Made by a program: the position numbers and the translations under genes | Source of the DNA: a virus | Virus record (IMG/VR): IMGVR_UViG_3300017734_000026 | Location: 1-36,137 of that record | DNA: 36,137 nt | Direction: 5' to 3' (one strand) | In this document: in pieces, positions 1-36,137 of the stretch | How the letters are laid out: every line of letters begins with the position of its first letter | Numbering within the stretch: the first letter of the stretch is position 1 | The notes under the pieces: generated by a model | What the model was told of the DNA's origin: nothing | The model's database searches: none | The model's input: the letters and a program-made list of their open reading frames with translations, nothing else

Positions 1-1
1 A

Positions 2-91
2 GACCCAGACCCAGACCCAGACCCAGATCCAAATGATCCAATAGACGATGATAAAGATCCAGATCCAGATCCAGATCCAGATCCAGATCCA
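2..91 (+). repeat. GAYCCA hexanucleotide tandem repeat blocks
   Basis: Four GACCCA units (2-25) and one GATCCA start the window. After a spacer, GATCCA runs six times from 56 to 91 and leads into a seventh unit at 92. Each unit encodes Asp-Pro. Units within a block share the same wobble base, as expected from recent slippage or expansion. Confidence 0.9.
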
Positions 92-367
92 GATCCAAAT
101 GATCCTATAGATGACGATAAAAATCCAGATCCAATTGACCCGGATCCAACAGATCCTATAGATGACGGAGACGGTGATGCTATTGTTGACGATAATAAGG
201 GCGATGGTGATACAGTAGTAGATCCAGACCCAGACCCAAATGACCCAATTGTTGATGACAATAAAGGTGGCGATGACAACACAGGTGGTGACACAGGCAG
301 TGGCGACACTGGCAGTGATACCGGCAGCGGTGACAGCAACGACGCTGACAGCAACAAAGGGGGATAA
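2..367 (+). CDS. Asp-Pro repeat acidic protein, 3' end only
   Basis: The gene starts before the window; 121 codons and a TAA stop are visible. The protein is almost wholly Asp, Pro, Gly, Asn, Thr and Ser. Blocks of repeated Asp-Pro are separated by an NDPIDDDK-like spacer that recurs 66 bases (22 residues) apart, followed by a Gly/Thr/Ser/Asp tail ending in Gly-Gly. At DNA level it is a GAYCCA hexanucleotide array, with codon choice uniform inside each block. There is no globular sequence in the visible part. Such acidic tails can bind calcium or act as extended linkers in surface or fibre proteins, but that is inference. Its extreme acidity contrasts with the Lys-rich proteins downstream. 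The frame is supported by the absence of stops and the in-frame periodicity. Confidence 0.75.
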   Translation, partial: DPDPDPDPDPNDPIDDDKDPDPDPDPDPDPDPNDPIDDDKNPDPIDPDPTDPIDDGDGDAIVDDNKGDGDTVVDPDPDPNDPIVDDNKGGDDNTGGDTGSGDTGSDTGSGDSNDADSNKGG

Positions 368-375
368 TGTAGAAA

Positions 376-393
376 ATCACTTTAACAAGTGAT
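376..393 (+). terminator. Hairpin after the acidic-repeat gene
   Basis: A perfect 7-bp inverted repeat (ATCACTT / AAGTGAT) encloses a TAAC loop 8 bases after the stop at 367. No T tract follows, so it could be a weak or processing hairpin rather than a true intrinsic terminator. The rest of the 65-base gap is A-rich leader for the next gene. Confidence 0.4.
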
Positions 394-432
394 AGTAATA
401 AATAACCAACGTTTAACTTAAAACCAAATACA

Positions 433-723
433 ATGACGTTTTTATATACCCGCACTAATACGTGGACTAGTGCACCACAACCAAACGAAGAAACCATTAA
501 GTTATGGGAACATATTACCAAAAAATCAAACTGGAGAATTGTTCAATTACCTAATGGGTTTTTACAAACCGAATACAAACACCTAGATTCTGACGAATGG
601 ACAGATGTTACTAGAAGAGAAACTATTGATGGTGCTGAAAAAGCTATCGATGCTTCAATAGAACATTATGCTAAAAAGTTAGAATTTACCAAAGGACCGA
701 AAGTAATTAAAACCTTCGAGTAA
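433..723 (+). CDS. Small conserved phage protein, 96 aa, unknown function
   Basis: This is a soluble 96-residue protein with no signal peptide or membrane segment. It has a central aromatic/polar segment (NWRIVQLPNGF, about residues 35-45), then an acidic stretch containing EWTDVTRRETI and a C-terminal amphipathic helix ending in KVIKTF. I recall similar proteins from marine phages but know no function. It lies between the acidic-repeat gene and groEL and is preceded by an A-rich leader with no Shine-Dalgarno. The ATG chosen is the first in frame after the hairpin. It may belong to the same transcript as groEL, 33 bases downstream. Confidence 0.75.
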   Translation: MTFLYTRTNTWTSAPQPNEETIKLWEHITKKSNWRIVQLPNGFLQTEYKHLDSDEWTDVTRRETIDGAEKAIDASIEHYAKKLEFTKGPKVIKTFE

Positions 724-737
724 AGTATTCACAACAA

Positions 738-757
738 TTATATTAAATTAAATTAAA
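738..757 (+). promoter_or_regulatory. TTAAA-repeat leader of groEL
   Basis: Three TTAAA units (743-757) run directly into the groEL ATG, preceded by ACAACAATTA. There is no Shine-Dalgarno. A very similar leader (AACAAT and TAAAT units) precedes the gene at 10491. A role in translation initiation in a host that does not use Shine-Dalgarno sequences is inferred. Confidence 0.45.
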
Positions 758-2304
758 TGCAAGAATTAAAGTTAGTTAAAAACCTGACTTTTGGCGAAAC
801 TGCCAGGGGTCAGGTATTAACTGGCGTTGAAAAACTTACTAATGCTGTAGGTTCAACGCTAGGAGCAAGTGGAAAATGTGTTATATTAGAAGATAACGAA
901 GGTAAACCACAAATTACAAAAGATGGAGTTACTGTAGCTAACAGTATAACATTAAGAGATCCATTGGAAAATATTGGAGCTACGCTAATTAAGCAAGCAG
1001 CTCAAAGAACAGTATCAGACGCAGGTGACGGAACAACCACTGCTACAGTATTAGCAAAAGCTATACTAGATGAAGCAGAGTCTCATTCTTTGTTAGATGA
1101 TGAGAGAGTAATGAGAGAAGGTATAAACAAAGGCGTTGATAATGTTGTTAAATACTTAAATAAAGTATCTAAAAAAGTAACAGGTAAAAAAATTGATCAG
1201 GTAGCTACTATATCGGCTAACAACGATAAAAAACTAGGGTCGATAATTGGGCAAGCGTTTAAAATGGTTGATGAAACTGGGGTTGTTATGATGGAAACAA
1301 ATGAACAGCCAGAAACATCAGTAGAGTTAATAGAAGGAGTTCAATACGATCAACCACTAAAAAATAACCACTTTATTACCAACAAAGAAAAAGGAACGGC
1401 TGAGTTAAATAATCCGCTAGTACTCATCGTTGAGTCACAAATACCCAACATAAGGAAAATTCAGTCGATCCTTGAATATATTATAAAAAATAATAAAAGC
1501 TTACTTATTATTGCAGATGTTGATCAACAAGTGGTTTCCGCGTTGGCAATGAACAAGAAGAAGGGTAACATAAAGGTCAACATAGTAAGCGCACCAGTAT
1601 ATGGAATCAGCAAAAAAGATACATTATCAGATCTATGTGCTGTGACTGGTGCTACTCTTATTAACGAAGATCTAGGCGATGATATGGATTTAATACAACC
1701 AGAGCATTTAGGTTCATGTGTAAAATCTGTTACTAGCCATGAGGACACTATAATACAAGTTGACACATCTGAAAAGCCAGAAGTTGAGGATCTAATAAAA
1801 ATGTTAGAAAATCAAATAAAGAAAACAACTAATCCCAACATATTGGTTAGGCTTGAAAAAAGATTAGCTAAATTAAAAGCTAAAGTTGCAGTAATAAAAG
1901 TAGGGGCCAATTCTGAAATAGAACTAAAAGAAAAGCTTGATAGAGTTGAAGATGCTATTTGTGCTACAAAAGCAGCGATTAAAGAAGGTATAGTACCAGG
2001 TGGTGGTATAGCTTTATTGAATGCTAGTAAAACACTAACACCAAAAAGTATAGGCGAAGAGGTATTGTATCAAGCAATACAAAGACCTTATAAGCTTATA
2101 TTAGAAAACGCAGGAGTAAAAGAATATGTAGACCCAGACGAAGATGGTAGAGGTTTAGATGTTATTACTGGTACAAGCGTAGATATGGTAAAAGCAGGAA
2201 TTATAGATCCTTTATTAGTTACAAAAAGTGCTTTAAAAAATGCAGCTTCTGTAGCTACTACCATATTATCAACTGATTGTGTAGTTAACAACATTAGAGT
2301 ATGA
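757..2304 (+). CDS. groEL: Phage-encoded chaperonin GroEL (Hsp60, group I)
   Basis: This is a 515-residue chaperonin subunit that should form an ATP-driven folding chamber in the host cytoplasm. Signature elements are present: a TLG nucleotide-contact turn near 34-36, KDG at 55-57, GDGTTT at 90-95, catalytic Asp399 in VEDA (Escherichia coli D398) and PGGG at 414-417. The apical domain is complete, with an LLIIADVD segment and Ile/Leu-rich substrate helices. Differences from cellular GroEL are LGPKG changed to LGASG at 35-39 and a shortened loop near 454-480. The chain also stops after the last domain, with no Gly-Gly-Met tail. It is about 30 residues shorter than usual. The TGA stop overlaps the groES start by 4 bases. 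It probably folds phage virion proteins; this role is inferred. Confidence 0.97.
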   Translation: MQELKLVKNLTFGETARGQVLTGVEKLTNAVGSTLGASGKCVILEDNEGKPQITKDGVTVANSITLRDPLENIGATLIKQAAQRTVSDAGDGTTTATVLAKAILDEAESHSLLDDERVMREGINKGVDNVVKYLNKVSKKVTGKKIDQVATISANNDKKLGSIIGQAFKMVDETGVVMMETNEQPETSVELIEGVQYDQPLKNNHFITNKEKGTAELNNPLVLIVESQIPNIRKIQSILEYIIKNNKSLLIIADVDQQVVSALAMNKKKGNIKVNIVSAPVYGISKKDTLSDLCAVTGATLINEDLGDDMDLIQPEHLGSCVKSVTSHEDTIIQVDTSEKPEVEDLIKMLENQIKKTTNPNILVRLEKRLAKLKAKVAVIKVGANSEIELKEKLDRVEDAICATKAAIKEGIVPGGGIALLNASKTLTPKSIGEEVLYQAIQRPYKLILENAGVKEYVDPDEDGRGLDVITGTSVDMVKAGIIDPLLVTKSALKNAASVATTILSTDCVVNNIRV

Positions 2305-2561
2305 AAGCGGTAGGTAAGTATATAGTTATAGATCCTATCAAAGAAGTTGATACGACTACAAAAGGAGGTTTAATTCTAGCTGAAAAGCAAAGAGAAGATA
2401 TAAGATACAGAAGAGCTAAGGTTGTAGAACCTGGCTCTGATGTAAAAGCGTTAAACAAAGGTGATGAAGTTTATTACGACAGGTCAGCGGGTTTTAACAT
2501 AGAGATTAAAAAAGAAAACTATAAAGTCATTAAAGAACATGACGTTGTAATAATACTGTAA
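2301..2561 (+). CDS. groES: Phage-encoded co-chaperonin GroES
   Basis: This 86-residue protein is shorter than cellular GroES (~97). It has the Cpn10 pattern: an N-terminal strand (KYIVIDPI), a mobile loop carrying the GroEL-contact tripeptide as GGLIL at residues 22-26, and a beta-barrel segment with KGDEVYYD. The C-terminal strand VVIIL lies where GroES ends. The mobile-loop motif corresponds to GGIVL in E. coli GroES, so docking to the GroEL encoded just upstream is expected. ATG overlaps the groEL TGA by 4 bases, suggesting coupled translation. Cellular operons carry groES before groEL; here the order is reversed. Confidence 0.95.
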   Translation: MKAVGKYIVIDPIKEVDTTTKGGLILAEKQREDIRYRRAKVVEPGSDVKALNKGDEVYYDRSAGFNIEIKKENYKVIKEHDVVIIL

Positions 2562-2572
2562 AAAAAAAAGAT

Positions 2573-3304
2573 ATGCCAAGAAAAGATGTAGAAAGAATGC
2601 AAAGGACTGTTGGGAAATTAAAAAATCCACAACCAGAAATGGGAATGCCTGATCAAATGGAATCTAGACCTATAGCTGATATGTCTTCGGCTAATACAAT
2701 GAAAACAGGCTCTATAAGAAAGGTTGCAATGCCTGAAAAGACACAACCTGAACTTGCTAAGGATTATGAAATGTCTAAAAGAGCTAGAAAAAAGAATCCA
2801 ACTTTAAATGAAGCTACAACGGCTGTTAAATTAGGTATTAATAAAACTGCTCAAGAAGCAGCATCTATTACTAAAGTTAAAATAGCTGATAAAGCGAGAG
2901 AAATATTTGCTCCTAACACAACTGTAAAGAGAGAATATGCTGATCCAACTAGAGTTACCTTAAGCGATGGATCTAAATTAGGTGACAAGAAGACTGTACA
3001 GAAATTAGACAAAGATGGAACAGTTTTAAAAACTAAAACAAAACAAGTTGTTTCTAAAGTTCCTGGTAAGCCTGGTACATTTGGCGAGAATATATCAGGT
3101 GTAGTTTCTATAAATAAAAGTAAAAGAAGTAAGTATGCTGATGAAGGAATTGAAGGTTTTACAAATAAAAGAACTAGATATAGAAAAACAAAATCAAAAG
3201 CAAAACAAAAGGAAGGTTTAAAACATTTTGGAAATGTTGTTGGAATGACTGGAGGATTTGTTGGTAGTCTTGCTGCTCTAATAGGATTAAACGGAGGTAA
3301 GTAA
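2573..3304 (+). CDS. Lys-rich protein with hydrophobic Gly-rich C-terminus, 243 aa
   Basis: No family is recognised. The protein is strongly basic, with many Lys/Arg and Met/Pro-rich stretches at the N-terminus (residues 1-70). A central segment contains TRVTLSDGSKLGDKK, followed by a Lys/Arg-rich part. The last ~23 residues are Gly- and hydrophobic-rich, could insert in a membrane and end in GGK. It follows groES after a run of ten A residues and precedes a winged-helix-like gene. It may be a minor virion protein or DNA-binding protein; neither is shown directly. The ATG is the first in frame after the groES stop. Confidence 0.75.
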   Translation: MPRKDVERMQRTVGKLKNPQPEMGMPDQMESRPIADMSSANTMKTGSIRKVAMPEKTQPELAKDYEMSKRARKKNPTLNEATTAVKLGINKTAQEAASITKVKIADKAREIFAPNTTVKREYADPTRVTLSDGSKLGDKKTVQKLDKDGTVLKTKTKQVVSKVPGKPGTFGENISGVVSINKSKRSKYADEGIEGFTNKRTRYRKTKSKAKQKEGLKHFGNVVGMTGGFVGSLAALIGLNGGK

Positions 3305-3313
3305 TAAACAATA

Positions 3314-3757
3314 ATGTTAAGATTAACTTCTTCAGATTTAAAGGAAATAGGTTTATTAAAACATTACAGGATCATAAGAAAATGGGCTTGTAAAAACAAC
3401 AATTTAAACGATGCTGACTTAGAGTTACTGATTTATTTAGATTCTATTGAGCATTTTAACAAAGATGATTTTAAAAGAGGTACATATTCTTATAGCTGGG
3501 ATAACAGACGCTGGAACAGATTATTGAAACAAGGGTGGATTATAGTGTGGAGAGAAAGAAATCGCACAACCCAAAAATATCATATATATAAAGTTTCCTT
3601 AAAGTGTAAACAGCTAATAAGTAGAATGTATCGTATCATGTTAGGTGAAGAAGATATAGTTAAAGGTAAAATAGATAAAAGTAATAAATATATTCATAAA
3701 GTAATCTCTAAATCTATAGATTACTTAAATAAAGATAAAACAAGAGGATATGTCTAA
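3314..3757 (+). CDS. Winged-helix-like small protein, 147 aa
   Basis: This is a soluble, aromatic and basic protein. The order of predicted helices (LNDADLELLIYLDSI, then NRRWNRLLKQGWI near residues 71-83) followed by a beta hairpin (IIVWRERNRTTQKYHIYKVS) matches a winged helix-turn-helix fold of MarR-like type. A further helical segment with LISRMYRIMLGEE and a basic tail follow. I recall this layout from marine phages, where it is often labelled a helix-turn-helix protein of unknown role. DNA binding or a regulatory role is inferred from the fold. Its 3' end overlaps the next gene by 8 bases. Confidence 0.75.
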   Translation: MLRLTSSDLKEIGLLKHYRIIRKWACKNNNLNDADLELLIYLDSIEHFNKDDFKRGTYSYSWDNRRWNRLLKQGWIIVWRERNRTTQKYHIYKVSLKCKQLISRMYRIMLGEEDIVKGKIDKSNKYIHKVISKSIDYLNKDKTRGYV

Positions 3758-5588
3758 ATTAAGCAAAAAAAACAGACAAGTTAGAAAACAAGCACCGACT
3801 AAAGCGGTAGGGGCAATAGCTGCCGTAGGAGCAAAAGTTCTACCTGCCATAGCTAAATTTGCTGCTAGTAATCCAGAGGCTACTAAAAAGGCTGGCGGTC
3901 TTATTAAAAATATGATTGCTAAAAAAAATAACAAAGAAGAGGTTGCTCAATCTGGATCTGCTGATCCTAAAATTAATTCTAGCAGCGGCTCTTTTGGTGC
4001 TTATCAACCTTTAGCAGCCCCAATGTCTCCATTTGCTAAAATAACTAATATAGACGCTAAAGCTTTAAATCACGATGTAGTAGGTTCTAATATGAAAGTT
4101 AGTGGATCTTTAAGTGATCCTACAAGAAACGTTCCAAACACTGCAGTAGGCGCTGTAACTGCAACAAAACAAAATAGCGCTGTAATTGATGGAACTACTT
4201 ATACTACTAGTGAGAGTACAGCAAGCGTTAATCCATCAACTGGAAACATGTCTAAGCCACCTGCTAGTAACAGTAATAAATCAAAACCTACTAGCGATGG
4301 TAAAAGCACATCTAACCCAAATAATGCTAAAAATGCTGTTGAAAGTTCTAAATCTACTAGTGATGGTGTAAATACTAAGTTTAATCCTAATTTAATAGGT
4401 AAAGATACTCAATATGGTATAAACCATAAGCCTTACTGGGAAGATGTGTCTAAAGATCCAAATAAGCCAAAGTGGAAAAAAAGAAATATAATAATTGTAC
4501 GTGACGTTGAAGGCGAGATAAAAAAAGGAAAGAAAATTAGTCGTACTAATCCTTTTGGTAAGCCTGAAGCTAAGCCCGCAAATAACCCTCCACCAAAGTC
4601 AACGAATAATCCTGCGCCAGTTAAACCTGATCTAAACAAGAAGACATCTAATACAGACCCAGGTGCACAAGGATACCTCAAAATTAGTAATCCTTTATTT
4701 CAAGAAGGCTACAATAATAAAGGTAAGTGGTTTCCAGGATTAAACAATGCTGTTAATAAAAGAACAGAAATGAGAGAAAAGGGTGATGAAGTTGGCGAAG
4801 CTCATTATCAAGCTATAATAGACAAACTCAGAAGTGCAACTGATCTTAATAAAACTCAGAATAATTCTAAACAAAAAAAATCTGAATATTTAGGAGAGTT
4901 TGATCAAAGTGGTGTTCAAGTAAGTAGTAGAAAAGGAGACGCTGGTAATACAAAAAGCATTCACAAAACTCACTCAGGTGGTAACACAAACATAGTATCT
5001 TCTAAAACTAGTAATAATACTAAAGCTGTAAAACCATCTATTAGCTCAAATGTTAAAGGAAATACGAGCAATGTTAAGGATGTTAATAAGCCTGAGATAA
5101 TAACTAATAAAAACGGTACTTTTAGAAGAGTTAAAGGCGCGGACAATGTTGTAACAAGCTTTGAAAAGATTTCTTCTTTGGGTGGTGATAATGTTTTCAA
5201 TATACCAAAAAAGAAAAAAGCTGATTTTTCAAACTTTGCAGGAATTTCACCTTTTGATCCTAATAAAAAGCTTGATGTACAAAGCGGATTAAGTAAAAAT
5301 CCTGGAACAACATCTACTGCTAACATTGCTAGTGGACAAGAAGTACAACTTAATCCAGCTGCTCCAAAACCTAAGACAGAGGGTAACAAGCCTAAGCAAT
5401 CACCAGAACCAACTGGTGGAAAAGGAGTGAAAAAAGTTAAAAAAGACCTTTTCAAAGAAAGAAAAAAGTCTGATAAAAAGTCAAAAACTACAAAAACAAA
5501 AAAGAGCACAAAGAACAATAAAAATAGAAGAAGTAATAATGGTATTGTTAAAGTAGGTAAAAACCCTTTATTCTCAAGTAAAAAATAA
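3750..5588 (+). CDS. Long disordered Lys/Ser/Asn-rich protein, 612 aa
   Basis: No family is recognised. The N-terminus is basic (residues 1-18), followed by an Ala-rich hydrophobic helix (19-39) that could be a membrane or capsid-contact segment. Residues ~60-540 are low complexity, rich in Ser, Asn, Thr, Lys and Pro, with scattered short motifs such as KPYWEDVSKDP. The last ~60 residues are a Lys-rich tail ending in KVGKNPLFSSKK. The length, lack of globular core and basic tail suggest a nucleic-acid-contacting or flexible virion protein, but function is unknown. The start overlaps the previous gene by 8 bases. Confidence 0.7.
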   Translation: MSKLSKKNRQVRKQAPTKAVGAIAAVGAKVLPAIAKFAASNPEATKKAGGLIKNMIAKKNNKEEVAQSGSADPKINSSSGSFGAYQPLAAPMSPFAKITNIDAKALNHDVVGSNMKVSGSLSDPTRNVPNTAVGAVTATKQNSAVIDGTTYTTSESTASVNPSTGNMSKPPASNSNKSKPTSDGKSTSNPNNAKNAVESSKSTSDGVNTKFNPNLIGKDTQYGINHKPYWEDVSKDPNKPKWKKRNIIIVRDVEGEIKKGKKISRTNPFGKPEAKPANNPPPKSTNNPAPVKPDLNKKTSNTDPGAQGYLKISNPLFQEGYNNKGKWFPGLNNAVNKRTEMREKGDEVGEAHYQAIIDKLRSATDLNKTQNNSKQKKSEYLGEFDQSGVQVSSRKGDAGNTKSIHKTHSGGNTNIVSSKTSNNTKAVKPSISSNVKGNTSNVKDVNKPEIITNKNGTFRRVKGADNVVTSFEKISSLGGDNVFNIPKKKKADFSNFAGISPFDPNKKLDVQSGLSKNPGTTSTANIASGQEVQLNPAAPKPKTEGNKPKQSPEPTGGKGVKKVKKDLFKERKKSDKKSKTTKTKKSTKNNKNRRSNNGIVKVGKNPLFSSKK

Positions 5589-5592
5589 AGAT

Positions 5593-6033
5593 ATGTCATA
5601 TAAAATGAAAAAATTACCAGCACCTGGTAGATATAATCAAAAAGGTGAAGAGTCACCAAATAAATTCATAGGAAAAGCTATTCAAGGAACAGTTGGCCTT
5701 ATAAAAGGTTTTGCTGATAAAGACTTAAAGGGACAAGGTTTTAAAGCTAGAGCTGGTAACGCTCTAAAAACAAGTGCTAACGCTGTTCTTGGTACTGACG
5801 TTTTTGAAACTCAAGATATGCAAGCTGCCAATGAAAGTGGTGGTGGAAGTGAAGAGCTTACAGCAGCTGTAGAAGAGTTATCTGAAAAGGTTGATAAAAA
5901 CGCATATGACATTAGCACATTAGGTTCAGGTGCGGGATCTGGATTAACTTATAAAGGAAAAATATACGACAAAGAAGCTGAAGCTAAATCTTCTGGGCCT
6001 CTTGCTAAAACAGGTTGTTCTAAAAAATATTAA
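5593..6033 (+). CDS. Small protein with central coiled coil, 146 aa
   Basis: No family is recognised. The N-terminus is basic with an amphipathic Gly-rich segment (residues 25-70). A Gly-Gly-Gly-Ser linker and a short acidic coiled coil (about 86-110) follow, then a Gly-rich segment and a C-terminus containing Cys142 and a basic aromatic end (CSKKY). It starts 4 bases after the disordered protein and shares its Lys/Gly-rich style, so the two may act together. A small structural role is possible but unproven. Confidence 0.7.
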   Translation: MSYKMKKLPAPGRYNQKGEESPNKFIGKAIQGTVGLIKGFADKDLKGQGFKARAGNALKTSANAVLGTDVFETQDMQAANESGGGSEELTAAVEELSEKVDKNAYDISTLGSGAGSGLTYKGKIYDKEAEAKSSGPLAKTGCSKKY

Positions 6034-6050
6034 TAAATAAAAACTAAATT

Positions 6051-6206
6051 ATGAAAAAGTCATACGAGTGTGTTACTCAAGCATGCCACATCCCTGAAGA
6101 TAAAAATATGAAAAAGATGGGCGATTCTTGCTCTTTACCTGGGTTTTCAATTGAAGCTCCTGAATACAAAGGTAACGCAGCTTTAAACGCTCAAAGAGTT
6201 AAATAA
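6051..6206 (+). CDS. 51-aa Cys-containing small protein
   Basis: The short reading frame begins with MKKSYECVTQ and ends AQRVK, with Cys7, Cys12 and Cys27. The three cysteines and a Lys/Met-rich middle are its main features, and no function is known. Support comes from the tight packing. It starts 17 bases after the previous stop behind an A-rich leader (AAAACTAAATT), and its TAA shares one base with the next ATG (TAATG). It fills an otherwise empty 170-base gap in a genome with almost no gaps. Confidence 0.65.
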   Translation: MKKSYECVTQACHIPEDKNMKKMGDSCSLPGFSIEAPEYKGNAALNAQRVK

Positions 6207-6364
6207 TGGGCATAGAGGACATAAAGTTATATTGTTTAAATATAACATCGGCTACCATAGTGGGACTAGGTTGGCTTGAGCCTGTGTTGTCTATACTACT
6301 ATTATTAGTAACTATTGGGTACACTACTAACAAGTGGTACTTAATGAATAAAGGTAAAAGATGA
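6206..6364 (+). CDS. 52-aa single-span membrane protein, holin candidate
   Basis: One strongly hydrophobic Leu/Val/Ile helix is seen at about residues 25-41, after a Trp/Pro turn (GWLEP). A short positively charged tail (NKWYLMNKGKR) would sit in the cytoplasm. The gene is joined to the upstream one by TAATG, and its TGA overlaps the amidase ATG by 4 bases, so it is probably co-translated with the endolysin. Size, topology and position fit a small holin or holin-like lysis protein. No family assignment is possible at this length, and it may be a different small membrane protein. Confidence 0.65.
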   Translation: MGIEDIKLYCLNITSATIVGLGWLEPVLSILLLLVTIGYTTNKWYLMNKGKR

Positions 6365-6774
6365 GAAGCATAAACGAAATTATTATACATTGCTCTGCTA
6401 CTAGAGAAGGTCAAGATATATCAGTTGATACTATTAAAAAATGGCACGTTGAAGGTAGAGGTTGGTCAGACATAGGCTATCATTTCTATATTGATATAAA
6501 TGGTAAAATATGGAAAGGAAGAGATATAGATCGATCAGGGGCTCATTGTAAAAATCACAATAGAAATTCAATAGGGGTGTGTTATTGCGGAGGCGTAGAG
6601 GCTGACGGTAAAACACCAAAAGACACAAGAACAGAAGCGCAAAAAGAAAGTCTATTACATGTGTTGAAAACATTAATGGCTATGTTCCCGCTTGCTACTA
6701 TTTATTCACACAATGAGTTTGCTAATAAAGCATGCCCATCATTTGACGCAACTAATGAGTACAAAGATCTCTGA
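6361..6774 (+). CDS. N-acetylmuramoyl-L-alanine amidase (T7 lysozyme-like endolysin)
   Basis: This 137-residue Amidase_2 / peptidoglycan-recognition domain enzyme should cut the bond between muramic acid and L-alanine in the host wall at lysis. The zinc ligands are visible as His10 (IIIHCSA), His117 (SHNE) and Cys125 (KACPSFD), with Tyr40 (GYHFY) and Lys123 in the catalytic positions. Spacing between the last two ligands is 8 residues, as in T7 lysozyme. NSIGVCYCGG is the usual core strand. There is no signal peptide, so export would depend on a holin, for which candidates lie on both sides. Its start overlaps the upstream small membrane gene by 4 bases. Confidence 0.95.
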   Translation: MRSINEIIIHCSATREGQDISVDTIKKWHVEGRGWSDIGYHFYIDINGKIWKGRDIDRSGAHCKNHNRNSIGVCYCGGVEADGKTPKDTRTEAQKESLLHVLKTLMAMFPLATIYSHNEFANKACPSFDATNEYKDL

Positions 6775-7168
6775 AAACACAAACATACAACTTGACTTAA
6801 AAACTGTTATAGCTATAATATCAATTACAGCATCTTTTGTTGGTATGTATTATACATTACAAGCAGATATTGAAGAAGCTAAAACATTACCGCCAACTGA
6901 AGTTACACGATTAGAATACGAACTAAAAGAAAAGTGGAACGAGGAAATGATAATGTCTCTAAAAGAAAGTGTTGAAGTAATGCAACAAGAGGTTGATATA
7001 CTTAGTGAAGAGGTTAAGATAACGTCTACTATGATACAAGACGGTACTGAGGCAGATAGCAAGCTAGACGAGCTAAACAAGCAGTTGGAAGAATTAAGAA
7101 ATAAAAAACCTAACACTAGAGTTATAGTTAAAGAGGTTAAAGTAGATAAAAAAGGTAGAAAATTATAA
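6755..7168 (+). CDS. Membrane-anchored coiled-coil protein, spanin-like candidate, 137 aa
   Basis: The protein has a short N-terminus, one transmembrane helix at about 17-36, then a long acidic and charged coiled coil (about 50-118) and a basic tail. This topology resembles inner-membrane spanins of the Rz type, which link the membranes at the end of lysis. Its position right after the endolysin agrees. The start at 6755 overlaps the amidase gene by 20 bases; a more upstream in-frame ATG at 6692 would need an 83-base overlap and is less likely. Spanin function is inferred from topology only, and a structural membrane-anchor role remains possible. Confidence 0.7.
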   Translation: MSTKISENTNIQLDLKTVIAIISITASFVGMYYTLQADIEEAKTLPPTEVTRLEYELKEKWNEEMIMSLKESVEVMQQEVDILSEEVKITSTMIQDGTEADSKLDELNKQLEELRNKKPNTRVIVKEVKVDKKGRKL

Positions 7169-7404
7169 TGAAAGAAGTACTAGAGCTAATAAGAGAATTT
7201 GGATTATCGCTAGTAATAGCAGTGGCAGCTTCATACGCTTTATATAAGTTTTTCTTTTTTAGTATTAGAGAGGTTAAAACAACTTTTGAAAAAAGGCACG
7301 AGACTATGGCTAAAAACATGGAGGAGGTTAAAGTTGGTTTAGCTGAAATAAAATCAGACTTAAAAGTTTTAGTAGAATTTTTAAAATCATATAAAAAATC
7401 ATAA
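7168..7404 (+). CDS. 78-aa membrane protein, holin-like (BhlA/UviB-type layout)
   Basis: One hydrophobic helix at about residues 12-31, with an Ala/Val/Leu start and a Phe run, is followed by a charged amphipathic helix to residue ~73 and a Lys/Ser tail. Small proteins with this N-terminal span plus charged helix layout include the BhlA/UviB bacteriocin-associated holins. The gene is coupled to the previous one through TAATG. It may form the lysis pore, or act with the other small membrane proteins of the cluster. The family call is a resemblance only. Confidence 0.7.
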   Translation: MKEVLELIREFGLSLVIAVAASYALYKFFFFSIREVKTTFEKRHETMAKNMEEVKVGLAEIKSDLKVLVEFLKSYKKS

Positions 7405-7406
7405 TC

Positions 7407-7550
7407 ATGAGTGGAAGTCCGTTTCAAAGAGCAAAAAATTCCTGTTGGCCTGGATATAGAGCTGAAGGTAAAAAGAAATCGCCTAGTGGTAAAAAAACTA
7501 AGAGTGGAAAACCTAAGATGGTTAACAACTGCGTTAAAATAAAACAATAA
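7407..7550 (+). CDS. 47-aa basic small protein with two cysteines
   Basis: The frame runs from an ATG two bases after the previous stop to a TAA that shares one base with the next ATG. The protein is Lys/Gly/Ser-rich, with an N-terminal NSCWPGYRAEG segment (Cys13) and a C-terminal MVNNCVKIKQ (Cys42). It resembles the basic protein encoded next in composition. Function is unknown. Tight coupling on both sides and the shared style make a real gene likely. Confidence 0.65.
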   Translation: MSGSPFQRAKNSCWPGYRAEGKKKSPSGKKTKSGKPKMVNNCVKIKQ

Positions 7551-7834
7551 TGTATACTCAGCCAAGTAGTCCTTTTCCTAAAAAAGGTAAAATAAGAAAA
7601 ACTACAAAAGGTAAGGGAAGAAACTTTAGAACAACTGAGGAGGGTGCTGGAATGACTTCTAAGGGAGTTAAAGAATATAGAAAGAAAAACCCAGGTAGTA
7701 AACTTAAAACTGCTGTAACTGGAAAAGTTAAACCAGGTAGTAAAGCAGCTAAAAGAAGAAAATCATTTTGTGCTAGATCAAAAGGTTGGACAGGTGAAAG
7801 AGGTAAAGCCGCTAGACGTAGGTGGAAATGTTAA
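7550..7834 (+). CDS. Highly basic small protein (DUF5872-like), 94 aa
   Basis: About a third of the protein is Lys/Arg. It carries a motif order I associate with the DUF5872 family of phage and algal-virus proteins. These are GAGMTSKGVKEYRKKNPGSKL (split here as GAGMTSKGV at 33-40 and KEYRKKNPGSKL at 41-52), then KPGSKAAKRRKSFCARSKGW (61-80) and GKAARRRWKC to the end. Cys74 and Cys94 are present. The family's function is unknown; the charge suggests nucleic-acid binding, perhaps in the virion. It is joined to the upstream gene by TAATG. Confidence 0.8.
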   Translation: MYTQPSSPFPKKGKIRKTTKGKGRNFRTTEEGAGMTSKGVKEYRKKNPGSKLKTAVTGKVKPGSKAAKRRKSFCARSKGWTGERGKAARRRWKC

Positions 7835-7844
7835 AAAATATATT

Positions 7845-8072
7845 ATGTGGAAATTAACAAAACAATATTTAAAAGATGTTTGGTCTTTACTTTGGAGTAA
7901 AACTAGCATAGACGAAAAAGCATTAGCTACTTTAAAAGAGATTAAGAAAAGATATAAACTTACAGCTAAAGAATTAAATGACGTTGCTAAAGCTATAAAA
8001 GAAGTAGGTAATCAAATAGGGGATATTGACGATGCTGTAAAAGGTAAAGCTAGAAAAGGTAGAAAAAAATAA
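7845..8072 (+). CDS. 75-aa helical basic protein
   Basis: The protein begins MWKLTKQYLKD, with a Trp-rich amphipathic helix (residues 2-20). Helical segments (ALATLKEIKKRYKLTAKELN) and a Lys/Arg tail follow. No membrane span long enough to be certain is seen. The ATG at 7845 is chosen because it falls 10 bases after the previous stop, whereas an upstream in-frame ATG at 7770 lies deep inside the previous gene. Function is unknown. Confidence 0.7.
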   Translation: MWKLTKQYLKDVWSLLWSKTSIDEKALATLKEIKKRYKLTAKELNDVAKAIKEVGNQIGDIDDAVKGKARKGRKK

Positions 8073-8073
8073 A

Positions 8074-8382
8074 ATGGCATTTAAAATAAAACCACCTTAC
8101 GAAATAGACAACACACCTGTTTACTTAACTAAAGAAACAGAAGATGTGTTAGGAAGAGCTAACAAGTCTGGAAGTATAAGTTTAAACTGTGAGGTTACAG
8201 ATCCTAAATTGATAAAAAAAGTTTGTGATCACGAAAAAGTACATTTAGATCAAATAGAAAGAGGTGATTTAACTTACGACGATGATTACGTCGTGTGGAA
8301 AGGTAAGAAATATTCAAGAGCTGAAATGAAAGAAGGCTGCAAGTCTTTACCATGGGAAAAAGAAGCTTACGATAAAGAATAA
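8074..8382 (+). CDS. Compact HExxH zinc-metallopeptidase-like protein, 102 aa
   Basis: The centre carries DHEKVHLDQIERG, giving His53-Glu54-x-x-His57, the zincin zinc-binding and catalytic signature. A second conserved-looking block, LPWEKEAY, near the C-terminus supplies Glu95 or Glu97 as a possible third ligand, as in gluzincins. The whole chain is only 102 residues, so it would be a minimal peptidase or a degenerate relative that binds zinc. There is no signal peptide. It lies in the lysis/small-protein cluster next to basic and Cys-containing proteins. The substrate is unknown; it might process a virion or wall component. Confidence 0.7.
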   Translation: MAFKIKPPYEIDNTPVYLTKETEDVLGRANKSGSISLNCEVTDPKLIKKVCDHEKVHLDQIERGDLTYDDDYVVWKGKKYSRAEMKEGCKSLPWEKEAYDKE

Positions 8383-8386
8383 TAAA

Positions 8387-8728
8387 ATGGAAGTATTTAA
8401 CAAACCCCCTAAAAGAAAAAAAATAAAAACTAAAGGTAACTTTAATAGAACCACAAAGCAAAAAGACAAACATCAAAAGACTAAAACAAACCCAGGTGTT
8501 TGGAATGCTTTTAAAAAATGTTTTGGACTTACGGCAGATGGAGGTTCTTGTGGAAGCGGAGCAGAAAACCCTATCACTTTTAATGCTGGGTTTAGATCTT
8601 TACCTCCAGATGTTCAAAGTCAAATAGATCCTGAAGGAAAGGCGGATAAAGCTCCTGCTACTTATAAGCAAGAGCAAGGTAAAGCCCCTATGTTAAGAAA
8701 TTGTGGAAGTTCTAGATACAAGAAGTGA
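8387..8728 (+). CDS. 113-aa basic protein with three cysteines, unknown
   Basis: The first ~35 residues are Lys-rich and probably disordered. A short helix (WNAFKKCFGLTADGG, ~39-53) and a Gly/Ser/Cys turn follow, then a Pro-rich segment with FRSLPPDVQSQIDPEG and a tail ending RNCGSSRYKK. Cys45, Cys55 and Cys106 are present. No family is recognised. The stop TGA shares one base with the next ATG (TGATG), so translation is probably coupled to the holin-like gene after it. Confidence 0.7.
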   Translation: MEVFNKPPKRKKIKTKGNFNRTTKQKDKHQKTKTNPGVWNAFKKCFGLTADGGSCGSGAENPITFNAGFRSLPPDVQSQIDPEGKADKAPATYKQEQGKAPMLRNCGSSRYKK

Positions 8729-9177
8729 TGAGTAAGAAGAAATTAAAAGATACTAAGGTTGGAGCTTTTTTAGCTAGTAAAGCTCCTAAAGTTTTAGACG
8801 CTGTAGGCGACATACTTCCAGACCAAGGCACTTTAGGTATTGTAAAAAATTTAATATCAAGTGATAATAAGATTAAAGCAGTAGACAAAGAGCAGGCCAT
8901 GAAGTTGATAGAACAAGACTTAGTAGAACTTAAAGAAATATCAAATAGATGGAGTTCAGATATGAAGTCTGATTCTTGGTTAAGCAAAAACACAAGACCT
9001 TTAACTTTAATATACTTAACGTTTGCTTCAACGATATTAATAATAATAGATTCATTTCACACTCTATTCGATGTAGATACAGCGTGGGTTGAATTATTAA
9101 AAACTTTACTAATTACAGTATATGTAGCGTACTTTGGATCCAGAGGCGCTGAAAAAATAACAAAAATAAAAAAATAA
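8728..9177 (+). CDS. Holin-like membrane protein (GTA/3TM holin type), 149 aa
   Basis: A cytoplasmic N-terminal helical region (1-73) leads to the motif RWSSDM-KSDSWLSKNTRP (74-91), then two hydrophobic segments at about 90-108 and 120-136 and a basic tail. That motif immediately before the first span is, from memory, the hallmark of the GTA-type 3TM holin family (Pfam GTA_holin_3TM). This makes it the best holin candidate in the window. The ATG at 8728 overlaps the previous TGA by one base; a GTG one codon earlier is also possible. Pore formation releasing the amidase is inferred. Confidence 0.8.
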   Translation: MSKKKLKDTKVGAFLASKAPKVLDAVGDILPDQGTLGIVKNLISSDNKIKAVDKEQAMKLIEQDLVELKEISNRWSSDMKSDSWLSKNTRPLTLIYLTFASTILIIIDSFHTLFDVDTAWVELLKTLLITVYVAYFGSRGAEKITKIKK

Positions 9178-9181
9178 AAAA

Positions 9182-9511
9182 ATGGCAAGAGGAGTAACAG
9201 GAAATTTCCAAAGTAACCCAAGGGTATTTGCTCACGATGCGGTATCTTTAGTGACTAATCCAGCTGCTGGTGGAACATTCGTCAAGAACTACACGTTTGG
9301 TGATCCAATACCAGGAACAGAAAGTGAGTTTTCAAACGGTGTTTGTTTATACATAGGTAAAGACATTGCACAGCTTGATGTAGTAATGGAGTCGGGAGAG
9401 ATATGCGTGTTTAATAACGTAAAAGAAGGTATGTTTTTACCCATCTTAGTTAAAGCTGTAAGAAGTGCAGGTGGCATACTTAATGCGGGAGAACTAGTAG
9501 CACTTTATTAA
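9182..9511 (+). CDS. Small beta-rich virion protein, spike-base-like, 109 aa
   Basis: Residues ~55-109 follow a strand pattern of LYIGKDIAQLDVVMESGE, then CVFNNVKEGMFLPILVKAVRSA and ending in VALY. The pattern and VALY ending resemble the small spike-base proteins of gene transfer agents and many marine phages (RCAP_Rcc01079-type). The N-terminus (MARGVTGNFQSNP) looks like an extended arm. A role in virion decoration or fibre attachment is inferred from this resemblance and from the position between lysis and structural genes. The leader is A-rich. Confidence 0.65.
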   Translation: MARGVTGNFQSNPRVFAHDAVSLVTNPAAGGTFVKNYTFGDPIPGTESEFSNGVCLYIGKDIAQLDVVMESGEICVFNNVKEGMFLPILVKAVRSAGGILNAGELVALY

Positions 9512-9512
9512 T

Positions 9513-9677
9513 ATGTGGTTAGGTATAGGTTATACAATTCCTCATCAAGGAGATAAAAATCTTAACAGAGTAACCAATAAAGAATACTACCTGTTACACG
9601 AGGATGGTAGAATACTTGACTTAGCTTACCCTTATGTTGGATCACTAGAAATAGCAGAAGCTCCAAACCCAGTTTAA
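9513..9677 (+). CDS. 54-aa small protein, unknown
   Basis: The frame starts one base after the previous stop and encodes a compact protein (MWLGIGYTIPH at the start, PYVGSLEIAEAPNPV at the end) with an alternating hydrophobic pattern and an acidic middle. It fills the gap between two virion-type genes and has the same A/T-rich start context. No function can be assigned; it may be a small structural or fibre-associated protein. Confidence 0.6.
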   Translation: MWLGIGYTIPHQGDKNLNRVTNKEYYLLHEDGRILDLAYPYVGSLEIAEAPNPV

Positions 9678-9691
9678 AATTAAAAGAAATT

Positions 9692-10411
9692 ATGGCAAAT
9701 GTAAGAATATCAGATTTAGCATCTGAGGTAGATTTAAGTAAAATTCAAGGTCTTGTTGGTTATGTAAACACAACAACTCAAGGCGTATATGACACAGTTA
9801 AAATAAAAGGAGATCCTTTTAACAGTTCTAAAAACTTTGTTGTTTATAATGCCAGCAGTGATATACCAGTCACTGGATCACCTACAGATTTCGTTCATAG
9901 AACAGAGCTAACACCAAACGGTATTACAACGTATTATGATAACATGCTAATAGAGGGTAAATCTCTGGGAACACTTAAAGCAAAAGGAATTACCGTTGAT
10001 GCAACTTTTAGTTATGGAGGTGGACAAGGAGGTCCTCCAAGTGCTATAGAATTAAAAACTAGCACTAACTCAGGTAATGAAGGTTCTATATTAATATCTT
10101 CAAACGGCGGTGGTGCGAAGGCTGCTATAAGACTTAGATCAAAAAAAGAAATTCAAATAGATTTACATACTATTGGTGGTGCGAGCGCCCCTGTTGTAGG
10201 TGATTTTTTGAAAGCAAAAGATACAGATGGTAATATAGAGTTTGGTGAGTTTGAAGCTGGTGAGTTAAATATAAAAGCTACTCAAGAGAACGACTTTGAC
10301 GGTTCTAAAGGTAACTGGACTATACAAGTTGGGACAGCTGATGATGAACTTTACGCAGTTAATAATGATACTGGTAATAAGTTTAGAATATCGCTGGAAC
10401 CTTATACATAA
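9692..10411 (+). CDS. Beta-rich fibre-like structural protein, 239 aa
   Basis: The protein opens with MANVRISDLASEVDLSKIQG, a start I associate with phage fibre and spike proteins. It continues with short Gly/Ser/Thr-rich beta segments, including a Gly-rich stretch near residues 108-112. The repeated pattern GDFLKAKDTDGNIEFGEF resembles the 'known change' linker of head or tail fibre proteins. No catalytic motif is seen. Location after small virion genes supports a fibre or decoration role, which is inferred. It ends before the largest intergenic gap of the left half (79 bases). Confidence 0.6.
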   Translation: MANVRISDLASEVDLSKIQGLVGYVNTTTQGVYDTVKIKGDPFNSSKNFVVYNASSDIPVTGSPTDFVHRTELTPNGITTYYDNMLIEGKSLGTLKAKGITVDATFSYGGGQGGPPSAIELKTSTNSGNEGSILISSNGGGAKAAIRLRSKKEIQIDLHTIGGASAPVVGDFLKAKDTDGNIEFGEFEAGELNIKATQENDFDGSKGNWTIQVGTADDELYAVNNDTGNKFRISLEPYT

Positions 10412-10490
10412 TAGTAAATAAGCGCTTATATAGGTAATTATATAAATACAACAATAACAATAACAATTAAATTAAATTAAATTAAATAAA
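10412..10490 (+). promoter_or_regulatory. Intergenic leader with palindrome and AT microsatellites
   Basis: This 79-base gap holds a perfect 12-bp palindrome (ATAAGCGCTTAT, 10418-10429), three AACAAT units (10450-10467) and four TAAAT units (10468-10487) directly before the next ATG. No confident -35/-10 or Bacteroidota TAnnTTTG box is seen. It is the likeliest place in this half for a promoter, operator or mRNA-processing site. The repeats duplicate the groEL leader style. Confidence 0.4.
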
Positions 10491-10745
10491 ATGTCAAAAT
10501 CAAAAGCAAAAAAAGTAACAAAAAAAGAGTTAGAATCTATTAAAGAAGCTCAAAGCGGTTTATCTGGTTTACTTAATGAAATAGGTAAGCTTGAGTACAC
10601 TAAGATACTAAGAACTAAAGAGCTCGAAGAGAACAGTTCCAAAATGGAAACTATTAAATTAGATTTGGAAAAAAAATACGGAGCTGTAAATATAGATTTA
10701 GAAACAGGCACTATATCTCCATTAGTTACTAATGAAGAAAATTAG
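10491..10745 (+). CDS. 84-aa coiled-coil protein
   Basis: The N-terminus is Lys-rich, followed by a helical coiled-coil region (residues ~10-62) and a conserved-looking C-terminal KKYGAVNIDLETG segment. I recall this ending from marine phage proteins that sit upstream of the terminase, but their function is unknown. The only TAG stop confirmed in this window ends this gene, and the next gene begins 14 bases inside it in another frame. Confidence 0.7.
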   Translation: MSKSKAKKVTKKELESIKEAQSGLSGLLNEIGKLEYTKILRTKELEENSSKMETIKLDLEKKYGAVNIDLETGTISPLVTNEEN

Positions 10746-10956
10746 AAAAATTAGCATAGGTTCTGACTACAAGAATGATGCAATGCATTATTCTGTAGGT
10801 CAAGAAGTTTATGGTGGACATATAATTAGTGATATTCTTTTTGAAGATAGTGATCAGTCTTATAATATTTTTATTTCTAAAAATGATGAGGTTTTACCTT
10901 GGAAAAAGTTTAATAAAAATATGTCTGTTTCGATTGAGTTTGACTTGAAGTATTAA
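10732..10956 (+). CDS. 74-aa small beta-rich protein, unknown
   Basis: This short soluble protein begins MKKIRKISIGSDYKNDAMHY and has a YGGHIISDI strand pair and a Trp-Lys segment (LPWKKFNKN). It overlaps the previous gene by 14 bases and shares its last base with the next start (TAATG). The arrangement coiled coil, small beta protein, GroES-like protein is one I recall from related marine phages. Function is unknown. Confidence 0.7.
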   Translation: MKKIRKISIGSDYKNDAMHYSVGQEVYGGHIISDILFEDSDQSYNIFISKNDEVLPWKKFNKNMSVSIEFDLKY

Positions 10957-11549
10957 TGAAAAGTTTATATAGTTTTATTGTAAGACCTTTAAGTGAAAGA
11001 TATGAAAATATCAAAAAAATTGAAGGAAAAAATCTTATCATTAATTCAAGTATTGAAGATCATAGGTTTGTTAGTAAAAAAGCTGTTGTTGTTTCTACTC
11101 CAGCAGCTTTTACCTCAAAGATAAAAGTAGGTGATAAAGTTTACGTACATCACAATATATTTAGAAGATGGTATAATATAAGAGGTGAAGAGAAAAACTC
11201 TTCAACACATTTTAAAGATAACTTATATTTTGCATATCCTGATCAAGTATATATGTATAATTTAACATCTCACTTAAACTACTGCTTTGTTAAACCAATT
11301 AAAAACCAAAACTTATTAGAGAATAGAAACGAGCAACCTAACGTTGGTATAGTGAAATATACTAATAATGCTTTAGAAGCCATAGGAATAACACCTGGGA
11401 CGCTTGTAACGTTTACACCTGACTCTGAATTTGAGTTTATTATAGAAGGTGAAAGACTTTATTGTATGAAATCAAATAACATAGCTTTAACGCATGAATA
11501 CCAAGGAAACGAAGAAGAAAATAATCCAAGCTGGGCAAAAGGCTATTGA
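10956..11549 (+). CDS. GroES-like phage protein with two barrel halves, 197 aa
   Basis: The chain reads as two GroES-like beta-barrel halves. Half one (~38-105) contains KVGDKVYVHHNIFRRWY (57-73) and ends PDQVYMY. Half two (~107-183) contains GIVKYTNN, then ITPGTLVTFTPDSEFEFII and a terminal strand. The VGD and PGT turns followed by a hydrophobic strand are the Cpn10 hallmark. The C-terminus EYQGNEEENNPSW looks conserved from memory of phage relatives often labelled co-chaperonin. No classical GGxxL mobile loop is obvious, so docking to GroEL is uncertain. It could be a dedicated capsid-folding co-chaperonin or a structural protein built on the same fold. Confidence 0.65.
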   Translation: MKSLYSFIVRPLSERYENIKKIEGKNLIINSSIEDHRFVSKKAVVVSTPAAFTSKIKVGDKVYVHHNIFRRWYNIRGEEKNSSTHFKDNLYFAYPDQVYMYNLTSHLNYCFVKPIKNQNLLENRNEQPNVGIVKYTNNALEAIGITPGTLVTFTPDSEFEFIIEGERLYCMKSNNIALTHEYQGNEEENNPSWAKGY

Positions 11550-11769
11550 AGAACTAATTAAGGTAGCAAAAGAGAAGATTGTTGACTCAGACGACGACAT
11601 AAGCGCTGATAGATTAAAAAATGCTGCCGCTACTAAAAAGCTAGCTATAATGGATGCTTTTGAAATACTTCAACGTATAGATGCAGAGGAAGATATGTTA
11701 AATGAAAAACCTAAAGAAGTTAAAGTAGAAAAAACTTTTAAAGGTTTTGCAGAAGGGAGAAGTAAGTGA
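11494..11769 (+). CDS. Putative small terminase subunit, 91 aa
   Basis: This is a helical acidic protein immediately upstream of TerL. The segment ADRLKNAAATKKLAIMDAF (residues ~39-57) resembles the helical core of many small terminase or terminase-adjacent phage proteins, with charged flanks and a C-terminal FKGFAEGRSK. Its start lies 56 bases inside the previous gene, longer than the other overlaps here, so a later non-ATG start is possible. It ends in a GTGA junction with the TerL start. The small-subunit role is inferred mainly from position and size. Confidence 0.5.
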   Translation: MNTKETKKKIIQAGQKAIEELIKVAKEKIVDSDDDISADRLKNAAATKKLAIMDAFEILQRIDAEEDMLNEKPKEVKVEKTFKGFAEGRSK

Positions 11770-13982
11770 GTTACCAGCAAACTCTTTGGAAAGAAATTAA
11801 GGACATTGTTAATCCTAAAATATTAGCTAAAAACAATAGGTTTAAAAAATGGGAGTATGGTTATAACTCTGATTATGATTTTATAGTAATAAGTAAAACA
11901 GGTGAAATTGGACAAATCATTGAAATACAAAATCTCAGGATTGCTTTACCAGCAACAGATGAACCGTTTAAACGAAGTAAAAAAGAAGCGGAACAATATT
12001 GGGAAAAGCAAGAATACCCAAAAGAACTAAGCAAAATAAAAAGCAGATTTGATTGGGAAGAGTACCCATCAGATTTTAAAGAAAAATGGTATGACTATAT
12101 CGACAAAGAATTTAAGCGTAGAGAAGAAGGTTTTCATTTCTTCAACCGTGGCAATCCTGTATATATTACTGGTACTCATTACATGTACTTGCAATGGTCA
12201 AAAATCGACGTTGGGGCACCAGACTATAGGGAATCAAACAGACTCTTCTTTATATTTTGGGAAGCATGTAAAGCAGACGCAAGATGCTATGGTATGTGTT
12301 ACCTTAAAAACAGACGATCTGGATTCTCTTTTATGTCAAGCGCGGAACTTGTCAACCAAGCTACAATATCTTCCGATGCTAGATTCGGTATACTTTCCAA
12401 GTCTGGAGCCGATGCCAAAAAAATGTTTACAGATAAAGTTGTCCCAATATCCGTTAATTATCCGTTTTTCTTCAAACCAATTCAAGACGGTATGGATCGG
12501 CCAAAAACTGAGTTGGCATATAGGGTTCCGGCATCCAAACTTACTAGAAGAAAGCTGGAAACGAATGAACAACTTAGAGAACTAGAAGGACTTGATACAA
12601 CTATTGACTGGAAAAACACGGGTGATAACTCTTACGATGGTGAAAAGCTAAAACTATTAGCTCATGATGAAAGTGGTAAATGGGAAAGACCTGACAATAT
12701 ATTAAACAACTGGAGGGTTACAAAAACTACATTAAGACTAGGATCTAAGATCGTGGGTAAATGTATGATGGGCTCAACATCAAATGCTTTAGACAAAGGT
12801 GGAGACAATTTTAAAAAATTATACGAAAGTTCAGACGTTGTTAAAAGAAATAGAAACGGACAAACGGCTTCTGGACTCTATAGCTTGTTCATACCTATGG
12901 AGTGGAACTACGAGGGATTCATCGATACTTACGGATTGCCTGTATTCATTAGAGGACAAAATAGTGTCAAAGGAGCAGATGGTTATGAAATTACAACAGG
13001 AGTTATTGAACACTGGGAAAATGAAGTCGAAGGTTTAAAAGGAGATCAAGACAGTTTAAACGAATATTATAGACAATTTCCAAGAACTGAACAGCACGCG
13101 TTTAGAGATGAAACTAAAAATAGTTTATTTAATCTAACTAAAATATATGAGCAAATAGACTATAATGAAGAGTATGATAATAAATTAAAAATAACTAAAG
13201 GTAGTTTTTCTTGGGCAATAGAAGGTGAAAAAGTTATTTTTAACCCAAACAATAATGGTAGATTTTTAGTGTCTTGGATACCACCACTAGAGCTACAAAA
13301 TAAAGTAATTATAAAAAATGGCATTAAATACCCTGCTAACGAACACGTTGGAGCTTTCGGCTGTGACTCTTATGATATTAGCGGTACTGTTGATGGTCGC
13401 GGCTCTAAAGGAGCATTACATGGACTGACAAAGTTTAGTATGGAAGAAGCTCCTGCTAATATGTTTTTTTTAGAATATATAGCTAGACCTCAAACAGCAG
13501 AGCTGTTTTTTGAAGATGTTTTAATGGCGCTTCATTTTTATGGAATGCCTATACTTGCTGAAAATAACAAACCTAGATTATTATATTATTTAAAAAGAAA
13601 AGGTTATAGAAAATTTAGTATAAACAGACCTGATAAAGTATGGAACAAGCTTTCCATTACAGAAAAAGAAATAGGTGGTATACCAAACTCAAGTGAAGAT
13701 ATTAAGCAAGCTCACGCTGCTGCTATAGAAAGCTATATAGAAAGTTATGTGGGTATTAAAGAAGAAGTACATGGAGATATGTATTTTCAAAAAACATTAG
13801 AAGACTGGTCTCAATTTAATATTAACAACAGAACTAAGCATGATGCTTCTATAAGCTCAGGTTTAGCTATAATGGCTTGTAATAAAAATAGATATGTACC
13901 AGTAGATAAAAGAACTACAAAGTCTATTAACTTAGGTATAAGAAGATATGATAATGAAAGTTATGTTTCAAAAATGATATAA
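11766..13982 (+). CDS. terL: Terminase large subunit
   Basis: This 738-residue packaging motor combines an N-terminal ATPase with a C-terminal nuclease. The ATPase has an atypical Walker A, NRRSGFSFMSS (182-192), with Phe where Lys normally stands. The Walker B is LLAHDE with Asp301-Glu302. The RNase H-type nuclease acids are visible as Asp534 (GCDSYD), Glu599 (LAEN) and Asp693 (KHDA). Length and the strand FFLEYIARPQTAELFFED match terminases of crAss-like and related phages from memory. The gene starts at GTG, overlapping the previous TGA by 4 bases; the next ATG is far inside. Confidence 0.93.
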   Translation: MSYQQTLWKEIKDIVNPKILAKNNRFKKWEYGYNSDYDFIVISKTGEIGQIIEIQNLRIALPATDEPFKRSKKEAEQYWEKQEYPKELSKIKSRFDWEEYPSDFKEKWYDYIDKEFKRREEGFHFFNRGNPVYITGTHYMYLQWSKIDVGAPDYRESNRLFFIFWEACKADARCYGMCYLKNRRSGFSFMSSAELVNQATISSDARFGILSKSGADAKKMFTDKVVPISVNYPFFFKPIQDGMDRPKTELAYRVPASKLTRRKLETNEQLRELEGLDTTIDWKNTGDNSYDGEKLKLLAHDESGKWERPDNILNNWRVTKTTLRLGSKIVGKCMMGSTSNALDKGGDNFKKLYESSDVVKRNRNGQTASGLYSLFIPMEWNYEGFIDTYGLPVFIRGQNSVKGADGYEITTGVIEHWENEVEGLKGDQDSLNEYYRQFPRTEQHAFRDETKNSLFNLTKIYEQIDYNEEYDNKLKITKGSFSWAIEGEKVIFNPNNNGRFLVSWIPPLELQNKVIIKNGIKYPANEHVGAFGCDSYDISGTVDGRGSKGALHGLTKFSMEEAPANMFFLEYIARPQTAELFFEDVLMALHFYGMPILAENNKPRLLYYLKRKGYRKFSINRPDKVWNKLSITEKEIGGIPNSSEDIKQAHAAAIESYIESYVGIKEEVHGDMYFQKTLEDWSQFNINNRTKHDASISSGLAIMACNKNRYVPVDKRTTKSINLGIRRYDNESYVSKMI

Positions 13983-16403
13983 ATGAAAATAAACACAAAT
14001 TTTAATAGTTCATTTCCAAGTCAGCTTGTTTCAAACGAAGAAAAAGCTAGTTTAGATTATGGCCTGCAAGTTGCAAAAGCTATAGAGGGAGAATGGTTTA
14101 AAGTTGATGCTGGGGCTGGTATGAATGACAGGTTTAGAACTAACTACAACAATTTTCATAGACTTAGATTATATGCTAGAGGTGAACAGTCAATACAAAA
14201 ATATAAAGATGAATTATCTATAAATGGTGACTTGTCTTATTTAAACTTAGATTGGAGGCCAATACCAATAATACCTAAGTTTGTTGATATTTTAATAAAT
14301 GGAATATCTTCTAAAGATTACCAAATAAAAGCCTTTGCTCAAGATCCAGCTTCTCTAAAACAAAGAACTGACTATGCTGCTAACTTACTAAGAGACATGC
14401 AAGCTAAAGATCTTTTGATGAAATTAAAGAACACAGCTAACATTGATGTGTTTAATGTTGACGACCCTGACAAGCTTCCTGAAGACGAACAAGAGCTTGA
14501 CTTGCATATGCAATTAGACTATAAACAGTCAATAGAAATAGCAGAAGAAGAAGCTATAAATAACACGCTTTCAAGAAATAAATATGATTTAATAAAAAGA
14601 AGGTTAGTAGAAGATTTAACTGTTTTAGGCATAGCCGCAGTTAAAACAGGCTTTAATAGATCAGAGGGCGTTAAGGTTGAGTATGTTGACCCAACTAATA
14701 TTGTTTATTCTTACACTGAAGATCCTAATTTTGATGATTTATATTATGTAGGTGAAGTGAAGTCAGTTAGCTTGCCAGAGCTTAAAAAACAATTTCCATA
14801 TCTTTCAGAGCAAGATCTTTCTGAAATACAAAAATATCCAGATTCTTATAGTTACGGAAGAAATTTTAGTGACAGGCAAAACGATGATACAGTTCAAGTG
14901 TTATATTTTGAATATAAAACTTTCACTAATCAAGTGTTTAAAATAAAGCAAACAGCTCAAGGTTTAGAAAAGTCTTTAGAAAAAGGAGATGATTTTAATC
15001 CACCAGAAAATGACTCTTTTGATAAAGCTTTTAGATCAATAGAGGTTTTATATACGGGCGCTAAAATATTAGGTCACAACAAAATGTTGAACTGGAGAAT
15101 AGCTGAAAACATGACAAGGCCTAACAGTAATACTGTTAAAGTTAATATGAACTACAATATTGTAGCTCCTAAAATGTATAAAGGTAGAATAGAGTCTACT
15201 GTTAGTAGAATAACAGGTTTTGCTGATATGATACAAATAACACATTTAAAGCTACAACAAGTATTGTCAAGAATGGTTCCAGATGGTGTGTATATGGATG
15301 TAGATGGTTTGTCAGAAGTTGATCTTGGTAATGGAACTAGCTACAACCCTGCAGAAGCATTAAATATGTATTTTCAAACTGGTAGTATTGTAGGTAGGTC
15401 AATGACACAAGACGGTGGTATGAACCCGGGTAAAATTCCAATACAAGAACTACAAACCTCAGCAGCTCAGTCTAAAATAGGATCTCTTATACAAACTTAT
15501 CAATATTACTTACAAATGATAAGGGATGTGACAGGATTAAATGAAGCAAGAGACGCTAGCACGCCAGATAAAAACGCGTTAGTAGGTTTACAAAAGTTAG
15601 CAGCTGCTAATTCAAATGTGGCTACAAGACATATACTTCAATCTTGCCTGTATTTAACTTTAAGAACTTGTGAAAATGTTGCATTGAGAATATCAGACTC
15701 TTTAAAGTTTTCTTTAACAAACGAAAGTTTAAAGTATAGTATAAGCTCTTATAATGTAGGCACGCTTGCAGACATAGATAATTTACATCTAAGAGATTTT
15801 GGTATTTACTTAGAGCTAGAGCCTGACGAAGAGCAAAAAGCTATGTTAGAACAAAACATACAGGTGGCTCTTCAAGGCGGAGGTATAAACTTAGAAGATG
15901 CTATAGACATTAGGCAAGTTAAAAACCTAAAATTAGCTAACCAAATGCTTAAGCTTAAAAGAAAGCAAAAAGCTAAAGCTGATCAAGAGGCACAGCAAGC
16001 TAATATACAAGCTCAAGCTCAAGCAAATGCTCAATTAGCAGAACAAACTGCTTTAGCTGAAACTCAAAAACAACAAGTGTTAACTGAACAAAGTATACAG
16101 TTAGAAAAAATGAAATCAGAGTTTGCCACTGCTAAAATGAGAGAAGAAGCTCAAATAAAAATGCAATTAATGGAGCAGGAGTTTCAATATAACATGAAAT
16201 TAAACTCATCTAAGCTAAATCAAGATAACGAAAAATTAAAAGAAGTTGAAGATCGTAAAGATCAAAGAACAAAAATACAAGCCTCTCAACAAAGTGAAAT
16301 GATAGATCAAAGAAAAAATAACTTAACACCAATAAACTTTGAATCTGCCGGTAATGACACTTTAGATGGTGGCTTTAATCTAGAACAGTTTGTTCCTAGA
16401 TAA
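13983..16403 (+). CDS. Portal protein
   Basis: This is an 806-residue portal subunit, expected to form the dodecameric ring at the head vertex through which DNA passes. The N-terminal part contains RLYARGEQSIQKYK, DWRPIPIIPKFVDILING and a wing/stem region. Its order right after TerL and its size (~800, like crAss-like and P22 portals) support the call. Residues ~660-780 are a Gln/Ala/Glu-rich coiled coil, as in portal barrels that extend into the head. The chain ends in a short GGFNLEQFVPR peptide. It begins one base after the TerL stop. The call rests on memory of portal relatives and on gene order. Confidence 0.9.
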   Translation: MKINTNFNSSFPSQLVSNEEKASLDYGLQVAKAIEGEWFKVDAGAGMNDRFRTNYNNFHRLRLYARGEQSIQKYKDELSINGDLSYLNLDWRPIPIIPKFVDILINGISSKDYQIKAFAQDPASLKQRTDYAANLLRDMQAKDLLMKLKNTANIDVFNVDDPDKLPEDEQELDLHMQLDYKQSIEIAEEEAINNTLSRNKYDLIKRRLVEDLTVLGIAAVKTGFNRSEGVKVEYVDPTNIVYSYTEDPNFDDLYYVGEVKSVSLPELKKQFPYLSEQDLSEIQKYPDSYSYGRNFSDRQNDDTVQVLYFEYKTFTNQVFKIKQTAQGLEKSLEKGDDFNPPENDSFDKAFRSIEVLYTGAKILGHNKMLNWRIAENMTRPNSNTVKVNMNYNIVAPKMYKGRIESTVSRITGFADMIQITHLKLQQVLSRMVPDGVYMDVDGLSEVDLGNGTSYNPAEALNMYFQTGSIVGRSMTQDGGMNPGKIPIQELQTSAAQSKIGSLIQTYQYYLQMIRDVTGLNEARDASTPDKNALVGLQKLAAANSNVATRHILQSCLYLTLRTCENVALRISDSLKFSLTNESLKYSISSYNVGTLADIDNLHLRDFGIYLELEPDEEQKAMLEQNIQVALQGGGINLEDAIDIRQVKNLKLANQMLKLKRKQKAKADQEAQQANIQAQAQANAQLAEQTALAETQKQQVLTEQSIQLEKMKSEFATAKMREEAQIKMQLMEQEFQYNMKLNSSKLNQDNEKLKEVEDRKDQRTKIQASQQSEMIDQRKNNLTPINFESAGNDTLDGGFNLEQFVPR

Positions 16404-16412
16404 TTATTAACT

Positions 16413-16428
16413 ATTATATTATATTATG
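16413..16428 (+). promoter_or_regulatory. ATATT-repeat leader before the scaffold gene
   Basis: Two complete ATATT units and a partial one lead directly into the ATG at 16426. The same motif, in three units, precedes the gene at 19079. No Shine-Dalgarno is present. A role in translation initiation is inferred. Confidence 0.35.
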
Positions 16429-17577
16429 TCAAAAGTCGAAGTAAAACAAGAGGGTGACTTTAAAATTAAAAAGAAACCTAAAAAATTGGTAAATCAAGAT
16501 AAAGATGCTAAAATTGATTTATCTAGAAACAAAGAAAAAGAAAACGTAGATGCTAAAATTAATTTAGCTGAAAAACCAGTTGAAAAAGTAGAGCAACCAG
16601 TAGTAGAACAAGTTGCAGAAAAAACTGAAACAGAAAAACCAACAGAAGAAAAACCAGAAAAAGAAACTTCGCCAATACAAGAGTTAACTGTTCAAGAAAA
16701 AGAGCAAGTTAAAAAAGTAGAAAATAAAGTAAAGGAAGCGATAAGAGATGAAAAAGTTTTAGGCAAACAACTACCTGAAAACATCGAAAAGTTAGTTTCA
16801 TTTATGGAAGATACAGGCGGAACTGTTGAAGACTACGTTAGAATAAGCGCTGACTACAGCGATATTGATGATAAAGCTCTATTAAGAGAATATTATAAAA
16901 ATACTAAACCACATCTTGATCAAGGAGAAGTAGATTTTATTATGGAAGATAATTTTTCCTATGATGAAGAAATGGATGAAGAGCGAGACATAAAGAAAAA
17001 GAAACTCGCTTATAAAGAAGAAATTGCTAAAGCCCGTACGTTTTTAGACGGCTTGAAAGATAAATATTATGCTGAAATTAAAAATAGGCCTAATGTTACT
17101 AACGAGCAGAAAAAAGCTATGGACTTTTTCAATAGATACAATGAGGATCTAGCACGTGTAGATGAAGTTAGACAGAGTTTTACTAATAGAACTAAAGATT
17201 TTTTTCAAGACGACTTCAAAGGTTTTGAGTTTAACGTCGGAGAAAAAAGATTTAACTATAGGGTAAATGATGTTGATTCAGCTGTTAATAAGCAGTCTAA
17301 TATAGATAACTTTTTAAGTGACTTTATAGAAGACGGTGAAATTAAGAATATGGATAAATATCATAAAGCTCTTTTCGCTGCACGAAATGCTGATACTATA
17401 GCAAATCACTTTTACGAACAAGGAAAAGCTGATGCAACTAAAGACATTATGTCTAAATCTAACAATATTAATGACGAACCTAGGAAAGTTTCCAACGGGG
17501 AAGTATTTGTAAACGGATGGAAAGTTAAAGCTATATCAGGTATAGATAGTTCTAAATTGAAAATTAAAAAACGATAA
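16426..17577 (+). CDS. Putative scaffolding protein, 383 aa
   Basis: It lies between portal and major capsid genes, where tailed phages usually encode the scaffold. The first ~110 residues are low-complexity Lys/Glu/Val/Pro, the middle is acidic and helical (with MDEERDIKKKKLAYKEEI), and the C-terminal third is mixed and ends in a basic tail. It is predicted as largely helical, with no protease catalytic triad that I can see. A helical basic C-terminus is typical of scaffolds that contact capsid protein. There is no sequence signature, so this is inferred from position and composition. It has its own AT-repeat leader. Confidence 0.65.
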   Translation: MSKVEVKQEGDFKIKKKPKKLVNQDKDAKIDLSRNKEKENVDAKINLAEKPVEKVEQPVVEQVAEKTETEKPTEEKPEKETSPIQELTVQEKEQVKKVENKVKEAIRDEKVLGKQLPENIEKLVSFMEDTGGTVEDYVRISADYSDIDDKALLREYYKNTKPHLDQGEVDFIMEDNFSYDEEMDEERDIKKKKLAYKEEIAKARTFLDGLKDKYYAEIKNRPNVTNEQKKAMDFFNRYNEDLARVDEVRQSFTNRTKDFFQDDFKGFEFNVGEKRFNYRVNDVDSAVNKQSNIDNFLSDFIEDGEIKNMDKYHKALFAARNADTIANHFYEQGKADATKDIMSKSNNINDEPRKVSNGEVFVNGWKVKAISGIDSSKLKIKKR

Positions 17578-17597
17578 CAATTAAAAATTAGAAAAAA

Positions 17598-19022
17598 ATG
17601 GCGGGACAATTCGCAAACAACGATCCAAAGGGAAGATTTTCAATCTCTCCTATGCCAGCAGAGTCTAAGTTCGTTACTCAACAAAATTATCTTAATTTTC
17701 ACGACGGCTCAGCTGATTGGACACAACAATTTCTACCAGAACTTTACGAAGCAGAAGTAGAAAGATACGGAAACCGAACTTTAGGTGGTTTCTTGAGAAT
17801 GGTAGGTGCAGAAATGCCTATGACTTCTGACCAAGTAATTTGGTCTGAACAAAATAGACTACACATTGGTTATAGTGACGCAAAGGTTACATCTGGTACT
17901 AAAATTGAAATTACATTACCAAACGACGAGCCAACTTGCGCTGTAAGAAAAGGTGCTACTATTGCTGTTAATGATGCAGCAGGTAAAGAAACTATCAAAG
18001 CTAAAGTTACAGCTGTGACTGTTTCTGGAGCTGGTAGTGATGCATCACCTTACAAAGCTGAATTAACAGTGGTAGCTTATGGTTTAACTGACATCAACGA
18101 CAAAATAGCTAACGATACTGCTGTTAAACTATTTGTTTATGGTTCAGAGTTTTCTAAAGGAAGCGCTGGAATGATTGGTGCTTTACAACCTAAGTTTACT
18201 TCTTTCGCTAACAAGCCAATTATTATTAAAGATAGATACGAAGTTAACGGTTCTGATGCCTCTCAAATTGGATGGGTTGAAGTTGCTACTGAAGACGGAA
18301 CATCTGGATACTTATGGTACTTAAAAGCAGAATCAGAAACTAGATTAAGATATGATGATTATCTTGAAATGGCAATGGTTGAAGGTATTACTAACGATGG
18401 TGGTAATGCTGGTGAAGAAGGTACAGAAGGTATGTTTGAGGCTATTGAAAAAAGAGGAAATGTATACACTGGATTTGCTGCCACACAAGGTTTAGATGAT
18501 TTTGATAAAATCTTACAAAACCTAGACAAGCAAGGTGCTATTGAAGAAAACATGTTATTCTTAAACAGAGCTATGAACTTAGACTTTGATGATATGTTAT
18601 CTGAAGTAGGTGGTGTACAGGGAACTGGATCTGCTTATGGTCTTTTTGACAATGACGCTGATATGGCTCTTAATTTAGGATTTTCAGGTTTTAGAAGAGG
18701 TTCTTATGACTTCTACAAAACTGATTGGAAATACTTAAATGACCCAACTACAAGAGGTATGTTTGCTGACATTGATGGTGTTTTAGTTCCTGCTGGAACT
18801 TCTACAGTTTACGATCAAATGTTAGGTGCAAACATTAGAAGACCGTTCTTACACGTAAGATATAGAGCTTCTGAAACTGAAGATAGACGTTACAAGTCTT
18901 GGATTACTGGATCTGTCGGTGGTGTTTACACTAACGATGTTGATGCAATGGAAGTACATTTCTTATCTGAGAGATGTCTTTGTGTTCAAGCTGCTAACAA
19001 CTTCTTATTATTCAAGAAGTAA
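17598..19022 (+). CDS. Major capsid protein (HK97 fold)
   Basis: This 474-residue shell protein follows TerL, portal and scaffold. Its features fit a crAss-like-type major capsid protein. The N-terminal arm is extended (MAGQFANNDPKGRFSISPMP). There is an E-loop/P-domain region with RYGNRTLGGFLRMV and an insertion rich in Lys/Thr/Ala strands (~residues 115-165). A conserved-looking block (FLNRAMNLDFDDML, then TDWKYLND) sits in the C-terminal half, with a hydrophobic C-terminus (AANNFLLFKK). It is probably the most abundant protein of the phage. A strong hairpin follows the stop by 12 bases, suggesting its mRNA end is protected. The identification rests on gene order and remembered family patterns. 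Confidence 0.9.
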   Translation: MAGQFANNDPKGRFSISPMPAESKFVTQQNYLNFHDGSADWTQQFLPELYEAEVERYGNRTLGGFLRMVGAEMPMTSDQVIWSEQNRLHIGYSDAKVTSGTKIEITLPNDEPTCAVRKGATIAVNDAAGKETIKAKVTAVTVSGAGSDASPYKAELTVVAYGLTDINDKIANDTAVKLFVYGSEFSKGSAGMIGALQPKFTSFANKPIIIKDRYEVNGSDASQIGWVEVATEDGTSGYLWYLKAESETRLRYDDYLEMAMVEGITNDGGNAGEEGTEGMFEAIEKRGNVYTGFAATQGLDDFDKILQNLDKQGAIEENMLFLNRAMNLDFDDMLSEVGGVQGTGSAYGLFDNDADMALNLGFSGFRRGSYDFYKTDWKYLNDPTTRGMFADIDGVLVPAGTSTVYDQMLGANIRRPFLHVRYRASETEDRRYKSWITGSVGGVYTNDVDAMEVHFLSERCLCVQAANNFLLFKK

Positions 19023-19034
19023 AAACACAATTAT

Positions 19035-19058
19035 GCTAGGGCGCGAAAGCGCTCTAGC
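19035..19058 (+). terminator. GAAA-loop hairpin after the major capsid gene
   Basis: GCTAGGGCGC pairs with GCGCTCTAGC over 10 bp (one G-T wobble) around a GAAA (GNRA) tetraloop, 12 bases after the capsid stop. The following TATTTATATT is AT-rich rather than a pure T tract. It could be a partial terminator or an RNA-stabilising hairpin for the capsid mRNA. Confidence 0.85.
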
Positions 19059-19063
19059 TATTT

Positions 19064-19081
19064 ATATTATATTATATTATG
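19064..19081 (+). promoter_or_regulatory. ATATT-repeat leader before the gene at 19079
   Basis: Three exact ATATT units (19064-19078) run into ATG with no Shine-Dalgarno. They directly follow the capsid hairpin, so a transcript that reads through would initiate here. Same repeat type as the scaffold leader. Confidence 0.35.
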
Positions 19082-19861
19082 GAAACAAAAGAAAAAAAGA
19101 CTACAGCTAAGCCTGTAGCAAAAGATACCTGGGAATATAGAGACAGGTTATACGTATTAAAAGGTGATAAAAAACCTTTAACACACACTATAGGTGCTAA
19201 ACACACGGCTAAAAAACCTTTAATGTATTGGGACGAAGAAGAAAAAACTAATAGAGAGCTTAGATATGCTACTAATCAAGATTCTTGTTTTGTAGACAAA
19301 CAATCAGGATCAGCAACATTAGGTCATATAGTTTTTCAAGATGGTGTATTAGCAGTTCCTAAAGAAAAAACAAACCTTCAAAAACTTTTAAGTATGTATC
19401 ATCCACTAAAAGATGTTATATACTTTGAGGAAGACAAGGTAAAAGAAGCTGAAATAGATTTAAGCTGGATAGAGGCTGAAATACAAGCGTTAAACGCGGC
19501 TACTAGTATGGACATAGATCAAATGGAAGCTATACTAAGAGTTGAGATAGGATCTAATGTATCAAAGATGGCTTCTAAGGAGATAAAAAGAGATTTACTT
19601 ATATTTGCTAAAAGAAATCCTGTTTTATTCTTAGAGTTAGCTGAAGATCCAAATGTTGAACTTAGAAACATAGCTGTTAAGGCTGCTGAAATGAGCATAA
19701 TAAAACTTAGCGCTGATCAAAGAAATTGGTCATGGGGTAGTAGCAATAAAAAGCTAATGCAAGTTCCTTTTGAAGAAAATGCATTTTCGGCTATAGCTGT
19801 TTGGTTTCAGACTGATGAAGGTTTAGAAGTTTTAAAATCTATACAGAAAAAACTTAAATAA
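19079..19861 (+). CDS. Conserved virion-associated protein next to capsid gene, 260 aa
   Basis: The N-terminal ~110 residues include YVLKGDKKPLTHTIGAKH, PLMYWDEEEKTNRELRYA and HIVFQDGVLAVPK. I recall this pattern, with the C-terminal DQRNWSWGSSNKKLMQVPF, from proteins encoded beside capsid genes in marine phages. A helical middle (SMDIDQMEAILRVEIGS, then ASKEIKRDLLIFAKRNP) links the two. There is no known biochemical role. The gene sits alone between two terminator hairpins, so its expression may depend on read-through from the capsid gene. It may be a head-completion or neck-adjacent protein, inferred from position only. Confidence 0.7.
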   Translation: METKEKKTTAKPVAKDTWEYRDRLYVLKGDKKPLTHTIGAKHTAKKPLMYWDEEEKTNRELRYATNQDSCFVDKQSGSATLGHIVFQDGVLAVPKEKTNLQKLLSMYHPLKDVIYFEEDKVKEAEIDLSWIEAEIQALNAATSMDIDQMEAILRVEIGSNVSKMASKEIKRDLLIFAKRNPVLFLELAEDPNVELRNIAVKAAEMSIIKLSADQRNWSWGSSNKKLMQVPFEENAFSAIAVWFQTDEGLEVLKSIQKKLK

Positions 19862-19878
19862 CAAGTGATTATAAATAC

Positions 19879-19907
19879 GAGGGGTTACACAAGTAGCCTC
19901 TCTTTTT
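19879..19907 (+). terminator. Intrinsic terminator with T tract
   Basis: GAGGGGTTAC pairs with GTAGCCTCTC over 10 bp (two wobble pairs) around an ACAA loop, followed at once by five T residues. This is a classic rho-independent terminator, 17 bases after the stop of the 260-residue gene and just before the adaptor gene. Confidence 0.9.
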
Positions 19908-19919
19908 AAAATATTCATA

Positions 19920-20684
19920 ATGGCAATAAACGTAAATGATGTATACCAAACTGTTTTGCTTATATTAAACAAAGAGCAAAGAGGCTATATGACGCCTCAA
20001 GAGTTTAATAAAACAGCAACGCAAGTACAGAGAAGAATATTTGAAAGATACTTTGAAGACTTAAACCAACAACTTAGAGTTTCTCAAAGTGAGTTTGATT
20101 ATGCAGATAGAGTTGCCAATATTGATGAAAAAATAGCAGAGTTTAAAACAGAGGCAGTTATGAATGCTGCAGCTGCTACAGAACCTCCATATTACAGATT
20201 TTTTGAATGTCCAGGTAATTTATACAGAATAAATACTGTTACATTTGACAAGGCTACATTTCCTCCAGTTCCTACACAAAGCCCACCGGCTTTTCCAATG
20301 ACAGAGACTGCCGCAGAATTACAAAGAGTAGGTAGAACAGAGTTTTATAACATAAATAAATCTCCACTTACAAAGCCAGACTTTGATTGTCCCATATACT
20401 TATATGAAGACAATAAGGTTATTCCTTTTCCTAACAACATGAACCTATTAAGAGTTTCGTATGTTAAAAAGCCTAATGACATACAATGGGCTTTTACTAC
20501 AATAGCTAATGGCGCTTATGTGTATGATCAAAGTAACTCTGTTAATTTTGAATTACATAATTCAGAACAAATAGAAGTAGTTATAAATATATTACTTTAT
20601 GCTGGTGTAGTAATAAAAGATCCTTCAATAGTTCAAGTGGCTACTAATGAAATACAGCAAGAAGAAGTAAACGAAAAACAATAA
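19920..20684 (+). CDS. Head-tail adaptor / ring protein, 254 aa
   Basis: The N-terminus AINVNDVYQTVLLILNKEQR followed by GYMTPQEFNKTATQVQRRIF matches, from memory, the ring/adaptor family of crAss-like and marine podoviruses. Its role is to bind the portal and build the tail neck, like T7 gp11. An N-terminal helical domain is followed by a beta domain containing PLTKPDFDCPIYLYEDNKV and a helical C-terminus (~residues 215-254). It starts immediately after a terminator, so it may begin a new transcript, although no clear promoter was found. It is followed 3 bases later by the next tail gene. Confidence 0.8.
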   Translation: MAINVNDVYQTVLLILNKEQRGYMTPQEFNKTATQVQRRIFERYFEDLNQQLRVSQSEFDYADRVANIDEKIAEFKTEAVMNAAAATEPPYYRFFECPGNLYRINTVTFDKATFPPVPTQSPPAFPMTETAAELQRVGRTEFYNINKSPLTKPDFDCPIYLYEDNKVIPFPNNMNLLRVSYVKKPNDIQWAFTTIANGAYVYDQSNSVNFELHNSEQIEVVINILLYAGVVIKDPSIVQVATNEIQQEEVNEKQ

Positions 20685-20687
20685 TAA

Positions 20688-21893
20688 ATGGGACTTATAA
20701 CAGAACACAACGGTCAATACTACGCTGGTCAACAAGTACTGGATAAGATGTCAACAGCTAACCCTGGTGACTCTTTGTTTATAAATGGAGGTATATGGGG
20801 ATTTGATACCACACCAACAAGTGCTTATGATTTGCCAAAAATACAAACAGGTATTAACCTTTTGTTTACTCAAGTTGCTTCAAGCTCTAACTTTACAATA
20901 TATTATAGACCCACAAGCTCACCTACATACGTGGAAATAGATGAAGCGTTAATTAGAGTATCTAATGAATATACCGGTGAAATTGAAATATTACCTCCAG
21001 ATGTTAACTTTATTTATGATGGCTTTTTCTATATAGAATTAAAAAAGTTTGCTGTAAATAATAACTATGGTAATTATAGGTATATAAAACTAAAAGAATT
21101 AGTAAACAACTTTATAGTTGGTTACGTAGGGGAAGATAAGTTAATAAGAAAAGTTAAAAAACAAGATATTCTTTTTCATGCTAAAAGAGGTCTTCAAGAG
21201 TTTAGCTACGACACATTAAATACAGTAAAGTCTCAAGAAATAAATATACCAATAAGCCTTTCTTTTCCTCTTCCTCAAGATTACGTTAACTATGTAAAAC
21301 TATCTTGGATAGATCGAGTAGGTGCTAAACATGTCGTTTACCCAACTAGAGTAACTTCAAACCCTACTGACTTACCTCTTCAAGATGGTCAAGGTAATTA
21401 TATACAAAGTTCTTTCGGAGATAATACGCTGGCTGAGCAGTCTTTAACTGAAACAGCTTGGAATAGTATAAATGGAAATGGCTTAGCCCCTTCAGATTAT
21501 AGAATATCACCTAGACAAGGTTTAATGGGTCAGAAATATGGACTACAACCAGAAGAAGCTAATGTAAATGGAAAATTCACAATAAATGAAAGATTAGGCT
21601 CAATATCGGTATCAAGTGACTTAGCTGGTAAGCTTGTTATATTTGAATACATATCAGACGGATTAGCTTATGATGAAGATATGTTAGTTCCTAAGATGGC
21701 AGAGCAAGCTTTATATATGCATATAATGCACGGGGTGCTTTCTACAAGATCTCAAGTTCCTGAATACATAGTGAGTAGATACAAGAGAGAAAGATCAAGC
21801 ACTTTAAGAAACGCTAAAATAAGATTAAGCAATATTAAAACAGAGGAAATAGCTCAAGTATTTAGAAACAAATCTAAATGGATTAAACATTAA
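20688..21893 (+). CDS. Tail stabilisation / ring protein, crAss-like type, 401 aa
   Basis: A central signature reads VNNFIVGYVGEDKLIRKVKK, then LFHAKRGLQEFSYDTLNT and later LPQDYVNYVKLSWIDRVG. This matches, from memory, the tail stabilisation (P22 gp4-like / ring) proteins of crAss-like phages. It is probably a collar or ring subunit between portal and tail hub. The N-terminal ~110 residues form a beta domain (GLITEHNGQYYAGQQVLDK), and the C-terminal part is helical (MLVPKMAEQALYMHIMHGV). It sits between the adaptor and tail-hub genes, the usual order. It is the strongest taxonomic marker in the window. Confidence 0.85.
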   Translation: MGLITEHNGQYYAGQQVLDKMSTANPGDSLFINGGIWGFDTTPTSAYDLPKIQTGINLLFTQVASSSNFTIYYRPTSSPTYVEIDEALIRVSNEYTGEIEILPPDVNFIYDGFFYIELKKFAVNNNYGNYRYIKLKELVNNFIVGYVGEDKLIRKVKKQDILFHAKRGLQEFSYDTLNTVKSQEINIPISLSFPLPQDYVNYVKLSWIDRVGAKHVVYPTRVTSNPTDLPLQDGQGNYIQSSFGDNTLAEQSLTETAWNSINGNGLAPSDYRISPRQGLMGQKYGLQPEEANVNGKFTINERLGSISVSSDLAGKLVIFEYISDGLAYDEDMLVPKMAEQALYMHIMHGVLSTRSQVPEYIVSRYKRERSSTLRNAKIRLSNIKTEEIAQVFRNKSKWIKH

Positions 21894-21895
21894 GT

Positions 21896-24800
21896 ATGGC
21901 CGAAGTAAAGAATACTTTTATGGCGTCTAAGATGAATAAAGACTCAGACTCCAGAATTGTACCTAACAACGAATATAGAAACGCTACAAACATATCTGTA
22001 AGCAGGTCAGAAGGATCAGATGTTGGTGCTCTTGAAAATATAAAAGGAAATGAAATTTTAAAACAACTTGACGGTAACAGGTTGTATAACTATGGATTTG
22101 AATGTATAGGTTTTTGTAAAGATGAAGCCAATGATAAGTTGTTTTTATTTATTACTAACTTTGTTGATTCTTCTAATTTAGTAGTTCCTAGTAATTTACA
22201 AACAGAATTTACTCACGTACCCGTTGCTCCAGTAAGTAATATGTCTTGTCAGATTTTAAACGTTGATTTAAAAACTAATACACATTCAGTAGCTGCTCAA
22301 GGTAATTGGTTAAACTTTTCCAAAACGAATAGAGTAGAGGCCGTTATAATAGAAGATCAATTATTTTGGACTGACAACAGGAACCAACCTAGAAAGTTAA
22401 ATATAAACGGAGGTCTGTACAGTAGTGAGGACCACGTTTCTTTAGCAAAATACTACCCATACCAACCAATAGAACTTCATACAAGAAGCGTAGCAAACCC
22501 TGTTACAACTATGGTCAATAAAACTAATAAACTCTTAACTTATTCTATTACTGCTATTTCTGACGCTGGTGGTGGAACTCTTTTAACAAACCCTGGCAGT
22601 AGTACTAATATGGTTTTACCTTTAAGGTATAAAGATAATTTTGAGTTGTTTAATGAAGATTATTTAGGATCCAATAAAGCTAAATTTTTAACATCAAAAG
22701 ATATACCAGGCTTATCTAAGAATAACTCTGTAACAGTTGTATCTGTGTCAAATGGTAGTTACTCTGGTATAGATTATAAGCTTGTTACTTTAAACGGTAA
22801 TAATGGTGATTTAGTAAAAATATTTGATGCTGTTAACGGTACTACAGGTAATAACACTGGTATAAAATTTTATTTCCACTACGAAAATCCAGATTATAGC
22901 AACTCTTTTGCTGGAGACTCTGATTTTTTGAAAAAGAAGTTTGTTAGGTTTAGTTATAGATTTAAGTTCGATGATAACGAATATTCTTTAATAGCTCCTT
23001 TTACACAAGCTTGCTTTATACCAGAGCAATTTGGTCATTTCTTAGACTACGACGATGCAAGAATTAAAAACTCAGGTCACGTTTCATTTTTTCAAAACTT
23101 AGTACAGCAAATATCACTATTTGTGAAATTACCTTGTAACGTTGATGATCTTGATAATATTTTTCATATATCAGATTTAGAAATACTATATAAAGAAGAT
23201 AAAGGCACTAATATACACGTAGTCGAATCCTTAAGCGTGGAAGATCTTATATCTAACTTTCCTAATAACGACTACATAGAGTATCAATACATAGGCAACA
23301 ACCCAATAAAAGTATTGCCTGAGCAAGAAAACACTAGAGTTTATGATAAAGTACCTGTTAGAGCTCTTACAATGGCTTCTGTAGGTAATAGAGTTGTTTT
23401 TGGTAACTATATAGATAGACAAAGTTTTCCAAAATCAATACCTTACAGAGTTAATTCAGGTTTTAAACTAGATTACAACGAAACATCAAAAACAGGTGTA
23501 GCTTCTAGAGAGTATCCATTGCACTCTTTAAAACAGAATAGAACTTATCAAGTTGGTTTTGTTTTAGCAGATAGATATGGTAGACAATCTGAAGTAATAT
23601 TATCTAGTTACGACGTTAGTAGTGTTGTTGATGGTGGTAAAAACTTTGGAGCTTCATCTTTATATGTTCCATACATACCTGAAGCTGGGACAGGTATACA
23701 GCTTTGGTTTGGTAACTCGCTGAAAATATATTTAGATGATAAAATAGAACCTGGTGATTCAAACTCAAGAACTAAGGGATTATACGATCCAGTTTATAAT
23801 CCACTTGGATGGTACTCTTATAAAATAGTTGTAAAACAACAAGAGCAAGATTATTATAATGTATATTTGTCAGGTATAAACTCTTTAACTCCTAAAACTA
23901 TAAAAACTAGTTCACCTACAGAAATAAAATATTTATATCAAGCTAGCGAAAACAAAGTTCAAGTAGAACTTTCTGGTGATAATATAAACAAAATACCTAG
24001 ATCTTTAATAAATGTAGGTCCAAGAGATAGTAAATTTGCAGGTAGCGATGTTTCATTATTTCCAAGAGTAAATCCTAAAAACTTTAAAGTTAACTTGATG
24101 GCTTTTCCAGGAGATGAACAACCTTTTAAAGCTGACACTGTTTCTACTATAGCTGCTTTCAACGATTACAACCTAGAGACTAGTGATATGTGGGATTTTT
24201 ACAATGATGGCATACCACTAACTAGTTCTGCTTCTTTACCTATAGCAACAATAACTTCTTCTAACTCTTTTAGAATGGGTCCTGACGGTTATGAAGACAG
24301 CAATGGAGACCCTAGCCCAGGCTACGTTAATGCTAGGTTTCAGACTTTAGCTGTTTATGAAACGGAACCTGTAAAAAGCGAGATAGATATATATTACGAA
24401 ACAAGTACAACTGGTTTAATATCTCAATTAAACGCAGCGCAAGATATTGTTGCTGACCCTGGAGGTTTTCAAGATACTGATGGCAATGATACTTCACAAG
24501 GAGACTCTTTACAGTATTTACAAAAAGAATCTATGGCTACTGGTTCAGATGTAACCTTACCTTTCGCTTTAACAAACACTAGCGGACAAACAATAGTTGA
24601 ACCACACACAGTAACACTAGACTCTGTAATAACATCTACAGGTAGTAATATTGCTAGTAAGTTCACTTTATCAGGTTCAAGCGGCTCGTATGTTGTAAAA
24701 ACAGCTGCAGAAGATTTTGTATTTTTACAAAATAATCCAACATTTACTTTTAATTTTACAGCAACAATAACTTCCTCTGGAACTACTACTTCTTTATCTT

Positions 24801-25444
24801 TCATAGGTGAATTAATAAATGAAAAACCTTATTTCAATAATCCAAACTTTATAGGTTACAATAATAATAACGTTGTTATGTGGTTCCCTGGTGAAAATGG
24901 AAATCCTAACATAAACGGTAGCGGAAGCCAAAATAATCCTATAAACTTCTTTGTAACTGGTCAAAATCCTAGTGGAGTGTATGGAACTCAAGGAAATGAC
25001 TTTAGTGTAATGAAGTACATAGGAACCCCAGTAACCAACTATTTTCCTCCACCACCTTCTAGTGCTGCCATAACGTCTGACGAAAACTATTTTTATAACG
25101 GAGCTAAACAAGGAAATTTAGCAACAGGGAGTGTTTACAATGTTAATGGTGCTGAGCTATACTGGAAAGCGGAAATAAGCAATGTAGCAGGTGCAGATGG
25201 AAACATAACTAGATTCGCTAGTAGCAACCACACAAACATGTTTAGACTATACACAATAATGCCACATTCATACATAGTATTAAATAAGCAAACTATAAAC
25301 GGTTTTATTAGCAGTGGTCAAGTATCTACAAATACTGTTTATAAACTTAAAATAACTATGAGTGATTGTGATCCTAACCAAACAGGAATAATAACAGGTG
25401 GCTCACAGTTTGACTATTTATCTACATACGTAAAATTCATATAA
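21896..25444 (+). CDS. Tail hub / muzzle-type protein, N-terminal part, 1182 aa
   Basis: The start AEVKNTFMASKMNKDSDSRI followed by VPNNEYRNATNI and SEGSDVGALENIKGNE is the remembered start of the gp12/gp10-like tail tubular or muzzle family. This family forms the tail nozzle through which DNA exits. A beta-propeller-like body is visible, with ILNVDLKTNTHSVA, LFWTDNRNQPRKLN and NRVVFGNYIDR. Residues ~880-970 look like an Ig/cadherin-type beta domain rich in Ser/Thr. The stop overlaps the next ATG by one base, and the next protein appears to continue this same architecture. Confidence 0.8.
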   Translation: MAEVKNTFMASKMNKDSDSRIVPNNEYRNATNISVSRSEGSDVGALENIKGNEILKQLDGNRLYNYGFECIGFCKDEANDKLFLFITNFVDSSNLVVPSNLQTEFTHVPVAPVSNMSCQILNVDLKTNTHSVAAQGNWLNFSKTNRVEAVIIEDQLFWTDNRNQPRKLNINGGLYSSEDHVSLAKYYPYQPIELHTRSVANPVTTMVNKTNKLLTYSITAISDAGGGTLLTNPGSSTNMVLPLRYKDNFELFNEDYLGSNKAKFLTSKDIPGLSKNNSVTVVSVSNGSYSGIDYKLVTLNGNNGDLVKIFDAVNGTTGNNTGIKFYFHYENPDYSNSFAGDSDFLKKKFVRFSYRFKFDDNEYSLIAPFTQACFIPEQFGHFLDYDDARIKNSGHVSFFQNLVQQISLFVKLPCNVDDLDNIFHISDLEILYKEDKGTNIHVVESLSVEDLISNFPNNDYIEYQYIGNNPIKVLPEQENTRVYDKVPVRALTMASVGNRVVFGNYIDRQSFPKSIPYRVNSGFKLDYNETSKTGVASREYPLHSLKQNRTYQVGFVLADRYGRQSEVILSSYDVSSVVDGGKNFGASSLYVPYIPEAGTGIQLWFGNSLKIYLDDKIEPGDSNSRTKGLYDPVYNPLGWYSYKIVVKQQEQDYYNVYLSGINSLTPKTIKTSSPTEIKYLYQASENKVQVELSGDNINKIPRSLINVGPRDSKFAGSDVSLFPRVNPKNFKVNLMAFPGDEQPFKADTVSTIAAFNDYNLETSDMWDFYNDGIPLTSSASLPIATITSSNSFRMGPDGYEDSNGDPSPGYVNARFQTLAVYETEPVKSEIDIYYETSTTGLISQLNAAQDIVADPGGFQDTDGNDTSQGDSLQYLQKESMATGSDVTLPFALTNTSGQTIVEPHTVTLDSVITSTGSNIASKFTLSGSSGSYVVKTAAEDFVFLQNNPTFTFNFTATITSSGTTTSLSFIGELINEKPYFNNPNFIGYNNNNVVMWFPGENGNPNINGSGSQNNPINFFVTGQNPSGVYGTQGNDFSVMKYIGTPVTNYFPPPPSSAAITSDENYFYNGAKQGNLATGSVYNVNGAELYWKAEISNVAGADGNITRFASSNHTNMFRLYTIMPHSYIVLNKQTINGFISSGQVSTNTVYKLKITMSDCDPNQTGIITGGSQFDYLSTYVKFI

Positions 25445-27444
25445 TGAGTTATATATTAGAAGTAAAGTATTTTAACACTTTTGTTCTTAAAAAAGTAGCT
25501 ATTAGAGGCGAAAAAGTATATACTGTTAAGCCAAGACCTGACTGGGACGATGTTGCTGATCCTATACCAGGAATTTACGAAGCTGGCCCTACCGGTGGAT
25601 TTTTTGGTTTACCTTGGGATCCTGCAGGTTATCCTGAGTTTCCTACTACAACATTTGCGAATGTATCAGCTAACCCATCTGACACTTGGTATATGAATGG
25701 TTTAGGTTTCTCTTTAGAGGAGTCTAGAATACAAGGAGGTTATAATAGTGATATAGTAGGTCAAGGTGTTAGAGCTTACTTAGTAGATGCTGACGCTACT
25801 TCTCAAAGAAGAAAATCTTCTCTTATATATTCAGGCCCTCTCAACAATAGAACAGATGTTAACAAAACTAATGTATTTAGTGTAGGCGAAGATATTACAA
25901 GAACTATTCAACCAGAGTATGGATCTGTTAATAAAATACACTCCGACGATGGAAATCTTTTAGTTATACAAGAGAATAAAACTAGTCAAGCTCTAATAGA
26001 TAAAGACGTTATATACACTGCTGAAGGTGGACAAGTTACTACAGCTGGTAAAGTTGTAATTGGTCCTGTTACTCCATACGCTGGTGATTACGGAGTAAGT
26101 AACAGTCCTGAAAGTTTTGCTCATCACGGCTTTAGAAAATACTATTCTGATAAAAATAGAAATGCAATAATAAGATTATCAAGAGACGGTATTACTGAAG
26201 TATCTGAATATGGTATGTTTGATTATTTTAGAGATACCTTAAATTCTATAGATCAAAATTATAGAAATATAGATTTATGTTTTAGCCAGCCAGAAAGTTT
26301 AGACTTTTTTAAAGCTGACGGCACTATAGGTGGTGTTGGAGATATAATACAAGGTGTTGAAATATGGAGAGATCCTCAAGATTTATGGACTACAATATCT
26401 CCAGGCATGACCATTATGAATAGTGGTAATCCCACTATATATTATGTATCTCATGTAGAGTATTTAGCTACACCGGAGAAAATTAAAGTTTATTTTTCTG
26501 AAGAGTTTCAGTTACAGTCAGGCATGCTTCCTGAACTTTGTTTTAGAGCAGTTGTTAAAGATTCTATAAAGGGAGCTTGGGATAGTCACAATAAGTGTTA
26601 TACTGTATCTATTCAAAGGTATTACAAGCAAGCTGTAACTTTTGATACTCCAGAAGGTGAGCAAGGTGAAAAAGCTAGCTCAGAAGGAATTAAAATAGAT
26701 TTTCAAACGTTGAATTATGACGAAAGAGTAAAAGGTTGGGTAAGTTTCTTTACTTATGCTCCTGATCAGATGTTTAGCTTTAAAAATAAATTTTACAGCA
26801 CTAAAACTTTAGTTGAAAATGAAATTATATACGACGACAAAGGAGATCCTTTAGGTACTCAAGCTGGAAAGTCTGGATTATTCCAACATTATTCAGATAA
26901 TGTCAATAGAGGGGAATTTTACAAAGTAACAAGTGATAGTAATATTACAACCGTGTTAAATGCTAATCCTCATGTAGTTAAAAACTTTAAAACAGTAAAT
27001 TACGAAGGGTCTAACGGTTGGGAGTTGGCAATGATGTATTCTAGTCAAACAGGTACTGACTCAGTTACGTTGTCTTATGACTCTAATAATCCAGCTACAA
27101 TAAAAAATGTAGATACGGCTAATCAAATAAAAAGTTTTTACGAAGGCGCTTTTACAGTTCAAGAACAAGCAGGAGCTCAACCTATAGTTACTCAGTTCCC
27201 AGACACTCTACCAGCTAGCACACAAATATTAAGAGGTGGTTTTGATAGAAAAGAAAATAAATACTTTTCAAATATTAAAAATGCCTCAACAGTAAAACCA
27301 GGTGAGGTTGTTTTTGGAACAGCGTCTTCAGGTATAAAAGGTTTTTACTCAATCGTAACTTTAAAAACAGACTCTACTACTGATTATGGAGGTATGAAAG
27401 AAATGTTTTCAGTTGGATCTGAGTTTGTAATATCATCTTATTAA
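25444..27444 (+). CDS. Tail hub / muzzle C-terminal partner, 666 aa
   Basis: It starts at a TAATG junction with the 1182-residue hub. Residues ~155-265 contain PEYGSVNKIHSDDGNLLVIQ, YAGDYGVSNSPESFAHHGF and NAIIRLSRDGITEVSEYGMF. In remembered single-chain muzzle proteins this block is the second half of the tail hub. Here it lies in a separate polypeptide, so the hub may be a two-part complex. The C-terminal ~250 residues are beta-rich and acidic, with VKGWVSFFTYAPDQMFSFKN and ending EFVISSY. There is no enzyme motif. A split hub is inferred from alignment by eye. Confidence 0.7.
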   Translation: MSYILEVKYFNTFVLKKVAIRGEKVYTVKPRPDWDDVADPIPGIYEAGPTGGFFGLPWDPAGYPEFPTTTFANVSANPSDTWYMNGLGFSLEESRIQGGYNSDIVGQGVRAYLVDADATSQRRKSSLIYSGPLNNRTDVNKTNVFSVGEDITRTIQPEYGSVNKIHSDDGNLLVIQENKTSQALIDKDVIYTAEGGQVTTAGKVVIGPVTPYAGDYGVSNSPESFAHHGFRKYYSDKNRNAIIRLSRDGITEVSEYGMFDYFRDTLNSIDQNYRNIDLCFSQPESLDFFKADGTIGGVGDIIQGVEIWRDPQDLWTTISPGMTIMNSGNPTIYYVSHVEYLATPEKIKVYFSEEFQLQSGMLPELCFRAVVKDSIKGAWDSHNKCYTVSIQRYYKQAVTFDTPEGEQGEKASSEGIKIDFQTLNYDERVKGWVSFFTYAPDQMFSFKNKFYSTKTLVENEIIYDDKGDPLGTQAGKSGLFQHYSDNVNRGEFYKVTSDSNITTVLNANPHVVKNFKTVNYEGSNGWELAMMYSSQTGTDSVTLSYDSNNPATIKNVDTANQIKSFYEGAFTVQEQAGAQPIVTQFPDTLPASTQILRGGFDRKENKYFSNIKNASTVKPGEVVFGTASSGIKGFYSIVTLKTDSTTDYGGMKEMFSVGSEFVISSY

Positions 27445-27455
27445 AAAATAAAATT

Positions 27456-28223
27456 ATGGGCGGACAACTAAGCATAGGAGCTTTAAGCAGCATAGGAAAA
27501 CTTTTAGGAGGTTCATCAGAGATGGTGGGTAATATAGTTGCTGGTAGAAGAATGAAAAAAGAAATGAAAAGACAAGAGGAGCTAAAAGATGCTGCTCAAG
27601 AAACTTTAGACGATTTAAAAGAAAACAGACAAGCTATAGTCAACCCATACTCTGATACTAAGGAGATGAGAATGGATAATCCGTATGCTAATTTAGCTGT
27701 AGCTACAGAAGCCGCTACTATGCAAATGGAGCAGGCTGACATTGCTTTAGCTAATACTTTAGATACCTTAAGAGAAACAGGCTCTTCTGCAGGTGGAGCA
27801 ACTGCTTTAGCAAATGCAGCATTAAAAAGTAAAAGAGGTATTACAGCTAGTATACAACAACAAGAAGCTACTAATCAACAACTATCAGCTAAGGGTGAAA
27901 TGCAAGCTCAACAGCTTACGCAAGCTGAAAAAGCTAGAGTACAAGAAAATCAAGCTCAAGGTAAAGCATTTATGTTTAATGCTCAGGAAATGAGAGAAGC
28001 TGCTGATATATCAAGAGCTGCTTCAGAGGTTGATTATTATAGAGGAATGCAAGATTATTATGCCTCTGCAAGAATAGGTCAAGGTGCTAGAACAGCATCG
28101 TCTATGATGAACTTTGCTGGGTCTACTACTCAATATATTGCTGGAGGCAAGATGGCTTCGACGCAACCAGGAAATGCTTTTCAAGACTATGCTAACTCAT
28201 CTAATCCTTTCATAGGTGGATAA
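27456..28223 (+). CDS. Internal virion / ejection protein (T7 gp14-like), 255 aa
   Basis: It opens with a Gly/Ser-rich segment (GGQLSIGALSSIGKLLGG) that could insert into a membrane. Helical, Gln/Ala-rich sequence follows, with MQMEQADIALANTLDTLR near residues 88-105. From about 139 onward is AANQ- and AQQLTQAEKA-type sequence, ending GNAFQDYANSSNPFIGG. Low-Cys, Ala/Gln-rich helical proteins of this size at this position, followed by larger partners, match the internal virion protein gp14 of T7. Such proteins leave the head first and form a channel in the host envelope. The family match is a resemblance only. Confidence 0.7.
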   Translation: MGGQLSIGALSSIGKLLGGSSEMVGNIVAGRRMKKEMKRQEELKDAAQETLDDLKENRQAIVNPYSDTKEMRMDNPYANLAVATEAATMQMEQADIALANTLDTLRETGSSAGGATALANAALKSKRGITASIQQQEATNQQLSAKGEMQAQQLTQAEKARVQENQAQGKAFMFNAQEMREAADISRAASEVDYYRGMQDYYASARIGQGARTASSMMNFAGSTTQYIAGGKMASTQPGNAFQDYANSSNPFIGG

Positions 28224-28247
28224 TAATATTTTAAACAATAATTAATT

Positions 28248-30344
28248 ATGGCAGTAACAGCATCAAACGCTTACAAAGGCTCTTCTTACGGAGGTAAAAT
28301 ATCCACTCCCAGACTACCTAACATTGGTCAGGAGATGGCTAATATTAGTAATACTGAAATAACCAGACAGAGAGAAGAAAGAATTAGAATGAAAGAAGTT
28401 AAGGCTGCTAGAGATGCTAATAGAAAAGCAATACTAGACTTACAAAAGCAAGACGCTGCTTTAGCTGGTAAAATGTTTGACAAGGTATCTAGTGTAAAAG
28501 GAGGCGGTGAAACATTTCAAGGCAAGCAAAACGACTATTGGAACAACCAAATAAATGAAGTTGTAAAAATAAGACAAGGCATGCAAAAACTTCCAGGTGA
28601 AGAAGGATATATAGACCCTGTTGTTGGCGCTAAAATGATAACAAATATAAGTAACTCTATTGATACTTATACAACCGGTATGTCAGAGGCTGCTGCAGAA
28701 GCTATAGAACTCAAAGAATCGTTAAGATTTGGAATAGGTGAAGAAAATGCAATAAGTGTTACTAACATGAACTTAAATGAGGCTAAACTTCTACAAGACT
28801 GGGTGAACGGTGAAAGCGGTGTTGGTATAATTTCTAATGATTTAGGTCAAACAATATTAAAAGATAAAAACGGAACTGTATTTAATGTTGACGAATATCT
28901 TGTAGCTAAAGACTCTGATAGAGATATGTTTTTACGAGTTCCTGAATACAAAGATAGATTAACCTCTTATGCTAAATCTAGGCTTGGTGGTGTAGACAAT
29001 GATAAAACTTTAAGTACTGATTTTTACTCTTATACTAAGACAGACAATGGAGGCGTTAATTATTCTACATTAAAAGTTAACACTAAGGCTATGGAAGGTT
29101 TAGTAGATGAAATAGCTAAAACTGATACAACTATAAAGAAAATGGCTGAAGATCCTATTTATAGTAAAGTTTATTGGGCAGATGTGCTAGAGCAAGACAC
29201 TGAGTGGACTGGGTCTGATGCTCAAAAGGCTGAAATGAGACAAATGCTAGCTCAAGAATCAGTAGATATGGTTAGAAAGTTAAACGGTACTGAAAGAGAT
29301 GAGTCTATAGTTGGTGATCCTAAAATATACAAACCTAGCTCTCCTAGAGGTTCTAATAATAAAAACAATCCTGTAGTTGGAAATACTACTTTTGATAAAT
29401 TTGTTGGAGACGTTAATGACGACATAAACCCTATGGTTGAAGATTTAACATCTTCTACTCCTGGTGAACTTCAAGAAAAATTTGAAACTTATAAAGAAAA
29501 TTATAATAAAAAGCTGGCAAACGCTACTATAGAAAAATCTGGTGATGATGTTAAAGTATATATAGGTAGAGTGACTGAGCAAGTTTTTAATGACGATGGT
29601 GAAGAAGTTACACAAGTTAAAGAACCTGGAACAGTATTTAATTTAGGTAATGGTAAAGGATATAGAAACTTTATAGAATATTTAGAAGGAGGTAAGTTTA
29701 ACAGTAAAGACAACATGAAGTTTGGTCCTGAAATAGAATCTTATTTAGACAACTTAGAAAAAGGCTACAATAGTAGTGTAGCTACAAAAAGTGCTGTAAG
29801 TAAAAATACCACAACAGCTGTAAATTTAGTAAAAGAATTCCAAAGCTCAACTGATCAAGTTGGTAGACCTGTATTTACAACAACACAAGTTATGCGTGGA
29901 TTAGGAAATGGAACGTTTCAAAAAGCTGACTCAGCAGATTCAGGACAACAAAATTTAAAAGCACTTTTTGGTAAAGGTGTTTTTGATAGATATTCAGGAG
30001 GAGACGAAAGTATAATGTATCCTATAAATCCATTTTTAAACAAAGATTATGGTAAAGGTGTAAGAGAACAAGAAGGTTTATTTAAAATGACTGGTGCTGC
30101 TCCTTTAATGCAGGACATAATATCAATAATAAACAGAGCTAAAAATTATCCTCAATTTGCTGATCTAGAACTAACACACGAAGGAAACCCAATTGGAATA
30201 ACTCTAAAAGATTTATTTACTGACAAAGCTACAACAGCTTCTCAAAGATATGACTTTTACGATGCATACCAACAAATAGTTTTACCATACATAAATGCCG
30301 TGGCTAACGGTGAAAAGCTTCCATTACAAAGTTTTATAAAATAA
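28248..30344 (+). CDS. Internal virion / ejection protein (T7 gp15-like position), 698 aa
   Basis: A basic N-terminus (residues 1-45) leads into a coiled coil (about 45-85, with KEVKAARDANRKAIL) and a long helical middle. Later parts include a SSTPGELQEKFETYKENY segment and a C-terminal globular region (residues ~520-698). No catalytic motif was found. Length (T7 gp15 is ~750) and order between a gp14-like protein and a giant gp16-like protein support an ejection-channel role, inferred by analogy. It is preceded by an AT-rich leader (AATAATTAATT). Confidence 0.65.
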   Translation: MAVTASNAYKGSSYGGKISTPRLPNIGQEMANISNTEITRQREERIRMKEVKAARDANRKAILDLQKQDAALAGKMFDKVSSVKGGGETFQGKQNDYWNNQINEVVKIRQGMQKLPGEEGYIDPVVGAKMITNISNSIDTYTTGMSEAAAEAIELKESLRFGIGEENAISVTNMNLNEAKLLQDWVNGESGVGIISNDLGQTILKDKNGTVFNVDEYLVAKDSDRDMFLRVPEYKDRLTSYAKSRLGGVDNDKTLSTDFYSYTKTDNGGVNYSTLKVNTKAMEGLVDEIAKTDTTIKKMAEDPIYSKVYWADVLEQDTEWTGSDAQKAEMRQMLAQESVDMVRKLNGTERDESIVGDPKIYKPSSPRGSNNKNNPVVGNTTFDKFVGDVNDDINPMVEDLTSSTPGELQEKFETYKENYNKKLANATIEKSGDDVKVYIGRVTEQVFNDDGEEVTQVKEPGTVFNLGNGKGYRNFIEYLEGGKFNSKDNMKFGPEIESYLDNLEKGYNSSVATKSAVSKNTTTAVNLVKEFQSSTDQVGRPVFTTTQVMRGLGNGTFQKADSADSGQQNLKALFGKGVFDRYSGGDESIMYPINPFLNKDYGKGVREQEGLFKMTGAAPLMQDIISIINRAKNYPQFADLELTHEGNPIGITLKDLFTDKATTASQRYDFYDAYQQIVLPYINAVANGEKLPLQSFIK

Positions 30345-30350
30345 TACTAC

Positions 30351-33300
30351 ATGTACGAAATAAACGGCGAAACATTTTCTGAAAGTCAAATTAAAGAACT
30401 TGCCGCTTTAGAAGGTTTAACTTTTTCTGATTACTTAGCTAAGAACAAGGCTAAAGTAATGCAGTATAATGTAAAACCTGAAACAAAGCCAGAAATAGTC
30501 AAAGAAGAAAAACAACCGGTAACTACTGAGAATAACGACGTAGATTTAGATCCAGATGAAAAGTTTATATACACTGAGTTTATGAAACCTGTAATTAACC
30601 AAGACGGTTCTAGTGATAATGAAGATTGGAATCAAAGTTTAGAAGGTAAAAACTGGTGGTTAAATAACTGGGATAACACTAACTCAGTTATGCAAGGTAA
30701 GCCAGCGTCTGAAGGCTTTGAATTTATAAAACTTGACAAACCAATGTCTTCTGGAGAGATTGATCCTTTCATGACTAAACCTATAATGCAAGCAGGCAAG
30801 CAGTTGATAGAGGATTTTGGTTACGAATTTGAAACTGAAGAGGAAAAAAATACAGAAGCTATATTTCAAGATGAAAAAATGTTAGCTAATGTTGATTATG
30901 GTGTTTATTTAGGAGGTCAATACCAAGAAACTTTTGAATTAAACAAAGAGATTGGTAAGTTATTATACGAAAATAAAATATCAAGAAGTTCTATACAAAA
31001 CGAAGACGGTACTTTTAATATACCAAATAAAATAATAAATCAAGCTCAGCAAAACGTTATATTAAATAATATAGAGGTAGCTGAGACTTACACTAGTGTT
31101 CCAGCTCAAAAAGCAAGTCAACTAAATAGAAACTTGCAGTCTTTAAAAGACGAGTTAACATTACTTCAATTAAAAAAAGCTCCTCAATCAGAGCAGCAAG
31201 AAATCTTAAAACAAATATCTTCTTATAAGAAAGAGCTACAAGAAATAAGAAACCAAGAACTAGTTAGCTTTAGTGAAGATGGTGTTCCTAGCCAGTGGTA
31301 TGATCCTACTAAAGGTAAAATTATAAAAAGATCTTCAGCTTCTAGTGATGATGTGGAAAATGAATCTTACAAAAGTGCACAAGCTGAATCAGTTTGGGGT
31401 GACAGCACGTTAGAAGAAATGTACACTGCTGAAAATAAACTTGTAAATGAGGTTGCTTATTTAGCTGGTAAATTAGGTAGATTTGAAGATGATGACTCTC
31501 CGTTTGCATTACAAAGAAAAAGCAACATGGCTGGAGGAGGTCTTGTTCCTGGTCTAAAGTATATTAATAAAAATGACATATTAGCTAGAAAATATAATGA
31601 AAAGCTAGATCAATTAATGATTGTTCAAAGGTCAATAGCTTTAAATTATAAACCTACAGACGCGGAAGAGAACGTAAACTTTTTAGATATATTTGGTCAA
31701 AGTGTTGTAGATAAAGTAAGTGATGTTAATAAAGCTTTAGGTGGCCCAGGTGTTCCTTATAGAGATAAAGATCTAAGAAAAACTGATGAGATGGAACAGT
31801 TTTATAACTTTACTAGAGAGAGACTAGGAGCTGAAAGATCTAAAGAAATTGAAGATAAAATTAATCCAGGTGTTATAGAGCAAACTACAGGTGAAGGTTT
31901 ATTAGGTTTTGCTCAAATAGCTTTAGAATTTGGATATACTAGAAAAGCTATAGGTCCTCAGAAGCTAAAGCAAATGGAAAACTTCTTTGAAAAAGCTATA
32001 ATGAACAGCAAAAGACTTGGTAAATACCAAAAGCCTATAGCTAAGTTTACTACAGCTGTCGCTACAGAAGCTGCAGTAATAGAAGCTAGAAATAAAGTTA
32101 TGGAACCGTTAGGTGAGGAAAGAATGAATCCTTTGTTTGCTATTGGTGCTGCTGGAACTGGTAGTTTGTTAAAAGGAACTACTAACAAGATGTTGAAATC
32201 TCCATCGTATAGGAAAGCTTATTATCAGTTAAGTAAAGGCTCTAAAACTTTCAACAACATAGTAAATGGAATTACAAAGCCAACTGTTGGAACTGGCGTA
32301 ATGACAGCTGGTCAGCTAGGTGAAACTATACTTGCTGGTCATGATTTAGATACAGACGGAGATGGAAATGTAGATATTCTTCAACTAGACAACCTTGTAT
32401 CTACTTGGATGATGGTTGCAGCACTTGGTACTGTAAACCTAAGTAAAGGTCTTCAAGACATGAAAAGAGCTATTAAAAATGACGTAGCTTTTTACAGAGG
32501 TGAAATGAACGCTAATGCTAGTGGTGGTGCTAGAGCATTAGATTTGTTAAATAAGTTTAAATCAAAAACTAAAGATGCTAATGGTTTTGAACTTAGTGAG
32601 CTTTCTGAAGCTGAGGTAGAGTCTAGGTTTGAAGAGTTAATTAAAAAAGAAGGTTTAGATCAAGAAAATTTAACAGAAAAGCAACAAAAAAGAAAGAAAG
32701 ATTTAGAAACTGCTAAATACAATTTAAAGCAAGGGTTAAAACTTCAGGAATTTGAATCAAGCCTAAGAGATGAAGGTGGAGAGCAATTAATGGCTGATAC
32801 GTATGCTGTTGGGAAATTGATGGCTAATGGATCAGAAATACCTACAGATATAGCTATAAAAGCATTATCTGTACCTAACATGGATAGAACAGCTGGAATA
32901 ATATTAGATCCAAGAGGTCCTTTTTCTGGCAACAACAGGGCTAGAACAGAGATATTAGGAAATCTAAGCTTGATGCATGAGTGGATAATTCAAGGTAGAG
33001 AGCGTGGTATACAAGATGGCACGAAAGCTATGTCAACTTGGTTTGATTATGCTAGGGATTTAAGTAATAAAAAGAAACAAATAGGAGAGTTGTTGGCAAT
33101 TGATGATGGAGTAGATAGATCTAGTGAAATAAATTCTTTAAAAAAATCAATAGAAGAAATTGAAAAATCATCAAATAATTTTGCTAAAGAAGAAGCATAT
33201 AAAAATAGAAAGTCTTTACAGCAAAAAGTGTTAGATACTTATGGAGACGGAGTAAACTTAAAAGACGTAGAATACAAACCTTTAGGCCCAGACGAATTTA

Positions 33301-36137
33301 AAAAAGCTTTAGTAGAAGAAGGGATAAAAACAGACGAATCCGATACTCAAGGTTTTTTCTTAGGGAAGTCTAAATCTGGTAAACCCGTTATATATATAAA
33401 CGAAAAGCATGCATATGATACTTATGCAACTTCTTTAGATATACATGAAATAACACACCCGTTATTTGATAATGTTTTAGACAAAATGTCAAAAGCTAAA
33501 GCTACAGCTTTTATAAAAGAATTTAAAAACTCTTTACCTGCCAGTGTTAAAGAACAAGTAGATTCAATACTAAACAATAGAGGTTTAGGAGAGTTTGACA
33601 AAGAGGTAGTAGCTATAACTTCTGAAGTAATAGCTGGTGGGACTTTTGCATCTAAAAATTCATTTAGCAAAGCAGGTGAAAAAATAAGTATATTAATGGA
33701 GAGCAATACTCCTTTTAAAAATTTAGACTTTAGCAAAGGTGCAGATGCTTTTGAATTTATTAAAAGGTTTTCTCAAGGCGTTAGGCTTGGCAATACAAGC
33801 CCAGAAGTTCAAGCTAAAGCTGAGCAAATGCTAAAAGATTTTGATCCTAATATGTCTAAAGAGCAAATGCAGCGATCTAATAAAGAGCTTGATGGTATAG
33901 TAGGAGGTAAAAGAGATGGCGTGTATAGCATTAGCAACGAAGCATGGAAAAAGAAATCTGAGTCAGTTGTTAGAGATTTATTAAGCAAAAACAATAATAA
34001 TATAAAAGAAATATTTAATAAATACATAGGTTCTAAAATTGGAGCTAGTAATTTAAAAGCAGGTAAAGAAGCTTTTATGCAAGAGGTTAGATCTAAACTT
34101 GCTAAAGATATTGCAAGTTTTAATCCTGAGCAAAATAACTCTTTTGGTGGATACATAATGCCTAGAATTAATTTTAGAAAAGGAGACGTATTAAAAGGTG
34201 AGTTTGGCATAAAGAAGGGATCTGAGGTATCTTTAGATAGAGCACCAGAAGAAACTTCTAGAGAAATAAAATCATTAGAGTCTGGATTTATATCACCAGA
34301 AGAAGCTACTGACATTGCTTTAGCTAAAGATAGAGAAGTAAAAAGTGAAAAGCCAAAAACTATAATAGATAGAACTGGGTTACCTAAAGAGGTAGAAGTA
34401 AATAACGAAAAGCAAAACACTGGTGAATATGTAAAAGAGGTTTCTTTAAAAATTAGATTTGATAAGCTATCAGATATTTCTAATGTAGGAGGACCTAATC
34501 AAAGTATGTCTAACTTTTTAAGAGACATAAGAAAGCAAGTTGTTCAAAGTAGAGATATAAAAGAAGGACCTATATATAAATCAATGGGCACTGGTAAAAG
34601 CTTAGAAAACTACTACAATGAAAACTTTGAAAAAATAGTTAAGAACATACAGTCTTCTTACTTTAGTGATATAGCTGCTAGAGAGTTTAATAAAAAAGGA
34701 TCAACAACATTACCTAAAGGTATGGTTCAGAAGTCTGTTGGCGGACAGCTGGTAAAAGATGCTAGTGGCAAAGCTGTAGATTTTATACCTCGATATACTA
34801 GCGATTGGTTTGGTAAAACTACTGATAAAATGATAAAGTCTCTACACGGTGTTACTTCTCAACCTGAATTTATAAGAATAAACCCAACGTTTGACTTTAA
34901 CTCGCCAGCTAATAAAAAAGCTTTTTTCGAGACTTTTAAGGCACAAACAAGGAAACAGGGCATAGCAGGTCAATTGATGGGTAAAGCTGTCGTAGAGCAG
35001 ATACTAGAATCATCTGGAACTAACGATGCTATAGACTCTAGATTAAAAGATTTAACTGAGCTAACCGGTAGAGAATTACAAAGTGATTTTAGACAAAAAC
35101 TAAAAAGTCAGATAGCTAGCGCTGAGATAAGTAGATCAACTAAGAGAATATTCGATTTAGATGCTGAGGACTTTAATAACTACATAAAGACATATCAACC
35201 ATATGTAATTGCTGCCGTAGATAAAGTAAGATTTAAAGATGAGAAAGCTTTAGCTAAAGAAATAAAAATTGCCTTACAAAAGGGTGATAACGAAATGAAT
35301 AGAATAAACGGATCTATTATTAATACTCCTAGAGATAAAAAAGGTAATATAGAAACTAAAACTTCTAACGATTTAGCTAAAACATTTATGAGGTTTTCTA
35401 AGCTATTTGATGCATCGGAAAATCCTGACCTTACAGAGTCTTCTAAAATGGACTGGATAATAGATAGAAATGCTATTACTAACACTGAAAAAACTTTAGA
35501 CAAAGTTTTAGGAACTGAAAGCTTAAGTAAAAACAAACATGCTGCAGAGTCTGAAACTGTTACTAGACTTAGAAATGCCGCTAGAGACTATATAGAGGAT
35601 AAAATAATAGAAGAAGCATTTGGTGTTGGTGGTTTAGAGACTGGTGTAGGTTTAGCAAAAGCTTTAGAAAATAATATTGCATTAGCTATGAGAGTTGGAA
35701 GTCATCACTATGATGCTTCTAAAATTGTTGATGGTGGTTATAAAGATCCTATAACTGGCGAGATAATTTTACAACCTGACGGGACAAATAGATTTAACTT
35801 TTTCACTGGAAAAGTTGAGTATGCCCAAATGTTAAATGAAATAGCTGCTAGTTTTGGTTATACTACTTATTTAGATTTTAATTTTTATGAAGACAGGAGA
35901 GTTAGAAAATCTGCTAAAGAAAGAGTTTTTAAAACTGGTGTAGTTGGACTAACAGATCTAGAGTTAAGAAAAGACGGTATACAAATATTTAGCTTAGAAG
36001 GTAATAAGTATTCAGAAAAAGACATTTCTTTAAAATCTGTAAAAGGAAAAACAGAAGTATCTAAAGATGGTGAAGCTGACTTTACAGAAAAACAATTACA
36101 AGATAGTAGAGATACAGCTGTTGAAGCTAGAAAAGAA
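30351..36137 (+). CDS. Giant internal virion protein, open at window end (>=1929 aa)
   Basis: This is one continuous frame from ATG 30351 (6 bases after the previous stop) to the last base of the window. The start MYEINGETFSESQIKELAAL resembles the N-terminus of giant proteins at the tail end of marine podovirus structural clusters, like T7 gp16. An HExxH zincin motif is visible as His1032-Glu1033-x-x-His1036 (DIHEITHP), with Glu1085 or Glu1092 (EVVAITSE) as a possible third ligand. An EF-hand/dockerin-like calcium loop DTDGDGNVDILQ lies at 667-678. Hydrophobic segments occur near residues 595-660. No lytic transglycosylase motif was found near the start. It is probably injected with the DNA, and the C-terminal part is unread. 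Confidence 0.85.
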   Translation, partial: MYEINGETFSESQIKELAALEGLTFSDYLAKNKAKVMQYNVKPETKPEIVKEEKQPVTTENNDVDLDPDEKFIYTEFMKPVINQDGSSDNEDWNQSLEGKNWWLNNWDNTNSVMQGKPASEGFEFIKLDKPMSSGEIDPFMTKPIMQAGKQLIEDFGYEFETEEEKNTEAIFQDEKMLANVDYGVYLGGQYQETFELNKEIGKLLYENKISRSSIQNEDGTFNIPNKIINQAQQNVILNNIEVAETYTSVPAQKASQLNRNLQSLKDELTLLQLKKAPQSEQQEILKQISSYKKELQEIRNQELVSFSEDGVPSQWYDPTKGKIIKRSSASSDDVENESYKSAQAESVWGDSTLEEMYTAENKLVNEVAYLAGKLGRFEDDDSPFALQRKSNMAGGGLVPGLKYINKNDILARKYNEKLDQLMIVQRSIALNYKPTDAEENVNFLDIFGQSVVDKVSDVNKALGGPGVPYRDKDLRKTDEMEQFYNFTRERLGAERSKEIEDKINPGVIEQTTGEGLLGFAQIALEFGYTRKAIGPQKLKQMENFFEKAIMNSKRLGKYQKPIAKFTTAVATEAAVIEARNKVMEPLGEERMNPLFAIGAAGTGSLLKGTTNKMLKSPSYRKAYYQLSKGSKTFNNIVNGITKPTVGTGVMTAGQLGETILAGHDLDTDGDGNVDILQLDNLVSTWMMVAALGTVNLSKGLQDMKRAIKNDVAFYRGEMNANASGGARALDLLNKFKSKTKDANGFELSELSEAEVESRFEELIKKEGLDQENLTEKQQKRKKDLETAKYNLKQGLKLQEFESSLRDEGGEQLMADTYAVGKLMANGSEIPTDIAIKALSVPNMDRTAGIILDPRGPFSGNNRARTEILGNLSLMHEWIIQGRERGIQDGTKAMSTWFDYARDLSNKKKQIGELLAIDDGVDRSSEINSLKKSIEEIEKSSNNFAKEEAYKNRKSLQQKVLDTYGDGVNLKDVEYKPLGPDEFKKALVEEGIKTDESDTQGFFLGKSKSGKPVIYINEKHAYDTYATSLDIHEITHPLFDNVLDKMSKAKATAFIKEFKNSLPASVKEQVDSILNNRGLGEFDKEVVAITSEVIAGGTFASKNSFSKAGEKISILMESNTPFKNLDFSKGADAFEFIKRFSQGVRLGNTSPEVQAKAEQMLKDFDPNMSKEQMQRSNKELDGIVGGKRDGVYSISNEAWKKKSESVVRDLLSKNNNNIKEIFNKYIGSKIGASNLKAGKEAFMQEVRSKLAKDIASFNPEQNNSFGGYIMPRINFRKGDVLKGEFGIKKGSEVSLDRAPEETSREIKSLESGFISPEEATDIALAKDREVKSEKPKTIIDRTGLPKEVEVNNEKQNTGEYVKEVSLKIRFDKLSDISNVGGPNQSMSNFLRDIRKQVVQSRDIKEGPIYKSMGTGKSLENYYNENFEKIVKNIQSSYFSDIAAREFNKKGSTTLPKGMVQKSVGGQLVKDASGKAVDFIPRYTSDWFGKTTDKMIKSLHGVTSQPEFIRINPTFDFNSPANKKAFFETFKAQTRKQGIAGQLMGKAVVEQILESSGTNDAIDSRLKDLTELTGRELQSDFRQKLKSQIASAEISRSTKRIFDLDAEDFNNYIKTYQPYVIAAVDKVRFKDEKALAKEIKIALQKGDNEMNRINGSIINTPRDKKGNIETKTSNDLAKTFMRFSKLFDASENPDLTESSKMDWIIDRNAITNTEKTLDKVLGTESLSKNKHAAESETVTRLRNAARDYIEDKIIEEAFGVGGLETGVGLAKALENNIALAMRVGSHHYDASKIVDGGYKDPITGEIILQPDGTNRFNFFTGKVEYAQMLNEIAASFGYTTYLDFNFYEDRRVRKSAKERVFKTGVVGLTDLELRKDGIQIFSLEGNKYSEKDISLKSVKGKTEVSKDGEADFTEKQLQDSRDTAVEARKE

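Follow-up and report, generated by a model that had tools for sequence, protein, structure and literature searches.

The stretch of DNA analysed (the window) is a viral record of 36,137 bases. Near its start lies a groEL gene encoding a group I chaperonin of 515 aa without a GGM tail (757..2304, + strand), followed by a small groES of 86 aa with a short roof segment and a longer mobile loop (2301..2561, +). Both genes are intact and on the same strand, groEL comes first, and the groEL stop and groES start share four bases, ATGA (2301..2304, +), read directly from the sequence. GroEL was matched by Pfam Cpn60_TCP1 (PF00118; E 2e-53, 182 bits, cut-off 34.3) and phrog_5725 (E 2.7e-131), and the small GroES by Pfam Cpn10 (PF00166; E 6.2e-12, 45.8 bits, cut-off 21.1) and phrog_3188 (E 4.1e-14). 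At the level of the GroEL subfamily (NCBIfam NF000592) the window protein scored 463.6 bits, above the cut-off of 397; its 454.3 bits against the GroEL equivalog TIGR02348 fell below the cut-off of 582.1, and the best score of the small GroES against the NCBIfam GroES equivalogs was 35.5 bits (cut-off 120). The original prediction, a complete pair with groEL first and a 4-base overlap, was confirmed by the open reading frames, the Pfam matches and the ATGA sequence.

Head-type genes lie downstream of the pair. They include the terminase large subunit (11766..13982, +; phrog_6681, E 1.1e-164), the portal protein (13983..16403, +; phrog_6547, E 2.2e-149) and a candidate major capsid protein of 474 aa (17598..19022, +; phrog_13704, 'head and packaging', E 6.1e-93), a possible chaperonin client that is 37% identical to a Calle_1 protein annotated as structural/major capsid protein. 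The phage from which the window comes is podovirus-like, and its relatives indicate that the host group is probably Bacteroidota.

Recurrence and order of the groEL-groES pair

IMG/VR was scanned with GroEL and the best 80 of 109 relatives were kept, giving 81 loci with the window (L001-L081, the window being L001). In one of these, a contig of 48,585 bases (L002), GroEL is identical to that of the window. groES directly follows groEL in 80 of the 81 loci; the one exception (L063) ends 86 bases beyond the groEL frame, and its GroEL match extends only to residue 495. The two genes overlap by 4 bases in 65 and by 17 bases in 15 of the 80 loci, the window counted. Since the same genes occur in the same order in 80/81 loci, the arrangement is far beyond chance. 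When loci found through the tandem gene described below were added, groEL came first in all 111 IMG/VR loci showing both genes; these correspond to about 105 distinct records by contig name and 86 distinct GroES ends, and they are related and so not independent events.

Gene order was compared with that in 82 control loci, comprising 80 loci from a bacterial scan, E. coli, and one 'Acinetobacter phage' contig with bacterial-type flanking genes. groES was upstream in 76, there was no groES in the fetched stretch in 5, and groEL was upstream in one (L315), where the frames are about 870 bases apart. The groES-first order that had been ascribed to cells therefore held in 76/82 control loci, nearly all of them bacterial. 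Deposited phages have either order: groEL precedes groES in elemo, ctfjg026 and Panino, and groES precedes groEL in Callevirus, immuto, DAC20 and also cthkR962, in which the GroES match is weak and under the Pfam cut-off. The idea that the reversed order is unique was rejected on the basis of elemo, ctfjg026, Panino and the 111/111 viral loci. Known phage chaperonins had been described as often a lone GroEL or a lone GroES substitute; complete pairs are annotated in the elemo, ctfjg026, immuto and Callevirus records. Because groEL-first is common to related viral loci, varies among deposited phages and differs from the groES-first order of 76/82 controls, gene order is regarded as the mark of a phage lineage and not as a singular event. 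In these marine phages the groEL-groES pair is nothing unusual and has been kept for a long time. A link of this kind between order and phylogeny is a point of likeness with the virioplankton chaperonins of Marine et al. (ISME J, 2017), where the order of the large and small subunit genes reportedly follows viral GroEL phylogeny; that study is not known to describe a tandem Cpn10.

The closest parallels in layout are elemo (Elemovirus, a Flavobacterium phage), ctfjg026 (a podovirus) and Panino (a Maribacter phage). In all three GroEL comes first, the small GroES is next, and a tandem Cpn10 gene of 180-187 aa lies by the terminase gene. They differ from the window in spacing and in that their GroELs are only 34-39% identical to that of the window (elemo 39%, Panino 38%, ctfjg026 34%); Panino in addition has a 44-codon ORF between groEL and groES.

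Origin and conserved features of GroEL and the small GroES

Among the matches listed, bacterial GroELs were 38-42% identical to that of the window and came from scattered phyla (E. coli, 38%). The top match in the phage database was immuto (41.8%). A GroEL tree of 82 rows was built, with 18 rows of the viral family and 48 bacterial GroELs after thinning, plus E. coli; it was rebuilt without eight long-branch rows (cr111_1, JM-2012, cthkR962, ctfjg026, phi14:2, cr108_1, VAP7 and Vibrio 144E46.1). Both trees were quick searches without bootstraps. The 18 family rows fell on one side of a branch, apart from the bacteria (SH-aLRT 100; 99), with a family stem branch of length 1.17, and elemo and Panino joined them next (SH-aLRT 97; 95). 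In the rebuilt tree Callevirus also joined the family, elemo and Panino (94), and the side with the bacteria, DAC20 and two Vibrio phages had a support of 98. The branches of elemo, Panino and Callevirus remain long, and those of elemo and Panino meet, which leaves their exact place unsure. The grouping of the window family with elemo and Panino, and more so the deeper order, is uncertain, because raw identity is no higher than to E. coli, the long branches meet and the trees were quick.

Residues were counted in 103 viral and 79 bacterial GroELs, after 9 of 112 viral rows (those of 480 residues or fewer) and 1 of 80 bacterial rows had been set aside. At 12 of 16 positions that we take to form the nucleotide site, all 103 full-length viral GroELs have the E. 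coli residue; D52, D87, T90, T91, D398, G415 and D495 are among these. At the remaining four, P33A and A480V were found in 103/103, A481 is replaced by V or I, and position 479 (N in E. coli) holds either D or N, a variation also seen in bacteria. Judged by these residues, GroEL is catalytically intact at D52, D87 and D398. Median dN/dS, taken over loci whose gene is as long as that of the window and over pairs with dS between 0.05 and 1.2, was 0.087 for groEL (84 pairs), 0.149 for groES (807 pairs) and 0.147 for the tandem gene (681 pairs); all three genes are under purifying selection.

These results bear on whether a host groE operon was recently captured and its gene order swapped. Capture does occur in other phages: in the tree, GroELs of Vibrio phages fall within the gammaproteobacteria, and that of DAC20 stands beside a Bacteroidales row. 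For the window it is highly improbable: the bacterial identities noted above are low and scattered over phyla, the long stem is set apart from bacteria with good support, and the order is the opposite of that in 76/82 controls. The divergence of GroEL together with purifying selection and intact catalytic residues likewise makes recent host capture unlikely. The phylogeny called for by the original prediction, aimed at a recent intact host capture, revealed none in either the GroEL identity scan or the trees. As far as sequence comparison can tell, the chaperonin system is that of an old phage lineage and not a recent host gene.

The apical domain has several changes of a fixed type relative to bacteria (L234Q and V264M in 103/103, Y203H in 97/103, Y199L in 94/103). 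Since apical positions are altered in a fixed way, the mechanism known from E. coli may not apply here. A GroEL that acts mainly as a holdase, or does something other than folding, and makes little use of the small GroES would be in keeping with these changes and has a precedent proposed for phage EL, whose chaperonin reportedly prevents aggregation without encapsulation and does not bind E. coli GroES (PMC7185714). We consider such a role improbable here. With 24% identity over 80% of the query, the EL chaperonin is far removed from that of the window, and it is described as having no co-chaperonin (PMC5934643), whereas groES follows groEL in 80/81 of the present loci.

The GGM tail is missing in 103/103 viral GroELs and was found in 69 of 79 bacterial sequences. 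Positions of ring-ring contact that are constant in bacteria appear eroded in the viral GroEL alignment. Position 109 is A or S in 79/79 bacteria but in only 3/103 viral rows, and is leucine in the window. Position 452 is R or K in 79/79 bacteria, whereas the viral rows have R or K in 39/103 and E in 46/103; the window has lysine (K452), which is bacterial-type (K in 10/79 bacteria). Position 464 is deleted in 97/103 viral rows, the window included, although the 461-464 loop is shortened and aligns poorly, so that those columns are less certain. The single-ring E. coli mutant SR1 carries R452E, E461A, S463A and V464A (PMC5653362). Positions mutated in SR1 appear altered in the viral family, and R452E is itself an SR1 change; K452 of the window GroEL sets it apart from single-ring chaperonins (SR1; phage OBP). 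Such erosion gives a hint that ring pairing of the phage GroEL may be weak, in a comparison where no known single-ring sequence served as a positive control. Net charge of GroEL regions, a crude proxy, gave nothing informative.

The small GroES has a clear Cpn10 fold in its predicted model (pLDDT 81.7, with low confidence in the mobile loop), which aligned with GroES 3nx6 at Z 12.0 and rmsd 1.3 over 64 residues. Within the mobile loop G22, G23 and L24 are invariant and L26 nearly so (35 sequences), matching what is presumably the GroES mobile loop motif, two glycines and a hydrophobic tripeptide. Segment lengths were measured on the alignment. The roof segment has 8 residues in 113 of 116 viral GroES, the exceptions being Panino (11, a further difference from the window), Callevirus (15) and L239 (7). 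In 76 control rows it has 17 residues in 44, 12 in 21, 16 in 6 and 8 in 3, with single rows at 10 and 21. The suggestion that a roofless GroES is unique to phages was softened accordingly, as three of the 76 controls (Sulfurovum, Helicobacter and Nitrospirae) also have 8 residues, and Bacteroidota, with 12 in 19/19 rows, are already below the 17 of E. coli. The mobile loop segment has 25 residues in 112/116 viral GroES vs 22 in 73/76 controls; PMC6318259 counts loop lengths differently. T4 gp31, according to that paper, has a lengthened mobile loop and no roof loops, and its larger chamber is thought to admit the capsid protein (PMC6318259). The small GroES resembles gp31 in its reduced roof and lengthened mobile loop relative to E. 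coli GroES. It differs in being only 15% identical in the structural alignment and in being accompanied by a phage GroEL, the partner of gp31 being host GroEL. By analogy, the chaperonin set may be tailored to the capsid protein, the GroES changes running in the direction of gp31, itself a co-chaperonin for a capsid protein.

The tandem Cpn10-like protein

The same window holds another co-chaperonin-like gene, overlooked in the original prediction. It lies at 10956..11549 (+), is predicted to encode a tandem Cpn10 of 197 aa, and is separated from the terminase large subunit gene by one 91-codon ORF. The protein matched phrog_13932 (E 1.1e-19), a PHROG labelled 'co-chaperonin GroES', and the records of elemo, Callevirus and Panino give its relatives the name cpn10 or GroES. 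In the Panino record the gene named GroES is that of the tandem protein, and the small GroES is labelled 'hypothetical'; the Panino paper states that both GroEL and GroES homologs were found. Pfam gave no match at all for the window's 197-aa protein; PF00166 does match the tandem proteins of phi46:3 (E 5.2e-8) and Calle_1 (E 2.2e-6). When aligned with Cpn10 by hhalign, domain 2 had a probability of 93.6 and domain 1 of 7.8, domain 1 not being recognisable as Cpn10 by sequence.

A model was predicted from 24 family sequences (pLDDT 84.5, pTM 0.81), L196 having been excluded from the alignment because its matched stretch holds a stop. Its best PDB match was a subunit of the co-chaperonin Cpn20, chain 7ekq_R (Foldseek E 2.9e-5); of the 233 Foldseek matches no other reached E <= 0.001. 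Residues 1-181 aligned with this chain at VIA Z 9.5 and rmsd 3.7 over 154 residues. The halves aligned with single Cpn10s, residues 1-103 with 4v4o_P and 102-181 with 8wuc_a, both at Z 7.8, a level at which the Z score by itself says little; dehydrogenases, which have a GroES-like domain of their own, enter the match list of the tandem model at Z 5.1. A search of the viral library gave another, independent model, of 200 residues and from Cellulophaga phage phi18:3, which aligned over its full length (E 4.1e-12). The 197-aa protein is accordingly predicted to be a tandem Cpn10, like Cpn20 in build and not a member of the Cpn20 family, since only domain 2 is recognisably Cpn10 by sequence.

Chloroplast Cpn20 is built of two Cpn10-fold domains arranged head to tail. 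It is found together with a single-domain Cpn10, with which it forms lids of seven domains; a review calls this tandem co-chaperonin type chloroplast-specific (PMC5780408). The phage protein shares with it the two Cpn10-fold domains in one chain, as modelled, and the company of a single-domain Cpn10. It differs in its bacteriophage origin, its low identity (16%), a domain 1 that is unrecognisable by sequence and a short loop in domain 2. A literature search, with most subscription papers outside its reach, found no paper on a phage tandem Cpn10.

The Cpn10 fold might instead have been reused in a head-assembly or packaging protein that is no co-chaperonin. The tandem gene is directly beside the terminase gene in elemo, Calle_1, phi38:1 and Panino and one small ORF away in ctfjg026 and the window, its domain 1 has no Cpn10 sequence match, the window protein has no Pfam match, the same fold occurs in alcohol dehydrogenases, and the loop of domain 2 is short where the GroES mobile loop sits. 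Yet domain 2 does match Cpn10 by profile (93.6 in the window family, PF00166 in phi46:3 and Calle_1), the top PDB match, which covers most of the protein, is a co-chaperonin, and several downstream neighbours in the phi38:1 record are labelled structural by similarity to phi18:1 while the tandem gene is not. A head or packaging role is on this evidence somewhat unlikely, and a co-chaperonin-like role is preferred.

Co-occurrence and proposed function

GroEL, small GroES and the tandem gene were sought together in 24 IMG/VR records, namely 9 records of 59.9-93 kb, to which GroEL had led in 5 cases and the tandem gene in 4, plus 15 tandem loci without GroEL in the fetched stretch. All three genes were present in 9/9 of the long records. 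For 11 of the 15 tandem loci a GroEL was found in another part of the record, and 7 of those 11 contigs had been picked up by the GroEL scan as well; the remaining four loci are on fragments of 12.3, 23.1, 14.8 and 20.3 kb, of which the 12.3-kb one starts with the small GroES. Over the 24 records the tandem gene was found in 24, the small GroES in 21 and GroEL in 20. Five isolate records (elemo, ctfjg026, Panino, Calle_1 and phi38:1) also carry all three. Nishimura et al. 2017 described 36 GroEL-positive 'group 2' Flavobacteriaceae phage genomes and linked such GroELs to those of Cellulophaga phages (PMC5332604). That group resembles the present one in that its members are environmental phages related to Cellulophaga phage phi38:1 and carry GroEL; the main text of that paper differs in discussing GroEL only, the word 'groES' being absent from it (PMC5332604).

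The record of Cellulophaga phage phi46:3 (Pachyviridae) encodes a small GroES of 84 aa and a tandem protein of 200 aa near the terminase gene, and gave no GroEL match across its whole 72,961 bases. The two lids can thus exist without a phage barrel and, if they are co-chaperonins, must both use host GroEL there. It is possible that co-chaperonins came first, serving host GroEL, and that GroEL was then held in some lineages. An arrangement of two lids and two barrels could be derived from the same case, in which the tandem Cpn10 of the window phage works with host GroEL in the manner of T4 gp31 and the small GroES with phage GroEL; the separation of the tandem and groES frames by 3.1-9.8 kb in 46 viral loci showing both fits this. 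Against it, the tandem gene stands alongside a phage GroEL in 5/5 other isolate records checked. We regard the two-barrel arrangement as a real possibility, though short of an even chance.

Our preferred interpretation is that the window probably encodes a phage-owned group I chaperonin system, which would likely fold virion proteins, together with a second, tandem co-chaperonin-like protein. GroEL and the small GroES would be made from one message with coupled translation, as the overlap suggests, giving a matched barrel and lid. To judge from the conserved residues and the fold, they could assemble into an ATP-driven cage with its lid. The cage may fold abundant phage proteins; T4 gp31 suggests by analogy that head proteins, for instance the capsid protein of 474 residues, are the likeliest clients, and a tail-less chamber with a low roof would favour large virion proteins. 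The tandem Cpn10 would probably act as an alternative or mixed lid, in parallel with chloroplast Cpn10/Cpn20. A more specific version, in which single-domain GroES and tandem Cpn10 co-assemble into an asymmetric seven-domain cap (e.g. three tandem and one single) on a single-ring, enlarged tail-less GroEL specialised for virion proteins, is offered only as a speculation that we think unlikely. The original suggestion that the phage builds its own folding machine is upheld in so far as the overlapping pair is complete, purifying selection acts on it and recent capture was not seen; the supposed novelty of the pair did not survive.

The interest of the locus lies in its three-part set of GroEL, gp31-like small GroES and tandem Cpn10. 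If the phage tandem Cpn10 is real, a build that has been called chloroplast-specific (PMC5780408) would also exist elsewhere. The cultured relatives elemo, Callevirus and phi46:3 would then make up a small genetic system in which to ask why there are two kinds of lid for one chaperonin. Two further questions could be put to it: is one ring enough, and for the sake of which virion proteins does a virus bring a folding cage of its own?

Crass-like phages with GroEL were also screened. None of the GroEL neighbours examined in phi14:2, cr108_1 and cr111_1 matched a GroES family in PHROGs or Pfam, the Pfam part covering these neighbours apart from the phi14:2 gene after groEL, and the whole records of phi14:2 and cr111_1 gave no PF00166 match. 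The cr111_1 record has a gene named 10 kDa chaperonin near the terminase gene.

Co-chaperonin genes in Panino and phi46:3

The record of Maribacter phage Panino (locus L087) gives the name 'co-chaperonin GroES' to the tandem protein, a predicted two-domain Cpn10 encoded at 23831-24376 of that locus, and the true small GroES (40132-40395) carries the label 'hypothetical'. Cellulophaga phage phi46:3 (locus L336; NC_021792.1, Pachyviridae) has two co-chaperonin genes, one small (3561-3815) and one tandem (16805-17407); a GroEL match was found nowhere across the entire record.

A putative 10kDa chaperonin and small ORFs beside groEL in crAss-like phages

Crass-like phage cr111_1 (locus L335) encodes, at 102-512, a 136-aa protein annotated in its record as a 'putative 10kDa chaperonin', with the terminase two genes away. 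This protein was weakly matched by the PHROG profile phrog_3188 (E 1.8e-4), the family of the window's small GroES, and no match was obtained when it was searched against Pfam. Two crAss-like phages (L330, 2951-3229; L331, 2960-3229) each have a small unknown ORF that overlaps the groEL end, at the position held by groES in the window. Neither ORF matched any GroES family.

A phage-labelled contig

Locus L325 (CAKLQH020000021.1, 'Acinetobacter phage MD-2021a') carries groES-groEL between bacterial-type genes (lipid kinase, diacylglycerol kinase). Although labelled as phage, the record is probably bacterial, and its GroEL should therefore not be counted as a phage protein.

Other reading frames of the window

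Positions 1-364 hold a low-complexity reading frame of Asp-Pro repeats that is open on its left side; the DNA there repeats with periods of 6 and 66. The reading frame at 30351-36137 has at least 1929 codons, continues past the right end and had no match in NCBIfam; it possibly encodes a giant virion or injection protein. An N-acetylmuramoyl-L-alanine amidase was identified at 6361-6774 (PF01510, E 1.1e-15) and is likely the endolysin.
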